Made by a program: the position numbers and the translations under genes. Of a stretch of DNA of 64,000 bases, positions 1-64,000 are shown piece after piece. How positions within the stretch are numbered: the first letter of the stretch is position 1; each line of letters opens with the position of its first letter. The DNA is taken from assembly GCA_022072255.1 (NCBI GenBank), contig JAJVHZ010000023.1:1-64000 (forward strand). Direction: 5' to 3'. Below the pieces are notes generated by a model that had not been told where the DNA came from, did no database searches, and saw only the letters and a program-made list of their open reading frames with translations. This stretch comes from Gammaproteobacteria bacterium. Lineage in GTDB: Bacteria > Pseudomonadota > Gammaproteobacteria > JAJPIJ01.

Positions 1-489
1 TCAGCGGCGCTGGCGATAGACGGGCACCGCCGCGTCGGCGGCGACCTGGTAGCGCAACGAGAACTCCGTGAAGGCCTTCAACGCGTCCTCGGCGTCCTTG
101 TCGGCACGCAGGGCATAGCTGTCGATGCCGCAGCGGCGCATGAAGTCGATCGTGTCCCGCACGACGTCGCCCACCGCTCTCAGCTCGCCGCCGTAGCCGT
201 ACCGTCCGCGCAGGAGGCGTGCCTGCGAAAAGCAGCGGCCATCGCCGAATTTCGGGAACTCCAGGGCAAGGAGCGCGAATCGACCGAGGTCGGGCGCGAT
301 ACTCTCCAGCGGCGTGTCGCCGCCAATCTTCAGTCCCAGGCGCCCACCGCGCGCGCTCAGCGCCTCGCACTCTTTCTGCCAGCGCGTAACGGAGACGATG
401 ACGCCGCCGTCAGCCGGCAGGTCGGTGTCGTCGTCGATGAGCTGCCAATTGTCTTCAACCACCTGCAGCGCCTTGTCAATTATGCGCAT
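1..489 (-). CDS. DUF934 protein, partner of sulfite reductase
   Basis: This 162-residue soluble protein matches the DUF934 family, which almost always sits directly behind a proteobacterial nitrite/sulfite reductase gene. It is thought to help assimilatory sulfate reduction, but its biochemical role is not settled. The start is the ATG at 489, which overlaps the 3' end of the reductase gene by 14 bases and suggests translational coupling. The body carries the family's conserved aromatic and charged stretches, for example LALEFPKFGDGR near residue 74 and LLRGRYGYGGELRAVGD near residue 92. A longer in-frame reading upstream to 732 lies wholly inside the reductase gene and is rejected. The stop codon is at the first bases of the window, so the gene is complete. 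Cysteine synthesis from sulfate is the likely context. Confidence 0.9.
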   Translation of the reverse strand: MRIIDKALQVVEDNWQLIDDDTDLPADGGVIVSVTRWQKECEALSARGGRLGLKIGGDTPLESIAPDLGRFALLALEFPKFGDGRCFSQARLLRGRYGYGGELRAVGDVVRDTIDFMRRCGIDSYALRADKDAEDALKAFTEFSLRYQVAADAAVPVYRQRR

Positions 490-2161
490 ATGCCCGCACC
501 TTCTTGTTCTCGGCTCCCGCATAGACGCGAACCTTGAACGGCTCGATCCCCACGCGGCGCACACACTCGAGGAACAATTCTTCGCCCTGGCGCTGCTCGA
601 CGAAGACCTCCAGTATCTTGGCGATGGCGGCGGCGACCCCCTCCTTGGCGAGTGCCGGACCGATGCGCTCGCCCTCGGCCGCGTCATTGCCGGCGGATCC
701 GCCGAGCTGGATCTGATAGAACTCCACGCCATCCTTGTCCACGCCGAGGATGCCTATGTGCCCGGCATGGTGGTGCCCGCATGCGTTCATGCAGCCGGAC
801 ATCTTCAGCTGGATCTCGCCCAGGTCGTACAAATAGTCCAGGTCAGTGAAGCGCTCGTTGATCTGCCTGGCGATGGATATCGAGCTGGCGTTCGCCAGCG
901 AGCAGAAATCCAGGCCGGGACAGCAGATCATATCGGTGAGGGTGCCGATGTTCGGCGTCGCCAGGTCGTGCCGCTTCAGTTCGTTCCACAACGCATACAG
1001 ATGGGCCTGCTGCACGTCGGAAAACAGCAGATTCTGATCGTGCGTGCTGCGGACTTCCCCGAAGCTGTACTTGTCCGCCATGTCCGCCACGGCTTCCATC
1101 TGTTCGCTCGTGATATCGCCCGGCGCAACTTCCGGCGCCTTCAGCGAGACGAACACCGCGCGGTAGCCCGCGATCTTGTGCGCGCGGGTGTTGCGCCTGA
1201 TCCAGGTCGCGAAAGCAGGATCGGCGGCGATATGGCGCTCCAGCATCTTGTCGTCAGCGGCCGAGCGATCGTAGGCGGGCGGGGTGAAGTAACTCTTGAA
1301 CCGCTCGATCTCCCTGTCTTCGAGGATCAGGCCGTCGCGGGTGCGCAACCACTCCGCCTCCACCTTTTCGCGGAATTTCTCCGCTCCGAGGGATTTCACC
1401 AGGACCTTGATGCGCGCCCGGTGGATGTTGTCGCGGCGTCCCTCCAGGTTGTAGATGCGCAGTATCGCCTCGAGATAAGAGAACAGGTATTTCTTCTCGA
1501 GAAACTCGCGTACGACCACCGCGACCATGGGCATGCGCCCCATGCCGCCGCCGACGAGCACCTTGAATCCCACCTCGCCCTGGCTGTTTTTCACCAGGTA
1601 CAGGCCGATGTCGTGCCACTGCACGGCGGCGCGATCGGCGAGGGCGCCGCTCACTCCGATCTTGAACTTGCGCGGCAGCCAGTTGAACTCCGGATGGAAC
1701 GTAGACCACTGCCGCATGATCTCGCAGTACGGCCGCGGGTCCTCGATCTCGTCGATGGCCACGCCGGCCAGGTGATCGGCCGTGATGTTGCGCACGCAAT
1801 TCCCGCTCGTCTGGATGGAGTGCATCTGCACGCTTGCAAGGTGCTCCAGGATGTCCGGAACATTCTCCAGCGCGGGCCAGTTGTATTGAATGTTCTGGCG
1901 GGTCGAAACGTGGGCGTAGTTGCGATCGTAGCGCCGGGCGATGTGGGCGAGCATGCGCACCTGCTGCGAGCGCAGCAGGCCGTACGGAACCGCCACCCGC
2001 AGCATGGGGGCGTAGCGCTGGATGTACAGGCCGTTGCGCAGGCGCAGCGGGCGGAACTCGTCGTCGGTCAGCTCGCCGGCGAGGAACCGCCGCGTCTGGT
2101 CGCGAAACTGCTGGACCCGTTCGTTGACGATGATCTGGTCGAAATGGTCGTACCGGTACAT
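476..2161 (-). CDS. cysI: Assimilatory sulfite reductase hemoprotein (siroheme)
   Basis: This is a 561-residue siroheme and [4Fe-4S] reductase of the nitrite/sulfite reductase family. It carries out the six-electron reduction of sulfite to sulfide in cysteine synthesis. Two ferredoxin-like half-domains flank the cofactor-binding core. The cluster and siroheme ligands are visible as Cys-x5-Cys at residues 414/420 and Cys-x3-Cys at 457/461 (motif SGCMNACGHHH). HVSTRQNIQ near residue 85 is the usual substrate-side motif. I chose the ATG at 2161 because MYRYDHFD is the conserved N-terminus of this family; an in-frame ATG at 2185 adds eight residues. The DUF934 gene follows with an overlap. Nitrite reductase cannot be fully excluded, but the DUF934 partner and the single-subunit form favour sulfite. 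The electron donor subunit is not in the window. Confidence 0.9.
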   Translation of the reverse strand: MYRYDHFDQIIVNERVQQFRDQTRRFLAGELTDDEFRPLRLRNGLYIQRYAPMLRVAVPYGLLRSQQVRMLAHIARRYDRNYAHVSTRQNIQYNWPALENVPDILEHLASVQMHSIQTSGNCVRNITADHLAGVAIDEIEDPRPYCEIMRQWSTFHPEFNWLPRKFKIGVSGALADRAAVQWHDIGLYLVKNSQGEVGFKVLVGGGMGRMPMVAVVVREFLEKKYLFSYLEAILRIYNLEGRRDNIHRARIKVLVKSLGAEKFREKVEAEWLRTRDGLILEDREIERFKSYFTPPAYDRSAADDKMLERHIAADPAFATWIRRNTRAHKIAGYRAVFVSLKAPEVAPGDITSEQMEAVADMADKYSFGEVRSTHDQNLLFSDVQQAHLYALWNELKRHDLATPNIGTLTDMICCPGLDFCSLANASSISIARQINERFTDLDYLYDLGEIQLKMSGCMNACGHHHAGHIGILGVDKDGVEFYQIQLGGSAGNDAAEGERIGPALAKEGVAAAIAKILEVFVEQRQGEELFLECVRRVGIEPFKVRVYAGAENKKVRAYAHN

Positions 2162-2293
2162 GGGCAGGCCGCATCCGCCTCGCATTCAAGGGGTTGTCAC
2201 CATAGCAAAGCTGACCTGGGGAAATAAAGGACCGGTCCGCTCTAAGCATATGCTAGAGCGGAATTTGGGCACTCGCCGCGACGGTATTGCGGA

Positions 2294-4348
2294 CTAGTCC
2301 TCGCTCTCGCCTTTCGGCCGGTACTCGGCGATCAACTGCTGCTGAACGCGCCCGGGGACGGGATCGTAACGGCTCAGGTTCACGGTGTAGGAGCCCGTGC
2401 CCCCGGTCACCGATTTGAGTCTCGACTGGTATCCGTTCAATTCTGCCAGAGGCGCCTGCCCGACGATGGTCGTCATGCCGCTGCCGGCGGTATCCGTGCT
2501 GTTCACGCGCCCCCTCCGACTGGACAGGTCCCCGGCGATGTCGCCCATGCACTGGCTGGGGGCCGTAATGTGCACGTCGACGATCGGCTCGAGTATCACG
2601 GGCCCGGCCTTCATGACCGCGTCGATGAACGCCTTGCGCCCGGCCGTGGCGAAGGCGACCTCCTTGGAATCGACCGGGTGATGCTTGCCGTCGGTGACGG
2701 CCACCCGCAGGTCCTGCATGGCGAAGCCGGCGATTACGCCATCATGCAGCGCCTGTCGCACCCCCTTTTCGACCGCCGGGATGAACTGCCGGGGTATCGC
2801 CCCACCCACCACTTCGTCCACGAACTCGAATCCGGTGCCGCGGGGCAGTGGCTCCACGCGCAGATACACCTCGCCGAACTGGCCGGCCCCGCCGGTCTGC
2901 TTCTTGTGGCGGTGATGACCCTCGGCGGCGGCGGCGATCGTCTCGCGGTAGGCGATACGCGGCTGACTGGTCTCGACCTCGACGTGAAAGCGAGTCCTGA
3001 GGTCCTCCAACAGGACGCGCGTATGCAGGTCGCCGAGGCCTCTGATCACGGTCTGGTTGATCTGTGCGTCGTACTCCAGCCGCATGCTCGGGTCCTCGGC
3101 CGCGAGCTTGTGCAGGGCATCGGAGATCTTCTGCTCGTCGCCGCGACTCTTGGCATGCACGGCGATCCCCTGCATCGGCTCGGGGAACCGCAAGGGCCGC
3201 AGGTGTATGTGGTCCTCGTCATGGGAGTCGTGCACCACCGCGTCGAAGTGCAGCTCGTCCACCTTCGCCACGGCGCAGATGTCGCCGGGCACGCCCATGC
3301 CGATCTCGCGCGTCTCTCTGCCCTGCAACTGCAGCAGGTGCGCGACCTTGAACGGCTTGCGGCCGTCATTGATGAAAAGCTGGCTGTCGCGAGCGACCTT
3401 GCCCTGGTGAATGCGAAAGACGCCGACGCGTCCCACGAACGGATCGATGCTCACCTTGAAGACGTGCGCCAGCGCGTGCGCGTTCGCCTCCGGGCTAAGG
3501 TGCAACTCCTTGGCCGAACCGCCTTCGCCTTTCAAAAACGTGGGCGGGTTGCCCTCCATGGGGTTGGGCATCAGCCGGGCGAACACCTCCAGCAGCTCGT
3601 CCACGCCGGCACCGGTGCGCGCCGAGGCAAAGCAGACCGGGATCAGATGGCCTTCGCGCAGCGCCTTTTCGAACGGATCGTGCAACTGCTCCGGCTCCAG
3701 CTCCTCGCCTTGCTCGAGGTAGGTCGCCATCAGCTCCTCGTCCACCTCCACGACCTGATCGATCAACGCCGTATGTGCCGCCTGCACCGAGGAGAATGCC
3801 GTGGGCTGACCATCGGGACGGAAATAGCAGTCCACCACACCCTCCCCGCCATTCGCGGGCAGGTTCAATGGAAGGCACTCCGGGCCAAAGGCCTCGCGGA
3901 GCTGCCCGAGGCACTCGGCAAAGTCGACGTGCTCGGAATCCATGCGGTTGACGATGACCAGGCGGTCGAGCCCGCGCTCCGAGGCCCACGCCATCATCTT
4001 GCGCGCGATCATATCCACCCCTGTCTGGGGATTGATCACCACGGCGACGGTCTCCACCGCCGGCAGCACGGCCAGCGCACGGCCGATGAAGTCCGGGTAG
4101 CCGGGCGTATCGATGAGGTTTATGTGTTTGCCGAGGTGGTCGAGACTGATGATGCTGCTGTGGAGGGAATGCTGCAGGGCTTTTTCCTGGGGGTCGAAGT
4201 CGGAAAGGGTGGTGCCCTTTTCGACCGACCCCATGGTTTTGATGCCGCCGGTTCGGTATGCGAGGGCTTCCGCCAGGGTGGTCTTGCCACCCCCCGCAAC
4301 CCCGACCAGGGCAATGTTGCGGATGTCCGCCGTCGTGTAGGTCGCCAT
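2294..4348 (-). CDS. Elongation factor G-like translational GTPase
   Basis: This 684-residue protein has the EF-G layout: a GTPase domain (residues 1-270), domain II, domain III, then domain IV with an EF-G C-terminus. It belongs to the EF-G-like (type 2) branch. The P-loop is GVAGGGKT (16-23) instead of the canonical AHxDAGKT. G3 is DTPGYPDF (80-87). G4 is NRMD (134-137), where NKxD is usual. Such proteins are often second EF-G copies with a divergent or regulatory ribosomal role. No rpsL, rpsG or tuf genes lie beside it, so it is not the str-operon fusA. The start at 4348 has a GGAGGT Shine-Dalgarno four bases upstream; the in-frame GTG at 4363 overlaps that site and is less likely. Confidence 0.88.
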   Translation of the reverse strand: MATYTTADIRNIALVGVAGGGKTTLAEALAYRTGGIKTMGSVEKGTTLSDFDPQEKALQHSLHSSIISLDHLGKHINLIDTPGYPDFIGRALAVLPAVETVAVVINPQTGVDMIARKMMAWASERGLDRLVIVNRMDSEHVDFAECLGQLREAFGPECLPLNLPANGGEGVVDCYFRPDGQPTAFSSVQAAHTALIDQVVEVDEELMATYLEQGEELEPEQLHDPFEKALREGHLIPVCFASARTGAGVDELLEVFARLMPNPMEGNPPTFLKGEGGSAKELHLSPEANAHALAHVFKVSIDPFVGRVGVFRIHQGKVARDSQLFINDGRKPFKVAHLLQLQGRETREIGMGVPGDICAVAKVDELHFDAVVHDSHDEDHIHLRPLRFPEPMQGIAVHAKSRGDEQKISDALHKLAAEDPSMRLEYDAQINQTVIRGLGDLHTRVLLEDLRTRFHVEVETSQPRIAYRETIAAAAEGHHRHKKQTGGAGQFGEVYLRVEPLPRGTGFEFVDEVVGGAIPRQFIPAVEKGVRQALHDGVIAGFAMQDLRVAVTDGKHHPVDSKEVAFATAGRKAFIDAVMKAGPVILEPIVDVHITAPSQCMGDIAGDLSSRRGRVNSTDTAGSGMTTIVGQAPLAELNGYQSRLKSVTGGTGSYTVNLSRYDPVPGRVQQQLIAEYRPKGESED

Positions 4349-4429
4349 ATCCACCTCCGTCACACTGGATTCTGATGGTTATTGCACCGCGTTGGCGAGC
4401 GGCGCGCGCCGGAGTGTCACCACTTTTTC

Positions 4430-4457
4430 AGTATAGGAGGCGCGGCTGGCACGGCAA
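4430..4457 (-). promoter_or_regulatory. Predicted sigma-70 promoter for the EF-G-like gene
   Basis: Reading the minus strand, TTGCCG (4457-4452) and TATACT (4435-4430) are separated by 16 bases and point toward the EF-G-like gene. The predicted leader is about 75 bases. The -10 element matches the consensus at five of six positions and the -35 at four. This is a prediction by eye only. Confidence 0.4.
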
Positions 4458-4496
4458 GGTTGGCTGGCCCGGCTCGCGGCCCGCCGCGACTGCGAT

Positions 4497-4530
4497 GCGA
4501 AAAAAGAAGGGGCTACCGATGGCAGCCCCA
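4497..4530 (-). terminator. Rho-independent terminator of the 71-residue gene
   Basis: On the minus strand GGGGCT and AGCCCC (4530-4525 and 4515-4510) form a stem. It is extended inward by two further G-C pairs past one mismatch. A T-rich run, TTCTTTTTT (4509-4501), follows. It lies about 115 bases downstream of the 71-residue gene on the same strand. Confidence 0.75.
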
Positions 4531-4644
4531 ATCTTGCGACAGGTTACGAGGAGGTCCTGTCAAACCGTGCCCACAAAAGTTCCCCGTATTTCGAACCACT
4601 TGCTGCCCGCCCGGCACAACGTGTCAGCGGGCGAAAAGATTCCG

Positions 4645-4860
4645 TCAGCTGCCGTGGAACTGCGCCAGCAACGTTCGGCCCTTGCGCGTGATGTAGCCGT
4701 CGGTGCTGATGAACCCGCGCCGCACGGCGAGGTTGTAGACCTTGCGCGGCATGTTCTTCGACAGGTACACGACCCCGTCGCCGAAACGGTTGCTCAGCAC
4801 TTTCACGATATCGGTCTCCGATATCCGGGTGTCGTCCAACCACTGTTGCACATTCATCAC
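4645..4860 (-). CDS. Small basic protein of unknown function (71 aa)
   Basis: I do not recognise a named family. The 71 residues are rich in charged and aromatic positions and read like a compact winged-helix fold: two predicted helices (VQQWLDDTR, ETDIVKVLSNRFG), a basic middle (KNMPRKVYNLAVRRG), and a wing-like GYITRKGRTLL turn at the C-terminus. This is only an impression of fold. Support that the gene is real comes from its own predicted promoter, an AGGGG-type ribosome site before tandem ATGs (4860, 4857), and a strong terminator downstream. It is a single-gene transcription unit between the EF-G-like gene and zapE. The upstream AT-rich stretch differs sharply in composition from the rest of the window, which may mean strong regulation or local transfer. 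Confidence 0.65.
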   Translation of the reverse strand: MMNVQQWLDDTRISETDIVKVLSNRFGDGVVYLSKNMPRKVYNLAVRRGFISTDGYITRKGRTLLAQFHGS

Positions 4861-5222
4861 AGTCTCACCCCTGATCGTCGCGCTATTACACTCGCGAGCT
4901 TTAGCGAAGACTTGATACTTAATGAATAAGATAGCTTTTCTATAAGATTAGTCAAATAATAGATACAATTTCTTGTTTATTAATAATATTTTCTGTGAAC
5001 TCTGTCATTCTTGACCATCACCCTGTGTGTATCTGACCACAGAGAGGCTGAAGCGTCACTGAACCAGCCTCCGTTGCCCGCGCCTCGCGGGCAACGGACG
5101 GACGCGCCACGACACCGCTACTCCTGGCACGGTCGCGCCCACGTTCGCACCTGCACTGTCAATGCGCGGAGTCGGACGTTTCAACCGCGGCGGGGTACGG
5201 CGCGCCTCGCGCGCCGAGGACC
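4861..5222. other. AT-rich intergenic region, no gene seen
   Basis: This 362-base gap holds no convincing gene. Bases 4900-5000 are strikingly AT-rich against the GC-rich surroundings and contain the predicted promoter for the 71-residue gene. The rest, up to the zapE stop, is ordinary GC-rich sequence without a recognisable signal. Confidence 0.6.
4928..4955 (-). promoter_or_regulatory. Predicted sigma-70 promoter for the 71-residue gene
   Basis: On the minus strand TTGACT (4955-4950) and TATCTT (4933-4928) are spaced by 16 bases inside the AT-rich island. They are oriented toward the small gene starting at 4860, giving a leader of roughly 60 bases. Confidence 0.45.
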
Positions 5223-6341
5223 TCAGTCGGAGAGGTGCGGGCGGGCGAGGTATTGGTGCGACTGCATCTCGTGCAGGCGACTGGCCGCTCGAGCGAAGTT
5301 CGCGGCCAGGCGCTCGCCGCGATAGAGATCGTCCGGCACCGCGGCCGCGGAGACGATGAGCTTGACGTTGCGATCGTAGAACTCGTCGACGAGGTGAACG
5401 AAGCGCCGCGCGGCGTCGTCCTGCTGCGCCGTCATCGCAGGTACGTTCGCTACCAGCACGGACTGATACTGGCGCGCGATCTCGATATAGTCCGCGACCG
5501 CGCGCGGGCCGCCGCAGATCGCTTCGAATTCGAACCATGCTACGCCGTCGGCGCGGCGCACGGTGGCGATCTCGCGGCCCTCGATCTCGATGGCGCCGCC
5601 CTGCACGGCGGTATCGGGCGCGATCGATTCAAAGGTGCGCGAGAGGCTGGCATTGGCGGCGGCGTCCAGCGGCGTGTGGTAGATCTCCGCGCGCTCCAGC
5701 AGTCGCAACCGATAATCCGTCTCGCCATCGAAGTGATACACCTCCGTGTGCGACTTCAGCAGCTCGATGGCCGGGAGGAAGCGCTCGCGCTGCAGGCCGC
5801 CCCAGTAGAGACGGTCGGGCTGCTCGTTCGACGTCGCGACCAGCGTTATTCCCCGTGCGAACAGCGCGCGCAGCAGATTTCCCAGCAGCATCGCATCGGT
5901 GATGTCGGAGACGTGAAATTCATCGAAGCACAGTACGCGGGTGTTGCGCGCCATGCGATCGGCGACGACATCGAGCGGGTTCTGCACGTTGCCGAGACTC
6001 CGCAGGTCCTGATGGACGCGACGCATGAAGCGATGAAAGTGTGTCCGCGTCTTCTCCTGGAACGGGAGAGACTCGTAAAAAGCGTCGACGACATAGGTCT
6101 TGCCGCGGCCGACTCCCCCCCAGAAGTACAGTCCGCGCGGCGCCCGGATGGTGCCGGACGGTGCGCGACGGCGAAGGAACCTGTCGAGCCAGCCCGTGCG
6201 TGGCGGTACGCCGGCGGTGGCCGGGAACTGCAGCAGCTGCCGATAGAGGCGCTCGGTGAGCCTGACGGCACGCTTCTGTGCCCGGTCGGCGATGAAACCT
6301 TCGCGCTGCAGGTCCTGACGGTATTTTTCCAGGGGGGTCAT
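5223..6341 (-). CDS. zapE: Cell division protein ZapE (AFG1-like ATPase)
   Basis: This is a 372-residue AAA-type P-loop ATPase of the AFG1/ZapE family. In Escherichia coli ZapE acts at the division ring in the cytoplasm and destabilises FtsZ polymers in an ATP-dependent way. The Walker A motif is GGVGRGKT (75-82) and Walker B is LCFDEFHV (137-144), followed by the sensor segment TLVATSNEQP near residue 166. Length and motif order match the family. The gene stands alone, with no ribosomal protein or mdh neighbour as in some gammaproteobacteria. Its ATG is preceded by an ordinary spacer, not an overlap, so it probably has its own promoter. Confidence 0.93.
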   Translation of the reverse strand: MTPLEKYRQDLQREGFIADRAQKRAVRLTERLYRQLLQFPATAGVPPRTGWLDRFLRRRAPSGTIRAPRGLYFWGGVGRGKTYVVDAFYESLPFQEKTRTHFHRFMRRVHQDLRSLGNVQNPLDVVADRMARNTRVLCFDEFHVSDITDAMLLGNLLRALFARGITLVATSNEQPDRLYWGGLQRERFLPAIELLKSHTEVYHFDGETDYRLRLLERAEIYHTPLDAAANASLSRTFESIAPDTAVQGGAIEIEGREIATVRRADGVAWFEFEAICGGPRAVADYIEIARQYQSVLVANVPAMTAQQDDAARRFVHLVDEFYDRNVKLIVSAAAVPDDLYRGERLAANFARAASRLHEMQSHQYLARPHLSD

Positions 6342-6447
6342 GGGCGGCCGGCGTCTGACTGGTGGTTGTTGTCACGCGGACCATCGGCCGGCACCGGGCC
6401 GGAGCGGCGCGCCGGCCGGATGCGCGCGGATCCAGGCGCGGAAACCG

Positions 6448-7491
6448 CTACTGCGCCCGCGTCTCGATGTAGTCCCTGCGCAGGATCCTCGCCACTTCCT
6501 CGGCCTGCTCGATCTGCTCTTTCGTCATCGACGGGACGAGATTCGCGCGCACTTCGCGGGCGTCCTTGGAGTTGTTGGCGGCGGCAACCTCGCACCAGGC
6601 GTATGCCTTGACCACGTCGACCTTGACGCCTCGACCCAATGCATAGGCCGTGCACATCATTTCCTGAGCCTCGACCACGTCCTTGCGGGCGGCGCGCGCG
6701 AACCAGAACACGGCCTGCTCGTGATTCTGTCCGACGCCGCGCCCGAGCCCGTACATCGTGCCGAGATAGAACTCGGCGCGCGGGTGCCCCTGCTCGGCAG
6801 CCTTGCGCAGCCAGCGTACGGCCTCGCCGTCGTCGACACCGATGCCGGTGCCATCGCGGTACATGCGGCCCAACGCATACTGTGCGTCGATGACGCCGGC
6901 GTCGGCTGCCTGCTGATAATAGCTCCGCGCGACCTCGGCATCCGCCTCCACGCCCTGGCCGTTGGCGTACATGGATCCGAGATTGTAGGCCGCCCGCGCC
7001 TCGCCCTGCTCGGCGGCCTTGCGATACCAGCTCACGGCCGCCGCGGGGTCACTCTCCACGCCCTTGCCGGTCGCATACATGTAGCCGAGATTGAGCTGGG
7101 CGGGCGCATATCCCGCCTCGGCCGCCTGCCGATACCAGCGTACGGCCTCGGCGTCGTCCGCCGGTGCGCCGCGCCCGGCGCGGAACATGTTGCCGAGATT
7201 GAACTGCGCAGCCCGGTGACCCTGCTCCGCGGCCTTCAGATACCAGTACATCGCCTGCGCGTAGTCGGGCTCCACGCCCTTGCCCTGCTCCAGCAGCACC
7301 GCGAGCGCATATTGCGCACGCGCTTCTCCGCCCTCTGCGAGCGGTTTCCAGGCGCCGTACGCCGCCGCGTAGTCGCCGCTGTCCGCGGCGCGTTTGCCGG
7401 CGTCGAAGTTCGCGGACGCCGGACCGGCCATCACCGTACCCAGAACGAACGTCGCGACGACGGCTGCCGAGGATGCGGTACGGGCGATCAT
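6448..7491 (-). CDS. Exported Sel1-like repeat (TPR-type) protein
   Basis: The first 27 residues form a signal peptide: a short basic start, a hydrophobic core, and a likely cleavage after PASA. The rest is a run of about seven Sel1-like repeats of 36 residues, each with the pattern A-x2-NLGxMYxxGxGV then A-x2-WYxKAAEQG. The protein is therefore a periplasmic alpha/alpha scaffold for protein-protein contacts. Sel1 proteins serve in envelope signalling, polysaccharide export and stress responses, so the repeats alone do not give a specific job. The C-terminal 60 residues drop the repeat pattern and are charged. It is divergent from gcvH across 136 bases and has no obvious operon partner. Confidence 0.85.
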   Translation of the reverse strand: MIARTASSAAVVATFVLGTVMAGPASANFDAGKRAADSGDYAAAYGAWKPLAEGGEARAQYALAVLLEQGKGVEPDYAQAMYWYLKAAEQGHRAAQFNLGNMFRAGRGAPADDAEAVRWYRQAAEAGYAPAQLNLGYMYATGKGVESDPAAAVSWYRKAAEQGEARAAYNLGSMYANGQGVEADAEVARSYYQQAADAGVIDAQYALGRMYRDGTGIGVDDGEAVRWLRKAAEQGHPRAEFYLGTMYGLGRGVGQNHEQAVFWFARAARKDVVEAQEMMCTAYALGRGVKVDVVKAYAWCEVAAANNSKDAREVRANLVPSMTKEQIEQAEEVARILRRDYIETRAQ

Positions 7492-7627
7492 GCGGCTATT
7501 ATAGGGAACAACGTATTCAAAGCGATCCGCGCGACACCACGACCGCGCCGGACGCGGTGGGCCGCCGGCCGCTGCCGGGCCCTACCCCCTGATCGCACCG
7601 TTCAACCGCCGTCGAAAGATCGGGACC

Positions 7628-8008
7628 ATGAGCACTGCAAAATTTTCGCGGGACCATCAGTGGATACGCCTTGACACCCACGGCATCGCCACGGTCGGCA
7701 TCACCGACTACGCGCAGCAGCAACTCGGCGACGTGGTCTACGTCGACCTGCCGATGATCGGTGCGGTGTTCGATCAGCACGCCGACGCAGCCGTGGTGGA
7801 ATCCGTGAAGTCGGCCGGCGAGGTAAAGGCCCCAGCCAGCGGTGAGGTGGTCGATGTCAATTCCGCGCTGCTCGAGGAGCCGCAGAAGGTGAATGCCGAT
7901 CCGACCGGGGAGGGCTGGTTCTTCAAGCTGCGGCTTTCCAATGTCGAGGAACTCTCAAGCCTGCTCGACGAGGCCGCCTACAACGAGTTCGTGGAGGGAC
8001 TGACCTGA
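7628..8008 (+). CDS. gcvH: Glycine cleavage system H protein
   Basis: This 126-residue lipoyl carrier shuttles the aminomethyl group between GcvP and GcvT during glycine oxidation. The lipoylation lysine lies in ESVKSAGEV (about residue 61). HQWI near the N-terminus and the conserved LLDEAAYNEFVEG end mark a full-length H protein. No gcvT or gcvP is adjacent, and no glycine riboswitch is evident in the 136-base leader shared with the Sel1 gene. The rest of the system must be elsewhere. H protein also serves as a relay for lipoate attachment in many bacteria, which could explain a separate locus. Confidence 0.94.
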   Translation: MSTAKFSRDHQWIRLDTHGIATVGITDYAQQQLGDVVYVDLPMIGAVFDQHADAAVVESVKSAGEVKAPASGEVVDVNSALLEEPQKVNADPTGEGWFFKLRLSNVEELSSLLDEAAYNEFVEGLT

Positions 8009-8062
8009 GTCCGCCCGCTCCCGACGCCCTGGCCAGCGCACGGTGTCCACCGTGCCGCAGGA

Positions 8063-9454
8063 TCACCCCTGCTCCGCCAGCGTCGCCATCAGATCGTGGT
8101 CGCTGCTCGCCGTCACGCGCACCGTCGCGAACTGCCCGACGCGTAGCGCTGCATGCGGCTCGATCATCACCACGCCGTCGATCTCCGGCGCCTCGGCGCT
8201 GCTACGGGCGATGCCGGAGCCGTCGGGTTGCACTTCATCGACGAGCACCTGCAGCCTGCGCCCGATTTTTTCCGCCAGTCGCGCTCGGCTGATGGCCGCC
8301 TGGGCCTCCATCAGCCGCCCGCGGCGCTCCATCTTGACCTCCTCCGGCACCGCGCCCCCGAGGTCATTGGCGGCGGCACCTTCCACCGGCGAGTAGGTGA
8401 AGCTGCCGACCCGATCCAGGCGTGCCGCGGTGATGAAATCGAGGAGATCCTCGAACTCCCGCTCGGTCTCGCCCGGGAACCCCACGATGAAGGTGCTGCG
8501 GATGGTGAGATCGGGGCAGATTCCACGCCACCTTTCGATGCGCGCCAGCGCGCCCTCCCCGGCCGCGGGGCGCTTCATGCGTCTGAGCACCGACGCGCTG
8601 CCATGCTGCAGCGGGATGTCCAGGTAGGGCAGCATCCTTCCCTCCGCCATCAACGGGACTATCTCATCCACGTGCGGGTAGGGATAGACGTAGTGCAGGC
8701 GCACCCACACTCCAAGCTCCCCGAGAGCGCCGCACAGGCCGCTCAGCGAGGTGGGATATCGGCCATCGCGCCATGACCTCTCCACATAGCGCAGGTCCAC
8801 GCCGTAGGCGCTGGTGTCCTGGGATATGACCAGCAGTTCCTTCACGCCCGCGGCGACCAGCCGCTCGGCCTCGCGCATGACCTCGTCGATGGGACGACTC
8901 ACGAGATCGCCGCGCATCGACGGGATGATGCAGAAGGTACAGCGATGATTGCAGCCCTCGGAGATCTTCAGGTAGGCGTAGTGTCGTGGGGTCAGCTTGA
9001 CGCCCTGCGGCGGCACGAGATCGAGATACGGATCGTGCTGCGGCGGCAGGTGACGATGCACCGCGCCGACCACCTCTTCGTATTTCTGCGGCCCGGTCAC
9101 CGCCAGGACGTGCGGATGCTGCTCGCGGATCAGCTGCTCGCGCACCCCGAGGCAGCCGGTGACGATCACCTTGCCGTTCTCCGATATCGCCTCGCCGATC
9201 GCTTCCAGCGATTCCGCCACGGCGGATTCTATGAAGCCGCAGGTATTGACCACCACGATGTCGGCATCGTCGTAGCTCGGGACGATGTCGTAGCCCTCGA
9301 CCTTCAGTTGCGTGAGTATGCGTTCGGAATCGACCAGGGCCTTCGGGCACCCGAGGCTCACGAAACCGACGCGCGGCGGCACTTCGTGGCTCACGGTGCG
9401 GGCGCCAGCCCTGGTGGCGGACCTTCCGGCGGCAGAGGCCTTGCGACGGGACAT
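8063..9454 (-). CDS. rimO: Ribosomal protein uS12 methylthiotransferase RimO
   Basis: RimO adds a methylthio group to the conserved aspartate of ribosomal protein S12, using two [4Fe-4S] clusters. The 463 residues show an N-terminal UPF0004 domain with cluster cysteines at 36, 72 and 101, a radical SAM domain with CNHRCTFC (Cys168, 172, 175), and a C-terminal TRAM domain. [10 protein letters not shown] after FVSL is the RimO signature and separates it from MiaB. The N-terminus carries about 20 extra basic residues; a GTG at the codon for Val21 ([12 protein letters not shown]) is a possible alternative start. It is a lone gene between two transcription units. Confidence 0.93.
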
Positions 9455-9530
9455 GGGAACTCGACGGCGGGACGAACGGGGCGGCGATTATACGCTGTAT
9501 GGCCTGCATCAATAGTGGTATCCGCCGATG

Positions 9531-9565
9531 AAAAAGGCCCTTGCTCCCGGGAGGAAGCAAGGGCC
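9531..9565 (-). terminator. Rho-independent terminator of the molybdopterin oxidoreductase gene
   Basis: The arms GGCCCTTGCT (9565-9556 when read on the minus strand) and AGCAAGGGCC (9545-9536) form a ten-base-pair perfect stem. A TTTTT run (9535-9531) follows. It lies 40 bases downstream of the gene's stop codon and upstream of rimO. Confidence 0.88.
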
Positions 9566-9604
9566 ACGCACCAAGCGGAAACGCCCGTGGGCACCCTCGG
9601 CGGG

Positions 9605-11734
9605 CTAGGCGCGCGCGACCTCGACGAGGTTGTCGAAGAAGGTCGGGCAATGGCCCATGCCGCCGAAGACCGCCGGGGCCACGCTGTTGACGGTGCCGGC
9701 CGGATTCAGCGTGCGCCAGTAGCCCAGTGTCGCCACCACGATCCCGGCGTTCACGTCGTCGGTGATCCTGGCGTCGCCGAGGAACTGGCCGTTGTCGTTG
9801 AAGACGCGGACCTTGTCGCCGTCCCTGATGCCGCGCGCGCTGGCGTCCGCCGCGTTGATGAGCACGAACTGCTCGCCCTGCCCGTGGATCTTCTTCGCCT
9901 CGTTGGCGTAGCAGGAGTTCAGGAAACCGTGGCTCTTCGGCGCGACGATGTTGAGCGGGTACTTCTTCGCCCGCTCCGGGTTCGTCTCCGGGCGGTTCCT
10001 CGCGGGAATGAAGTCCGGCACCGGATCGATCGGCTCGCCGCCCTGGAAGCCCTCGTACATATGACGGAACACCGTGGCGACGAAGTTGCCGTTCTTGGCG
10101 AGGCTGGAGTGGATCTCCACCTTGCCCGAAGGCGTCGGGAAATTGCCCTCCCTGTGCGGGCAGCGGCTGTCGGGCGTGCCGACGTTCAGGTGCGCGTAGC
10201 CCTGCCGGACGAAGGTGTCCATGGTGATGCCCTGCATCGCCGGCGCCTGCCAGTTGACGTGATGCTCGATCATCTCGCGGTCGGTGCGGGTGAACTGCGG
10301 ATCATCGCCGAAGCCCATGGTCCGGGCCAGCCGGCGGAAGATGTCGCCGTTCGGCAGCGACTCGCCGGCCGGCTCGATCGCCTTCTGGTTGTAGGTGAGG
10401 TAGAAATGCCCCCAGGACCAGACCATGTCCTCGGCCTCGGCGGCGAGCGACGCGGGCAGGATGATGTCGGCATAGGAGGCCGTGTCGCTCATGAACTGGT
10501 CGGCGACCACGGTGAAGAGGTCGTCACGCCTCAGGCCGGCGAGGGTCTTGTCGCTTTCCGGCGCCTGCGTCACCGGATTGGTATTGTAGACGAACAGCGA
10601 CATGATCGGCGTCTTCAGGGGCAGTTCGCCGACGAGCGCGCGGCCGGTCTGCAGGATGTTGACCACCTGCGTGCCATCCGGGATCCAGTCCGGGCGGCAG
10701 ACGCGATCCCAGTGGATGGGGAATTCCCACACGGGCATCTCCAGCGTGCCGCCGCCGACGTGCCGCCAGGCGCCGATCAGCGCCGGCAGGATCGCTGCCA
10801 GGCGTATCGCATCGGCGCCGCCAGCGCTGCGCTCCAGTCCCACGCCGACGCGGATCGCCGCCGGCTTCACGGTGGCGTACTCGCGCGCGAGCTTGCGAAT
10901 GTCGTCGGCCTTGATGCCGGTAATCTGCTCGGCCCATTCCGGCGTGCATTTCAGCGCGCGCTCCTTCAGCTCATCGAACCCGACCGTGTACTTCCCGATG
11001 TAGTCGTTGTCGAGCAGGTTCTCGCTGATGAGGACGTTGACCCACGCCATCGCCAGCGCGCCGTCGGTGCCCGGCTTCGGAGCGATGTGCCAGTCCGCCT
11101 TCTTGGCCGTGAGCGACTTGTAGGCGTCGATGACGACGATCTTGGCGCCGTTTTCCTGCGCACGGCGGACGAAGGGCCAGTGATGCAGGTTGGTCGAAAG
11201 GGTGTTGCAGCCCCAGATGACGATGTACTTCGCATGCACGAAGCTCTCCGGGTCCACACCCCCGGTCGGCCCGACCGTGATCAGCCACGCCGTGGAGGAT
11301 CCCGAGGCGCAGAAGGTCTTCTCGCACACCGTCGCGCCGAGGCGGTTGAAGAACGCGTCGCCGGCGGTGATGCCGTGCACCAGTCCCTGGTTGCCGAGGT
11401 AGGACAACGGCAGGATCGCCTGCGAACCGTGCCTGGCGATGATCTCGGTCCAGCGCTGCCTGATCTCCGCGAGCGCCGACTCCCAGGTGATGCGCACGTA
11501 CTGGCGGCTGCCCTTGGGGCCGTTGCGCTTCAGCGGGAACAGCACGCGGTCGGCGTTGTAATGGCGCTCGTCGTAATCCTTGAGCTTCACGCACAGGCCG
11601 CCGTTGGTCATCGGGTGATCGGCGTTTCCCTTCACGCTGACGAGGCGGTCGTTCTCCACCGTGTAGACGAAGGAGCAGGTATCGGGGCAATCGTGCGGGC
11701 AGGCACCGTGAAACGTCTTCAATTGCGCGGACAT
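9605..11734 (-). CDS. Molybdopterin (bis-MGD) oxidoreductase, DMSO reductase family
   Basis: This 709-residue protein belongs to the DMSO-reductase superfamily. An N-terminal [4Fe-4S] motif C-x3-C-x3-C-x27-C (Cys12, 16, 20, 48) is followed by the molybdopterin-binding domains. A C-terminal MGD-binding domain includes the VAPKSHGFLNS and VRVFNDNGQF stretches. There is no Tat or Sec signal, so it should be cytoplasmic. The substrate cannot be told from sequence. The start at 11734 has GGAGGT eight bases upstream; an in-frame TTG at 11749 overlaps that site. The gene stands alone without an electron-transfer or membrane-anchor subunit. A strong terminator follows it, and an unusually structured 250-base leader precedes it. 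Confidence 0.86.
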   Translation of the reverse strand: MSAQLKTFHGACPHDCPDTCSFVYTVENDRLVSVKGNADHPMTNGGLCVKLKDYDERHYNADRVLFPLKRNGPKGSRQYVRITWESALAEIRQRWTEIIARHGSQAILPLSYLGNQGLVHGITAGDAFFNRLGATVCEKTFCASGSSTAWLITVGPTGGVDPESFVHAKYIVIWGCNTLSTNLHHWPFVRRAQENGAKIVVIDAYKSLTAKKADWHIAPKPGTDGALAMAWVNVLISENLLDNDYIGKYTVGFDELKERALKCTPEWAEQITGIKADDIRKLAREYATVKPAAIRVGVGLERSAGGADAIRLAAILPALIGAWRHVGGGTLEMPVWEFPIHWDRVCRPDWIPDGTQVVNILQTGRALVGELPLKTPIMSLFVYNTNPVTQAPESDKTLAGLRRDDLFTVVADQFMSDTASYADIILPASLAAEAEDMVWSWGHFYLTYNQKAIEPAGESLPNGDIFRRLARTMGFGDDPQFTRTDREMIEHHVNWQAPAMQGITMDTFVRQGYAHLNVGTPDSRCPHREGNFPTPSGKVEIHSSLAKNGNFVATVFRHMYEGFQGGEPIDPVPDFIPARNRPETNPERAKKYPLNIVAPKSHGFLNSCYANEAKKIHGQGEQFVLINAADASARGIRDGDKVRVFNDNGQFLGDARITDDVNAGIVVATLGYWRTLNPAGTVNSVAPAVFGGMGHCPTFFDNLVEVARA

Positions 11735-11987
11735 GGACTTGACCTCCAAGCTAGGTTTGAGTGCTGTTCTTCTTGCCTTGCTGCGTTCGGCTGGTGAGTT
11801 TCCCCCCGCCCACCGGAGGTGTCAATCAGGCAACGTGTGGGCGGCCCTTCAGGCCCCAACCTCGAGGGCAGGAGACCTCTTTGCCACCTCGTTCGCGGCT
11901 GAGGCCACCCCCACAGGGTGCCACATACCTCCAGGCAGCTCTTGGGATAGCCTTCAGGTGGGGAGGGCCTCCCGGCCCAAACCTCGC
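11735..11987 (-). ncRNA. Candidate structured RNA / leader of the molybdopterin oxidoreductase gene
   Basis: This 253-base gap has no gene but a great deal of self-complementarity. AGGTTTG (11753-11759) pairs with CAAACCT (11978-11984) and could close the whole element. Inside lie CCGCCCAC/GTGGGCGG (11806-11813 with 11837-11844), CGAGGGCA/TGCC-CTCG (11863-11870 with 11882-11891, small bulge) and CACCC/GGGTG (11906-11910 with 11916-11920, extended by two G-C pairs past a bulge). The strand is uncertain, because the pairs form in either orientation. As drawn on the minus strand it would be the 5' leader of the oxidoreductase, ending in the GGAGGT ribosome site. I could not match it to 6S, RNase P, SRP, tmRNA or a molybdenum-cofactor riboswitch from memory. 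Confidence 0.45.
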
Positions 11988-12449
11988 TCAGGCGGCGCCG
12001 GAACCGTCCTCGGGAATGAATTCCATCGCCACGGAATTCAGGCAGTAGCGCAGTCCCGAGGGCGGCGGTCCGTCGGGAAAGACGTGGCCGAGATGGCCTT
12101 GGCAGCGCGTGCAGCGGATCTCGGTGCGGGCCATGCCCAGGCTGTCGTCGCGCAGGTAGACGACGTGGTCGTTGTCGAACGGTTCGAAAAAGCTCGGCCA
12201 ACCCGTGCCGGAATCGAATTTCGCGCGCGAATGGAACAGCGGCAGGCCGCACAGCCGGCAGAGGTAGACACCGGTCTTCTTGTTGTCCAACAGACCGCCG
12301 CAGAAGGGATGCTCCGTGCCGTGATGCAGCAAGATGCGTTTTTCCTCCTCGCCGAGCCGGCTGGCCAGACGCTCGCGCTCCTCCGCGCTCAGGGGAGTAA
12401 CGCTGTAACCGGAGGCGGACACTGCCACGGCACTTTCGAGTTCTCGCAT
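11988..12449 (-). CDS. msrB: Peptide methionine (R)-S-oxide reductase MsrB
   Basis: MsrB reduces the R epimer of methionine sulfoxide in proteins. This 153-residue form has the zinc site Cys64/67 and Cys113/116 (CRLC and CTRC), the GTGWPSF signature and the catalytic cysteine in RYCLNSVAMEF (Cys136). The start is the ATG at 12449 with GGGAG six bases upstream. A much longer in-frame reading, up to 12674, runs back into msrA and has no MsrB similarity there. There is no signal peptide, so it is cytoplasmic. msrA lies just upstream on the same strand, so the two stereospecific repair enzymes probably share one transcript. Confidence 0.95.
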   Translation of the reverse strand: MRELESAVAVSASGYSVTPLSAEERERLASRLGEEEKRILLHHGTEHPFCGGLLDNKKTGVYLCRLCGLPLFHSRAKFDSGTGWPSFFEPFDNDHVVYLRDDSLGMARTEIRCTRCQGHLGHVFPDGPPPSGLRYCLNSVAMEFIPEDGSGAA

Positions 12450-12507
12450 CTCAATCTCCCGACCTTGCAACTGCGCCCGCCCTGGCGGGCGCCGGGGTTG
12501 CTCGCGT

Positions 12508-13134
12508 TCAATCCTTGAGCATCCCGGGGCGGTACTTGCGCAGCTTTTCGACCTTTGGCAGCGCCACGGCCGCGATGTACGGCTGCCCCGGGTTGAGCCG
12601 CGCATAGTCCTGGTGATAGTCCTCCGCCCGATAGAACGCCGTGAGCGGTTCCAGTCGCGTGACGATCGGCGCATTGAAAACCCCCGCTCCTTCGAGCTGG
12701 CTCATGTATGCCTGCGCCACCCGCCGCTCGCCCTCCCCGGCGTGGAAGATCGCCGAGCGGTACTGGCGGCCGCGATCGTTGCCCTGCCGGTTCAATTGCG
12801 TCGGGTCGTGAGCGAGTGAAAAGAACACCTTCAGCAGTTGACCGTAGCTGATGCGCCGCGGGTCGTAGGTGATCTCCACCACCTCGGCGTGGTCGGTGGT
12901 GCCGCTGCACACCGAGCGGTAGTCGGCCGTTGCCGCCTCGCCGCCGGCATACCCGGAGACCACGTCCAGCACGCCATCCAGCTCGCGAAATACCGCCTCC
13001 ACGCACCAGAAGCAGCCCGCGGCCAGCACGGCCCTTGCGGGCGATGGCCGGGCCCCTGGCTCGAGATCTTCCACCGGGTCGGGGAATCGATCCGGTGAGA
13101 CCTTCAGGCTCGCACCGCGCAGGTCACACAACAT
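12508..13134 (-). CDS. msrA: Peptide methionine (S)-S-oxide reductase MsrA
   Basis: MsrA reduces methionine-S-sulfoxide in proteins and free methionine. The 208-residue protein carries the catalytic GCFWCVE motif (Cys41 nucleophile), the conserved GYAGG turn (about 62-66), [10 protein letters not shown] for substrate contact, and the [10 protein letters not shown] end segment. It has about 30 residues before the catalytic domain that do not resemble a signal peptide. msrB follows 58 bases downstream on the same strand, giving a compact oxidative-damage repair unit. Resolving cysteines near the C-terminus are not evident: the last 30 residues contain none. Confidence 0.94.
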
Positions 13135-13321
13135 ACCGCCGCCTCCTCATCGCCACGCCGTTATGATGGAAGCCATGGCTTCGAGGTTACATGAACGCAG
13201 TGCAGCATTCCGAGCCTGTCGAAACGGCTGATGTCGCAATGCCGCGAGCGACCAGATCGCACCCGCGGAGGGGCTCACGGGGGGCGGCGGGCGGGATAGA
13301 AATGGCGTGGCCGTGGTCGGT

Positions 13322-14248
13322 ATGCGAATGACCGCCGTGCATCGACGACGCTTCCTGGCGCTGGCTGCCGCCGCCGTGGGCTGCAGCCTCACGCCGCGAT
13401 GGGTCGGCGCGCAGGAACCGGGTCCCATCCTGCGGGCGATCCCGGCCAGCGGCGAGCGACTGCCGGTCATCGGTCTGGGAAGCTGGATCACGTTCAACGT
13501 CGGCGATGACCGGGAGAAGCGCGCGCAGCGGCGCGAGGTATTGCAGGCGTTCTTCGACCAGGGAGGCCGGCTCATCGATTCCTCGCCGATGTATGGCAGC
13601 GCGCAGGAGGTCATCGGCGCCCTGCTGCCCCAGGTGCGCGGGCACGAGGCGCTTTTCGGGGCGACCAAGGTCTGGGTCGTCGGACAGGAGGCGGGCGTCC
13701 GGCAGATGCAGGAGTCCGCGGAGCTGTGGGGCGTGGGCCGCTTCGATCTAATGCAGATCCACAACCTGCTCGACTGGGAGACGCACGTGGAGACGCTGAA
13801 GGCCTGGAGGGCCGAGGGGCGGGTGCGTTACATCGGCGTCACCACCTCGCACGGCCGCCGCCACCCGGAGATGGAGCAGGCGATGCGGCGCGAGCGGTTC
13901 GACTTCGTGCAGTTGACCTACAACATCGTCGATCGCGAGGCCGAGCAGCGCCTGCTGCCGCTCGCGCGGGAGCGCGGGATGGCCGTGATCGTGAATCGCC
14001 CGTTCCGGCGCGGGGCACTTTTCGATCGGGTGCGGGGCCGGCCGCTGCCGCCCTGGGCGGGCGAGCTCGGCTGCCGGAATTGGGCGCAGTTCTTCCTGAA
14101 GTTCATCGCCTCGCACCCGGCGGTAACCTGCGCCATCCCGGCGACCACACGTGTCGATCATCTGCTGCAGAACATGGGCGCGGCTCGCGGGCCGCTGCCG
14201 GACGACGCCAACCGCCGCCGTATGAGCGAGTGGTTCGCCGCGCTCTGA
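13322..14248 (+). CDS. Tat-exported aldo/keto reductase
   Basis: The N-terminus HRRRFLALAAAAVG is a twin-arginine signal, cleaved near VGAQ, so this oxidoreductase should be periplasmic. The remaining 280 residues form an aldo/keto reductase (TIM barrel). The tetrad is visible as Asp in RLIDSS, Tyr in SPMYGSA, Lys in GATKV and His in LMQIHN. Family members with Tat signals reduce unknown carbonyls; no substrate can be proposed. The start is not certain: GTG 13307, ATG 13322 and ATG 13328 are all in frame, and none has a strong ribosome site. I prefer an ATG close to the twin-arginine motif. It is convergent with the RNase T2 gene. Confidence 0.85.
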   Translation: MRMTAVHRRRFLALAAAAVGCSLTPRWVGAQEPGPILRAIPASGERLPVIGLGSWITFNVGDDREKRAQRREVLQAFFDQGGRLIDSSPMYGSAQEVIGALLPQVRGHEALFGATKVWVVGQEAGVRQMQESAELWGVGRFDLMQIHNLLDWETHVETLKAWRAEGRVRYIGVTTSHGRRHPEMEQAMRRERFDFVQLTYNIVDREAEQRLLPLARERGMAVIVNRPFRRGALFDRVRGRPLPPWAGELGCRNWAQFFLKFIASHPAVTCAIPATTRVDHLLQNMGAARGPLPDDANRRRMSEWFAAL

Positions 14249-14326
14249 GCGTCCGCGGGGTCACCGGGCCCCGGTCGCACCCGCCACCGGAACGAGCGCG
14301 GGCGAGCCGGAGCCGCCGGCAGCCCC

Positions 14327-15043
14327 TCAGCGCACCGGGCGAACGATCACCGGATCGGCGCGGCAGTTCGAGCGGACGTCGCTGCCGCAGGGCCTCCCCT
14401 TCAGCGAGCGGTCGAGACAGACGCGGACCTCGGCAAGATACTGCCCGTCGCATCGCAGCGCGATCATGTCCCCACGCAGGTCGCCGTTGGCCTCCAGAAA
14501 CTCGCCGCGGATGGCGGCCGCACTCGTGCGCACCTTGACGCTGCCGGACCGGAAAGTATCCGGGATGGCGATCGCCGCGCGGGCCTCGCGCACCTGCCCG
14601 AAATAGGCGCTTTCATCCAGACCGCTGCACACGCCGTGTTTGGCCCATTGATGCCGTATGAGGCGATCGCTGGGCATGACCGCACGCATCGCCGCGACAG
14701 TGGGCTCGCTGACACGGCTGTCGCCGGCACAGTTCGCGGGAGAACCGCGCTCGTACTGCGGCCAGAGTCCATGCACGATGAACTCGTAGCTGCGCCCGCT
14801 GCCGCACTGCTGAGGGTCATTGCGGCCATCGGTCGCGCAGTGTTGCGGCGACCACGAGAGGCTCAGGACGTAATACTCGAAGCCCTTCCCGTCTTCGGCC
14901 GCGGTCCCTGCCGATTCCGGTCGTGGCGACGGCGCGGTATCGAAAGCCAGGTGGCCGCCGCGCTGCAACCATGCCAGCGCGACGGCGACCAGCACCGCCG
15001 CCACCGTGCTTTTCCATCCGCCTGCGCGTCTGCCTCTGCGCAC
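14327..15043 (-). CDS. Secreted ribonuclease T2 family protein
   Basis: This 238-residue protein has an N-terminal hydrophobic segment (residues 12-27) acting as signal peptide or anchor, then an RNase T2 domain. The two conserved active-site segments are present: CAS I FIVHGLWPQ (His91) and CAS II HQWAKHGVC (His131, Lys135, His136). Cysteines at 69, 80, 105, 139 and near the C-terminus fit the family's disulfides. It would cut single-stranded RNA in the periplasm or outside the cell through a 2',3'-cyclic intermediate, probably for nucleotide scavenging. It is convergent with the aldo/keto reductase gene and stands alone. Confidence 0.92.
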   Translation of the reverse strand: MRRGRRAGGWKSTVAAVLVAVALAWLQRGGHLAFDTAPSPRPESAGTAAEDGKGFEYYVLSLSWSPQHCATDGRNDPQQCGSGRSYEFIVHGLWPQYERGSPANCAGDSRVSEPTVAAMRAVMPSDRLIRHQWAKHGVCSGLDESAYFGQVREARAAIAIPDTFRSGSVKVRTSAAAIRGEFLEANGDLRGDMIALRCDGQYLAEVRVCLDRSLKGRPCGSDVRSNCRADPVIVRPVR

Positions 15044-15165
15044 ACCCGCCCCCTCCGTCGTGCCCGAGGGCAGGATGCTAGATGAATCATCGGCCGGCCG
15101 TCACCTCTGGCCCGGGTGCGGGACGAAGACGAAATATGAAACGCGAGCCCGGGCGGGGCGGCCGC

Positions 15166-16596
15166 TCAGGCGCGACGCTGGGCGGCCGCGAACAACTGAT
15201 AACCGCCGCGACCGCGGCTCTTGGCACGGAACATGGCGGCATCGGCATGGCGCAGCAGGGTGTCGCCATCGGCGCCGTCGCAGGGAAACACGCTGACACC
15301 GATACTGCAGGACGCCGACCAGCGGTGACCGCGGGTCGCGAAGGGGAGGCTCAGGGTCCGGTGCAGCTTCCTCGCGACCGCGGCCGCGTCCTCGGCGCCG
15401 CGCAGTCCCTGGGCGAGGACGGCGAATTCATCGCCGCCCAGCCGTGCCACGGTGTCGGCGCCGCGCACCGCGGCGAGCAGGCGCTTTCCCGCCTCCACCA
15501 GCACGGCATCGCCTGCCTCGCGGCCGCAGGCCTGGTTCACCCGGTGGAAGTTGTCGATGTCGATATGGAGAAAGGCGAGCTTCTCGGCGTAGCGACTGGC
15601 ATGCGCGATGCCGCGCAGCATGCTCTCCTGGAGTGCCGCGCGATTCTGCAGACCGGTGAGCGCGTCGCGCGTCGGGGCCCGCGCCGCCATCACGCTCATC
15701 GCACCGGACTGCTGCCGGACGCGCTGCAACTCCAGCCCGTCGGCGACCTGTCGCGCCAGTCCCGTCAGCGCCGCGCGCTGTGCGGCGGTGAGGATGCGGG
15801 GCTCGGGGTCGAGTACCGTCAGCACTCCCGCCGCGGTGCCGTCGGCGAGGGCGACGGGGGCGGCCGCGAAGAATCGCATCGGTCCCTGCCCGCAGGCGAG
15901 CAGCCCCGCGTGCGTCGTCTGATCGCGCTCGACATCGTCGACCACCAGCAGCCCGTTCTCCGCGAGCGCCCGCCCGCACAGCGATGCGTACAGCAGGGAC
16001 TCCTCCGCGCGCGGCGCGACGGCCTCCGTCCAGGGCACGCTGGCAGGTTCCAGGCGCAGGTTCGCGTGCGGGCAGCCGGCGACCTGGCGGGCCAGCATGA
16101 CCGCCGTGTCGGCCACCGACGCGAGGGCGAGATTGGGGCCGGACGCCGCGGCGGGATGCCGCCCCCAGTCCGCATCCAGGCGCGCCGAGACGCTCCGCGG
16201 CAGGTCGCCCGCCGCCGGTTCGGCGTTGGCGGACGCGGTGGCGCGCAACACCCGCAGCACCTGCGCCACCTTCTCGAACTCCAGGGTCTTGTCGAAGAAG
16301 AACTCCGCGCCGGCGCGGCGGCACTTCTCGCGGTAGGCCGGCTGGGGATTGTTGGTCAGCATGATGACCCGCGGCATCGGCTGCGCGCCGGAGATGGCCT
16401 TCAGCACGTCAATGCCGGTGCCGCCGGGGAGCTCGACGTCCAGGATCAGTGTCTGCGGCTGCAGGCTGAGTATGCCGGCGACAGCACTGTTGATGTCGCC
16501 GGCCTCCCCGACCACCCGCACGCCGTCGACGTCTGCCAGCATGCTGGCCAGGCGCTCGCGCACGAGCCGGGAGTCATCGGCGATGAATACGTCCAT
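15166..16596 (-). CDS. Response regulator diguanylate cyclase (REC-GAF-GGDEF)
   Basis: This 476-residue protein begins with a receiver domain (phospho-acceptor Asp53, conserved Lys103). A GAF-like sensor region follows (about 150-290), then a GGDEF domain (about 305-470). The active site is an intact GGDEF (387-391). Its upstream RGAD (378-381) sits five residues before it, the right place and pattern for the RxxD inhibitory site, so the enzyme should make cyclic di-GMP under product feedback. The presence of both a receiver and a GAF domain suggests that phosphorylation and a small-molecule or redox input are combined. A small acidic protein and a STAS protein lie just upstream on the same strand. 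Confidence 0.92.
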   Translation of the reverse strand: MDVFIADDSRLVRERLASMLADVDGVRVVGEAGDINSAVAGILSLQPQTLILDVELPGGTGIDVLKAISGAQPMPRVIMLTNNPQPAYREKCRRAGAEFFFDKTLEFEKVAQVLRVLRATASANAEPAAGDLPRSVSARLDADWGRHPAAASGPNLALASVADTAVMLARQVAGCPHANLRLEPASVPWTEAVAPRAEESLLYASLCGRALAENGLLVVDDVERDQTTHAGLLACGQGPMRFFAAAPVALADGTAAGVLTVLDPEPRILTAAQRAALTGLARQVADGLELQRVRQQSGAMSVMAARAPTRDALTGLQNRAALQESMLRGIAHASRYAEKLAFLHIDIDNFHRVNQACGREAGDAVLVEAGKRLLAAVRGADTVARLGGDEFAVLAQGLRGAEDAAAVARKLHRTLSLPFATRGHRWSASCSIGVSVFPCDGADGDTLLRHADAAMFRAKSRGRGGYQLFAAAQRRA

Positions 16597-16638
16597 AAGG
16601 CGCCTGCATTGGCCCTCCCGCTCCCGGAGACGCGGCGG

Positions 16639-16845
16639 TCAACGCCCGAGGTCGGCGGAGTTCACGCTCGGGGCGACGAGCCCCTCGGGGGTGGCGTCAG
16701 TCTGTGCGCCGTCGGTCTCATGCCCGGACTCATCGATCTCGTCGTTGACCTCGGCTGAGGTGGCCGTGGATTGCGACGGGGCGTCGGCGGCGTCGGCCGT
16801 GGACACCGCCGCCCATGTTCCCCATCGCATGTAACCAGTCGACAT
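16639..16845 (-). CDS. Small acidic protein of unknown function (68 aa)
   Basis: I do not recognise a family. The N-terminus MSTGYMRWGTWAAV has a short aromatic patch. The rest is low-complexity and rich in Ala, Asp, Glu, Ser and Thr, likely disordered. The gene is supported by a strong GGGAGG ribosome site seven bases before the ATG at 16845, and by its position between the STAS gene and the diguanylate cyclase gene on the same strand with short gaps. It may be a regulator or an adaptor of that block, but nothing in the sequence shows this. Confidence 0.6.
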   Translation of the reverse strand: MSTGYMRWGTWAAVSTADAADAPSQSTATSAEVNDEIDESGHETDGAQTDATPEGLVAPSVNSADLGR

Positions 16846-16887
16846 GGCACACCCTCCCTAAATCGCTCCAAGAGCCGTGCAGGCCAC

Positions 16888-17271
16888 TCAGTTGACCGCG
16901 TAGGCCGGTCGCGCCGTCTCGCGCGCAACCGGGCTGCTGCGGCCCTTGGCCGGGCGCTTGCGAAGTACCGGTTCGCCGTCCACCAGCTCGATCCCCGCCT
17001 CCTCGCAGCGCTGCACCAGGCGCGGATGCAGGTTGATGATGCAGATCCCGACGTCGGTCTGTTGCGCCCAGTTGACGAATATGCGCAGCCAGTTCAGGCC
17101 CGACTCGCCGATCTCGTTCACCTCGACCATGTCGAAGACGTACCAGTCGCAGCGCCAGTCGTCGGGACGCAGGGACTCCCAGAACGAGAATCCGGCCGAG
17201 AGGTCGAACTGCCCCTTCGGATTGATGAAGATGGTGCGACCGCGCATCGAAACCTTCAGGCCTTGTGTCAT
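16888..17271 (-). CDS. STAS-domain protein
   Basis: The 127 residues fit a single STAS domain (anti-sigma-factor antagonist fold). There is an N-terminal beta strand pair (TIFINPKGQFDL), a central strand ending in VFDMVEVNEI, then a helix beginning GESGLNWLRIFVNWAQ, where the family places its conserved serine before glycine. The C-terminal 30 residues are basic and outside the fold. Proteins of this type act by binding a partner and are often controlled by serine phosphorylation. No sigma factor, anti-sigma kinase or phosphatase is nearby. The closest plausible partners are the diguanylate cyclase downstream and the kinase-regulator pair upstream. A GGGGGA ribosome site precedes the ATG. Confidence 0.72.
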   Translation of the reverse strand: MTQGLKVSMRGRTIFINPKGQFDLSAGFSFWESLRPDDWRCDWYVFDMVEVNEIGESGLNWLRIFVNWAQQTDVGICIINLHPRLVQRCEEAGIELVDGEPVLRKRPAKGRSSPVARETARPAYAVN

Positions 17272-17589
17272 GCGTCTATCCCCCTACCGCTTCTCGTTTG
17301 ACCTCTGCCGTTTGCCTTTCCACCCCGGGGCCGGCTGTGACCGGGCACCGGTGCATTCCTGATGGGAGCCTCGAACACTCGAGGTGCTCTCCGGAGGTCG
17401 GGCCGGGGATCGCCGCCGCTTTCGACCGGCGATTCCGCCCGGTGCTGATGGAGAAAAGATTAGGCAGCGCAACGGCCGCGGAATATCGGCGCATGACCAA
17501 ATATTCGGTAGGACTGCGCCGACGGCTTTGTAGGTCGCGGTCCTACATGCTGTCAGGCGTTTTCACGCGCCGCCGGCGCGGCCGGGGAA
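17272..17589. other. Intergenic gap with an inverted repeat
   Basis: This 318-base stretch lies between the STAS gene and the response regulator. No gene is convincing. It contains an imperfect 11-base inverted repeat, listed separately, close to the regulator's stop codon. The upstream part presumably holds the STAS promoter, but I see no clear -35/-10 pair. Confidence 0.5.
17508..17546. repeat. REP-like inverted repeat
   Basis: GTAGGACTGCG (17508-17518) and CGCGGTCCTAC (17536-17546) pair along 11 bases with one mismatch and a 17-base loop. The GTAGG/CCTAC ends and extragenic location resemble repetitive extragenic palindromes of gammaproteobacteria. There is no T-tract, so a simple terminator is less likely. 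Confidence 0.55.
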
Positions 17590-18216
17590 CTACTCGACGA
17601 GGTGATTCTGTATGCAGTAGCGGGTCAGATCGGCGTTGGTCTTCAGCTGCATCTTGCTGAGCAGGCGCGTGCGGTAGGTGCTTACGGTCTTCACGCTGAG
17701 ATACAGCTCCTGGGCGATCTCGCTCACCGACCTGCCGGCGCCGATCAGCCGCAGCACACGAAACTCGCGGTCCGAGAGCATCTCGTGCGGCGCCTTGGCC
17801 GCCTCGCCGGTCAGCTCGGCGGCCAGGTGCTCGGCCAGCTCGCTGCTGACGTAGCGGCCGCCGCCCATGATCCGCCGCACCGCGCGCACGAGCTCCTCGG
17901 CCGCCTTGTCCTTGGTGAGGTAGCCGGAGGCGCCCGACTTCAATGCGCGCACCGCGAAATGCTCCTCCGCATGCATGCTGAGTATGAGCACCGGCAGTGA
18001 CGGATGCTGCTTTTTGATCTGCCCCAGGCAGTCCAGGCCGTTGCGATCCGGCAGCGAGAGATCCAGCAGCACCAGATCGAATTCGTCTTTCAGCCGCGTG
18101 AACAGCGCCCCGGCCGTATCGACCTCGACCACGTCGAGCTTGGGGAAACTCTCGATAAGTATGTCGTGAACGCCGCGACGAACGATCGGATGATCGTCGG
18201 CGATGATTATGCGCAT
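17590..18216 (-). CDS. NarL/FixJ-family response regulator
   Basis: This is a 208-residue two-domain regulator: a receiver domain (acidic pocket DD at 7-8, phospho-acceptor Asp52, conserved Lys near 103 in YLTKDKA) and a LuxR-type helix-turn-helix (about 145-205, LSDREFRVLRLIGAGRS). It should bind DNA when phosphorylated. Its ATG at 18216 lies inside the end of the upstream histidine kinase gene, a 10-base overlap, so kinase and regulator form a cognate pair made together. The regulon is unknown; the nearest same-strand targets are the STAS and diguanylate cyclase genes. A longer reading of this frame to 18783 is an artefact within the kinase gene. Confidence 0.94.
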   Translation of the reverse strand: MRIIIADDHPIVRRGVHDILIESFPKLDVVEVDTAGALFTRLKDEFDLVLLDLSLPDRNGLDCLGQIKKQHPSLPVLILSMHAEEHFAVRALKSGASGYLTKDKAAEELVRAVRRIMGGGRYVSSELAEHLAAELTGEAAKAPHEMLSDREFRVLRLIGAGRSVSEIAQELYLSVKTVSTYRTRLLSKMQLKTNADLTRYCIQNHLVE

Positions 18217-20852
18217 GCCTGTTCGTCCTCCTTGGCGGGATGCGCTGCCGCCATGGGTACTATGAGTCGCACCAGCGTTCCGCCCTGCTTGCGGGCGTGT
18301 ACGTTGAGCACGCCGCCCATGAGCTGGGCGCGCTCGCGCATGCCGAGCACGCCGAGCCTCTGCGTGATGGCGCCGCTGCTCTCCTCCATGCCGCGGCCGT
18401 TGTCGGCCACTTCCAGCACGAGGTTGCGCTTGTCGTGGCGCAGGTTCACCACGGCCTTGTCGGCGCCGCTGTGCCGCGCGATGTTGGTCATCGCCTCCTG
18501 GAAGATGCGGAAAACGCCCGAGGCGTAGGCCTTGTCGAGTACCAGTTCCGAAGGCAGCATCAGCTCGCATTTCACGCCGGTGCGCTCGCTGAACTGGCCG
18601 GCATACTCCTCCATCGCCGCGATGAGCCCCAGGTTGTCGAGCAGGGTGGGCCGCAGCCGGGTGGCGATACGGCGCACCACCGCGATGGTGGAGTCGATGA
18701 GTTCGCCGGTGGCGCCGATCTTCTTGTGCAGGATGCTGACGTCGCGCAGCCCGGTCTTGTCGTCCAGCCGCCGGCGCATCCATGCGAGATCCATCTTCAT
18801 GCCGGTGAGCGCCTGGCCGAGCTCGTCGTGCAGCTCGCGCGCGATGTGGGTGCGCTCTTCCTCCACCGCGGCATCGAGCTGCCGGGCGAAGGTGCGCAGG
18901 CGCTCCCGGGATTCGATGAGCGCGCTGCCGGCCTTCTTCAGATCGGTGATGTCGCTGGCGATGCCGTCGAGCCGCAGCGGGTTGCGGAAACTGTCGGTCA
19001 CCAGGCGCGCCCGGTCCCGCAGCCAGCGTATGCTGCCGTCGGGCCGGATGATGCGGTACTCGTAATCGTAGTGCCCCGTCTTCAGTATCTGCGCCACCGT
19101 GCTCTGCACGCGCTGCTTGTCCTCCGGATGGACGACGTCGAACCAGAGGCTGGGCCGCGCGAAGAAGTCACCGACCGGGCGGCCGTACACGGCCTCCGCG
19201 GACGGGCTCACGTACAGGGGCTGGCAATCCTTGACGGTCGACGACCACACCACGTCGTCCAGCGAATTCAATATGCCGTTGAGGCGCTCACGGCTGTCGC
19301 GCAGGGCATCTTCGGCGGCCTTGCGATCGGTGATGTCGCGGCAGTTCACCACCACGCCGTGGATCGCCGCGGAATCCAGGTGCGCGCGGCCCACCGCGTC
19401 GAGCATGCGCCAGGAGCCGTCGCGATGCCGCACGCGCAGCTCCGCGCGCCGCACCGCGCCCGGGTTGGCGATGGTGTCGCGCAGGGCGGAGTGCGCGGTG
19501 ATGCGATCGTCGTGATGCACGATGTCGAAGGTGCTCTTGCCGAGCAGGTAGGCGGGCTCGTAGCCGAGGATGCCCACCACCGAGGGACTCGCGAACAGGA
19601 TTGCGCCCTGCCCGTCCATGATGAGCGTCATGTCCGAAGACATCTCGACCAGCGCCCGGAAGCGCTGTTCGCTGGTGCGCAGCGCCCGCTCGGCGCGCTT
19701 GCGCCGGGTGATGTCGCGGGCGCCGACCATGATGGAGACGATGCGCTGGTTCGCCTCGCGCAGCGGCACCACCGAACACTCCAGCCAGTAGCGGGTCTCC
19801 TCCAGGCCGGCGGCCTCGATCTCGATCGTTCCGGCGACGCCCTGAAGCACACGCTTGAACAGATCGCCGAGATTCTGCCGGTGCTCCGGCAGGACGAACT
19901 CCAGCATCGGGCGGCCCTGCAGCGAGACCACCGAATCGGCCTCCAGCGTCAGCACCCCGGAGCGATTCACCTCGACGATGCGGCCGTCGACCGAGAGCAT
20001 GAACACGGCATCCGGCTGCTTGTCGATCGCATCGCGCAGGGAGGCGATCGTCTGACGCAGGTTCTCCAACTCGCGATACTGGTTGCCGACGTCGCGGAAG
20101 GTGAGGATCAGCGCATTGCCGTCGGACTGCCCGATCGGCGCGGCGTGGATCTCCACGAACAGGAATTCGCCGTTGAGGCGGGCGATATTCCGCTCCACGG
20201 TGATCGGCTGGTCGGCGTTGCCGGAGAGCAGCTGTCCGATGGACTCGTGCAGCACGACCTGGTACTCGCCCTGCAGGAGATCGAACGGAGAGCGCCCGAG
20301 CAGTTGCTCGCGCGCGGTGGCGCCGAACAGCTGCATGGCGGCATGGTTCACGAAGCTGATGCGGCTGCGCTCCACCGCCACCATCGGCACCGGCAGCAGC
20401 TGCGCCAGCCTCTGGTAGCGCTCCTCGCTGTGGCGCAGCGCGCCCTCGGCCAGGCGACGCTCCTGCAACTGGCCCTGCAACACCGCGACCTCGGTGCCAA
20501 GCCGCTTGGCCTGCTCGAGGTTGCGCTGCTGCGGGCCGGTGAGCACTGCCGCGGCGAGCGCGGCGACGCTGGCGAACGCGAACAGCGGCAGGTTGTTATC
20601 GCTCAACACCCAGCCGGCGTTCGCGCCGGTGTAGTAGAAATACAGGTAGCCGATGGCGAGCAGGGCGCTGCACAGACCGGCGATCGCGCCGCTGTAGTAG
20701 CTGGCGATCAGCACCGCGAGCACCAGCGGTATTGGCGGCGGGCAGATCTGGTCGAAGCGTGTCAGCTCGAGCGCCGCGACGATGCATACGGCGAGCAGCG
20801 GGCCGAGAAACTGGCGCACCCCGAGATTGGCGTTGGAGTCCTGTGCGTTCAT
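18207..20852 (-). CDS. Membrane multi-PAS histidine kinase (NarX-type HisKA_3)
   Basis: This 881-residue sensor kinase has an N-terminal membrane region with three to four hydrophobic helices (about 10-105), resembling the DUF4118 membrane domain of KdpD-like kinases. At least four PAS/PAC units follow (roughly 130-260, 270-390, 395-520, 525-650). It ends in HisKA_3 (phospho-acceptor His in ARELHDELGQ) and a HATPase_c domain (NIARHSGA, then VADNGRGM). The HisKA_3 type pairs with NarL-family regulators, as found directly downstream. The start at 20852 has a GGGA ribosome site; an earlier in-frame start at 20903 adds 17 residues without membrane character. The signal is unknown; PAS units suggest redox, light or small ligands. 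Confidence 0.92.
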   Translation of the reverse strand: MNAQDSNANLGVRQFLGPLLAVCIVAALELTRFDQICPPPIPLVLAVLIASYYSGAIAGLCSALLAIGYLYFYYTGANAGWVLSDNNLPLFAFASVAALAAAVLTGPQQRNLEQAKRLGTEVAVLQGQLQERRLAEGALRHSEERYQRLAQLLPVPMVAVERSRISFVNHAAMQLFGATAREQLLGRSPFDLLQGEYQVVLHESIGQLLSGNADQPITVERNIARLNGEFLFVEIHAAPIGQSDGNALILTFRDVGNQYRELENLRQTIASLRDAIDKQPDAVFMLSVDGRIVEVNRSGVLTLEADSVVSLQGRPMLEFVLPEHRQNLGDLFKRVLQGVAGTIEIEAAGLEETRYWLECSVVPLREANQRIVSIMVGARDITRRKRAERALRTSEQRFRALVEMSSDMTLIMDGQGAILFASPSVVGILGYEPAYLLGKSTFDIVHHDDRITAHSALRDTIANPGAVRRAELRVRHRDGSWRMLDAVGRAHLDSAAIHGVVVNCRDITDRKAAEDALRDSRERLNGILNSLDDVVWSSTVKDCQPLYVSPSAEAVYGRPVGDFFARPSLWFDVVHPEDKQRVQSTVAQILKTGHYDYEYRIIRPDGSIRWLRDRARLVTDSFRNPLRLDGIASDITDLKKAGSALIESRERLRTFARQLDAAVEEERTHIARELHDELGQALTGMKMDLAWMRRRLDDKTGLRDVSILHKKIGATGELIDSTIAVVRRIATRLRPTLLDNLGLIAAMEEYAGQFSERTGVKCELMLPSELVLDKAYASGVFRIFQEAMTNIARHSGADKAVVNLRHDKRNLVLEVADNGRGMEESSGAITQRLGVLGMRERAQLMGGVLNVHARKQGGTLVRLIVPMAAAHPAKEDEQACA

Positions 20853-20979
20853 CCGATTCCCGCCCCGTCGCTGGCCGATGGCGTCAGGCCTCGCACATTC
20901 CACGGGAACGGGCGGGGCAGACCGGCCGGATTAGTAGCACAAGCATCGCGCCGTATCCAGCACAGACGGTCACAGGATC

Positions 20980-22791
20980 TCAAGGTGCGCCGGCTGGCGG
21001 CGCCCCGCCCTCCGCGGGGCCCGGGCCCCAGCAAGCCTCACGCAGCCCCGAGGCGCGCTCCGTGCGTCGGCTCACGGCCGCGCGGACAGCCTCCTCGCTG
21101 CCCCAGAGCGTCACCCGCTCGCGGGCCCGGGTCACCGCCGTGTAGAGCAGCTCGCGCGTCAGCACCGGCGAGTCCGCGCTCGGCAGCAACACCAGCACAT
21201 GGCCGAACTCCGAGCCCTGCGACTTGTGAACGGTGAGCGCATAGGCGAGCTCGTGCTCCGGGAGGCGCGCCGGAGCCAGCTTGCGGTAGCGGCCGTCCGG
21301 CGTCGGAAACACCACCCGCAGACCACCGACCTCGCGGGCTTCCAGCGCCAGCCCGATGTCGCCGTTGAACAGCTGCAAGCCGTGATGATTGCGCCGCACC
21401 ATGACCGCCCGCCCCGGGAACCAGCCGCGTCCGGGCGGCACGCCAAGCGTGGCGGTGAGCACGCGCTCGAGCTCACCGTTCAACCACTCCACGCCGACGG
21501 GCCCCTCCCGCACGGCGGTCAGCACGCGGAAATCCGCAAACGCCTCGAACGCGGCGCGCTCCTCACCGCCGCGCACCGCCTGCGCGTAGCGGTGCAGGTG
21601 CGGCGCGATCGCCGCACGCCAGCGCTGCCTGTCCTGCGGCTCCTTCACCCAGGCGAGCTCGCCGCCCGAACGCAGCGCCTCGAGCGCCAGCGCGGCGTCG
21701 CCAGCGCGAACCGCGCCCGCCAGGGCCGCGATCCCGCCACCGGCGGCGAAGCGGTAGCTGCGCTCCAGCAGCACGACGGCATCGCGCAGGGGCGAGACGG
21801 CGTCCGCATCGACGTCGACCTGATGCCCGGTCGCCGCCTGCAGCCACGCCGCGAACGCAGGGGTGTATGCGTTGCGCTCGGGGCAGACGCTGCCGAGCAC
21901 GGCCCCGGGCTCCACCGAGGCCAGTTGGTCCTTGTCGCCGACCAGCAGCAGGCGCGCGTGCCCCGGCAACGCATCGACCAGCTTGGCCATCAGCGCGAGA
22001 TCCACCATCGAGGCCTCGTCCACGACCAGCACGTCGAGCGGCAACTGCCGATCGCGGTGGAACGCGAAGCGCGCGGAATCCGGCGTACCGCCGAGCAGCC
22101 GGTGCAGGGTGCTGGCGGTGTCGGGAATCAGCGCCTGGCTCGCGGGGCAGACGGGCAGATGCGCGCGGGCCTGGCGGATGGCCTCCTGCATGCGTGCGGC
22201 CGCCTTGCCGGTCGGCGCGGCGAGCGCGATGCGCAGCGGCGCAGCACGATGCAGCTCCGCGATCAGCGCCAGCACGCGCACGACGGTCGTGGTCTTGCCG
22301 GTGCCCGGCCCGCCCGACAGGACGCAGAGCCCACGCCCGACGGCGACGGCCGCGGCCACCTTCTGCCAGTCCTCCTCCGCGCCCGGGAACAGGCGCGCCA
22401 GGGCCGAACGCAGCGCCGCCCCATCGACCGCGTGCCGCGTCGCCGCACGCGCCCGCAGATCGGCGGCAAGCCGCTGCTCGTAATCCCAGTACCGCCGCAG
22501 GTAAAGCCTGCCCTCGCCGTCCAGGACGATCGGCTTGTGCTCGCCCGGCGGTCCGATGATGGCCGTGCCGCGCAGGTATTCCTCCAGCAGGCGCGCCGAG
22601 CCGGCGCCGTCGACGCCGTCGCGCACACTGATGCAGGAATGCCCCGCCGCCGTCATCGCCGCGAGCCTGGCGAGGATGCGCGCCAGTTCCGGATCACGGC
22701 TGTCGGCCAGGCGCATCAGCAGCTCCGCCAGGTGGCGCTGCAGCCCGGTGCTGCCCGCCGCGACCGCATCGGGCTCCCTGGTTCGATTCAC
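20980..22791 (-). CDS. recD: Exodeoxyribonuclease V alpha subunit RecD
   Basis: RecD is the 5'-to-3' helicase subunit of the RecBCD enzyme, which processes double-strand breaks until it meets Chi. The 603 residues have Walker A GGPGTGKT (160-167), a Walker B of VVDEASMVD (about 255), the VGDKDQLASVEPG segment, and the C-terminal helicase motif ALTVHKSQGSEF. The start is a GTG at 22791 overlapping the recB stop codon in a GTGA arrangement, so translation is probably coupled. The last 30 residues are Gly/Pro/Ala-rich and not conserved. It completes a recC-recB-recD transcription unit. Confidence 0.95.
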   Translation of the reverse strand: MNRTREPDAVAAGSTGLQRHLAELLMRLADSRDPELARILARLAAMTAAGHSCISVRDGVDGAGSARLLEEYLRGTAIIGPPGEHKPIVLDGEGRLYLRRYWDYEQRLAADLRARAATRHAVDGAALRSALARLFPGAEEDWQKVAAAVAVGRGLCVLSGGPGTGKTTTVVRVLALIAELHRAAPLRIALAAPTGKAAARMQEAIRQARAHLPVCPASQALIPDTASTLHRLLGGTPDSARFAFHRDRQLPLDVLVVDEASMVDLALMAKLVDALPGHARLLLVGDKDQLASVEPGAVLGSVCPERNAYTPAFAAWLQAATGHQVDVDADAVSPLRDAVVLLERSYRFAAGGGIAALAGAVRAGDAALALEALRSGGELAWVKEPQDRQRWRAAIAPHLHRYAQAVRGGEERAAFEAFADFRVLTAVREGPVGVEWLNGELERVLTATLGVPPGRGWFPGRAVMVRRNHHGLQLFNGDIGLALEAREVGGLRVVFPTPDGRYRKLAPARLPEHELAYALTVHKSQGSEFGHVLVLLPSADSPVLTRELLYTAVTRARERVTLWGSEEAVRAAVSRRTERASGLREACWGPGPAEGGAPPAGAP

Positions 22792-25700
22792 GCCGCGCCC
22801 CTCCCGACGTACCGGTCGAGCGCGGCGAGCAACGCCGGCGAGGGACGGTCGGCGTAGATGCCGAACCCGGCCCCGCGCTGCGGCGAGATGCCGCGCACGA
22901 ACAGGTAGTACACGCCGCCGAAATGCCGTTCGTAGTCGTAGCCCGGCAATCGCACGCCCAGATATCGATGCAGCGCCAGGGTGTAGAGGAGGTACTGCAG
23001 CCCGTAGAGCTCCTCGGTCATCACGGCCGGCAGCCGTTGCCCGGCGTAGTGCTCGGCGGTCGGGCCCAGCCAGTTCGACTTGTAGTCGACGATGTACCAG
23101 CGGCCGTCATGCTCGAAGACCATGTCTATGTAGCCCTTCATGTAGCCGCGCACAGGGTCGAACTGCAGGGCTTCGATCTGCCGCCGGTGCGAGCCGCCGG
23201 CGGCGTGCCCCTCGAGCAGGTGTCCGAGCTCCCTCGCCTCGAGCCGATGCAGCGGGTAGTGGAACTCCAGTTCGTTGACGCGCTGGTGGCTGGCGACCCG
23301 CGCGAGGCACAGCCGATCGCCATCGAGCGGCGTATGCAGCACGTCGGCGAGCATGCGCAGCAGTACCGGGACCCATTGCGGCGCGAACCCGTGACGATCC
23401 AGTTCACGGGCAACCACCGGGCGCCAGTCGGTGTCTTCGCCGGCGCGAAAGTCGATGTACTCGAAGATGGCGTGCAGACAACTGCCCGCCCGCGCCCCGC
23501 GCGGGAAGGCGTGAATGCTGTCGGCGGCAATCGGTTCCACCGCCGCCGGCGTTGATGCCCAGGCATCGTGATCGGGGCGATCGCCGGAACCCTCGCGCAG
23601 CAGCGCCGTGTAGCTGACCGTGCGCCACGGCGCCGCGATGTGACCGCGGAAGACGCGCGCCGCGGGCAACCTCGGCACGCCCGCCTCCGGCATCGCGATG
23701 CCGGTGTCGGGTGCCGGCGGCCCGGAGACCGCGATCGCGTGCGGCGCCGCCGATTGCAGGGCCTGCAGGTCGGCCCGCAGCTCCCCGTCGTCGCAGGACT
23801 TGAACCAGGAGAAGAAATCCTCGTCCCCCGGGAACGCCCGCCGGTCGCGGTGCATCAGCCACGCCGGCGCGGATGCGGCCGCGCCGCTGATCGCACCCCA
23901 GGTCGCGTAGCAGCGATGCCTTGCGCGCGTCAGCGCCACGTAGCACAGGCGCAGCGACTCCGAACGCGCCTCGAGCCGTGCCTGCCCGCGTGCTTCCTCG
24001 TCGCCGGCATCGAGTTGCAGGGTCGGCGCGCGCTCGTCCGCCGGGTCATGATAGAAGACCGGCGCCGGGGGTACCGGCCCGCGCAGCGACTCGTCCCAGA
24101 GGTAAGGGCAGAAGACGATGGGGAACTCCAGGCCCTTGCTGCGATGCACGGTGACGATCTGCACCAGCTGCTCATCGCTCTCCAGGCGCAGTTGTGATTC
24201 CTCGCCGCGATCGGGCAGCCGTTGCCGCTGCTCGCGGAGCCAGTCGACGAGCTGCGAGATCCCGAGCCCGCTGCCGTCGGCCTGCGTCTGCAGCAGCTCG
24301 ATGAGATGCAGCAGGTTGGTCATCCGTCGCGCCCCCTCGGCCATGGCGAGCAACCGGGTCGGCACGCCTTCCCGCTCCAGCAACCGGCGGCACATGACGA
24401 AGAATCCGGCCTCGCGCCAGAGCTGGTGGTACTCATTGAAGCGCAGCACCACCGCCTCCCAGTCCCGTTCCTGACCCGAGAGCGCATGCAGCACCGCGGC
24501 ATCGGCACCGAGCAGCGTGGTGACCAGGGCCGTGCGCACGCGGGTGTCGTCGCCCGGGTTCTCGACCGCGCGCAGCACGTGGGTAAGCTCCGCGGCCTCT
24601 TCACTGTCGTAGACGCTGTCGTCGGCCTGCTCGGCGCTGTTGACGGCGCGCGCGGCCAGCGCCTCCTTGATCTGCCGGCCCTGCGAGTGCCTGCGCACCA
24701 GTACGGCGATATCGCTGCCGCGCAAGGGCACGAGCTCGCCGCTCTCATCGAGGAAGCCGGCACGGCCCCCGGCGGCCAGCCGCAGCAGCCGGGCGATCTC
24801 CGCGGCGGTGGCCTGCGCCGAGAGCCGGGCCGCATCCTGCTTGGTCCACGGCTTCCCCTGCGCCTGGCGCGCGAGGAACCAGAGCACGAAGGGGACCTCC
24901 TCGCGCCCGTCGATGAGCAGCGGCCGCGGCGCGCGTCCGGCGGGATGAACCGCGTGAAACTCGATGCCGGCGGTCAGAAACGGTGACGTGGCGTGCCGGT
25001 ACAGCGCATTGACGGCATCGATGAGCGGGGCGGTCGATCGCCAGTTCACGTCCAGCGTGTGGCGGCTCGCGCGCGCGTCCTCGCGCGCCTTCAGATAGGC
25101 GTATACGTCCGCGCCGCGGAAGGAGTAGATCGCCTGTTTCGGGTCGCCGACGAGGTACAGCGGCAGATCGGTGCCGCCATAGATCCGCGAGAAGATCTCG
25201 TACTGCACCGGATCGGTGTCCTGGAATTCGTCGATCAGCGCGGCGCTGTATTGCCGCCGGATGCTCGCGGCCAGCGCCGGTCCGCCGCCCGATTGCAGCG
25301 CGCGGGCAAGATCGTTGAGCAGATCGTCGTAGGACTGCCCGGCCTGCCGCCGCTTGCGCCGCGCGAGCTCCTGCGCAAAGTAATCGAAGAGCCGCCGGCG
25401 CAGATTCATCGCCCGCTGCGCATGACACGCTTCCAGGTCTGCGTGCCGGCGCAGTAACGTCTCGCAGCGCGCGAAGAACGGGTGCTCCGGAGGCTGTCTG
25501 CCCTTCTTCGTGGCTGCGGTTATAGCTGTAACGGAGCAATTCGAAACACCCTCGGGCAGGTTCCGCACGGCATCGGCCGCGCCCGAGAAGATGCGCTCGA
25601 ACTGAGCAATCCACGTGCCTGCCGCCTTCACGGTGACGACGTTGCGCTTCAGCTCGGGGGTCTCCAGCAGCATCCGGCCGGCCGCCTCGCCCTCTTCCTT

Positions 25701-26387
25701 CCAGGTGAGCGCCGCGGCGGCGAACGCCGTCTCGTAGGCGCGTTCCAGATCCTCGCAGCTCGCCGCCGCTTCGCCGCCGCGCATGCGCAGATAGGGCTTG
25801 CCGAGGTGCCGGCCGACCAGCGACAGCAGTTCCTCCGGTGTCGACATCCTGTTGGCGAGCAGGTATTCCACGAACAGTCTCGACGCGCCGCTCACCTCAC
25901 GCCGCCAGAAATCCCGCGCGATCTCGGCGCGCAACTCGGATTCATCGGTCAGCAGTGCCGCGTCGAACGGCGTGCCCGAACTCAGGGCATGCTCCGCGAG
26001 CAGGCGCTGGCAGAAGCCATGGATGGTATGTATGGCCGCCTGATCGAAGCCGGCCACGGCGCTCTGCAGGCGCCGCGTGAGTTCCATGCGATCGGGATTG
26101 CGCTCGAGCAGCCGAATCACGAACGCATCCTCAGGCGGCGGCGTCGCACCCGCCTGCAGGCTTTCGGCCAGCAGACGCAGCCGCGCGCGCACCCGCTCGC
26201 GCAGCTCCGCCGTCGCCGCGGTCGTGAAGGTCAGTACCAGTATGCGGTCGATTGTCCGATCGGACTCCGCGACGAGGCGGACCAGCAGATTGCTGATGGT
26301 GTAGGTCTTGCCCGTGCCGGCGCTCGCCTCGATGAGCTGCGTGCCGGTCACGGGCAATTCGAACACGTCCAGGGAGTCGCGGATCAC
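22788..26387 (-). CDS. recB: Exodeoxyribonuclease V beta subunit RecB
   Basis: RecB supplies the 3'-to-5' helicase and the only nuclease of RecBCD. From the GTG at 26387 it is 1,199 residues. Walker A is ASAGTGKT (21-28), and UvrD-type motifs follow, including LIDEFQDTDPVQYEIF and VTVHRSKGLEFPIVF. The C-terminal nuclease has the catalytic DYKSN (Asp1101, Lys1103) after MKGYIDMVFEHDGRWYIV. The start codon overlaps the recC stop in GTGA and sits behind a GGAGGAGG site. A longer reading to 26879 runs back into recC and is rejected. Length matches the E. coli enzyme. Confidence 0.96.
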   Translation of the reverse strand: MIRDSLDVFELPVTGTQLIEASAGTGKTYTISNLLVRLVAESDRTIDRILVLTFTTAATAELRERVRARLRLLAESLQAGATPPPEDAFVIRLLERNPDRMELTRRLQSAVAGFDQAAIHTIHGFCQRLLAEHALSSGTPFDAALLTDESELRAEIARDFWRREVSGASRLFVEYLLANRMSTPEELLSLVGRHLGKPYLRMRGGEAAASCEDLERAYETAFAAAALTWKEEGEAAGRMLLETPELKRNVVTVKAAGTWIAQFERIFSGAADAVRNLPEGVSNCSVTAITAATKKGRQPPEHPFFARCETLLRRHADLEACHAQRAMNLRRRLFDYFAQELARRKRRQAGQSYDDLLNDLARALQSGGGPALAASIRRQYSAALIDEFQDTDPVQYEIFSRIYGGTDLPLYLVGDPKQAIYSFRGADVYAYLKAREDARASRHTLDVNWRSTAPLIDAVNALYRHATSPFLTAGIEFHAVHPAGRAPRPLLIDGREEVPFVLWFLARQAQGKPWTKQDAARLSAQATAAEIARLLRLAAGGRAGFLDESGELVPLRGSDIAVLVRRHSQGRQIKEALAARAVNSAEQADDSVYDSEEAAELTHVLRAVENPGDDTRVRTALVTTLLGADAAVLHALSGQERDWEAVVLRFNEYHQLWREAGFFVMCRRLLEREGVPTRLLAMAEGARRMTNLLHLIELLQTQADGSGLGISQLVDWLREQRQRLPDRGEESQLRLESDEQLVQIVTVHRSKGLEFPIVFCPYLWDESLRGPVPPAPVFYHDPADERAPTLQLDAGDEEARGQARLEARSESLRLCYVALTRARHRCYATWGAISGAAASAPAWLMHRDRRAFPGDEDFFSWFKSCDDGELRADLQALQSAAPHAIAVSGPPAPDTGIAMPEAGVPRLPAARVFRGHIAAPWRTVSYTALLREGSGDRPDHDAWASTPAAVEPIAADSIHAFPRGARAGSCLHAIFEYIDFRAGEDTDWRPVVARELDRHGFAPQWVPVLLRMLADVLHTPLDGDRLCLARVASHQRVNELEFHYPLHRLEARELGHLLEGHAAGGSHRRQIEALQFDPVRGYMKGYIDMVFEHDGRWYIVDYKSNWLGPTAEHYAGQRLPAVMTEELYGLQYLLYTLALHRYLGVRLPGYDYERHFGGVYYLFVRGISPQRGAGFGIYADRPSPALLAALDRYVGRGAA

Positions 26388-29300
26388 TCCTCCTCCCTGC
26401 GGTGCGCGAAAATGGGCTCCACGATCTCCCCGGCAAGCCGCTCGAAGGCCGCGTCGAGCGGCTCGTCGCCGCCGAATGCGAGGCGATAGTATTCGTCGTC
26501 GTCCTCTCCGCGCCTGTGCTCGTTGCTCTCCCACTCGGCGCGGGCCGCGCCGATGGCATCCTTGCCCCTCCGGTGTGCCTCCACGTAGGCGCACGCGCTG
26601 CGCGGGAAGAAATGCAGAGGTTCGCACAGGCCCTGCAGGAATCGATCGAGCAGCCTCTGCAGATGCTGCCGCGCCTCTTCGACGGGAGCGAACTCGAGCG
26701 CGCCCTCCGGCGTGCACAGCGTGCTGCCGCCGGCGCGCGCCGGCGCTCCGGCCGCGAGCAGCAGATGGCGGATCCAGAACGCCACCAACTGGTTCGCGTG
26801 GATCTTCTGGGACGCCGAGTACTCGAACAGGCCCGTCGCCGACGCGCTGTGGAGCGTGCCGGTGATGCGTGCGCCACACAGTGCGATGTCCACCGCGACC
26901 GTGGTGGCGGCGGGCGGGCCTTCGACGCGCGCGCGCACCCTGCCGGCGAGAGCGCGCGCCCGCGCCGCCGCCTCGCGCAGTCCGATGCGCCCGACCTGGC
27001 CCGGCGGCAGGCCGCCGCGTGCGAGTTCCACGGGATAGGCATCCTCGATGCCGGCGCCGGCGAGCAGCGTCGCCGTCAGGCGCTCGGTGATCTCCCGCTC
27101 CGCCCGCCGGTGAATCGCAAAGGGTTCACTGGTCTCCAGTTCGTCGCTGTATTCGGCCAGGCGCACGCGCAGGCGGCGCTCGAGCAGGAATCGCACGGGG
27201 TGCCGATAGAAGCGCACCAGATCCTCGACGGCGATCACGGACCATTCGGGCTCGGGGTCGGGCAGCGGCGTGGAGAACAGCGGCGGGCGCGCGGCGGCGC
27301 TCGACGGCGCCGCCACGGCCAGCTCGCGACGATAGCTGAAGAGACGATCGTCGGCGTTGAAGTAGCGCGGGCTGAACGCCTGCAGCGGATGATGCGTGCG
27401 GACCTGCTCGCGCAGCGTGCCCGGGGGTGCGGGCGCGAAGTCGCGCTCCAGCAGGTCCAGCAACTCGCTGATCAGCACCGATGGCGGCAGCGGCAGACCG
27501 GTGCGGATGTCGTTGCCGACGTAGCTCAGGTACAGGCACCGGCGCGCCGACAGTACCGTCTCCAGGAACAGGTAGCGATCCTCGTCACGACGGGAGCGAT
27601 CGCCGCGGCGCCAGTCGCCGCCCATCCGATCGAAATCCACGCGCCGGTCGGGACGCGGAAACACCCCGTCGTTCAGGCCGAGTACGCAGATGACCTCGAA
27701 GGGCAGCGCCCGCGCCGCGGACCATTCCGCCACGCACACGCCGCCGCGCAGCGAGAGCGGCTGAGCGCTCTGCGCCTCGAGGCGCCGCCTCAGCTCGGCG
27801 GCAATCACGTCGATGCCCATCCGGCTACACGACTGCGCCAGCGCCGCATCGCGCGCGATGGCGGCCAGGGCGTCGCGCACCGACTGCATTACCGCCTCCT
27901 CCCCGGATTCCGGATCGAACAGCTCGGCCAGCAGTGCGTTGAGCTCGAGCGTCCAGTCGCGGACTGTCAGCTCCGCCTGCAGCCGCTTGCGCCAGACCTG
28001 CAGCAGATCGAGGTAATCGAGCAGCGCGGACAGCGCGCGCGCGGCTGAACCCTCGATCTCCCCGTAGGGCAGTACGCCGCCGAACAGCCGTTCGGCCTCT
28101 GGCAGCGCATAACCCAGGAGCATGCGCTCCAGGCCCGCGCGCCAGGTGTGGCTGGCCACCGGCGGCAGCGAGAATTCAGCGCGATGCACCTCGTCCCATC
28201 CCCAGCAGATTCCGGTCCGGGCAATCCATCCCCTCATGCGCGCGAGGTCATCGTCGTCCAGCCCGAAGCGGCGCTGCACGGACGCCACCTCGAGCGGGGC
28301 CAGCACCGCGTCGGCCGCGAACCGGCTGCCGGGCAGCTCGAGGAAACCGAAGAAGGCCTCGAGCTGCGGGTCGCCGGCCGGGGAGGATTCCGCGACGACG
28401 TCATAGGGTATGCGCCGGTTGTCGCCGATCGCGCCGAACACCCCGGTGACGTAGGGGGCATAGCGCGGCAGGTCGGTGACCGCCACCAGCACCTGCTCGG
28501 GTCTCAGATCGGGCCAGCGCTCGAACATGTCGAGCAGCCGATCGTGCAGGACCTCGACCTCACGCATGGCGCTGAAGCAGGCGTGCACCTGGATGGAACG
28601 ATCCTGCGCCGGAACCGCGCGCCGCACGCCGGACTCCTCGCCGCGGTCCCGGAGCTCGAAAATGTCGGACTGCAGCGTCCCGAGCAGCGTGACGGCCTCC
28701 GGGGGTGCGTAGCATTCGCTCTCGACGTGCTCGTATTCCACGACCCTGTCGATGAAGTCCCTCCCCGGGCGTCCCATGGACCCCAGCAGCGGGTGCCCGG
28801 TGTGCAGGTAGCGCTCCGCAGCCACCACCGCACCGGCCGCGGCACGCGTGCGCGGGGAGACGATATCCCCCCAGTAGTGTCGGCTCGGGTTCGACAGCAA
28901 CAGGTTGACCTGCGTCCGCCGGGACAGATGCGCCATCACCTCCAGGTAGGAGGGCGACAGCGCCGGCAACCCGAACAGCGTGACCCGGGCCGGGAGTACG
29001 CCCTCCATGTCTGCCGTGGCCGCGGCCTCGAAATCATCCAGCGCGTGCACCCAGTGCAGCGGCCTGCGCCCCGCGACCAGCCGGCGCCACAGCTGCGCCT
29101 GCCAGTGCGTCTCCTCGCCCTGCTCCCAGGCGCGTACCCAGTCGGGACGGAAGATCACGTATTGGTCGAAGGTCTCGGCGATGCGGCGCGCGAGCGCGTG
29201 CCGCTGGCGCTCGTCGGCGCCGCGCAGGTAGGTGCGCAGCGGCCCGTAGGCCTCGCCATCGGGCAGACCGCCCAGGACATCGAAGATGCGCCAGGCATTG

Positions 29301-29569
29301 GCCTCCGCGGAAAACGGCGCCACGGCCGGCAGGCGGCCGCCAAGCACGAGCCGGAAGATCTCCCAGATGAAATTCCCGGGGTAGAGCAGGCGCGTATTCG
29401 CGCAGATGCCCTGCCGATCGGCGAGGCGGTAGGTCAGCCAGCGGCCCATCGCCCTGGTCGGCACGACCACGATCTCCGGCGCCAGCACCGACGGCAGCGG
29501 CTGCTCGAGGATGGCCTCGAGGGCGGCGGCAAGACCTTCGGTACGGTTGCTGTAGACGATATTGAACAT
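26384..29569 (-). CDS. recC: Exodeoxyribonuclease V gamma subunit RecC
   Basis: RecC is the non-catalytic subunit that splits the DNA strands and scans for Chi. The 1,061 residues start with the family signature (IVYSNRTEGLAAAL, then VVPTRAMGRWLTYRLAD). They also show the ERLxxGYAL-type segment RMLLGYALPEAERLF and the RecC C-terminal domain. Length is slightly shorter than E. coli RecC. It opens the recC-recB-recD unit and is divergent from the antiporter gene across 166 bases, which must hold both promoters. The Chi sequence this enzyme recognises cannot be inferred from here. Confidence 0.95.
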   Translation of the reverse strand: MFNIVYSNRTEGLAAALEAILEQPLPSVLAPEIVVVPTRAMGRWLTYRLADRQGICANTRLLYPGNFIWEIFRLVLGGRLPAVAPFSAEANAWRIFDVLGGLPDGEAYGPLRTYLRGADERQRHALARRIAETFDQYVIFRPDWVRAWEQGEETHWQAQLWRRLVAGRRPLHWVHALDDFEAAATADMEGVLPARVTLFGLPALSPSYLEVMAHLSRRTQVNLLLSNPSRHYWGDIVSPRTRAAAGAVVAAERYLHTGHPLLGSMGRPGRDFIDRVVEYEHVESECYAPPEAVTLLGTLQSDIFELRDRGEESGVRRAVPAQDRSIQVHACFSAMREVEVLHDRLLDMFERWPDLRPEQVLVAVTDLPRYAPYVTGVFGAIGDNRRIPYDVVAESSPAGDPQLEAFFGFLELPGSRFAADAVLAPLEVASVQRRFGLDDDDLARMRGWIARTGICWGWDEVHRAEFSLPPVASHTWRAGLERMLLGYALPEAERLFGGVLPYGEIEGSAARALSALLDYLDLLQVWRKRLQAELTVRDWTLELNALLAELFDPESGEEAVMQSVRDALAAIARDAALAQSCSRMGIDVIAAELRRRLEAQSAQPLSLRGGVCVAEWSAARALPFEVICVLGLNDGVFPRPDRRVDFDRMGGDWRRGDRSRRDEDRYLFLETVLSARRCLYLSYVGNDIRTGLPLPPSVLISELLDLLERDFAPAPPGTLREQVRTHHPLQAFSPRYFNADDRLFSYRRELAVAAPSSAAARPPLFSTPLPDPEPEWSVIAVEDLVRFYRHPVRFLLERRLRVRLAEYSDELETSEPFAIHRRAEREITERLTATLLAGAGIEDAYPVELARGGLPPGQVGRIGLREAAARARALAGRVRARVEGPPAATTVAVDIALCGARITGTLHSASATGLFEYSASQKIHANQLVAFWIRHLLLAAGAPARAGGSTLCTPEGALEFAPVEEARQHLQRLLDRFLQGLCEPLHFFPRSACAYVEAHRRGKDAIGAARAEWESNEHRRGEDDDEYYRLAFGGDEPLDAAFERLAGEIVEPIFAHRREEE

Positions 29570-29735
29570 CGGGCGTTCCTGGGCGCGGCTCGCGTCAGCC
29601 GCGCCGTGGCTGCGCGCCGCGCGCCACCGCCGCGGCGACCCGTCCCCCCGGAGGATTCACCGCGGCGGCCGGCGCGGAAGTGTTATCGTTCCCGGCGACG
29701 CGACCGGCCATGGCCGAGGGGGGAACAACGTCATC

Positions 29736-31511
29736 ATGCTGGAACAACTCACGCTGTTTCTTGCCGCGGCAGTGCTCATCGTACCTCTGTTCAAGAGAAT
29801 GGGTCTCGGGACGGTGCTCGGCTACCTCATCGCCGGCATGCTGCTCGGACCGTGGGGACTGCGCCTGGTCACCGAGGTCGAGAGTATTTTGCACGTCTCG
29901 GAACTCGGCGTCGTACTCCTGCTGTTCGTGATCGGTCTGGAACTGCAGCCATCGCGGCTGTGGGTGCTGCGGCGGACGGTATTCGGACTGGGTTCGGCGC
30001 AGGTGGCGGGCAGCACGCTGCTCATCGGCACGGTCGCCGCCTTCGGCTTCGCGCAGCACTGGCTGGCGGCCGGCGTGATCGGATTCGGTCTGGCAATGTC
30101 GTCGACGGCCTTCGTGCTGCAGACGCTGGCCGAACGCAACGAGCTGACGACTCGCCATGGTCGTGACTCCTTCGCGATCCTGCTGTTCCAGGATCTGGCC
30201 ATCATCCCGGCGCTGGCCGCCCTGCCCCTGCTCGCCTATTCGCCGGAGACCAGGACCGGCGAGGCTGACTGGGCGGAGCTGCTGCGCGCCCTCGCCGTAC
30301 TGGCCGGGATGGCGCTTGCCGGCCGGCAACTGCTGCGCTGGGCCTTCCGCCTCGTGGCGCGCTTCGGCAACCGCGAGTTGTTCACGGCCACGGCGCTGCT
30401 GGTGGCGATAGGCACCGCCGTGCTGATGGCCTATCTGGACCTGTCGATGTCGCTCGGCGCCTTCCTCGCCGGCGTGCTGCTGGCGGACTCGGAGTTCCGC
30501 CACGAGATCGAGGCCGTGCTCGAACCCTTCAAGGGCCTGTTGCTGGGACTTTTCTTCATCGCCGTGGGCATGACGGTCAACCTCGGGGTCGTGGCGCAGT
30601 GGCCGCTTGCGCTGGCGGGCGCGGCGCTCGCGCTCGGCATCGTGAAGTTCATCGTCGTCTTCGCCGTGGCGAAGGCCGCGGGCGCAAAGACCGAAAGCGC
30701 GCGGAACCTGGGCATCGCGCTGGCCGCCGGCGGCGAGTTCGCCTTCGTGCTGTTCAACCTGGCGCGCCAGTACTCGATCGTCGACCGCGCGACGGCGGAC
30801 ATGCTGATGGCGACGGTCGTGCTGTCGATGATGCTCGCGCCATTGCTGTTCGTGGTCAACGACAAGGTGGTGAAGCCGTGGCTGAGCGCGCGGGCCGACC
30901 CGGAGTTCGATCGCATCGACGAGCCCGGCAACGCCGTGGTGATCGCGGGCTTCGGCCGCGTCGGCCAGATCGTGGCGCGCATCCTGCGCATGCGCGGCAT
31001 CCCGTTCACTGCCGTCGACATCAGTCAGACGCAGGTGGATTTCGTGCGCAAGTTCGGCAGCAAGATCTACTACGGCGACGCCTCGCGCCTGGAACTGCTG
31101 CGGGCAGCCAAGGTGGAGCAGGCGCGGCTGTTCGTGGTCGCCGTCGGTAATGCCGAAAAGTCGCTGAAGATCGCGCAGACGATGCGCCGGCATTTCCCCA
31201 ACGTCCCCGTGTACGCCCGCGCGCGCAATCGCTTTCACTGCTACAAGCTCCTGGACCTCGGCGTGCACTACGTCATGCGCGATACCATCCTCTCCAGTCT
31301 CGCCATGGCGCGCGAGGTGCTGACCGGTCTGGGATTTTCGCCGGAACGCGCCGCGGAATCGGTGGAGAAGTTCCGTATCTTCGACGAGGCGCTGCTCGCG
31401 CGCCAGCACGCGATCTACCACGATGAGACCGCGCTGGTCGAAAGCGTCAGGCAGGCCACGGAGGAACTGCGCGGCCTGTTCGAGGCCGACCAGAGCGAGG
31501 CCGCCGGTTAG
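29736..31511 (+). CDS. Monovalent cation/H+ antiporter, KefB/KefC type (CPA2) with RCK domain
   Basis: The 591 residues give 12-13 membrane helices of the CPA2 family (residues 1-385). A cytosolic TrkA-N/RCK domain starts near residue 400 with the nucleotide-binding GFGRVGQIVARIL. A short C-terminal tail follows. FVIGLELQP and the GLAMSSTAFVLQTL stretch are family hallmarks. It probably exchanges K+ (or Na+) for protons, gated by NAD(H) or glutathione conjugates at the RCK domain. No KefF/KefG ancillary quinone oxidoreductase is adjacent. I chose the ATG at 29736 because membrane helix 1 begins right there; the region before it is the shared recC promoter. Confidence 0.9.
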   Translation: MLEQLTLFLAAAVLIVPLFKRMGLGTVLGYLIAGMLLGPWGLRLVTEVESILHVSELGVVLLLFVIGLELQPSRLWVLRRTVFGLGSAQVAGSTLLIGTVAAFGFAQHWLAAGVIGFGLAMSSTAFVLQTLAERNELTTRHGRDSFAILLFQDLAIIPALAALPLLAYSPETRTGEADWAELLRALAVLAGMALAGRQLLRWAFRLVARFGNRELFTATALLVAIGTAVLMAYLDLSMSLGAFLAGVLLADSEFRHEIEAVLEPFKGLLLGLFFIAVGMTVNLGVVAQWPLALAGAALALGIVKFIVVFAVAKAAGAKTESARNLGIALAAGGEFAFVLFNLARQYSIVDRATADMLMATVVLSMMLAPLLFVVNDKVVKPWLSARADPEFDRIDEPGNAVVIAGFGRVGQIVARILRMRGIPFTAVDISQTQVDFVRKFGSKIYYGDASRLELLRAAKVEQARLFVVAVGNAEKSLKIAQTMRRHFPNVPVYARARNRFHCYKLLDLGVHYVMRDTILSSLAMAREVLTGLGFSPERAAESVEKFRIFDEALLARQHAIYHDETALVESVRQATEELRGLFEADQSEAAG

Positions 31512-31572
31512 CTCCGCCGCGCGTGCGCCGGCGCGGCCCGGGCGCCGGGCTGATGCGCCAGAACGGCTCGGT

Positions 31573-31578
31573 TACAAT
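31573..31578 (+). promoter_or_regulatory. Possible -10 element for a leaderless squalene synthase mRNA
   Basis: TACAAT ends seven bases before the ATG at 31585, so transcription would begin at or next to the start codon. The -35 region (CTGATG at 31550) is weak. No Shine-Dalgarno is visible before this ATG. Confidence 0.3.
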
Positions 31579-31584
31579 GCCGGG

Positions 31585-32718
31585 ATGCAACCGCCGTCGT
31601 CGTCCGCCTCCTCACCGCCCGCCGCGGAGGATGAACGCTACCAGGTCGATCGCCTGCAGGGCGTCTCGCGCACCTTCGCGCTGACCATCCCGCAGCTGCC
31701 CGCCGGGCTGGCGCGCGTGGTCAGCAACGCCTACCTGCTGTGCCGCATCGCCGACACCATCGAGGACGACCCGGGCCTGAGCTTCGAGCAGCAGCGCCAT
31801 TACTCGGACATGTTCATCGACGTGGTGGCCGGCGTCGCCGACGCCACGCGCTTTGCCGAGGAATTGCACCCGCTGCTCTCCCCGCAGATGCTCGAGGACG
31901 AGCGCGATCTCATCCTCAATACGCCTCGCGTCATCCGCATCACGCACAGCTGCAACGCCGCGCAGCAGGCGGCCATGCTCCGGTGCGTGCGGATCATGGC
32001 GGGCGGCATGGCCTGGTACCAGGAGCGCGAGACCCTCGAGGGGTTGCCGGACCAGCCGGCCATGGACCGCTACTGCTATTTCGTCGCGGGTGTGGTCGGC
32101 GAGATGCTGACCGAGTTGTTCTGCGACCACTCCGCGGCGATCGCCGGCCATCGCGACCGGCTCATGCAGCTCTCGGTGTCCTTCGGCCAGGGCCTGCAGA
32201 TGACCAATATCCTCAAGGACATCTGGGAGGACCGGCGCCGCGGCGCCTGCTGGCTGCCGCGCGAGACCTTCCGGCGGGCCGGCGTCGATCTCGCGCAACT
32301 GCAGGCCGGGGACGTCCCGGCCGGATTCCGGACCGCCCTCGGCGAGCTCATCGGCGTGGCGCGGCAGCACCTGGAGAATGCGCTCACCTACACCCTGCTG
32401 ATCCCGGCGCGCGAGAAGGGGATCCGGCGCTTCTGCCTGTGGGCGATCGGCATGGCGGTATTGACCCTGAAAAAGCTGAATCGACATCGCGACTTCCGTT
32501 CAGGCCGCGAGGTCAAGATCTCACGCAACAGTGTGAAACTTACGATCCTCGCCACCAACCTCACGACCTCCAGCGACCGGCTGCTGAAATGGCTGTTTGC
32601 CTTTGTCGCCAAGGATTTGCCGAGGTCGCACATTCATGAGACACTTTCCGTGCCGGGCTGCGGCAGCGGATCACAAGCATCTGGGTGCCCGGATGGGCCC
32701 CGAATCATCCGGCAGTAG
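31585..32718 (+). CDS. Squalene synthase (farnesyl-diphosphate farnesyltransferase)
   Basis: This 377-residue enzyme of the squalene/phytoene synthase family condenses two farnesyl diphosphates. Both Mg-diphosphate motifs are present: DTIED (57-61) and DIWED (212-216). The VSRTFALTIPQLP and AYLLCRIADTIEDD segments resemble the one-enzyme squalene synthases of methanotrophs and eukaryotes more than the HpnC/HpnD pair. If so, squalene is made in one NADPH-dependent step and no HpnC/D/E genes are needed; none are seen here. The following squalene-hopene cyclase fits squalene as product. The final 20 residues look unrelated to the family. A phytoene-type product cannot be excluded from sequence alone. 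Confidence 0.88.
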   Translation: MQPPSSSASSPPAAEDERYQVDRLQGVSRTFALTIPQLPAGLARVVSNAYLLCRIADTIEDDPGLSFEQQRHYSDMFIDVVAGVADATRFAEELHPLLSPQMLEDERDLILNTPRVIRITHSCNAAQQAAMLRCVRIMAGGMAWYQERETLEGLPDQPAMDRYCYFVAGVVGEMLTELFCDHSAAIAGHRDRLMQLSVSFGQGLQMTNILKDIWEDRRRGACWLPRETFRRAGVDLAQLQAGDVPAGFRTALGELIGVARQHLENALTYTLLIPAREKGIRRFCLWAIGMAVLTLKKLNRHRDFRSGREVKISRNSVKLTILATNLTTSSDRLLKWLFAFVAKDLPRSHIHETLSVPGCGSGSQASGCPDGPRIIRQ

Positions 32719-32844
32719 GGGGATTCAACACCGACACGGTAGCATGCGCCGGGGTAGCGCGCGTCGGACCCGTCTGTGTTGACGTCCAGCCATTCCCGCT
32801 GCTCGCAAAGTGCAGACGACTCGTCCTTTCGGGAAATACCAAAA

Positions 32845-34836
32845 ATGCTAAAAACGCGTTTCCGGCGCAAGCATTCCAAGGTTGTGTCGAGACTGGCAGT
32901 TGTACAGGCGCGCGAGACCCGCGGGCCGATCAGTCCCGCCGAGCTCGAGGACTCCATCGATCGCGCCCGCCGCGGCCTGGAGTCCGAGCAGCACGCCGAC
33001 GGCCATTACATCTACGAGCTCGAGGCCGACTGCACCATCCCGGCCGAGTACATCATGATGAACCACTTCATGGGCGAGGTGGACGACGTGCTCGAGCGCA
33101 AGATAGCCAACCACCTGCGCGCCCGGCAGGCCGAGCACGGCGGCTGGCCGCTGTATCACGGCGGTGACTTCGATCTGTCCTGCTCCGTGAAGGCCTATTA
33201 CGCGCTGAAGCTCGTCGGCGACGATCCGAACGAGCCGCACATGATCCGCGCGCGCAACGCGATCCTGAACTACGGCGGTGCCGCCCGCGCCAACGTCTTC
33301 ACCCGCATCGCGCTGGCCCTGTTCGAGCAGGTGCCGTGGAAGGGCGTGCCGTTCATCCCCGTGGAGGTGATGCTGCTGCCGCGCTGGTTCCCGTTCCACA
33401 TCAGCAAGGTCGCCTACTGGTCACGCACCGTGATGGTGCCGCTGTTCGTGCTGTGCACGCTGAAACCCAAGGCCCGGAACCCGCGCGGCGTGGACATCCG
33501 CGAACTGTTCATCACCCCGCCGCACCTGGAGCAGGACTGGTTCCGGCCGACGACGCTGCTGGCGAAGCTGTTCCTGCTGCTGGACCAGATGGGCCGCGGC
33601 CTGGAACACCTGATCCCGCCGCGCATGCGTCAATATGCGTTGCGCCTGGCCGAGCGCTGGTTCACGCGCCGCCTCAACGGCGTCGATGGCCTCGGCGGGA
33701 TCTTCCCGGCGATGGTCAATGCCTACGAGGCGCTGGCGCTGCTCGGCTATCCGGCCGACCACCCGTATCGGGTCCAGACGCGCACCGCGATCCGCAACCT
33801 CGTGGTCAGCAACGCCCACAGCGCCTACGTGCAGCCCTGCGTGTCGCCGACCTGGGACACGGGCCTGGCGGCGCACGCCCTGTACCAGGCCTACGGCAGC
33901 GCACAGTCGGAATCGGTGACCCGCGCGCTCGACTGGCTGGTGCATCACCAGCTCGACGAGGAGCCGGGCGACTGGCAGGAGAACCACCCGGGGCTGCGCG
34001 GCGGCGGCTGGGCGTTCCAGTACGGCAACTCCTACTATCCGGACCTCGACGACACCTCGATGATCGGCTGGATCATGTACGAGGCCGATCGCGAGCGTTA
34101 CGCGAATAACATCGAGTGCGCCGCCGACTGGGTGTGCGGCATGCAATCGAAGGACGGCGGCTTCGCGTCCTTCGATTCCGACAATACGCACTACTACCTC
34201 AACGCGATCCCGTTCGCCGATCACGGCGCCCTGCTCGATCCGCCCACCGCGGACCTGACGGCCCGCTGCATCGCGCTGCTCTCGCTGGTCGGCAAGGCGC
34301 AGTACAACAAGCCGATCGCGCGCGCGATGGAGTACCTGCGCAAGGAGCAGGAGGCCGACGGCTCGTGGTTCGGCCGCTGGGGAACCAATTACATCTACGG
34401 CACCTGGTCCGTGCTGACGGCGCTGGAGGTGGCGGGCGAGGAGATGCAGCAGCCCTACGTCCGCCGTGCGGTGAAGTGGCTGGAGAGCATGCAGAACACC
34501 GACGGCGGCTGGGGCGAGAGCAACGACAGCTACTACCCGCCGCGCCATTACCGTCCGCACCCGAGCACGCCGTTCCAGACCGCATGGGCGCTGCTGGCCC
34601 TGCTCGCCGCCGGCGAGAAGGATTCGCAGGCCGTACGCCGGGGCGTGCAGTCCCTCATCAAGACCCAGCAGGCCGACGGCCTGTGGAGCGATGAGCACTA
34701 CACGGCGCCGGGCTTCCCGCGCGTGTTCTATCTGAAGTATCACGGCTACTCGCGGTACTTCCCGCTCTGGGCCCTGGGCCGGTTCCGCAACCTGAATCGG
34801 GCCGCGCCCGAACGCCCGGCCGCCCGCGAGCATTGA
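32845..34836 (+). CDS. shc: Squalene-hopene cyclase
   Basis: This 663-residue class II triterpene cyclase protonates squalene and folds it into hopene and hopanol at the membrane. The catalytic DxDD-type motif is DLDDT (400-404). Several QW repeats are visible, such as QADGLWS, QNTDGGWGE, QEADGSWFG and QAEHGGW. The basic N-terminus (MLKTRFRRKHSK) is usual in proteobacteria. I chose the ATG at 32845; an in-frame ATG at 32776 adds 23 residues with no resemblance to the family. hpnG overlaps the stop codon by three bases, tying cyclisation to side-chain processing. Sterol-type cyclases lack the DxDD pattern, so hopanoid production is well supported. Confidence 0.96.
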   Translation: MLKTRFRRKHSKVVSRLAVVQARETRGPISPAELEDSIDRARRGLESEQHADGHYIYELEADCTIPAEYIMMNHFMGEVDDVLERKIANHLRARQAEHGGWPLYHGGDFDLSCSVKAYYALKLVGDDPNEPHMIRARNAILNYGGAARANVFTRIALALFEQVPWKGVPFIPVEVMLLPRWFPFHISKVAYWSRTVMVPLFVLCTLKPKARNPRGVDIRELFITPPHLEQDWFRPTTLLAKLFLLLDQMGRGLEHLIPPRMRQYALRLAERWFTRRLNGVDGLGGIFPAMVNAYEALALLGYPADHPYRVQTRTAIRNLVVSNAHSAYVQPCVSPTWDTGLAAHALYQAYGSAQSESVTRALDWLVHHQLDEEPGDWQENHPGLRGGGWAFQYGNSYYPDLDDTSMIGWIMYEADRERYANNIECAADWVCGMQSKDGGFASFDSDNTHYYLNAIPFADHGALLDPPTADLTARCIALLSLVGKAQYNKPIARAMEYLRKEQEADGSWFGRWGTNYIYGTWSVLTALEVAGEEMQQPYVRRAVKWLESMQNTDGGWGESNDSYYPPRHYRPHPSTPFQTAWALLALLAAGEKDSQAVRRGVQSLIKTQQADGLWSDEHYTAPGFPRVFYLKYHGYSRYFPLWALGRFRNLNRAAPERPAAREH

Positions 34837-35552
34837 CCCCGGCAGGGATCCTCACCGCGCTGCCGGCCGAGGCACGTACGCTGCTCGGCCGGCAGCCGCT
34901 CCGGGGCCTGCCCATCGATACCGTCCTCCCCTGCGGCCCACACCGCCTCATCGTCTGCGGCATGGGACCGGAACGCGCTGGCGCCGGCGCCGAGGCGCTG
35001 GTGCGCGCCGGGGCGCGTTCGCTCGTGAGCTGGGGGTGCGCCGGGGCGATCGATCCCGTCCTGAGGCCCGGAACCCTCGTTCTGCCCGCCCGGGTGATCG
35101 GAGAATCCGGCACTTACACGACCGACCCTGGCTGGCGTGGGCGCATCGCCTCGGCGGTGGGCAGCCGTGAGCCGGTCGACGCAGGCCCGCTGCTTTGCGG
35201 ACGGGCCGTGCTCCTCGAACGGCGCGCACGGCAGGACGCGCGGGACCGCACCGGTGCCTCGGCCATCGACATGGAAAGCGCCGCCGTGGGCGCCACGGCG
35301 CTGGAGGCCGGCGTTCCTTTCCTGGTCGTGCGGGCAGTTGCCGACCCGGCCACACACGACCTGCCGGACTTTCTGCCCGCGGTCACGGATCCCTACGGGC
35401 GGCCCCGGCTCGGGCGACTGGCCCGGGAGCTGCTGTCCGAACCTTCCGCGCTGGCCGGGCTCCTGACACTGCAGCGCGCATTCGCCCGCGCGCTCGCGAC
35501 CCTGCGCGCGGTGGCCGCCACGGCGCAGCGGGAGCTGGGGGAGCCGTCCTGA
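34833..35552 (+). CDS. hpnG: Hopanoid-associated phosphorylase HpnG
   Basis: HpnG belongs to the nucleoside phosphorylase/MTA nucleosidase superfamily and removes adenine from adenosylhopane to give ribosylhopane or its phosphate. The 239 residues show the SWGCAGAI loop (about 66-73) and the DMESAAVG motif that contacts the ribose. The start is a TTG at 34833 overlapping the cyclase stop, so the two are translationally linked. The substrate of HpnG is made by HpnH, whose gene lies about 16 kb further along the island. The C-terminal 40 residues are a helical Ala/Arg-rich tail. The aspartate expected for adenine in the last motif is plausible in AVADPATHDLPDF. Confidence 0.9.
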   Translation: MTPAGILTALPAEARTLLGRQPLRGLPIDTVLPCGPHRLIVCGMGPERAGAGAEALVRAGARSLVSWGCAGAIDPVLRPGTLVLPARVIGESGTYTTDPGWRGRIASAVGSREPVDAGPLLCGRAVLLERRARQDARDRTGASAIDMESAAVGATALEAGVPFLVVRAVADPATHDLPDFLPAVTDPYGRPRLGRLARELLSEPSALAGLLTLQRAFARALATLRAVAATAQRELGEPS

Positions 35553-35557
35553 TCGCC

Positions 35558-35586
35558 TTGTAACCACGCACTCACTCGGCTATAAA
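35558..35586 (+). promoter_or_regulatory. Sigma-70 promoter for the PhyH-hpnN operon
   Basis: TTGTAA (35558-35563) and TATAAA (35581-35586) are separated by exactly 17 bases. A start of transcription near 35594 would leave a leader of about 30 bases before the oxygenase ATG at 35624. Both hexamers match the consensus well. Confidence 0.7.
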
Positions 35587-35623
35587 GCGCCCTCTTTTCG
35601 TCCCCAAAACGAGTCCCCGAACC

Positions 35624-36385
35624 ATGCCCCACGGCCCACTGACACCGAAACAGACACGGACTTTTCACGACGACGGCTTCCTGGTCGCACGCGGCATGTA
35701 CAGCGCCGGGGAGATGGAGGACATCGCCCGCTGGACCAGCGAGATCGAGGCCTGGCCCGAGACCCCGGGCCGGCACATGATGTATTTCGAAAACAGCCGG
35801 CTCGACGGCAGCCGCATCCTCAACCGGATGGAGAACTTCTATCCCTACCACGAGGGCTTTCATCGCCTGTTCGACGACGAAAAGATGCGCGGCAGCGTCG
35901 GGCAATTGTTCGGCGAGCCGGCCGTGCTGTTCAAGGACAAGGTCAACTTCAAGCTGCCGGGCGGCGACGGCTTCAAGCCGCACCAGGACGTGCAGGCGGG
36001 CTGGGACCGCTACGGGTCGCTGCACATCTCCGTCCTGCTGTGCATCGACCAGGCGACGGTCGAGAACGGCTGCCTGGAACTGGTGAAGGGCTTTCACGAC
36101 CGGGGCGTCGTCGGCAGGATGTGGGAGCCGCTGACGGAGGCGACAATGGACGGCATGAAGTTCGAGCCGTACCCGACCGAGCCCGGCGACGTCGTGTTCT
36201 TCGACTCCTACGCGCCGCACGGTTCCGGTCCCAACCTGACCAACCAGCGGCGGCGCATCCTGTACGTCACCTACGGCAGGCAGTCCGACGGCGACCAGCG
36301 CGCGCGGTACTACGCCGACAAGCGCATGAGCTATCCGCAGGACTGCGAGCGCGAGGCCGGCAGGAATTACGTTTTCCGAGTCTAG
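35624..36385 (+). CDS. Phytanoyl-CoA dioxygenase (PhyH) family Fe(II)/2-oxoglutarate oxygenase
   Basis: The 253-residue protein is a double-stranded beta-helix oxygenase. The facial triad is His120-x-Asp122 (HQD) and His199 (APHGSGPN), with a likely 2-oxoglutarate-binding Arg at 209-211 (RRR before ILYVTY). PhyH-family enzymes hydroxylate varied small molecules, including aminoethylphosphonate (the PhnY type), fatty acyl groups and secondary metabolites. Its position between hpnG and hpnN, in an island with an AEP pathway, makes a lipid or a phosphonate the two best substrate guesses. It has its own strong promoter and probably heads the operon with hpnN, the phosphatidyltransferase and hpnA. 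A true role in phytanic acid breakdown is unlikely. Confidence 0.87.
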   Translation: MPHGPLTPKQTRTFHDDGFLVARGMYSAGEMEDIARWTSEIEAWPETPGRHMMYFENSRLDGSRILNRMENFYPYHEGFHRLFDDEKMRGSVGQLFGEPAVLFKDKVNFKLPGGDGFKPHQDVQAGWDRYGSLHISVLLCIDQATVENGCLELVKGFHDRGVVGRMWEPLTEATMDGMKFEPYPTEPGDVVFFDSYAPHGSGPNLTNQRRRILYVTYGRQSDGDQRARYYADKRMSYPQDCEREAGRNYVFRV

Positions 36386-36442
36386 GAATGCCGGGGCCGA
36401 ACCCGGCAGGCGCGCGCGGCGCGTCGCATCCCTCCGCATCGC

Positions 36443-39079
36443 ATGTCTGAGACCACGCCATTCCCGGAGCGCGTCGATCGCCTGATCGACGCCTGGTTCC
36501 GCTGGGTGCAGCGCCACGCGATCCCGGTGCTGGTGCTTGCCGTGGCCGCCGCGGTCGGATGCGCGGTCTACACCGTCAGGAATGTCCGCATCAACACCGA
36601 CACCGCCGACATGCTGTCGCCCGACCTGCCCTGGCGCCAGACCCAGATCCACTACCAGAAGGAGTTCCCGCAATACTCCGACACCATCGTCGTGGTCATC
36701 GATGGCGCCACCGTCGACGAGGCGCGCGACGGCGCAACCCGGCTCGCGCAGGCGCTGGCCGGACGCAACGACCTGTTCATCGAGGTCTACTACCCCCAGG
36801 GCAGCGAGTTCTTCCGGCGCAACGGCCTGCTCTACCTCGATGAGGCGGAACTCCAGGACCTTTCCGACAATCTGGCGCGCGTGCAGCCGTTTCTCGCCCG
36901 GCTCAAGGCCGATCCGACCGTGCGCGGCCTGGCCGGGCTGCTCACGGAGGCGCTGACGGAACCCGACGCCCCCGAGATCGATCTCGATTTCGCCCTTCGC
37001 CGCATCGCCGCCACGCTGCAGGCACTCGCGGAAGGGCGGCATGCGCGGATGTCCTGGGAGGAACTCATCGACGGCAAGAACGCGACGGAGGACGACAAAC
37101 GCGCGATCCTCGTCACCCGGCCGAAGCTCGATTTCGGATCGATGCTGCCGGGCGGCCCGGCGATACGCGCGATCCGCGATACCGCGGCATCGCTGGGGCT
37201 TACCGCCGGGCAGGGCGTGCGCGTGCGGCTGACGGGCGGCGCCGCGCTCGCCTATGACGAGCTCAGGAGCGTCAGCCTCGGCGCCCAGCTCGCGAGCATC
37301 GGCTCGCTGCTGATGGTCGCACTGGTGATGGTCTTCGGTCTGCGCTCCGGATGGCTCGTCTTCGCCACGCTTGCGGCACTCATCCTCGGCCTGCTGTTCA
37401 CGGCCTTCTTCGCCACGGTCGCCATCGGCGAGCTCAATCTCATCTCCGTGGCGTTCGCGGTGATGTACATCGGTCTGGGCGCCGACTACGCCATCTACCT
37501 GTGCCTGCGGTACAAGGAGATGTCCGCCGGGGATCCCGATCATCGCGACGCGCTGGCGCGGGCCGCGCGCCACGTCGGCGGCTCACTCGGGCTGTGCACG
37601 CTGACGACATCCATCGGCTTCTTCGCGTTCATACCCACCTCCTACCGCGGCGTGGCGGAGCTCGGCATCATCTCGGGCGCCGGCATGTTCATCAGCCTGT
37701 TCGTGACCCTGGTCATCCTGCCGGCCCTACTGTCGCTGCGCCGCCCCAGCCAGCGGCGGATCCCGGGGCTGCGCGCGCCGGCCGTGCTGCAAACGCTGCT
37801 GGCGGCACCGCTGCACCACAACCGCGTCGTCGTGCTCCTCGCCGCCGTGCTCGCCGTCCTGGCGGTGCTGCTCGTGCGTCATGCACGCTTCGACTACAAC
37901 CCCCTCGATCTGCAGGACCCGAAGGCCGAATCGGTCGTCGCCTACAAGTCGCTGCTCGCCGGCAACGGCCAGTCGCCGTGGACCATCGTCGCGCTGGCCA
38001 AGGACGCGAACGAGGCCAGGGCCATGAAGTCGCGCCTGCTGGATCTCGGCAGTGTCGATTCGGTGCGCACCGTCGAGGACTACGTGCCGCAGGACCAGGA
38101 CGCAAAGCTTGCGATGGTGAGCGATCTTGCACTGACCCTCGGTCCCGACCTCGGCGACCCCGCCGCCGGCGCGCAACCCGCGCCGACTTCCGAGGCGACC
38201 CTGCAGGCGCTGCGTGCGCTGAGGACGGCGCTCGGCGCGGCAAGCTCCAGGAGCCGCGACGAACTCGGCGCGCAGCTCGATGCGTTCATCGGAGATCTCG
38301 AGCGGTCCGATACCGCAGAGCGCGTGCGGCGGATCGACGCGGCGCGGCTGGCGCTGCTCGGCTCGCTGCCCGGGCGCCTGGCCGCGTTGTCCGCCTCGCT
38401 GAATCCCGGGCCGGTGACTCTCGCCTCGCTGCCCGAGGCCCTGCGGGCGCGCTGGGTCGGTGGCGACGGGCAATATCGGGTCGAGGTCGTGCCGAAGGAG
38501 AATCTGGGGGACGTGCGCGCAATGCGAGGCTTCGTCAACGAGGTCCGCCGGGAACTGCCGCATGCGACGGGCTCGCCGATCATCTACCTCGAGGCGGGCA
38601 CCGCGGTGATCAAGGCCTTCACCCAGGCGTTCATCTATGCGCTGGTCGCGATCACCGTGCTGCTGTGGGTGTCCATGAAGCGCCGCGTCGACGTGATACT
38701 GGTGCTGACGCCGCTGCTGCTCGCCGCGCTGTACACCGGCGCGGCCACGGTGCTGATCGGCATGCCCTTCAATTTCGCCAACATCATCGCGCTGCCGCTG
38801 CTGCTCGGCATGGGCGTCGATAACGGCATACACATGGTTCACCGTTTTCGCACCGCCCCGCCGGAGGACGGCCTGATGCTGAACACCAGCACCGCCACCG
38901 CCATCGGTCTGAGCGCGATGACCAACGCCAGCGGCTTCGGCAACCTGGCCATCTCGCCGCACGCCGGCACGGCCAGCATGGGTGTCATACTCACGATCGG
39001 GATTATCATCACGCTGGCCTGCACGATGCTCGTGCTGCCCAGCCTGATGAGCCTCCTGTACCGATCGTCGCGCGCCTGA
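36443..39079 (+). CDS. hpnN: Hopanoid transporter HpnN (RND/MMPL family)
   Basis: This 878-residue inner-membrane protein has about 12 helices in the RND arrangement. Helix 1 (about 28-48) and a large periplasmic loop are followed by five helices, then the pattern repeats. The sterol-sensing-like segments VMYIGLGADYAIYL and LLGMGVDNGIHMVH carry the charged GxDY and GxDN positions used for proton coupling. In Rhodopseudomonas and Burkholderia HpnN is needed to move hopanoids to the outer membrane. It lies between the oxygenase and the first phosphatidyltransferase, with short gaps, so co-transcription is likely. HpnM and MlaA at the end of the island may take lipids over in the periplasm. Confidence 0.93.
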   Translation: MSETTPFPERVDRLIDAWFRWVQRHAIPVLVLAVAAAVGCAVYTVRNVRINTDTADMLSPDLPWRQTQIHYQKEFPQYSDTIVVVIDGATVDEARDGATRLAQALAGRNDLFIEVYYPQGSEFFRRNGLLYLDEAELQDLSDNLARVQPFLARLKADPTVRGLAGLLTEALTEPDAPEIDLDFALRRIAATLQALAEGRHARMSWEELIDGKNATEDDKRAILVTRPKLDFGSMLPGGPAIRAIRDTAASLGLTAGQGVRVRLTGGAALAYDELRSVSLGAQLASIGSLLMVALVMVFGLRSGWLVFATLAALILGLLFTAFFATVAIGELNLISVAFAVMYIGLGADYAIYLCLRYKEMSAGDPDHRDALARAARHVGGSLGLCTLTTSIGFFAFIPTSYRGVAELGIISGAGMFISLFVTLVILPALLSLRRPSQRRIPGLRAPAVLQTLLAAPLHHNRVVVLLAAVLAVLAVLLVRHARFDYNPLDLQDPKAESVVAYKSLLAGNGQSPWTIVALAKDANEARAMKSRLLDLGSVDSVRTVEDYVPQDQDAKLAMVSDLALTLGPDLGDPAAGAQPAPTSEATLQALRALRTALGAASSRSRDELGAQLDAFIGDLERSDTAERVRRIDAARLALLGSLPGRLAALSASLNPGPVTLASLPEALRARWVGGDGQYRVEVVPKENLGDVRAMRGFVNEVRRELPHATGSPIIYLEAGTAVIKAFTQAFIYALVAITVLLWVSMKRRVDVILVLTPLLLAALYTGAATVLIGMPFNFANIIALPLLLGMGVDNGIHMVHRFRTAPPEDGLMLNTSTATAIGLSAMTNASGFGNLAISPHAGTASMGVILTIGIIITLACTMLVLPSLMSLLYRSSRA

Positions 39080-39093
39080 GGACCACCGCGGAC

Positions 39094-39693
39094 ATGGCCA
39101 TGGACAAGCCCTGGGATGCGATGCTCGCGGCGCGACTCGTGGCGCCGCTTCGCGCCACGGCGGTCACGCCCAACCATCTGACGACCGTGCGGCTGATCAC
39201 CGGGCTTGCCGGCGTGTACCTGCTGGCCCGCGGCGCCCTGAATGCCGGGGCCTGGCTGGTCGCCCTGTCGACCTTCCTCGACCACACCGACGGGGAACTG
39301 GCGCGCATGACGGGCAAGGGATCGCGCCTGGGCCACATCTACGATCTCGCCTCCGACGCGGTCATCACCATCGGCATGTTCCTCGGTCTGGGCATGGGTC
39401 TGGCCGGCATCACCGGCAGCCATTCGGCCACGGCCCTGGGCGCCGTCGCGGGTGTGAGCGTGGCCGGCATCTTCCCGATGCGCCACGACATGGAGGCACG
39501 CCTGGGCAAGGTCGCCACGCGCCAGCCGAACTTCGCGGGGTTCGAACCCGAGGACATACTCTATCTGTTCCCACTGGTCACTCATGGAGGATACGCGATG
39601 GGATTTCTGAAGCTGACGGCCGTGGGCGCGCCGGCGGCGGCGCTGGTCGTCCTGGCGCTCTTTATTCGCAGCCGCAGAGGCGCCTCGGCATGA
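39094..39693 (+). CDS. CDP-alcohol phosphatidyltransferase family membrane protein (intact motif)
   Basis: The 199-residue integral membrane enzyme has the complete CDP-alcohol phosphotransferase signature: Asp63, Asp66, Gly67, Ala70, Arg71, Gly80, Asp84 and Asp88. That is the D-x2-DG-x2-AR-x8-G-x3-D-x3-D pattern with the catalytic Asp88 present. It can be expected to transfer a CMP-linked head group between a CDP-activated molecule and an alcohol. The usual partners are diacylglycerol, glycerol phosphate or inositol; here CMP-aminoethylphosphonate is a possible donor. The next gene, hpnA, starts inside its stop codon (ATGA overlap), so the pair is translationally linked. Which lipid it makes cannot be read from the sequence. 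Confidence 0.87.
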   Translation: MAMDKPWDAMLAARLVAPLRATAVTPNHLTTVRLITGLAGVYLLARGALNAGAWLVALSTFLDHTDGELARMTGKGSRLGHIYDLASDAVITIGMFLGLGMGLAGITGSHSATALGAVAGVSVAGIFPMRHDMEARLGKVATRQPNFAGFEPEDILYLFPLVTHGGYAMGFLKLTAVGAPAAALVVLALFIRSRRGASA

Positions 39694-40685
39694 CCACGTT
39701 CGTCACGGGCGCGACGGGATTCGTCGGCTCCGCCGTCGTCCGCCACCTGCTCTCCGAACAGATCCCCGTGCGGGTGCTCGCGCGGCCGAACAGCGATCGC
39801 CGCAACCTGGAAGGGCTGGACCTCGAGGTCGTCGAGGGCGATCTGCGCGATCGCGCATCGCTGGAGCGGGCGATGAAGGGCTGTCTCGCGCTGTTCCATG
39901 TCGCCGCGGACTACCGGCTGTGGGCACGCGACGTGCAGGAGCTCTATCGCAGCAACGTCGAGGGCACGCGCAATATCATGCTGGCCGCCGGCGAGGCGGG
40001 CGTAGAGCGCATCGTCTACACCAGCAGTGTCGCGACACTCGGGCTCAACCCGGAAGGCGTGCCCTCCAACGAGGACACGCGCGTCAGCATCCAGGACATG
40101 ATCGGCGACTACAAGCGCTCCAAGTACATGGCCGAGGACGAGGTGCGCAGGCTGGTGCGCAAGGATCGGCTGCCGATCGTGATCGTGAATCCGTCGACCC
40201 CGATCGGTCCCCACGACATCAAGCCCACGCCCACCGGGCGGCTGATCCTCGACGCGGCGCGCGGACGCATGCCTGCCTACGTCGACACGGGACTGAATCT
40301 CGTGCACGTCGACGACGTCGCCGCGGGCCACATCGCCGCGTTCCGCCGCGGCGTGATCGGCGAGCGCTACATCCTCGGAGGGGAGAATCTCTGGCTGAAG
40401 GAGATACTCGAACGCATCGCCACCATCTCGGGCCGCAGGCCACCTCGCCTGAGGCTGTCGCATTCCACGGTGATGCCCATTGCGCGACTATCGGAGTTCA
40501 TGGGACGGGTCACCTACGGGCTGTGGGAACCGAGGGCCACCGTCGACGGCATCAAGATGGCGAGGAAGCTGATGTTCTTCTCCAGCGCGAAGGCGATGCG
40601 TGACCTGAACTACCACCCCCGGCCCGCCGACGAGGCGCTGCGCGACGCCGTCGACTGGTTCCTGCATTTCTGGAAGCCGCGCTGA
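39690..40685 (+). CDS. hpnA: Hopanoid-associated NAD-dependent epimerase/dehydrogenase HpnA
   Basis: HpnA is a short-chain dehydrogenase of the extended (epimerase) type, recurrent in hopanoid clusters but without a firmly assigned reaction. The 331 residues start with the NAD-binding GATGFVG (7-13), then the TSSVATLG strand and the catalytic YKRSK (Tyr141, Lys145). NPSTPIGP and LNLVHVDDVAAGH are typical for the HpnA group. It overlaps the phosphatidyltransferase gene by four bases and ends the rightward operon: the next gene is on the other strand. It may act on the sugar-like hopanoid side chain, perhaps with the glycosyltransferase HpnB. Confidence 0.9.
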   Translation: MTTFVTGATGFVGSAVVRHLLSEQIPVRVLARPNSDRRNLEGLDLEVVEGDLRDRASLERAMKGCLALFHVAADYRLWARDVQELYRSNVEGTRNIMLAAGEAGVERIVYTSSVATLGLNPEGVPSNEDTRVSIQDMIGDYKRSKYMAEDEVRRLVRKDRLPIVIVNPSTPIGPHDIKPTPTGRLILDAARGRMPAYVDTGLNLVHVDDVAAGHIAAFRRGVIGERYILGGENLWLKEILERIATISGRRPPRLRLSHSTVMPIARLSEFMGRVTYGLWEPRATVDGIKMARKLMFFSSAKAMRDLNYHPRPADEALRDAVDWFLHFWKPR

Positions 40686-40924
40686 TCGACCACGCGCGTA
40701 CCACCGCCTCCGGCGCCGATCGCCGATGCCGCCGCTCGTGCTGCTGCCCGCGTGCTGCAACGCCGCCGACGGCGAGATCGCCGGGCGGCTGCAGATCTTC
40801 ACCGACACCGTGCGCATGCGAGGCGTTGCGCCCCTGCCTGCCGCCGCCCCGGCGGGCCAGGTTGCGCACCCGATGATGGCCCCGCGCGGCTGCGCCTCGG
40901 CGCGCCGTCAGCCGAACACGCGCC

Positions 40925-41926
40925 TCACGGCGCCGCGGCAGGTTGCACGGGCGAACGCAGGGAATATGACCAATAGATCGCCAGTCCCGCCACTACCCAG
41001 ATCAGCTCCCGGCAACGCCGGACCACGGACATCGTGACGCCGGTGGAGGCCACGCCCGTGACCGCGCGGCACGCCACGAGAAACGTTCCCTCCTGAACAC
41101 CGACGGCGGCGGGGATGAAGAAGGCACTGGTGCGCATGAGCTGCGCCAGTGCCTCGATGATCCATGCCTCGGCGAAGCTCACCGGATGACCGATGAACCC
41201 GAGCACGAGGTAGACCTCCAGCGCCCCCAGCACCCAATTGGCGAACCCCAGCGCCAGCGCCGCCAGGAACGCGAGCGGTTTGCTGCGATAGAACTGCACC
41301 ATATGCTCGTCGAAATCCTCCAGGCCGTGCACCACGCCCTCGAGGCTGCGGCCGAAACGCGTGCGCGAGAGTTTGCGGGTCAGCCAGGAACTGAGCTTGA
41401 ACCACTGTATGGCCAGGAACTGCAGGACGCCGATCGCCACACCGCCCAGGCCGACGGCGGCAACCACCTTCATGCTCTGCGGGAACGCCTCGGAGAAGAA
41501 CATGAAGACGAAACCCACGCCGAGAAACAGCAGCAGCGCGATGATATTGACGGTGCGCGCGAGCAGCAGCGTCGCCGCACCTTCCCGGTACGGGACGCGA
41601 TAGTGCGTCTTCAGCAGCACGGCCTTGAACGGCTCCCCGCCCATCGATGCGGCGGGCAGTATGTAATTGAAGGCCTCACCGGCCAGGCGCACTGCGTACA
41701 ATCGCCGCGTCCAGCGCAGGCCGCGCGGCGGGATGGAGTTGAACGTGTACTGCCAGCCGGCCACGTCGGTCCAGAACGTCACCACGTGCAGGCCGATGAC
41801 GATGGCGAAACCGCTGAATCCCACCTTGGCCAGATCGCCGCCGACCTGCCTCCAGTCGACCGCGCTCAGGACCTTCGCGAGCAGCAGCAACCCGATGACG
41901 AGGAAGATGTATTTCGCGTATTTCAC
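40925..41926 (-). CDS. UPF0104/AglD-type flippase-like membrane protein
   Basis: The 333 residues give eight or so membrane helices of the lysylphosphatidylglycerol-synthase transmembrane family (TIGR00374, UPF0104). The MGGEPFKAVLLK motif with GE is the family's marker, and EALAQLMRTSAFFIPAAVGVQEGTF is the second conserved block. These proteins are believed to flip or help move lipid-linked intermediates; HpnL of hopanoid clusters belongs to the same superfamily, but I cannot say this is HpnL. The start is GTG 41926, with helix 1 immediately after it; an earlier in-frame reading lacks membrane character. It is the only gene between hpnA and dxs on the minus strand and is divergent from the GFA gene. 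It may carry phosphonolipid or hopanoid precursors. Confidence 0.8.
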   Translation of the reverse strand: MKYAKYIFLVIGLLLLAKVLSAVDWRQVGGDLAKVGFSGFAIVIGLHVVTFWTDVAGWQYTFNSIPPRGLRWTRRLYAVRLAGEAFNYILPAASMGGEPFKAVLLKTHYRVPYREGAATLLLARTVNIIALLLFLGVGFVFMFFSEAFPQSMKVVAAVGLGGVAIGVLQFLAIQWFKLSSWLTRKLSRTRFGRSLEGVVHGLEDFDEHMVQFYRSKPLAFLAALALGFANWVLGALEVYLVLGFIGHPVSFAEAWIIEALAQLMRTSAFFIPAAVGVQEGTFLVACRAVTGVASTGVTMSVVRRCRELIWVVAGLAIYWSYSLRSPVQPAAAP

Positions 41927-42039
41927 CGCGCAAGTGTACAGCGATCCACCGCCCCCTGCCGCGGCGACGGCCGGGCGCCATCGGCATCGAATGTCCCGGC
42001 GAGGCCGCGTCCGCGCGGCAGAGCGGCTATGATCCGCAG

Positions 42040-42456
42040 ATGGGCGATCCAATCCTGAGCGGCGGGTGCCTGTGCGGAGCAGTCCGCTACAGCGTCAGCG
42101 GCAGGCCGGTCGACTGCGGATATTGCCACTGCCGGATCTGCCAGCGCGCCAGCGGCGCACCGCTGGTCGCCTGGGCGACCGTCCCGGCGGAGTGTCTGAC
42201 CATCACCGCCGGAGTTCCGCAGGCATATGCCTCCTCGGCGCACGCGCTCCGCCAATTCTGCGCACGCTGCGGAACCCCGATCAGCTTCCGAAGTCAGCGC
42301 AGCCCCACGCACGTGGATATCACGATCGCCAGTCTCGACGATCCTTCCTCGCTGCCGCCGCAATACCACATCTGGACCATGAGCCAGGTCCCGTGGCTGA
42401 AGGTCGATGACCACCTGCCCCGGCACGCCGATGGCGGGCCGGACCGGCTTACTTGA
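42040..42456 (+). CDS. GFA / CENP-V domain zinc protein
   Basis: This 138-residue protein has the glutathione-dependent-formaldehyde-activating (Gfa, CENP-V) fold. It shows GGCLCGAVRY (Cys10, Cys12), CHCRICQ (about 29-35) and the late FCARCGTPI pair that completes the zinc sites. Despite the name, most members have no proven formaldehyde role. It is a short soluble protein encoded 114 bases from the divergently read flippase-like gene and 249 bases before the second phosphatidyltransferase operon. Its link to the lipid genes is positional only. The C-terminal 20 residues are unconserved. Confidence 0.85.
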   Translation: MGDPILSGGCLCGAVRYSVSGRPVDCGYCHCRICQRASGAPLVAWATVPAECLTITAGVPQAYASSAHALRQFCARCGTPISFRSQRSPTHVDITIASLDDPSSLPPQYHIWTMSQVPWLKVDDHLPRHADGGPDRLT

Positions 42457-42566
42457 CGGTCGCGACGCACCCGGGCCTTCGACCGAGGCAACGCGCCCGC
42501 CATTGTGCCGCGGCGCGACCGCATCGGCCTGCGTCTCCGGAAGGGCCAGGGCCCTGACCGCTGCTG

Positions 42567-42595
42567 TTGAATGAATTGGTCCGCGCGGGTATAAA
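42567..42595 (+). promoter_or_regulatory. Sigma-70 promoter of the phosphonate gene group
   Basis: TTGAAT (42567-42572) and TATAAA (42590-42595) have a 17-base spacer. Transcription would start near 42603, about 100 bases before the ATG of the second phosphatidyltransferase. The gap from 42457 to 42705 contains no gene, so this promoter probably drives the group to the PEP mutase. Confidence 0.68.
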
Positions 42596-42705
42596 GACGG
42601 CCGCCTGCACCACAAGAGTGACCGGGCTGGCGGACCAGGCGGCGCGCTGCCGGGCCGGCCCCGACATCCCGAAATGCAGCCATTGCGACGCGACCGCCAC
42701 CCGAC

Positions 42706-43329
42706 ATGCCACAAACTGAAATGCCCTACGATCAGCGCCTGGCCAGTTGGCTCGTGCGACCGCTCGTCAACACGCCGGTGCACCCGAACCACCTGACAGC
42801 CCTGAGCTTCCTGTTCGGCGTCATGGCCTCGGCGCTGTTCGCGTTTGGCGGGCGGGAGTACGCGAATCTCGCCGCCGGCATCTACATGCTGGCGGTCTTC
42901 ACCGACCATACCGACGGCGAGCTTGCCCGCCAGTCCGCCAAGACCAGTCCGCTCGGCCACAAGCTCGACTTCATCGTCGGCGGACTCAACTACACGCTGT
43001 TGTTCTGCGGCATCGGCATCGGCCAGTGGCACGGACAGCTCGGAACCGCCGGGCTGCTGCTGGGCCTGGCTGCCGGCCTGTCGAATCCGTTCATCCTGCG
43101 GCTGCGGCTGCGGCTCGACGCGCGATGGGGCAAGCAGGCCTGGAGGCATCCCCATGCCGGTGGCTTCGAACTGGAAGATTTCATCTACCTGATCGGTCCC
43201 ATCACCTGGACGCTCGGCCTGCCGTACTTCTTCGTCCCGTATGCCGTGGGCACCCTGGGATACCTGGTGTGGACCATCATCGAATGCCGCCGCTGGGCTC
43301 GCGGCGACGCCATCGGCGGCACAACCTGA
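42706..43329 (+). CDS. CDP-alcohol phosphatidyltransferase family protein lacking the catalytic Asp
   Basis: The 207-residue membrane protein resembles the enzyme at 39,094 (both have PNHLT near the start and DHTDGELAR), so they are probably paralogues. Its motif holds Asp67, Asp70, Gly71, Ala74, Arg75, Gly84 and Asp88. The position of the fourth aspartate, proposed as catalytic base in this family, is Gly92. Either this subfamily uses another base, or the protein is a non-catalytic partner, or activity is lost. It heads the group with the 2OG oxygenase, nucleotidyltransferase and PEP mutase fusion. This makes it the natural candidate for joining the phosphonate to a lipid, which the missing residue complicates. 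Confidence 0.84.
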   Translation: MPQTEMPYDQRLASWLVRPLVNTPVHPNHLTALSFLFGVMASALFAFGGREYANLAAGIYMLAVFTDHTDGELARQSAKTSPLGHKLDFIVGGLNYTLLFCGIGIGQWHGQLGTAGLLLGLAAGLSNPFILRLRLRLDARWGKQAWRHPHAGGFELEDFIYLIGPITWTLGLPYFFVPYAVGTLGYLVWTIIECRRWARGDAIGGTT

Positions 43330-43347
43330 GAACGGGCACGGATTGGC

Positions 43348-44079
43348 ATGACCGACATCAACGCCGCGCTCGACGCGCACATTCGCACCCTGGACTTGGC
43401 CTCGCTCCGGCGCAGGTTCCTGGAGCAGGACGAGGCGCTGGTCATCGAGAACTTTCTGCCGCAGACCGTCGCCGACGCGCTGCTCGCGGCGCTGCCGCGG
43501 GTGCATCCCAGCGTGAACCGCAACTATCTGCCCGGTCACAAGAAGGGCGGCAGCGTCAGCCGCTTCGATCTGGACCGGCTCGCGCCGGAGTTTCCCGAGC
43601 TCTACCGCTCCGCGGCGCTGACGGATTTCCTCCGGGTGCTGACCGGCGTGGAGCTGCTGCCCTGCCCCGCCAGCGACCCGCATACCTACGCGCTCTACTA
43701 TTACACGCAGCCCGGCGATCACATCAGCTGGCACTACGACACCTCGTATTACAGGGGCGCCCGGTACACGGCCCTTTTCGGGCTGGTCGACCGTTCCAGC
43801 TGCAGACTCGAGTTCGAGCTCTATCGCGGCCGCAAGGATCGCCCGGGCGAGCAGCACAGCATCGAGCTCACGCCCGGCACCTTCGTCATCTTCAACGGCG
43901 ACAGGCTTTGGCACCGGGTCACGCCCGCGGGCGAGAACGAGGAACGCATCGTGTTGACGCTCGAATACCTCACCAGCGCCAGGATGAGCAGCTTCGGCCG
44001 CTTCGTCTCCAACATGAAGGACGCCGTGGCCTATTTCGGCTTCCGCCAGGTGTTCGGAAGGGCGGCTGGCAAGTCGTGA
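43348..44079 (+). CDS. 2-oxoglutarate/Fe(II)-dependent oxygenase
   Basis: The 243-residue protein is a 2OG-Fe(II) oxygenase of the prolyl-hydroxylase-like type. It shows His129-x-Asp131 (SWHYDTSYY), a distal His189 (RLWHRVTP) and the 2-oxoglutarate Arg200 (ERIVLTLEY). It is soluble and unrelated to the PhyH enzyme at 35,624 except in fold. It starts 18 bases after the preceding phosphatidyltransferase, so it belongs to that operon. A role in hydroxylating the phosphonate head group or a lipid chain is a reasonable guess; hydroxylated aminoethylphosphonate lipids are known from Bdellovibrio. Nothing in the sequence fixes the substrate. Confidence 0.84.
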   Translation: MTDINAALDAHIRTLDLASLRRRFLEQDEALVIENFLPQTVADALLAALPRVHPSVNRNYLPGHKKGGSVSRFDLDRLAPEFPELYRSAALTDFLRVLTGVELLPCPASDPHTYALYYYTQPGDHISWHYDTSYYRGARYTALFGLVDRSSCRLEFELYRGRKDRPGEQHSIELTPGTFVIFNGDRLWHRVTPAGENEERIVLTLEYLTSARMSSFGRFVSNMKDAVAYFGFRQVFGRAAGKS

Positions 44080-44173
44080 GCGGTGTCGATGCGGCAGCGG
44101 CGGCCCGACCCGCCGCGACGCGTTGCGCTCGCCAGTCACCCATCGCCAGGCACGATTCACGAACCATCGTTCG

Positions 44174-44911
44174 ATGAGAGCCATCATCCTTGCCGCCGGC
44201 TACGGCCGGCGCCTCGCCGCCGCCCATCAGGGCCCCAAGGCCCTGCTCGAGTTCGGCGGCAAGACACTCCTGCAGCGTCACCTGGAGAACCTGGCCGCCC
44301 GCGGCACGGATCACATCGCCGTCTGCGTCGGTTACGAGGCCGGCATGCTGCGCGAGGCGATCGAGGCGAGCGGCCATGCGACCCGCGTGTCCACCGTCCT
44401 GAACCCCGCCTATCGCGAGGGCAGCGTCGTCAGCCTGTGGACGATGCGCCATTACCTCGACGCCGGCGGAGAGGTGCTGCTGATGGATGCCGATGTGCTC
44501 TACCACCCGGCGCTGCTGGACCGCCTGCAGCACACCGCCCGGCCGAACTGCTTCCTGCTCGACAGGGATTTCGAGCCCGGATTGGAGCCGGTCAAGCTGT
44601 GCGTGCGCACCGGCGCCCTGGTGGAGTTCCGCAAGCAACTCGCCGAGGGGCTACAATACGACTTCGCCGGCGAATCGGTGGGCTTTTTCCGCTTCGGGGA
44701 GGACATGGCCCGGCAGCTGGCGCGCAAGACCGAGGAATACGTCGGCAACGGCCGCCGCGAGGAGCCCTACGAGGAGGCGATCCGCGACCTGTTGCTGGAG
44801 CGGCCGGCCGAGTTCGATTACGAGGACATCACCGGCACGCCCTGGGTCGAGATAGATTTCCCCGAGGACATTGCGCGAGCCACCACCAAGATACTGCCGC
44901 ACCTGACGTGA
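44174..44911 (+). CDS. Nucleotidyltransferase (LicC-like sugar/choline-phosphate NTP transferase)
   Basis: The 245 residues are a single NTP-transferase domain. It opens with [10 protein letters not shown] (5-14) and [14 protein letters not shown], has the metal-binding DADVLY (about 96-101), and ends with VEIDFPEDI. It is closest in style to the LicC/phosphocholine cytidylyltransferases, which make CDP-linked head groups. The next gene starts inside its stop codon (GTGA overlap), so it is translationally coupled to a PEP mutase fused to a second nucleotidyltransferase. Two such domains side by side suggest two activated head groups or a division of labour. The start ATG at 44174 lacks an obvious ribosome site; an earlier in-frame start at 44123 is possible. 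Confidence 0.85.
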
Positions 44912-46563
44912 ACAGCCCCGAGAACATCAATCCGCCCCTGAGTCGCGCCGCTCAGCTGCGGCGCCTGCTGCTGTCGCCCGAACTGGAATTCATCATGGAG
45001 GCGCACAACGGCCTGTCCGCGCGCATCGTCGAGGAGGCCGGCTTCAGTGGCATATGGGCCAGCGGCCTCGCGCTTTCCGCGCAGTTCGGCGTGCGCGACA
45101 ACAACGAGGCGAGCTGGACACAGGTCGTGGACGTGCTGGAGTTCATGACCGACGTCACCCGCGTCCCCATCCTGCTCGACGGCGATACCGGCTATGGAAA
45201 CTTCAACAACATGCGTCGGCTCGTGCGCAAGCTCGGGCAGCGCGGCGTGGCCGGGGTATGCATCGAGGACAAGCTGTTTCCCAAGTCCAACAGCTTCATC
45301 GACGGCGAGCGCCAGCCGCTGGCCGACGTCGAGGAGTTCTGCGGCAAGATCAAGGCCGGCAAGGACAGCCAGCACGACGACGACTTCTGCATCGTCGCGC
45401 GTATCGAGGCCCTGATCGCCGGATGGGACATGAAGGAGGCACTGCGCCGCGCCGAGGCCTACCGGCAGGCGGGCGCCGACGCCATCCTCATCCACAGCAA
45501 GCTCTCGCGGCCCGACGAGATCCTCACCTTCGCAAGGGAGTGGGGAAACCGCGCGCCGGTCGTGATCGTCCCCACCAAGTACTACTCCACGCCGGTGGCG
45601 ATGTACCGGCGCGCCGGGATAAGCCTGGTCATCTGGGCCAACCACATGGTCCGCGCCGCCGTACGCGCCATGCAGTCGGTCGCCGCCGAGGTGCGCGCGA
45701 CCGAGAGCCTGCTGAACGTCGAGGACCGTATCGCCTCGGTCAACGAGATCTTCCGCCTGCAGGGTGCCGATGAGCTGAAGGAGGCCGAGCTGCGCTACGC
45801 CGGCGGCACGCAGAGCCGCGTGCAGGCAATCGTGCTCGCCGCCAGCCGGGGCGAGGAACTCGACCGGCTCACGCAATCCCGGCCGAAGGTGATGCTGCCG
45901 ATCAGCGGCAAGCCGCTCCTGCGCCGGCTGGTAGACGAGTTCAAGAAGCAGGGCATAAACGATACGACCGTGGTTGCCGGCTACCGCGCCGACGCGATCA
46001 ACGTTCCCGGCGTGAAGGTGACGGTAAACGCGGAATACGCCAGCACCGGCGAGCTGGCCTCGCTCTCGTGCGCGCAGCGGGACTTCGCCGACAACATGGT
46101 CATCCTCTACGGCGACCTGCTGTTCCGCAGCTACATCCTGCGGGATGCGCTGGAGCACGAGGGCGAGATCGTGACGGTGGTCGATTCCGCCCTCTCCACG
46201 AACCATGTCAGCGGCTCGCCGGACTACGCCTGGTGCTCGGCGGCCGACGATCGCGCCGTCATCGATCATGACGTGACGCTGGAGCGCATCGACGAGGACG
46301 CGGACAGCGGCCCCGGCCCCTGCCACGGACGCTGGATCGGAATACTGCGAATCCGTGGCGCCGGCCGGAAGTGGCTCGCCGAGGCGCTGGGCGAGCTGAA
46401 GCAGCGCCCGGACTATCATTCCCTGGGCCTGCCCCACGTACTCAATCACCTCGTGCAGCGCGGCCGCCCGGTGCGTGTGCTCTATATCAACGGCCACTGG
46501 CTGGACGTGAATTCCCTCGAGGACCTCGATCGGGCGGGCGACTTCACGCAGGGCAACGCCTGA
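44908..46563 (+). CDS. Phosphoenolpyruvate mutase fused to a nucleotidyltransferase domain
   Basis: This 551-residue protein has two parts. Residues 1-295 are phosphoenolpyruvate mutase, which makes phosphonopyruvate, the committed step of nearly all phosphonate pathways. DGDTGYGN (91-98) and the hallmark EDK-x5-N (120-128, here EDKLFPKSN) are intact. Residues 303-545 are an NTP transferase with an altered opening loop ([12 protein letters not shown]) followed by [14 protein letters not shown]. It resembles the cytidylyltransferases that activate 2-aminoethylphosphonate as CMP-AEP. The GTG start overlaps the preceding nucleotidyltransferase stop. Phosphonopyruvate decarboxylase follows after a 393-base gap. 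The fusion suggests that the product of the whole pathway is destined for CMP activation. Confidence 0.92.
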
Positions 46564-46956
46564 TCTGAGCAGGGATCGTCCCGCTCAGCTCCACTCCACC
46601 GCAAGGAATTGCTGTGGCCGCGCACGCCACTGGAATCGGCTGACGTTCGATCAATCGGGTTTTCCGGGCGCGCCTTTGCGGATTGGTCAATTCGAAGCCC
46701 CGGCAATCGCCGATCGGCGGCGGTACCGGGTGTGTTTCCATGACCCTCGGCCGCATGGATGCGGCCGCGGAGCGTACATGGACGTATTCACAGCGTGTCA
46801 TGGAAACATACCCGGTGCTGCCGCAAGGCGCTCCGATCGAAGTCCTCAAGAAGAGATTCGTAGGCGCTTAGAGGAGTCGAATACACACGAGACCTGGCGA
46901 AGCAATACAATAGCGACCGCACAATTCACGACCACACCCACAGCTCACCACCGAAA
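46564..46956. other. Non-coding gap with two hairpins
   Basis: This 393-base stretch between the PEP mutase fusion and the decarboxylase has no gene I trust. At its start a ten-pair stem with one bulged A (46565-46588) lies two bases after the stop codon and could mark a 3' end, though there is no T-tract. A perfect nine-base palindrome follows at 46748-46767. A TACAAT (46906-46911) lies about 45 bases before the next ATG with no good -35. Confidence 0.5.
46748..46767. repeat. Perfect inverted repeat
   Basis: CGGCCGCAT (46748-46756) and ATGCGGCCG (46759-46767) are exact complements around a two-base centre. It could be an operator for a dimeric regulator or a hairpin. It lies about 190 bases upstream of the decarboxylase gene. 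Confidence 0.5.
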
Positions 46957-48108
46957 ATGATCAAGGCCGAAGAATTCGTCGAAGCCGCGCGCGCGCTGGG
47001 CTACGGCACCTACGCCGGCGTGCCCTGCTCGTTCCTGACGCCGTTCATCAACTGCGTCATCAACGACGAGCGGTTGAAATACATCTCCTCGGCCAACGAG
47101 GGCGACGCGCTGGCCACGGCCTGCGGCGCGGCGATCGGCGGGCGCCGCGCGGTGGCCATGATGCAGAACTCCGGCCTCGGCAACGCGGTCAGCCCGATCA
47201 CCTCGCTGAGCTACGTCTTCCGCATCCCGCTTCTCATCATCTGCACCCATCGCGGCGCGCCCGGCGTGCACGACGAACCGCAGCACGAGCTGATGGGGCA
47301 GATCACCAGCGAGATGTTCGATCTCATGCGCGTGCCGTGGGAGACCTTCCCGATGCACGCGCAGGACATCGGACCGGCGCTGCAGCGAGCCCGCGACTAC
47401 CTGGAACGCGAGCGACGGCCGTATGGGCTCATCATGCAGAAGGGTACCGTCGACAGACATGCCCTGAAGAAGAAGACGCCGGGACTGCCGACGCGCGCAG
47501 GCAGGCTGGTGCACGCCGATACCCGGCGCAGGACCCCGCGACTGACGCGCAATGACGCGCTCAGGCACATCATCGACCTCACCCCGGCCGCCGACACGAT
47601 CGTGATTGCCACGACCGGCTACACCGGCCGCGAGCTCTACGCCATCGACGATCGCGTCAATCAGCTCTACATGGTCGGCTCCATGGGCTGTGCCTCGTCC
47701 CTGGGTCTCGGACTGGCGCTTGCGAAGCCGGAGAAGAAGGTAGTCGTGATCGACGGCGATGGCGCCGCGCTGATGCGCATGGGCAATTTCGCGACGCTGG
47801 GGGCCTACGGTCCGGACAACCTCGTGCACGTCGTGCTCGACAACGAGGCACACGACTCCACCGGCGCGCAGGCGACGGTGACCGCTGGCGTGAGCTTCGC
47901 CGCCATCGCGCTGGCCTGCGGTTACGGGCTGTGCGTCAGCGGCGAGGACTCCGGCGTGCTGGACCGCGTCCTGCAGGCTGACGACAGCGGTCCGAAGTTC
48001 GCACACCTGAAGATCGCTACCGGCACCATCGAGGACCTGCCGCGGCCGAAGGTGACGCCGCCGCAGGTGCTGGACCGGCTGATGTCGCACGTCGGCAGCC
48101 GGTTCTGA
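46957..48108 (+). CDS. Phosphonopyruvate decarboxylase
   Basis: This thiamine-diphosphate enzyme removes CO2 from phosphonopyruvate to give phosphonoacetaldehyde, pulling the unfavourable mutase reaction forward. The 383 residues start with the Pyr-binding half (catalytic Glu48 in SANEGDA). They end with the PP-binding half, whose GDG...N motif (267-269 to Asn296, GDGAALMRMGNF) holds magnesium and the cofactor. This is the single-chain form usual in proteobacteria, and no part is missing. Transaminase follows 66 bases downstream. Sulfopyruvate decarboxylases have a similar fold, but the PEP mutase next door decides for phosphonopyruvate. Confidence 0.93.
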   Translation: MIKAEEFVEAARALGYGTYAGVPCSFLTPFINCVINDERLKYISSANEGDALATACGAAIGGRRAVAMMQNSGLGNAVSPITSLSYVFRIPLLIICTHRGAPGVHDEPQHELMGQITSEMFDLMRVPWETFPMHAQDIGPALQRARDYLERERRPYGLIMQKGTVDRHALKKKTPGLPTRAGRLVHADTRRRTPRLTRNDALRHIIDLTPAADTIVIATTGYTGRELYAIDDRVNQLYMVGSMGCASSLGLGLALAKPEKKVVVIDGDGAALMRMGNFATLGAYGPDNLVHVVLDNEAHDSTGAQATVTAGVSFAAIALACGYGLCVSGEDSGVLDRVLQADDSGPKFAHLKIATGTIEDLPRPKVTPPQVLDRLMSHVGSRF

Positions 48109-48174
48109 GCAGGAGGCCGCCTTCCTGCATCGCCAAGACCACGTGACGCATCACCGGGGATACTCAACCGCGAC

Positions 48175-49272
48175 ATGAACAGACCCGACGTCAGGCCGCT
48201 GCTGTTGCTGAATCCCGGTCCCGTCACGCTGAGCGCGCGCGTGCGCGCGGCGCTGGGCGGCCCCGATCTCTGTCATCGCGAACCGGAATTCGCCGAGCTC
48301 CAGCGCGCAATCCGCGAGCGGCTGCTGCAGGTCTATGGACTCGACCCGCAGCGTTACGCCGCCATCCTGATGACTGGCTCCGGAACCTCGGCGATGGAGG
48401 CGATGATCGCCAGCCTCGGCCCCGCGACCAGCAAGATGCTGATCATCGAGAACGGCGTCTACGGCGAACGCCTCGCGAGGATTGCCGCCATCCACGGCAT
48501 ACCCAGCGTCCCCATGACACTGAAGTGGGGCGAGGCGATCGACAACGCGCGTCTGCGCGCGCTGCTCGACGAGCACCAGGGCGTCTCGCACCTGGCGATG
48601 GTGCATCACGAGACGACGACCGGGCGGCTCAACGCTATCGAACCCGTCGCGCGCCTGTGCGGCGAGCGTCGGGTGACCCTGTTGCTGGATGCCGTCAGCA
48701 GTTTCGGCGCCGAGGAACTCGATTTCCACGGCTGGGACATCGCCGGCTGCGCGGCGACGGCCAACAAGTGCCTGCACGGCGTGCCCGGCGCCTCCTTTGT
48801 CATCGCGCGCCGCGACGCACTCGACGACGACGACATCCCGCAGCGTACGCTGTACCTGGATCTCGCCACCTACTGCCGCGAGCAGGACAAGGGCGGCACT
48901 CCGTTCACCCAGTCGGTGCAGACCTTCTACGCGCTGGCCGAGGCGCTCGCGGAGTTCCAGGAGCACGGCGGGTGGCACGCGCGCCACCGGCGCTACAGGG
49001 CGCTGGCGGAGCAGGTGCGGTCCGGACTCATCGCCCTGGGAATAAGGCCCCTGCTGCCCGAGGGCGCCTCCTCCGTCGTGCTCAACAGCTACCACCTGCC
49101 CGCCAACGTCACCTACGAACGCCTGCACGGCCACTTGAAGACGCACGGCTTCGTCATCTACTCCGGCCAGGGCATTTACGGAAAATCGATCTTCCGGATC
49201 TCGACCATGGGCGAGATCACGGGCGCGGACATGCAACGCCTGGTCGCGGCGGTCGGTGAACTGCTGCGGTGA
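48175..49272 (+). CDS. 2-aminoethylphosphonate--pyruvate transaminase
   Basis: The 365-residue class V aminotransferase has the PLP lysine in ATANKCLHG (Lys198), the cofactor-stacking VSSFGAE segment and the LNPGPVTLS start typical of the PhnW family. Here it most likely runs in the synthetic direction, converting phosphonoacetaldehyde to 2-aminoethylphosphonate with an amino donor. There is no phosphonoacetaldehyde hydrolase (PhnX) nearby, which argues against a degradation pathway. It completes the three-step PEP-to-AEP route. The next gene, dxs, is convergent; a perfect nine-base inverted repeat lies between them. Confidence 0.93.
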   Translation: MNRPDVRPLLLLNPGPVTLSARVRAALGGPDLCHREPEFAELQRAIRERLLQVYGLDPQRYAAILMTGSGTSAMEAMIASLGPATSKMLIIENGVYGERLARIAAIHGIPSVPMTLKWGEAIDNARLRALLDEHQGVSHLAMVHHETTTGRLNAIEPVARLCGERRVTLLLDAVSSFGAEELDFHGWDIAGCAATANKCLHGVPGASFVIARRDALDDDDIPQRTLYLDLATYCREQDKGGTPFTQSVQTFYALAEALAEFQEHGGWHARHRRYRALAEQVRSGLIALGIRPLLPEGASSVVLNSYHLPANVTYERLHGHLKTHGFVIYSGQGIYGKSIFRISTMGEITGADMQRLVAAVGELLR

Positions 49273-49277
49273 GTGAC

Positions 49278-49299
49278 CGGAACGGCGGGCGCCGTTCCG
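49278..49299. repeat. Inverted repeat between converging genes
   Basis: CGGAACGGC (49278-49286) and GCCGTTCCG (49291-49299) form a perfect nine-pair stem with a GGGC loop, six bases after the transaminase stop and 26 bases from the dxs stop. It may end transcription of both genes, but it has no T-tract on either side. Confidence 0.5.
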
Positions 49300-49324
49300 T
49301 CGCGAAAGATGCCGCGGGCGCGGC

Positions 49325-51217
49325 TCAGGCGAGTTGGACGGCCCGCGCGTCCCGGCCCTGCTGCCGGGATTCGATCGCGCGCACCAGCTCTTCGCGCGTG
49401 AAACCGGCCTCCCTGCGCATGTCCTCCTGCGAGCCGTGCTGCAGCATGGCGTCCGGCAGCCCGAAATTCAGCACTGGCACGAGCACGCCGCGGGCGGCGA
49501 GCACCTCGTTGACAGCGCTGCCGCAGCCGCCCGCGATGACGTTCTCCTCCACCGTGACGATGAGATTGTGCGTCTCGGCCATCTGCAGGATGAGCGCCTC
49601 GTCCAGCGGCTTGATGAATCGCATGTTCGCCACCGTGGCGTCGATTTCCTCGGCTGCCGCCAGCGACATCGCCAAAGGCGTGCCGAAGGCCAGGATTGCG
49701 ACGTCTTTGCCCCGACGCCGCACCTCGGCCTTGCCGACGGGCAGCGCGAGCATTTCCTTCTCGGGCACCGCACCGGTGCCGCTGCCGCGCGGATATCGCA
49801 CGGCGGCCGGCATGTCGAGCGTGTAGGCCGTATGGAGCATCTGCCGGCATTCGTTTTCGTCGGACGGCGCCATCAGCACGATGTTCGGCAGGCAGCGCAT
49901 GAAGCTGACGTCGTAGCTGCCGTTGTGCGTCGGGCCGTCGTTGCCCACGCAGCCCGCACGGTCGATGGCGAAGACCACGGGCAGCTTCTGCAGGCAGACA
50001 TCGTGCACCACCTGATCGTAGCCGCGCTGCAGAAAGGTGGAGTAGATCGCAACCACGGGTTTCAGGCCGTCGCAGGCCATGCCGGCGGCGAGCGTGACGG
50101 CGTGCTGCTCGGCAATGGCGACGTCGTAGTACTGCGCGGGAAACTGCTCGTGGAACTTCACCAGGCCCGAGCCTTCGCGCATTGCCGGGGTGATGGCGAC
50201 GAAGCGCTTGTCCTGCGCCGCCATGTCGCAGCACCACTCGCCGAAGACGTCGCTGAAGGTCATCCTGCCGGGCTTGCCGCTCGGCTGGATGCCGAGCTCC
50301 GGGTCGAACGGCGCCGAGATGCCGTGATACTTCACCGGATCGTCCTCGGCGGGCGCATAGCCCTTGCCCTTGCGCGTGATGATGTGCAGGAGCTGCGGTC
50401 CCTTCAGCTCGTGGATGTTGCGCAATGTGTGCACCAGCGCATACAGGTCGTGCCCGTCGATGGGTCCGATGTAGTTGAACCCGAACTCCTCGAACAGCGT
50501 GCCCGGAACGATGAGTCCCTTGACGTGCTCCTCGGCGCGGCGCGCCAGCTCCCAGACCGGCGGCATGTGCGAGAGCACCTTCTTGCTGCCCTCGCGGATG
50601 GTGGTGTAGAGCTTGCCGGAGAGGATCTGCGCGAACCGGCTCGACAGCGCGCCGACGTTCGGGGAGATCGACATGTTGTTGTCGTTCAGGATCACCAGCA
50701 TGTCCGTGCCGAGATCCCCGGCGTGGTTGAGGGCCTCGAAGGCCATGCCGGCGGTCAGCCCGCCGTCGCCGATGATGGCGACCGCCTTGCGGTGGCTGCC
50801 GGTCTTCCGTGCGGCGATGGCCATGCCGAGCGCCGCCCCGATCGAGGTGCTGGAGTGGCCGACCCCGAAGGTGTCGTACTCGCTCTCGTCGCGCTTCGGG
50901 AAGGGTGCCAGGCCGTCCTTCTTTCGAATGGTGAGGATGCGGTCGCGGCGGCCCGTGAGGATCTTGTGCGGGTAGGCCTGGTGGCCGACGTCCCAGACCA
51001 GCCGGTCATCGGGGGTGTTGTAGACGTAATGCAGTGCGATGGTCAGCTCGATGGTGCCGAGACCAGCGGCGAAATGGCCGGTGCTCTGGCTGACAGACTC
51101 GACCAGGAAGTTACGCAGTTCGGTCGCGACCGCCTCGAGCTGCGACTCCGGCAGGCGGCGCAGGTCTGCAGGCGAGGCAATCCGACTCAGTAATGGGTAA
51201 CGGCCGTTGGGTGACAT
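49325..51217 (-). CDS. dxs: 1-deoxy-D-xylulose-5-phosphate synthase
   Basis: Dxs joins pyruvate and glyceraldehyde 3-phosphate in the first step of the MEP isoprenoid pathway, which feeds farnesyl diphosphate to squalene. The 630 residues are full length, with conserved histidines (His48, His79), the ThDP-binding GDG (150-152, GDGGLTAGM), DNNMSIS, and the C-terminal transketolase part ([17 protein letters not shown]). It lies on the minus strand between the AEP transaminase and hpnH. Placing it in a hopanoid island is common in bacteria that make much isoprenoid. No ispA is adjacent. Confidence 0.96.
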
Positions 51218-51279
51218 GTCGTTGTTCTGAAGCGCGGTCGGTCATTATGGATACACGACCCCCCGCTTGCAACCGGATT

Positions 51280-51309
51280 TTGTCGTGAATTTCACGCACT
51301 TGCTGTACT
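51280..51309 (+). promoter_or_regulatory. Possible promoter of hpnH
   Basis: TTGTCG (51280-51285) and TGTACT (51304-51309) are spaced by 18 bases. A TG two bases before the -10 element would make it an extended -10. The leader to the hpnH ATG would be about 100 bases. Moderate support only. Confidence 0.35.
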
Positions 51310-51415
51310 TTGGGGCCCGATTCCAGTATCTTTGGCGCCCTTGGGCGGGAGTATTGCCAATCTTTTGTAATTTCAGCTTTTTTGCCACACGAACGGCTCC
51401 AAGGACACTGCAATA

Positions 51416-52561
<1,146 letters not shown>

Positions 52562-52591
52562 ACGCAGCCGTTCACCGATCCGGACCCCGCG

Positions 52592-52619
52592 AAACCCGCC
52601 ACACGGCGGGTTTGCTTTT
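52592..52619 (+). terminator. Hairpin terminator/attenuator between hpnH and hpnB
   Basis: AAACCCGCC (52592-52600) and GGCGGGTTT (52605-52613) form a perfect nine-pair stem with a four-base loop, followed by GCTTTT. The hpnB ATG is at 52620, directly after the T run. The only ribosome-site-like bases for hpnB (GGCGGG) are buried in the stem. Confidence 0.7.
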
Positions 52620-53735
52620 ATGGCAACCGCAATCCTGATCCTTGCCCTGCTCGTCGCCGCCAGCGTGCTGCTGCTGCCGTGGCAGCCATGGTCGACGCGC
52701 GAGTCGCTCGACGCCGCGGCGGACTCGCACGCCGAGGATCTCGCCGACGTCACCGTGCTGATCCCGGCGCGCAACGAGGCCGCGGTGATTGGCGAAACGC
52801 TCGCGGGCCTGGCAGCGCAGGGCAGGAACCTGACAGTACTGGTCATCGACGACCAGTCCAGCGACCCCACGGCGGAGGTCGTGCGCGCCAGCGGCCTGCC
52901 TGGTGTCGAGGTGATCGCCGGCCAGGCGCTGCCCGCCGGCTGGAGCGGCAAACTCTGGGCGCTCGAGCAGGGACGCGGCCAGGTGCGCACTCCCCTCACG
53001 CTGCTCCTCGACGCGGACATCGTGCTGAGACCGGGGGCACTGGCCGCGCTGCGCCGGAAGCTGCAGCAGGGCCATCTCGATCTGGTCTCGCTCATGGCGC
53101 ACCTCGGCATGCAGTCGCCGCACGAAAAGCTCCTGCTGCCCGCCTTCGTCTACTTCTTCAAGCTCATTTACCCCTTCAGGCTTGCCAATGACCCGCGCCG
53201 GCGCACGGCCGCGGCCGCGGGCGGCTGCGTCCTGCTGCGCACCGTGGTGCTGAACCGGATCGGCGGGTTCAATGCGGTCAGGGGCGCGTTGATAGACGAC
53301 TGCAGCCTCGCTGCCGCCGTCAAGGCCGCAGGCGGCCGCACCTGGATCGGTCTCACCCATTCCGCGGTCAGCCGGCGCCGTTACACGACGGCGGAGATCT
53401 GGAACATGATCGCGCGCACCGCCTACACACAGTTGCGCTACTCGCCGGCGCTGCTTGCCGCCTGCACCGCACTGATGACCCTCTATTACCTGGTACCGCC
53501 GGCGGCCATGCTCGGCCTGCTGCCGGGCGATGCCGCGCTCGGCGCCGCGATCTACCTGCTGGGTGTGCTGCCCTATGTTCCGACGCTGCGCTATTACCGC
53601 CTCTCGGCAGCATGGGCGCTGCTGCTCCCGCTCATCGCGGCGTGCTACCTCGCGATGACCTGGAGCTCGGCGTCGCGCTACTACCGTGGCGAGCGATCGC
53701 GGTGGAAGGGCCGCGTCTACCAACGCTCACCCTGA
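52620..53735 (+). CDS. hpnB: Hopanoid-associated glycosyltransferase HpnB
   Basis: This 371-residue family 2 glycosyltransferase has an N-terminal membrane helix (3-20) and the GT-A domain, with VLIPARNEAAVIG (about 45-57), VIDDQSS and the metal-binding LLDADI (about 125). GALIDDCSLAAAV follows, then two or three C-terminal helices. The PLPAGWSGKLWAL-type segment and DPRRRTAAAAGGC are specific to HpnB. HpnB recurs in hopanoid clusters, and its exact sugar acceptor is not established. It starts immediately after a hairpin, so its expression may depend on read-through from hpnH. hpnM follows after about 120 bases. Confidence 0.88.
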   Translation: MATAILILALLVAASVLLLPWQPWSTRESLDAAADSHAEDLADVTVLIPARNEAAVIGETLAGLAAQGRNLTVLVIDDQSSDPTAEVVRASGLPGVEVIAGQALPAGWSGKLWALEQGRGQVRTPLTLLLDADIVLRPGALAALRRKLQQGHLDLVSLMAHLGMQSPHEKLLLPAFVYFFKLIYPFRLANDPRRRTAAAAGGCVLLRTVVLNRIGGFNAVRGALIDDCSLAAAVKAAGGRTWIGLTHSAVSRRRYTTAEIWNMIARTAYTQLRYSPALLAACTALMTLYYLVPPAAMLGLLPGDAALGAAIYLLGVLPYVPTLRYYRLSAAWALLLPLIAACYLAMTWSSASRYYRGERSRWKGRVYQRSP

Positions 53736-53856
53736 CCGCGCCCGTGCGGGAGGCTGCGCGCGCCGGATGGCCGGATGACCCGCGGAGGTGTAACGTTTTG
53801 AACTATTGCGCATCCACTTTCGTCACAGTACGCGTACCCACAGGAGGGTCCAGTCC

Positions 53857-54498
53857 ATGCGTACCATTCGCAGTCTGATCGCGGCCGCGGCGCTGCTGGT
53901 CATGGTCACCGGCGCGCACGCGACCGATGCCGGCGATCCGGCGGCACCGGTTGCGAAACTGCACGACGTGCTGCTCGACATCATGAAGCGCGCCGACGGG
54001 CTCGGCTACCGGGGCCGATTTTCCGCGATCGAACCGGTCGTCAGCCAGACCTTCGATTTCCCCGCGATAGGCCGCATCGTCATGGGCAAGTACTGGGCCG
54101 GGCTGGCCGAGCAGGAACAGAAGGGATTCCTCGAAACCTTCGCCAAGCTGAGCGCCGCCACCTACGCGGCGCGCTTCGATGGCTACGACGGCGAGTCGTT
54201 TCGCACGGTCAGCGACGAAAAACAGAATGAAAACAATGCATTGGTGAAGACAGAGCTGGTGAAGGGCAACGGCGAGACCGTCAGCCTCAACTACCAGTTG
54301 CGCACAGATACCGATGGGAAATGGCGCATCTTGAACGTCGTTGCCGATGGTATAAGCGATCTTTCGTTAAAGCGCGCGGAATATGCGTCGATAATGAGTA
54401 GCGATGGCTATCCTGCGCTGATGGCGAAACTCAATGCTAAGATCGCGCAGTACGAGGCGGATGGCGCCGCAGCAGCCGGCTCGGGAAAGACCAGGTAA
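53857..54498 (+). CDS. hpnM: HpnM / MlaC-type periplasmic phospholipid-binding protein
   Basis: The 213 residues begin with a signal peptide (MRTIRSLIAAAALLVMVTGAHA, cut near residue 22) and continue as an MlaC/Ttg2D (toluene tolerance) domain, with GYRGRFSAIEPVVSQTFDF and YDGESFRTVSDEK. This fold carries lipids across the periplasm. The HpnM subgroup is found in hopanoid clusters. A good AGGAGG site lies eight bases before the ATG at 53857; an in-frame start at 53806 would add 17 residues and spoil the signal peptide. It precedes mlaA by 56 bases, forming a lipid-shuttle pair. Confidence 0.9.
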   Translation: MRTIRSLIAAAALLVMVTGAHATDAGDPAAPVAKLHDVLLDIMKRADGLGYRGRFSAIEPVVSQTFDFPAIGRIVMGKYWAGLAEQEQKGFLETFAKLSAATYAARFDGYDGESFRTVSDEKQNENNALVKTELVKGNGETVSLNYQLRTDTDGKWRILNVVADGISDLSLKRAEYASIMSSDGYPALMAKLNAKIAQYEADGAAAAGSGKTR

Positions 54499-54554
54499 AG
54501 AATAACGAGGCAGCGGCACGATGTTTTCTTGGCGCTCACAACAAGAGGACTGCT

Positions 54555-55292
54555 ATGGGGATACACAAGATACTGGCGGCTGCACTGGCGCTGAGTGCCC
54601 TCGGGCTATCCGGGTGTACGATGGGTTCGAAGGAGGACAAGGATCCGCTCGAGGGCGTCAATCGCGTCGTCTACGACGTCAATGACACGCTCGACAAGGC
54701 GCTCATCAAGCCCGTGGCCAAGGTGTACAGCAAGGTCACACCGAAGGGCGTGCGCATGGGCGTGACGAATTTCTTCGACAACGTCAGCTACCTCAACGTC
54801 ATCGCCAACGACCTGCTGCAGGGCAAGTTCCGGCAGGCCGGCCACGACACCGGCCGCTTCCTGCTGAACAGCACGGTCGGCTTCGGCGGTCTGTTCGATG
54901 TCGCGGGCTTCTCCGGTATGGTCAAGAACGACGAGGATTTCGGCCAGACCCTCGGCAAGTGGGGTTTCGGCGAAGGCGCGTACCTGGTGCTGCCGATACG
55001 GGGTCCGAACTCGCTGCGTGACGCACCGGACCTCGCCACCAGCTGGCTGCTCAATCCGCTCACCTACGTCAGCAGCGGCATCACGATCCCGCTGGCGATA
55101 CTCAGCGGGGTGAACGAGCGCGCCAACTATCTCGAGGCCACGCGCATCCGCGACGAGGCGGCGCTGGATCCCTACAGCTTCACGCGCGAGGCCTATCGGC
55201 AGAATCGCGAGTACAAGATCTACGACGGCAATCCGCCCAACCAGGATCTCGAGTACATCGAGGAGCCCGAGGGCGTGCTGAAGGTCTACTAG
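54555..55292 (+). CDS. mlaA: MlaA/VacJ outer-membrane lipoprotein
   Basis: MlaA is the outer-membrane component of the Mla lipid asymmetry system and removes misplaced lipids from the outer leaflet with porin partners. The 245 residues start with a lipoprotein signal ending in LSGC (Cys21). The MlaA domain follows (DPLEGVNRVVYDVND, YLNVIANDLLQGKF and GPNSLRDAPD). An AGAGGA ribosome site precedes the ATG. MlaC-like HpnM lies just upstream; the ABC part (MlaFEDB) is not in the window. In this island the pair may serve hopanoids or phosphonolipids as well as phospholipids. A strong terminator follows. Confidence 0.93.
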   Translation: MGIHKILAAALALSALGLSGCTMGSKEDKDPLEGVNRVVYDVNDTLDKALIKPVAKVYSKVTPKGVRMGVTNFFDNVSYLNVIANDLLQGKFRQAGHDTGRFLLNSTVGFGGLFDVAGFSGMVKNDEDFGQTLGKWGFGEGAYLVLPIRGPNSLRDAPDLATSWLLNPLTYVSSGITIPLAILSGVNERANYLEATRIRDEAALDPYSFTREAYRQNREYKIYDGNPPNQDLEYIEEPEGVLKVY

Positions 55293-55319
55293 AATTCGCG
55301 TTCAACGCGCATTCAGAGA

Positions 55320-55347
55320 ACGGCGGGACCTCCCGCCGTTTTTTTTT
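55320..55347 (+). terminator. Rho-independent terminator after mlaA
   Basis: ACGGCGGGA (55320-55328) and TCCCGCCGT (55331-55339) form a nine-pair stem with a two-base loop and a run of T residues through 55347. It closes the hopanoid/phosphonate island. Confidence 0.92.
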
Positions 55348-55518
55348 GATGCCGTTGGCTGCCGGCACCGCACCCGGCCGAACGATCCCTCTCCCTCCCG
55401 GTCTCTTCCGCGTGCCCGGTGAGGCTGCGCGCCCGCGCCTCCCGAGTTCAGTAGGTGTTAAGTGACCGGGCGTAGACTCGAGTGCAGCAATCACTCTGAT
55501 GAGGAGGGTACAGGCGAC

Positions 55519-55977
55519 ATGAAACCTCGAACTGCTGCTGTGGTGTTGGTGAGTGCCCTGACGGCCGCCGGCTGTACGGCGAACAAGGAGCTCGGCGGTC
55601 AGGTCGTCGGTGGCTCGTTGGGCGGCTACCTCGGATCGCAATTCGGCGATGGCGCGGGGCAGCTCGCTGCCACTGCCGCGGGTGCCGTGGTGGGCGCGTA
55701 CGTGGGCGGCAGCGTCGGTCGCAGCATGGACGAGGTGGACCGCATCAAGGCCAACCAGGCGCTCGAGACCACGCGCACCGGCCAGTCGGTGGCGTGGGTG
55801 AACCCGGATTCACGCGCGGAGTACACGGTGACGCCGACGCGCACGTACGACACGCCGAACGGCCCCTGTCGCGAATACGAGACGACCGGCAACATCGACG
55901 GTCAGCCGACGGTGATGCGCGGCACGGCGTGCCGCCAGCCGGACGGCAGCTGGAAGACCGTCACGCAGTACAACTGA
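55519..55977 (+). CDS. Glycine-zipper outer-membrane lipoprotein (17 kDa antigen-like)
   Basis: The 152-residue protein has a lipoprotein signal with lipobox TAAGC (Cys19). A glycine-zipper two-helix segment follows (GGQVVGGSLGGYLGSQ and AGAVVGAYVGGSVG, about 28-72), then a C-terminal surface-antigen domain (EYTVTPTRTYDTPNG, CREYETTG). It resembles the 17-kDa antigen and Rickettsia-type lipoproteins anchored in the outer membrane. A GAGGAGGG site precedes the ATG at 55519; an in-frame reading to 55462 lacks a signal peptide start. It stands alone between terminators. Function is unknown; envelope stability is the usual inference. Confidence 0.85.
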   Translation: MKPRTAAVVLVSALTAAGCTANKELGGQVVGGSLGGYLGSQFGDGAGQLAATAAGAVVGAYVGGSVGRSMDEVDRIKANQALETTRTGQSVAWVNPDSRAEYTVTPTRTYDTPNGPCREYETTGNIDGQPTVMRGTACRQPDGSWKTVTQYN

Positions 55978-56008
55978 TACACGCAGTAGCGCCCGCGCAC
56001 CGGCGCAC

Positions 56009-56044
56009 GGGGCTGCCGCCCTCCAAGAGCGGCAGCCCCTTTTT
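56009..56044 (+). terminator. Terminator after the glycine-zipper gene, shared with glcF
   Basis: GGGGCTGCCGC (56009-56019) and GCGGCAGCCCC (56029-56039) make an 11-pair stem with a nine-base loop and five T residues. The glcF stop codon (minus strand) begins at 56046, so the hairpin lies directly between two converging genes. Confidence 0.88.
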
Positions 56045-57315
56045 CATTGCGCGCCCGGCACCCCGAGGTCGATGTCCACGGACGGCGTCGCGGGCGCGGC
56101 CGCAGGCAGCGCATCGGCGATCAGCTCGATCCAGTGCCGGACCGGCACCGGCGAGACCTCCTGCAGGTAGCTCATGCAGCCGATGTTGGCGGTGGCGATC
56201 AGCGACGGCGAGGAGGCCATCAGGTTGGCGAGCTTGCGGGCGCGCAGCTCGCGCGAAATGCGCGGCTGCAGGATCGAGTAGGAGCCTGCCGAGCCGCAGC
56301 ACAGGTGGCTGTCGCGGATGCCGCCCAGGCGGTAGCCGAGCTGCGACAACAACTGCTCGGTGCGGCCGGCGAGCTTCAGCCCGTGCTGCAGGCTGCATGG
56401 CGGGTGAAAGACGATCGTCGAATCGCCATCGCTCCGTGCGAAGGTGAGATCCTCGGCGGCCAGCACCTCCACCGGATCGCGGCACATCGCCGAGACCCGC
56501 ACCGCCTTCTCCGCATAGGCTGCGTCGTGACGCAGCAGGTGGCCGTACTCCCTCACCATAGTGCCGCAGCCGCTCGCGGTGACGAGGATCGCCTCCGCGC
56601 CCGCCTCGATCTGCGGCCACCAGGCATCGATGTTCCGGCGCGCGAAATCGAGCGCCTCGTCGGCGGCCGCGAGGTGATGACTGAGCGCCCCGCAGCAGGT
56701 GTCCTCGTCGACCTCGATAGCCTGTATCCGGACGGCGTCGAGTACTCGCGCCATTGCACGGTTGATCGACGGGGCGAGCGCCGGCTGCACGCAGCCCTTC
56801 AGCATGAGCATCCTGCGCGCGCGCGGTATCGGAGACCATGGCGCGAGTTCGACACCGGCGGGCACCTTGCGACGCAGTGTCGAGGGCATGAGCGGGCGCA
56901 GACGCTGCACTACTCGCATCGCCGCGCCGAACCAGACGCGCTGCGGCAGCGTCCGGCGCATCAGCCAGCGGATCGCCCGTGACGGCAGCGGCCGGAGGCT
57001 CTTGCGCTCGGCATGCGCGCGGCCGATGTCGACCAGCCGCCCGTATTGCACGCCCGAGGGGCAGGCGGTCTCGCAGGCGCGGCAGGTCAGGCATCGATCC
57101 AGGTGCTGGCGCGTGGCTGCGCCGTCGGAGACACCCTCGAGCAGGCTCTTGATGAGATAGATGCGGCCGCGCGGCCCGTCACGCTCGTCGCCGAGCAGTT
57201 GATACGTCGGGCAGGTCGGCGCGCAAAAACCGCAGTGCACGCACTTGCGCAGGATGGCGTCGGCCTCGGCACCCTCCGGGGTCGCGAGCAGCGATTCGGG
57301 CAGCGCGGTCTGCAT
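56044..57315 (-). CDS. glcF: Glycolate oxidase iron-sulfur subunit GlcF
   Basis: GlcF passes electrons from glycolate to the membrane in glycolate oxidase. The 423 residues have two [4Fe-4S] motifs of the CxxCxxCxxxC type (Cys25/28/31/35 and Cys75/78/81/85). The CCG domains follow (EDTCCGALSHHL and SHLCCGSAGSY) with the catalytic-partner cysteines. The ATG at 57315 begins 6 bases downstream of the glcE stop, so the two are co-transcribed. The in-frame reading upstream to 57816 lies within glcE and is rejected. glcD is not in the window; the FAD catalytic subunit must be encoded elsewhere. Confidence 0.93.
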   Translation of the reverse strand: MQTALPESLLATPEGAEADAILRKCVHCGFCAPTCPTYQLLGDERDGPRGRIYLIKSLLEGVSDGAATRQHLDRCLTCRACETACPSGVQYGRLVDIGRAHAERKSLRPLPSRAIRWLMRRTLPQRVWFGAAMRVVQRLRPLMPSTLRRKVPAGVELAPWSPIPRARRMLMLKGCVQPALAPSINRAMARVLDAVRIQAIEVDEDTCCGALSHHLAAADEALDFARRNIDAWWPQIEAGAEAILVTASGCGTMVREYGHLLRHDAAYAEKAVRVSAMCRDPVEVLAAEDLTFARSDGDSTIVFHPPCSLQHGLKLAGRTEQLLSQLGYRLGGIRDSHLCCGSAGSYSILQPRISRELRARKLANLMASSPSLIATANIGCMSYLQEVSPVPVRHWIELIADALPAAAPATPSVDIDLGVPGAQ

Positions 57316-57320
57316 GCAGT

Positions 57321-58409
57321 TCAGAGGCCGGCGTACATCCGCCCGGGGTTGAGGATGCGCATGGGATCGAACTGTGCCTTCAGCTCGCGGTGTATGCGCA
57401 TGAGCGGCGGCGGCAGCGGCGAGAAGACCTCCTGCCCGCGGTCGCCGTGGCGGAACATCGTCGCGTGGCCGCCGGCGACACGGGCCGCGGCCCTCACCTC
57501 CCCGGGCGCGGCGGTGGTCTTCAGCCAGCGCTGCGCCCCGCCCCACTCGAGCAGCCATTCGCCCGGGAAATGCAGGTGCGGCGTGGTCGGCGGCACCGAC
57601 AATCGCCACAGGCATTCCCCGGATTCGAAGAACGACGACCGGTGCTCGCGCAGCTCCGACCAGTATTCCCCGGCGTCGGCCACGACGTCGCCGCCGATGC
57701 CGGCGCGTGCCGCATCGAGCGCGGCCGGCGCTCCGGAAAGCCGCACCGTCAGACAGCCGGTGTCGTACGCGGCCGCCGACAACGGCAGCGGCTGGCCCGC
57801 CCAGCGATTCATCCATTCGATGGCCGCGGCCGCCGTCACCTCATGCGCCAGGGTCAACTCTGCCTGCGGCTTCGGCAGCACCTTCAGCGAGACGTCGACC
57901 AGCACGCCCATCGTGCCGAGTGCGCCGACCATGAGCCGGGAGATATCGTAACCGGCCACGTTCTTCATCACCTGGCCACCGAAGCGCAGCAACTCGCCCT
58001 TGCCGTTGAGGCAGCGCACGCCCAGCACGTAATCGCGGGCCGAGCCCGCGTAGGGCCGGCGAGGACCGGAGAATCCGCAGGCGATGGTGCCCCCAAGCGT
58101 GGCGCCGGCGCCGAAGTGCGGCGGTTCGAAGGCGAGCATCTGGCCGCGCTCCGCCAGTGCCGCCTCGATCTCCCGCAGCGGCGTGCCGGCCATCGCGGTG
58201 ATCACCAGTTCGCTCGGTTCGTATTCCGCGATCCCCTTCAGAGCAGAGGTGGACACCGCCTCGCCCGCGGCCTCGCGCCCGTAGAATGCCTTGGTGTCCC
58301 CGCCGACGATACGCAGCGGCTCGCCCTGGGCCCGGGCACGCGCAATACGTTCCTGCAGAGCGGCGATCGCCTCGGAACAGGCGGTCGGTGGTTGGGGCAC
58401 CGCGTTCAT
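57321..58409 (-). CDS. glcE: Glycolate oxidase FAD-binding subunit GlcE
   Basis: GlcE is the smaller flavin-binding subunit of glycolate oxidase. The 362 residues have the PCMH-type FAD domain: LRIVGGDTKAFYG near the N-terminus, HFGAGATLGGTIACG about 105-119, and GGQVMKNVAGYDISRLM near 160. A C-terminal domain ends in RILNPGRMYAGL. It precedes glcF with a five-base gap. The gene upstream is divergent (an ATP-grasp protein), so glcD is not part of this operon as it is in E. coli. The 116-base gap holds the promoter. The start at 58409 fits the family; the longer reading to 58490 runs through the promoter region. Confidence 0.92.
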   Translation of the reverse strand: MNAVPQPPTACSEAIAALQERIARARAQGEPLRIVGGDTKAFYGREAAGEAVSTSALKGIAEYEPSELVITAMAGTPLREIEAALAERGQMLAFEPPHFGAGATLGGTIACGFSGPRRPYAGSARDYVLGVRCLNGKGELLRFGGQVMKNVAGYDISRLMVGALGTMGVLVDVSLKVLPKPQAELTLAHEVTAAAAIEWMNRWAGQPLPLSAAAYDTGCLTVRLSGAPAALDAARAGIGGDVVADAGEYWSELREHRSSFFESGECLWRLSVPPTTPHLHFPGEWLLEWGGAQRWLKTTAAPGEVRAAARVAGGHATMFRHGDRGQEVFSPLPPPLMRIHRELKAQFDPMRILNPGRMYAGL

Positions 58410-58525
58410 CTTCGTTGTATGGTCCGGACGCGGATCAATTTGGATCAGCGCTTGCTTCGCGTATTCTAAACCCAACGACCGCGCTTCCATCCAACGACAC
58501 GATTACCCCGGACTCATCCCTGGCG

Positions 58526-59989
58526 ATGCGCATAGACTGGACCCGCTACAAGGCACGAGGCTGCTACGACGAGCTCATCGCCGCACCCGGCGAGCCGCGC
58601 CCCGGCGCGACCGGCCTCTGCAACTACCTCGCCTCGCTCTCGCCCGAGGAGGTGAAGGTGCGCATGGCGGCCGCCGATCTGGCCATCAAGACCATGGGCA
58701 TCACCTTCACGGTCTACAGCGAGGGCCAGAATATCGACAGGCAGTGGCCCTTCGACATCGTGCCGCGGGTGATCGAGGCCCGCGAATGGCGCCAGACCGA
58801 GGGCGGCCTGCGCCAGCGGCTCACGGCGCTGAACTGCTTCATTCACGACGTGTACAACGCCCAGCGCATCCTGCGCGCCGGCGTGGTGCCGGAGTCGTTG
58901 CTCGCGAAGTCGAGGAATTTCCGCCGCCAGTGCGTGGGCATGCAGCCGCCTTATGGCGCCTGGGCCCACATCTGCGGCACCGATCTGGTGCGCGACAAGG
59001 ACGGGACTCTCTACGTCCTGGAGGACAATCTGCGCGTGCCCTCGGGCGTGTCCTACATGATCGAGAACCGCATGCTCACCAAGCGCGTGCTGCCGGAGCT
59101 GTTCGCCGACCAGGAGATCCTGCCCGTCGACGACTACACCGAGCGGCTGTTCGAGATGATGGTGTCGCTGAGCCCGCGCCAGCAGGACAAGCCGGAGATC
59201 GTGGTGCTCACCCCGGGGATCTACAACTCGGCCTACTTCGAGCACGCCTTCCTCGCACGCGAGATGGGCGTGGAGCTGGTCGAGGGCTCGGATCTCGTGG
59301 TCGGCGACGACGAATGCGTCTATATGCGCACCATCCACGGCCTCTCGCGCGTCGACGTAATCTACCGCCGCATCGATGATCTGTTCCTCGATCCGCAGAC
59401 GTTCAATCCCGAGTCCATGCTCGGCGTGCGCGGCCTGATGCGCGCGTGGCATCGCGGCAACGTCGCGCTGGTCAACGCCCCCGGCTGCGGCGTGGCCGAC
59501 GACAAGGCGGTGTACGCCTATGTGCCGGAGATGATCCGCTACTATCTCGGTGAGGATCCCATCCTGCCGAACGTACCGACCTATCTCTGCATGGACGGGA
59601 AACAGAGGCAGCACGTGCTCGCCAACATCGACAAGCTGGTGATCAAGCCGGCGAACGAATCCGGCGGCTACGGCATGCTGATCGGACCGCAGGCGAACAG
59701 CCGCGAGATCGCCGAGTTCAGGAGGCGCATCCAGGCCGACCCGCGCAACTACGTCGCGCAGCCGCTCGTCACGCTGTCGACCGTGCCGACGCTGTGCGGC
59801 ACCCGCATCGAGCCGCGCCACGTCGACCTGCGCCCCTTCATCCTGCAGGCCAAGGATACCTACGTCACGGCGGGCGGCCTGACGCGTGTGGCGCTGGTGA
59901 AGGGCTCCTACGTGGTGAATTCCTCGCAGGGCGGCGGCAGCAAGGACACCTGGATCGTCGCCATGCCCGACGCGAGAAAGAAGGCTTGA
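58526..59989 (+). CDS. Circularly permuted ATP-grasp protein (DUF404/DUF407)
   Basis: The 487 residues match the circularly permuted ATP-grasp type 2 family. Landmarks are CFIHDVYNAQRIL, YGAWAHICGTDLVRD, VLEDNLRVPSGVSYMIENR (ATP-grasp core), VIKPANESGGYGML (nucleotide-binding loop) and SSQGGGSKDTW near the C-terminus. Such proteins catalyse ATP-dependent amide or ester ligation in peptide-like conjugation systems. It is followed two bases later by an alpha-E gene. The pair is a known companion of the Anbu peptidase and transglutaminase proteins, thought to act in a protein-tagging or peptide-metabolism system. The start ATG at 58526 has a weak ribosome site. Confidence 0.92.
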   Translation: MRIDWTRYKARGCYDELIAAPGEPRPGATGLCNYLASLSPEEVKVRMAAADLAIKTMGITFTVYSEGQNIDRQWPFDIVPRVIEAREWRQTEGGLRQRLTALNCFIHDVYNAQRILRAGVVPESLLAKSRNFRRQCVGMQPPYGAWAHICGTDLVRDKDGTLYVLEDNLRVPSGVSYMIENRMLTKRVLPELFADQEILPVDDYTERLFEMMVSLSPRQQDKPEIVVLTPGIYNSAYFEHAFLAREMGVELVEGSDLVVGDDECVYMRTIHGLSRVDVIYRRIDDLFLDPQTFNPESMLGVRGLMRAWHRGNVALVNAPGCGVADDKAVYAYVPEMIRYYLGEDPILPNVPTYLCMDGKQRQHVLANIDKLVIKPANESGGYGMLIGPQANSREIAEFRRRIQADPRNYVAQPLVTLSTVPTLCGTRIEPRHVDLRPFILQAKDTYVTAGGLTRVALVKGSYVVNSSQGGGSKDTWIVAMPDARKKA

Positions 59990-59991
59990 GC

Positions 59992-60948
59992 ATGCTCTCG
60001 CGCGTGGCGGAGAGGATGTACTGGACCGGTCGCTACATGGAGCGGGCCGAAAACACCGCGCGCATGGTCAACGCGGTGACCGAGATGATCCTCGGCGCCC
60101 CGCGCGAGGCCACGACACTGTGGGACGTGATGGTGGAGGTCCTCGGGCTGCACACGAGTTACCTCGAGCGTTACGGCCAGGCCGAGGAGCGACACGTCGT
60201 GCGCTTCATGCTGCCCGACGAGCACAACCCCTCCTCCATCCTGCGCTCGGTGCAGAACGCCCGCGAGAACGCGCGCACCACGCGCGAGGTCATCCCCACC
60301 GAGGCCTGGGAACTCATCAACGACACCTACTGGCAGGTGAAGGAACAGGCCGGCAAGGCGGTGGCCCGCAACCATCGCAGCGGGTTCCTGCGCGACGTGG
60401 TGGAGCGCTGCCAGCTTCTGAACGGCCTGCTCTCCGGCACCATGAGCCACGATGCCGCGTATCACTTCGCGCGCCTCGGCCGCAACATCGAGCGTGCCGA
60501 CATGACCACGCGCGTCATCGATCTCGGCGTCGCCGGCCAGCAGGCGACCGACGTCCAGCAGCAGGCGGCCGGGGCGGTGGCCACACCGCTCACCAACATC
60601 CGCTGGATGAGCGTGCTCCTGTGCATGAGCGCCTACGAGATGTACCACCAGCACGTACAGACGCGGATCAAGGCGGTGGAGGTGGTCAGGTACCTGGTGC
60701 TCGACAAGGACTTCCCGCGCTCGGTGATGCATTGCCTGAACGAGATCGAGTCCTGCCTGCTGCAGTTCCCCCACCACGAGGAACCGCTCGAGACCGTGCA
60801 GAAGATACGCGACGTCGTCCGGCGCCGCGACCTCGCCCGCCTGATGCAGCACGGACTGCGCAAGCACATCGACACCGTGCAGCGCTGGCTGGCCAGGGTG
60901 CACAACGAGGTCTCGGCGAAGTGGTTTGCCTTCGCGCCCAAGCCCTGA
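59992..60948 (+). CDS. Alpha-E domain protein (DUF403)
   Basis: The 318-residue protein is all-helical with the alpha-E start MLSRVAERMYWTGRYMERAENTAR and a second matching block (HFARLGRNIERADMTTRVIDLG, about 160-180). The repeated R-x2-E-x2-D/N pattern marks the two halves of the fold. Alpha-E proteins are nearly always encoded with a circularly permuted ATP-grasp, as here, and presumably form one complex. The start is two bases after the preceding stop. A transglutaminase gene usually follows in such clusters; here a repeat element and the convergent Anbu gene come instead. Its molecular activity is not established. Confidence 0.93.
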   Translation: MLSRVAERMYWTGRYMERAENTARMVNAVTEMILGAPREATTLWDVMVEVLGLHTSYLERYGQAEERHVVRFMLPDEHNPSSILRSVQNARENARTTREVIPTEAWELINDTYWQVKEQAGKAVARNHRSGFLRDVVERCQLLNGLLSGTMSHDAAYHFARLGRNIERADMTTRVIDLGVAGQQATDVQQQAAGAVATPLTNIRWMSVLLCMSAYEMYHQHVQTRIKAVEVVRYLVLDKDFPRSVMHCLNEIESCLLQFPHHEEPLETVQKIRDVVRRRDLARLMQHGLRKHIDTVQRWLARVHNEVSAKWFAFAPKP

Positions 60949-60981
60949 GCCAAACAGCAAAGCGGTAATCCGAGTCCGCGC

Positions 60982-61110
60982 GCGCCATTCCGCTCGCGGG
61001 GCCGGCTACCGCTCGCGGGACATCCTGTCCCGCGAGCTACCGCGATGTCGAGCTACGTTCCCGACTACGCTCGACATCGAGGCGCGCCGGCCCCGCGATC
61101 GGAACGGCGC
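60982..61110. repeat. Nested palindromic repeat element
   Basis: An outer 25-base inverted repeat (60982-61006 with 61086-61110, two mismatches) encloses two perfect inner hairpins. The first has 12-base arms and a three-base loop (61011-61022 and 61026-61037). The second has 11-base arms (61043-61053 and 61069-61079). It is extragenic and between converging genes, as expected of a compound REP/BIME-type element. No protein-coding sense is evident. Confidence 0.75.
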
Positions 61111-61173
61111 ATGAGCCGCGATCGGCATTCCCGCTCTGATATTTGGCCGGCGCAGGAGGACCCTCTCCCCGTC

Positions 61174-61193
61174 GTTCCCGCGAAAGCGGGAAC
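61174..61193. repeat. Short dispersed-type palindrome with GAAA loop
   Basis: GTTCCCGC (61174-61181), a GAAA tetraloop and GCGGGAAC (61186-61193) form a perfect eight-pair stem. Near-identical TTCCCGCGAAAGCGGGAA repeats are scattered through many beta- and gammaproteobacterial genomes. Confidence 0.7.
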
Positions 61194-61244
61194 CCATTTT
61201 CGTGAATTGGCTCCGATGCCCGCCGGCGCGGGTACAGCGGTCGC

Positions 61245-62006
61245 TCAGAGGGCGACGACGTTGCGGGAGTCCGCGGCGCGATCCTTCGCGCTAGCCCAGT
61301 TGATGGGCGGCAGCTTCATGAAGGCATCGCGCAGGCCTTCCTCCCAGCTGCGCTTCAGATCGCGCAGGTAGGCGCTGTCGTTGTCGAGCTTCAGGTAATC
61401 GCCGGCGGTGAGCGTGTCGCGCCGGTAGACCAGCACCTCGATCGGCGGGCCGACGGTGACGTTGCTGCGGATGGTCGAGTCCATGGACACCAGCGCGCAC
61501 AGCGCCGCCTGCTCGGGACTCGTGGACGGCGCGACGATGCGATCGAGGATGGGCTTGCCGTACTTGCTCTCACCGATCTGCAGGTACGGCGTCTCGTCGG
61601 TGGCGCAGATGTGATTGCCCTCCGGATAGATGCGCAGTACCCCCGGCGCCTCACTGCCGATCTGCCCGCCGAGGATGAAGCTCGCCTCGAAGGTGGCGCC
61701 GCCGCCGGTGACCTTGCTCTGCTGCTCGCGGCTCAGGCGGCCCACGTAGTCGCCGGCCTCGTTCATGTCCGCGACGGTGAACAGGTTCTCGTCGGCATTG
61801 GAGCGTATGTCGCGCTGCAACTGCGCGACCACGCCCTGCGTGGTGGCGAGATTGCCCGCCGACAACAATACCAGCTGCCGATCGCCGTCGCGCCCGAAGG
61901 TATGCATCTTGCTGAAGATGCTGACCTGGTCGACGCCGGCATTGGTGCGCGAGTCGGAGACGAAGATGAGCCCGCTCTTCACTTGTACGGCCAGACAATA
62001 CGTCAT
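61245..62006 (-). CDS. Anbu proteasome-like peptidase
   Basis: Anbu is a bacterial relative of proteasome beta subunits. The 253 residues begin MTYCLAVQVKSG, which would expose Thr1 once Met is removed, then LIFVSDSRTNAGVDQ, the family's most conserved stretch (about 14-28). Other landmarks are LLSAGNLATTQ and ALVSMDSTIRSN. Length matches Anbu, which is longer than HslV. It sits convergent with the ATP-grasp/alpha-E pair across a repeat-filled gap of about 300 bases, an arrangement consistent with the known Anbu gene neighbourhood, although transglutaminase is absent here. Substrates are unknown. Proteolytic activity of the family has been hard to show. Confidence 0.92.
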   Translation of the reverse strand: MTYCLAVQVKSGLIFVSDSRTNAGVDQVSIFSKMHTFGRDGDRQLVLLSAGNLATTQGVVAQLQRDIRSNADENLFTVADMNEAGDYVGRLSREQQSKVTGGGATFEASFILGGQIGSEAPGVLRIYPEGNHICATDETPYLQIGESKYGKPILDRIVAPSTSPEQAALCALVSMDSTIRSNVTVGPPIEVLVYRRDTLTAGDYLKLDNDSAYLRDLKRSWEEGLRDAFMKLPPINWASAKDRAADSRNVVAL

Positions 62007-62069
62007 GACGTGACCTGCGCTGAATGAACGAAACCGATGAGGCCAGCGTAGGCGGCACCCTTCAGCAGG

Positions 62070-63254
62070 TCAAGCGCGGGCCGCGCCTTCGGCGTGGTGG
62101 CCCGGGTCGTCCTCCAGATAGCGCCATGCCGCGATGAAGCCGATGGCACACATCAGGGCGGCGACGGCGAAGGTTCGCGCCGGCCCGAGGTGCGTCCAGA
62201 GATAACCGGTCGCGAGCGCGCTCACCGCGCCGCCCACGCCGTAAGGGATTGCACTGTACAGCGCATGACCGCGCCCCTGATGCCGGCCGACGAAGTAGCG
62301 ATGCACGTATTGCACTGCGGCAGCGTGGTGCATGCCGAAGGTCGCGGCGTGCAGGATCTGGGCGATGACGATGACGAGCGCGGACTGCACGCCGTAGCCC
62401 ACCATCAGCCACCGCAGGATGCCGGCTGCCAGGCTGATGAGCATCAGCCGGCGCAGCCCCCATGCCGGCAACAGCCGGTGCATGACCGTGAACAGCGCCA
62501 CCTCGGCCGCGACGCCGAGCGCCCACATCAGACCGGCCACCGTGCGTGAGTAGCCGCGCTCCTCGAGAAAGATCGTGTAGAAGGCGTAGTACGGCCCGCA
62601 GGACAGTTGCATCATCAGCGTGGAGACGAACAGCACGGCCACGCCCCGCCTGCGCAGGATCTCCAGGAACGAGAGCTTCGGCGAATGCACGTGCGGCGAC
62701 GGGGGCTCCGGCGGGGTCGCCGCGCCCGCGAGGTAGACCAGTGCGATGAGCCCGACGAGGATCCCCGGCAGCAGCGCGATCCCCCAGCGCTGCAGCAGCG
62801 CGCCCAGCACACCGGCGCTGATGATGAAGCCGATGGAGCCCCACAGCCGGATGCGGGTGTAGTCCTGCAGCCGTTCGCCCAGGTGATTGAGCGTGATCGC
62901 CTCGAACTGCGGCAGCGAGGCGCTCCAGAACAGGCCATAGAGCAGCAGCACGATGGCCATCTTCGTGAAGCTGTCGGCCCAGAACACGCCGGCGAAGACG
63001 ATGAGCGACATGAGCATGGTGGATTGCACCATGCGCAGGCGCTGGCCGGTGCGATCGGCCAGCCACCCCCAGATCGCGGGTGCGACGATGCGCCCGACCA
63101 GCAGCAAGGCGCTCGCGACGCCGATCTGCTCGGCGTCGTAGCCGCTCGCCTGCAGGTAGGGGTTGAAGTACGGGACCAGCGCGCCGATGACGGTGAAATA
63201 GACGAAGTAGAACCCCGACAGGCGGACGTGGGGCACGCCCCGTGCCGGTGTCAT
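62070..63254 (-). CDS. MFS transporter (HcaT/PPP-type)
   Basis: The 394-residue protein has 12 predicted membrane helices in two sets of six. It resembles the MFS_1-like group of E. coli HcaT (3-phenylpropionate transport): [24 protein letters not shown], then [14 protein letters not shown], the loop motif between helices 2 and 3, and [12 protein letters not shown]. The substrate cannot be told. The start ATG at 63254 overlaps the aroC stop by four bases (ATGA), so it is probably expressed together with chorismate synthase; the longer in-frame reading is inside aroC. The C-terminal 20 residues are cytosolic and His/Ala-rich. Confidence 0.88.
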
Positions 63255-64000
63255 CGCGCGGGCGAGGCGGGGATCGCCGGCGTGTAGGGGGTGACGTCGC
63301 AGTTCTGGGCGCGGTGGCGCAGCGCGTGATCCATGAGCACCAGCGCCAGCATCGCCTCGGCGATCGGCGTGGCGCGGATGCCGACGCACGGGTCATGGCG
63401 GCCGTGGGTGGCGATCTCGGTGGCCTTGCCCTCGACGTCGATGGTGTGGCCCGGCAGGCGGATGCTGGAGGTGGGCTTCAGCGCGATGCTTACCAGGATA
63501 GGCTGGCCGGTGGAGATTCCGCCCAGCACGCCGCCGGCGTGATTGCTGAGAAATCCCTGCGGCGTCATCTCGTCGCGATGCTCGGTGCCCTTCTGCGCGA
63601 CGCTCGCGAAGCCCGCGCCGATCTCCACACCCTTGACGGCATTGATGCCCATCATCGCGTGCGCGATGTCGGCGTCGAGCCGGTCGAAGATCGGCTCGCC
63701 CCAGCCTGCCGGCGCGCCGGTGGCGATCACATTGATGCGCGCGCCGATGGAGTTGCCCTCCTTGCGCAGCGCGTCCATGTAGGCCTCGAGCTCCGGCACC
63801 CGATCCGGTTCGGCGCAGAAGAACGGGTTGTGATCCGCCGCCTCGAGGTCGTTGCACCCCAGGACCAGCGGCCCGAGCTGCGCCAGGTAGCCGCGGACGC
63901 GCACGCCGTAGCGCTCGCGCAGGTACTTCTTGGCGATGCCCGCGGCCGCCACGCGGATGCTGGTCTCGCGCGCCGAGGCGCGGCCGCCGCCGCGGTAGTC
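63251..64000 (-). CDS. aroC: Chorismate synthase (partial, N-terminal part outside window)
   Basis: The visible 249 residues are the C-terminal two thirds of chorismate synthase, which converts 5-enolpyruvylshikimate 3-phosphate to chorismate with reduced FMN. The reading begins with [13 protein letters not shown], the conserved FMN-site block. It continues with [44 protein letters not shown] and LKPTSSI, all family signatures. The gene is cut by the window edge at 64000. The stop codon overlaps the start of the MFS gene. The tail after HALRHRAQ is typical in length for proteobacterial enzymes. Confidence 0.97.

Follow-up and report, generated by a model that had tools for sequence, protein, structure and literature searches.

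The window, the whole 64-kb stretch of gammaproteobacterial DNA that we analysed, carries an hpn island in which hpnA and hpnH are accompanied by shc, hpnN, hpnB and hpnM. On the plus strand, a squalene synthase gene (SQS_PSY, 31423–32718; PF00494, 6.9e-57; TIGR01559, 105 bits, below cut-off) is followed by shc/hpnF for the squalene-hopene cyclase (32776–34836; TIGR01507, 813 bits), hpnG for the hopanoid-associated phosphorylase (34833–35552; TIGR03468, 186.3 bits, just under the cut-off of 187.1), hpnN for the hopanoid RND transporter (36443–39079; TIGR03480, 1034 bits) and hpnA for the hopanoid-associated epimerase (39690–40685; TIGR03466, 498 bits, cut-off 368). An hpnL-like gene for an LPG_synthase_TM membrane protein (40925–42052; TIGR03476, 152 bits, below the cut-off of 195.65; PF03706) and dxs for 1-deoxyxylulose-5-phosphate synthase (49325–51217; TIGR00204, 906 bits) lie on the minus strand. 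Beyond dxs, again on the plus strand, come hpnH for the adenosyl-hopene transferase (51416–52561; TIGR03470, 552 bits, cut-off 225), hpnB for the hopene-associated glycosyltransferase (52620–53735; TIGR03469, 391 bits), MlaC-like hpnM (53806–54498; TIGR03481, 211 bits) and a gene for an MlaA-like lipoprotein (54555–55292; PF04333, 4.6e-72). Shc, HpnA, HpnB, HpnH, HpnM and HpnN scored over their cut-offs, HpnG and HpnL below. The island thus shares shc, hpnA, hpnB, hpnG, hpnH, hpnM and hpnN with hpn biosynthesis islands, which, as described, contain no phosphonate genes to our knowledge. A survey of Alphaproteobacteria published in 2025 (PMC12583986) describes hpnA, hpnB and hpnL as genes without an established function.

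Between hpnA and hpnH lie the genes of a pathway to 2-aminoethylphosphonate (AEP), a compound with a direct carbon-phosphorus bond. The minus-strand hpnL and a GFA-domain gene separate this cassette from hpnA, and dxs separates it from hpnH. All three AEP enzymes exceeded the curated NCBIfam cut-offs: PEP mutase (398.2 bits vs 319.55, TIGR02320), phosphonopyruvate decarboxylase (ppd, 46957–48108, plus strand; 434 bits vs 312.5, TIGR03297) and AEP aminotransferase (aepT, 48175–49272, plus strand; 398.1 bits vs 360.8, TIGR03301). The mutase has EDKLFPKSN at residue 120, in agreement with the EDKxxxxxNS signature, the decarboxylase has the GDG of the TPP site at residue 267, and the aminotransferase has its PLP lysine as Lys198. 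The first-pass annotation, which had placed these three genes between hpnA and hpnH, named the motifs (EDK-x5-N, GDG, Lys198) and reported the absence of a phosphonate degradation gene, was borne out on each point, the last for the scanned proteins of the window, among which we saw none. It had overlooked that the mutase gene (44908–46563, plus strand) encodes a fusion of PepM with a MobA-like nucleotidyltransferase domain, NTP2 (PF13714, 8.4e-62; PF12804, 3.3e-13). The nucleotide-binding signature of NTP2 is degenerate, and in Burkholderiaceae a likely metal-binding Asp is lost. An 826-aa open frame (44083–46563) overlaps the preceding cytidylyltransferase gene; we rejected it as a single protein, as NTP1 has its own gene and conservation places the start of the fusion at 44908.

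NTP1 (44174–44911, plus strand) is a standalone PntC-like cytidylyltransferase that aligned over its full length with Treponema denticola PntC (6pd1, 6.8e-14) and contains AAGxGxRL and PK. In T. denticola PntC, Glu104 and Glu196 contact the AEP amine (PMC6697681); our alignment places an Asp at the 104 position and a Glu at the 196 position of NTP1. The segment 42706–49272 also contains a 2OG-Fe(II) oxygenase gene (43348–44079, plus strand; PF23169/PF13640) with an intact HxD...H motif and a gene for a CDP-alcohol phosphotransferase-like protein (42706–43329, plus strand; PF01066), which we set aside as a transferase because the last Asp of its motif is Gly. Upstream of hpnA, CDP-alcohol phosphotransferase 1 (39094–39693, plus strand; PF01066) retains the complete DxxDGxxARx8GxxxDxxxD motif, also intact in homologues from Beta-, Alpha- and Gammaproteobacteria and cyanobacteria. 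It matches AF2299, 4mnd and human CEPT1, and is the candidate AEP-lipid transferase. The first-pass annotation had noted CDP-alcohol phosphatidyltransferases and nucleotidyltransferases alongside the pathway. In roughly a dozen loci with a second gammaproteobacterial arrangement, no CDP-alcohol phosphotransferase lay within 10 kb, and none was found beside pepM in Paraburkholderia.

We defined the cassette as NTP1, the PepM-NTP2 fusion, Ppd and AepT; a CDP-alcohol phosphotransferase and HpnL usually accompany these four, and a 2OG oxygenase often does. In the gammaproteobacterial sample, HpnH was present in 21 of 22 cassette genomes compared to 50 of 369 genomes overall; in the 22nd, hpnG adjoins the cassette. 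All 102 Burkholderiaceae cassette genomes had HpnH (Fisher p = 7e-31), including those in which the cassette is unlinked to hpnH, as did 42 of the 43 genomes tested behind cassette loci found in contig searches. A Methylomirabilota MAG, whose cassette-bearing contig is 4.9 kb long, had no HpnH, and both HpnH-lacking exceptions rest on single short MAG contigs. The cassette is thus confined nearly to HpnH-positive genomes. We did not take a PEP mutase of any kind as evidence, since HpnH occurred in none of the eight gammaproteobacterial genomes with other PEP mutase types and in two of six with more distant alphaproteobacterial PepM fusions. The co-occurrence would fit a hopanoid acceptor and a partner lipid alike.

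Cassettes among hpn genes were found in at least seven gammaproteobacterial families, three Burkholderiaceae genera, Nostocales cyanobacteria and a Roseomonas plasmid. The expectation that the hopanoid linkage would recur in distinct lineages was strongly supported, and the arrangement is not unique to one genome. Cassette and hpn genes lay less than 11 kb apart in seven gammaproteobacterial families and 8–15 kb apart in the three Burkholderiaceae genera; in several Burkholderiaceae genera a long distance separates cassette and hpnH. Cyanobacterial cassettes are near HpnA, HpnH, HpnI or HpnJ genes. In Mycetohabitans the order runs CDP-alcohol phosphotransferase, 2OG oxygenase, HpnL-like, NTP1, PepM, Ppd, AepT, dxs, and continues with hpnN, hpnM, ispH, hpnH, hpnA, hpnB, shc. 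In Cupriavidus and at one further locus (L100), an HpnL scoring over the cut-off accompanies the module away from the main hpn cluster. On the Roseomonas marmotae plasmid, the core cassette genes sit inside a complete hpn cluster, with a different gene order, the same content and an NTP1 of the same family (48%). This recurrence, with gene order maintained across further families and phyla, rules out chance proximity.

The cassette has also moved between phyla, because the cyanobacterial sequences branch inside Gammaproteobacteria in the cassette tree (AU p = 2e-5) and not in the HpnH tree. This contradicts vertical inheritance as the whole story. Cyanobacteria gained the cassette separately from hpnH, and it is still found near their native hpn genes. 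Within Gammaproteobacteria the cassette order may be ancestral.

Judged by enzyme family, PepM would convert PEP to phosphonopyruvate, Ppd would decarboxylate this to phosphonoacetaldehyde, and AepT would aminate the aldehyde to AEP, which NTP1 would activate as CMP-AEP. The CDP-alcohol phosphotransferase would then take the AEP phosphonyl moiety of CMP-AEP and attach it to a membrane-lipid hydroxyl. Where present, the 2OG oxygenase may hydroxylate AEP or the lipid; HpnL may flip the AEP lipid, and HpnN, HpnM and MlaA may carry it to the outer membrane. Most likely, the recipient of CMP-activated AEP is a membrane lipid, either a hopanoid or one that acts together with hopanoids. The interpretation in the first-pass annotation was partly supported. 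Its proposal that the island makes a phosphonolipid is backed by the PntC-like cytidylyltransferase and the phosphotransferase with the intact motif. Its suggestion of co-regulation or shared transport explains the linkage less well by itself, since the cassette scarcely occurs outside hopanoid producers, including where it is distant from the main hpn cluster.

We favor, with a probability of just under one-half, the reading in which the cassette serves the hopanoid system as a lipid-tailoring module and forms a phosphonohopanoid; the acceptor would most likely be an extended hopanoid (bacteriohopanepolyol), given that the module is almost absent from genomes without HpnH and usually includes HpnL. 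A possible but less probable acceptor is diacylglycerol or a related glycerolipid; the product would then be a phosphono analogue of phosphatidylethanolamine that depends on, or packs together with, unmodified outer-membrane hopanoids. Glycerolipids and sphingolipids that carry AEP are known from other organisms, and the phosphotransferase matches human choline/ethanolaminephosphotransferase (4e-6), whose acceptor is diacylglycerol. However, such an acceptor occurs in all bacteria and would not require near-restriction to HpnH-positive genomes, and a hopanoid acceptor more readily accounts for the repeated proximity to hopanoid side-chain genes.

Transfer of AEP to lipopolysaccharide, a surface glycan or hopanoid-bearing lipid A, with the linkage reflecting a shared envelope programme, appears improbable. 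Cell-surface tailoring by LicD-like transferases or glycosyltransferases is the presumed role of most bacterial phosphonate pathways (PMC6697681), but we recognised no LicD-like or sulfatase-type transferase among the conserved genes of the compared loci, where the conserved candidate is a CDP-alcohol phosphotransferase, a type acting on membrane lipid alcohols. We give equally little weight to neutral co-localisation, in which shared ancestry and hitchhiking brought the cassette into hpn islands without a joint product. The largely conserved gammaproteobacterial order could stem from one ancestral event, and the distance from hpnH in several Burkholderiaceae genera also fits; the restriction of those unlinked cassettes to HpnH-positive genomes, the separate cyanobacterial acquisition near hpn genes and the reordered Roseomonas locus with unchanged content argue against it.

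Hopanoids, the sterol-like lipids of bacteria, are major components of bacterial membranes and serve as geological biomarkers, and bacterial phosphonates contribute to aquatic methane and phosphorus cycling. The cassette distribution points to a phosphonate-bearing membrane lipid that has yet to be described and that may be a hopanoid carrying the phosphonate. On the most far-reaching reading, which we rate at slightly less than even odds, AEP-bearing hopanoids would form a new class of polar hopanoid in whose handling HpnL takes part. The producers would be many Burkholderiaceae, several families of Gammaproteobacteria (a USCgamma methanotroph bin among them), Nostocales cyanobacteria and some Roseomonas. 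No phosphonate-bearing hopanoid was found in the literature searched, though Burkholderia hopanoid lipids have been studied; if real, it may have gone unnoticed in analyses designed for uncharged or acetylated hopanoids, and it would connect C-P chemistry with lipids that leave a fossil record. The tie to hopanoid producers in four lineages, with culturable hosts, offers a testable answer on AEP targets and the roles of hpnA, hpnB and hpnL.

The Pnt pathway (Rice et al. 2019) reaches AEP by the same route, with PEP mutase, Ppd, AEP transaminase and PntC, and its description includes a PEP mutase-PF12804 fusion with a separate cytidylyltransferase, as here. In the available text its proposed targets are surface glycans and lipids, with no mention of hopanoids (PMC6697681); in our loci, a CDP-alcohol phosphotransferase and HpnL replace its LicD-type genes. 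The IPCT/DIPPS di-myo-inositol-phosphate system (4mnd) likewise pairs a LicC/IPCT-type cytidylyltransferase with a CDP-alcohol phosphotransferase, both weakly similar to those here; its substrates and context differ, and here the two are separate genes. In several Roseomonas species, a hopene cyclase was linked to a PEP mutase gene and an undiscovered terpene-phosphonate was suggested (PMC8776678, 2021). That report, in its available part, covers Acetobacteraceae only, without gene-family analysis past the linkage; the core genes on the R. marmotae plasmid are those of the present locus, and the wider distribution, near-restriction to HpnH-positive genomes and transfer between phyla are new here.

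Among the compared loci, we rejected the label HpnJ for a 549–550-aa radical SAM protein (in L050, and the first such protein in L061), which gave only weak PhpK-like matches; HpnJ in L061 is a 481-aa protein. In the window, a PhyH-family oxygenase gene lies between hpnG and hpnN (35624–36385, plus strand; PF05721), and a 58% identical copy occurs in the Brasilonema AEP/hpn locus.

The window, from a gammaproteobacterial MAG whose nearest named relative is 'Gammaproteobacteria bacterium isolate Bin_9R', carries an AEP block bounded by hpnA (39690-40685) and hpnH (51416-52561). The first-pass annotation had placed PEP mutase (PepM), phosphonopyruvate decarboxylase (Ppd) and AEP transaminase (AepT) between these two genes, and the gene positions agree. 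All three enzymes passed curated cut-offs in profile searches, and inspection of residues upheld the motifs named for each, Lys198 included. Plus-strand genes in this interval encode a CDP-alcohol phosphotransferase-like protein, a 2OG-Fe(II) oxygenase, a standalone PntC-like cytidylyltransferase (NTP1, 44174-44911), a PEP mutase fused with a second nucleotidyltransferase domain (PepM-NTP2, 44908-46563), Ppd and AepT. NTP1 ends four bases into PepM. hpnL and dxs lie on the minus strand of the same interval, which also holds a GFA-domain gene. The gap between pepM-ntp2 and ppd contains a 28-nt inverted repeat (46717-46824; 89% complementary, arms 52 nt apart) that encloses a smaller hairpin. 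Within the island, a single squalene synthase (31423-32718) seems to supply squalene, in place of HpnC-HpnD-HpnE.

In a sample of 369 gammaproteobacterial genomes, PepM was present in 30 and HpnH in 50. The NTP1-PepM-NTP2 cassette occurred in 22 genomes from 10 families, 21 of which carried HpnH (Fisher 1.5e-19); in the 22nd (G198), a short contig shows hpnG next to the cassette. Two of the 22 loci are cut by contig ends, so part of the gene set is unseen there. HpnH was found in 0/8 gammaproteobacterial genomes with other PepM types. A relative with another PepM type and without HpnH (G050) has PEP mutase twice, ~27 kb apart and with identical scores (C3:48294 and 75221). In Burkholderiaceae (n = 190), the cassette query matched 102 genomes, all 102 HpnH-positive, with HpnH in 126/190 (p = 7e-31); at the genus level, all 11 cassette-bearing genera among the 25 sampled were HpnH-positive. 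The association was weak in the cyanobacterial order (n = 149; five matches, three of a more distant type, 5/5 HpnH-positive; p = 0.02), because HpnH is already present in 69/149 genomes. Among the genomes behind the tested contig loci, which partly overlap these three samples, 42/43 carried HpnH. The exception, a Methylomirabilota MAG (L057) with a PepM-NTP2 fusion cassette on a 4.9 kb contig, is possibly a binning error, or else a real exception. These counts are not independent, since species within one genus share history.

The repeated linkage of PEP mutase with hpnH at <20 kb in distinct lineages, to which the first-pass annotation had looked for support, was found in 10 gammaproteobacterial genomes from seven families (4-11 kb) and in three Burkholderiaceae genera (≤15 kb): g308 (16/17), g471, which is Mycetohabitans (2/4), and g476 (3/3). 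The remaining 2/4 Mycetohabitans have the cassette and hpnH on separate contigs, and in other Burkholderiaceae genera the two are unlinked or on different contigs. The NTP1, PepM-NTP2, Ppd and AepT block with its surroundings was recovered in 6/56 sampled relatives, the window genome included, and adjoins dxs and hpnH-hpnB-hpnM-mlaA wherever contigs allow. Among the best 80 of 451 relatives in a genome-contig scan, most gammaproteobacterial loci of sufficient length had hpnH and an oppositely oriented dxs after the cassette, dxs first. Two arrangements occur. Upstream, the first has shc, hpnG, hpnN, the CDP-alcohol phosphotransferase, hpnA, hpnL and the oxygenase; the second has kinase-like, CBS-domain and glucose-6-phosphate isomerase-like genes, as named from sequence. 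Mycetohabitans rhizoxinica has the order CDP-alcohol phosphotransferase, 2OG oxygenase, LPG-synthase-TM (HpnL-like), NTP1, PepM, Ppd, AepT and dxs, with hpn genes after them. A Roseomonas marmotae plasmid has NTP1, PepM-NTP2, Ppd, an HpnL-like gene, AepT and the CDP-alcohol phosphotransferase together within the hpn cluster, flanked by hpnN/VacJ on one side and ispH-hpnH-hpnG-shc-hpnE-hpnD-hpnC-hpnB-hpnA on the other; identity to the window is 65% for PepM and 48% for NTP1. The cassette occurs together with HpnI and HpnA-HpnH in Brasilonema and with HpnI and HpnJ in Hassallia. Isoprenoid precursor genes also lie within hopanoid/AEP islands: dxs (49325-51217 in the window) in Gammaproteobacteria and Burkholderiaceae, ispH in Burkholderiaceae and Roseomonas (window, L250, L269, L270).

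The AEP-hopanoid gene association is real and recurrent, and it is probably functional. One report links hopene cyclase to PEP mutase in Roseomonas and suggests a terpene-phosphonate (PMC8776678); our search of papers available without subscription found no other one tying hopanoid genes to PEP mutase.

Mean identities between cyanobacteria and Gammaproteobacteria equalled those within Gammaproteobacteria for PepM (77 vs 77), NTP1 (55 vs 53), NTP2, Ppd and AepT, but were lower for HpnH (55 vs 76) and HpnA (46 vs 66). With a quick tree method, cyanobacteria nested within Gammaproteobacteria in the cassette tree, gammaproteobacterial monophyly being rejected (p-AU 2e-5), whereas the HpnH tree separated the two groups (gammaproteobacterial clade support 94). 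The identities and this conflict indicate that the cassette was transferred independently of hpnH, and it nevertheless sits near native hpn genes in cyanobacteria. Three cyanobacterial loci of the more distant type (L213, L214, L215) have one stop codon inside the pepM-ntp2 match and may therefore encode its two domains separately; one of them has a LicC/PntC-like cytidylyltransferase nearby.

The nucleotidyltransferase signature is intact in NTP1, which matches Treponema denticola PntC (6pd1) from end to end; in the alignment, PntC's two AEP-amine contact positions are occupied by Glu and Asp in NTP1. The NTP2 signature is degenerate (AASRG), and a likely metal ligand is missing in Burkholderiaceae. 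In every lineage compared, the CDP-alcohol phosphotransferase retains the complete motif; its relatives include human CEPT1 and archaeal CDP-alcohol phosphotransferases. This fits a role in which CMP-AEP would donate AEP to the hydroxyl group of a lipid. A hopanoid is the candidate acceptor inferred from distribution and linkage. The cassette is a hopanoid-tied version of the phosphonyl tailoring pathway. A second phosphotransferase-like protein in the window (42706-43329) has Gly for the last motif Asp and so may be inactive or altered. The oxygenase keeps HxD...H; its gene is absent from several lineages and is hence a tailoring rather than a core component. Cassettes distant from hpnH, such as that of Cupriavidus, still carry an HpnL over the TIGR03476 cut-off (327 vs 196). 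According to PMC12583986, hpnA, hpnB and hpnL lack an established function; bearing on that of HpnL, two loci (L096, 8001-9164; L100, 8130-9173) have HpnL over the family cut-off with the AEP module and no other hpn gene nearby.
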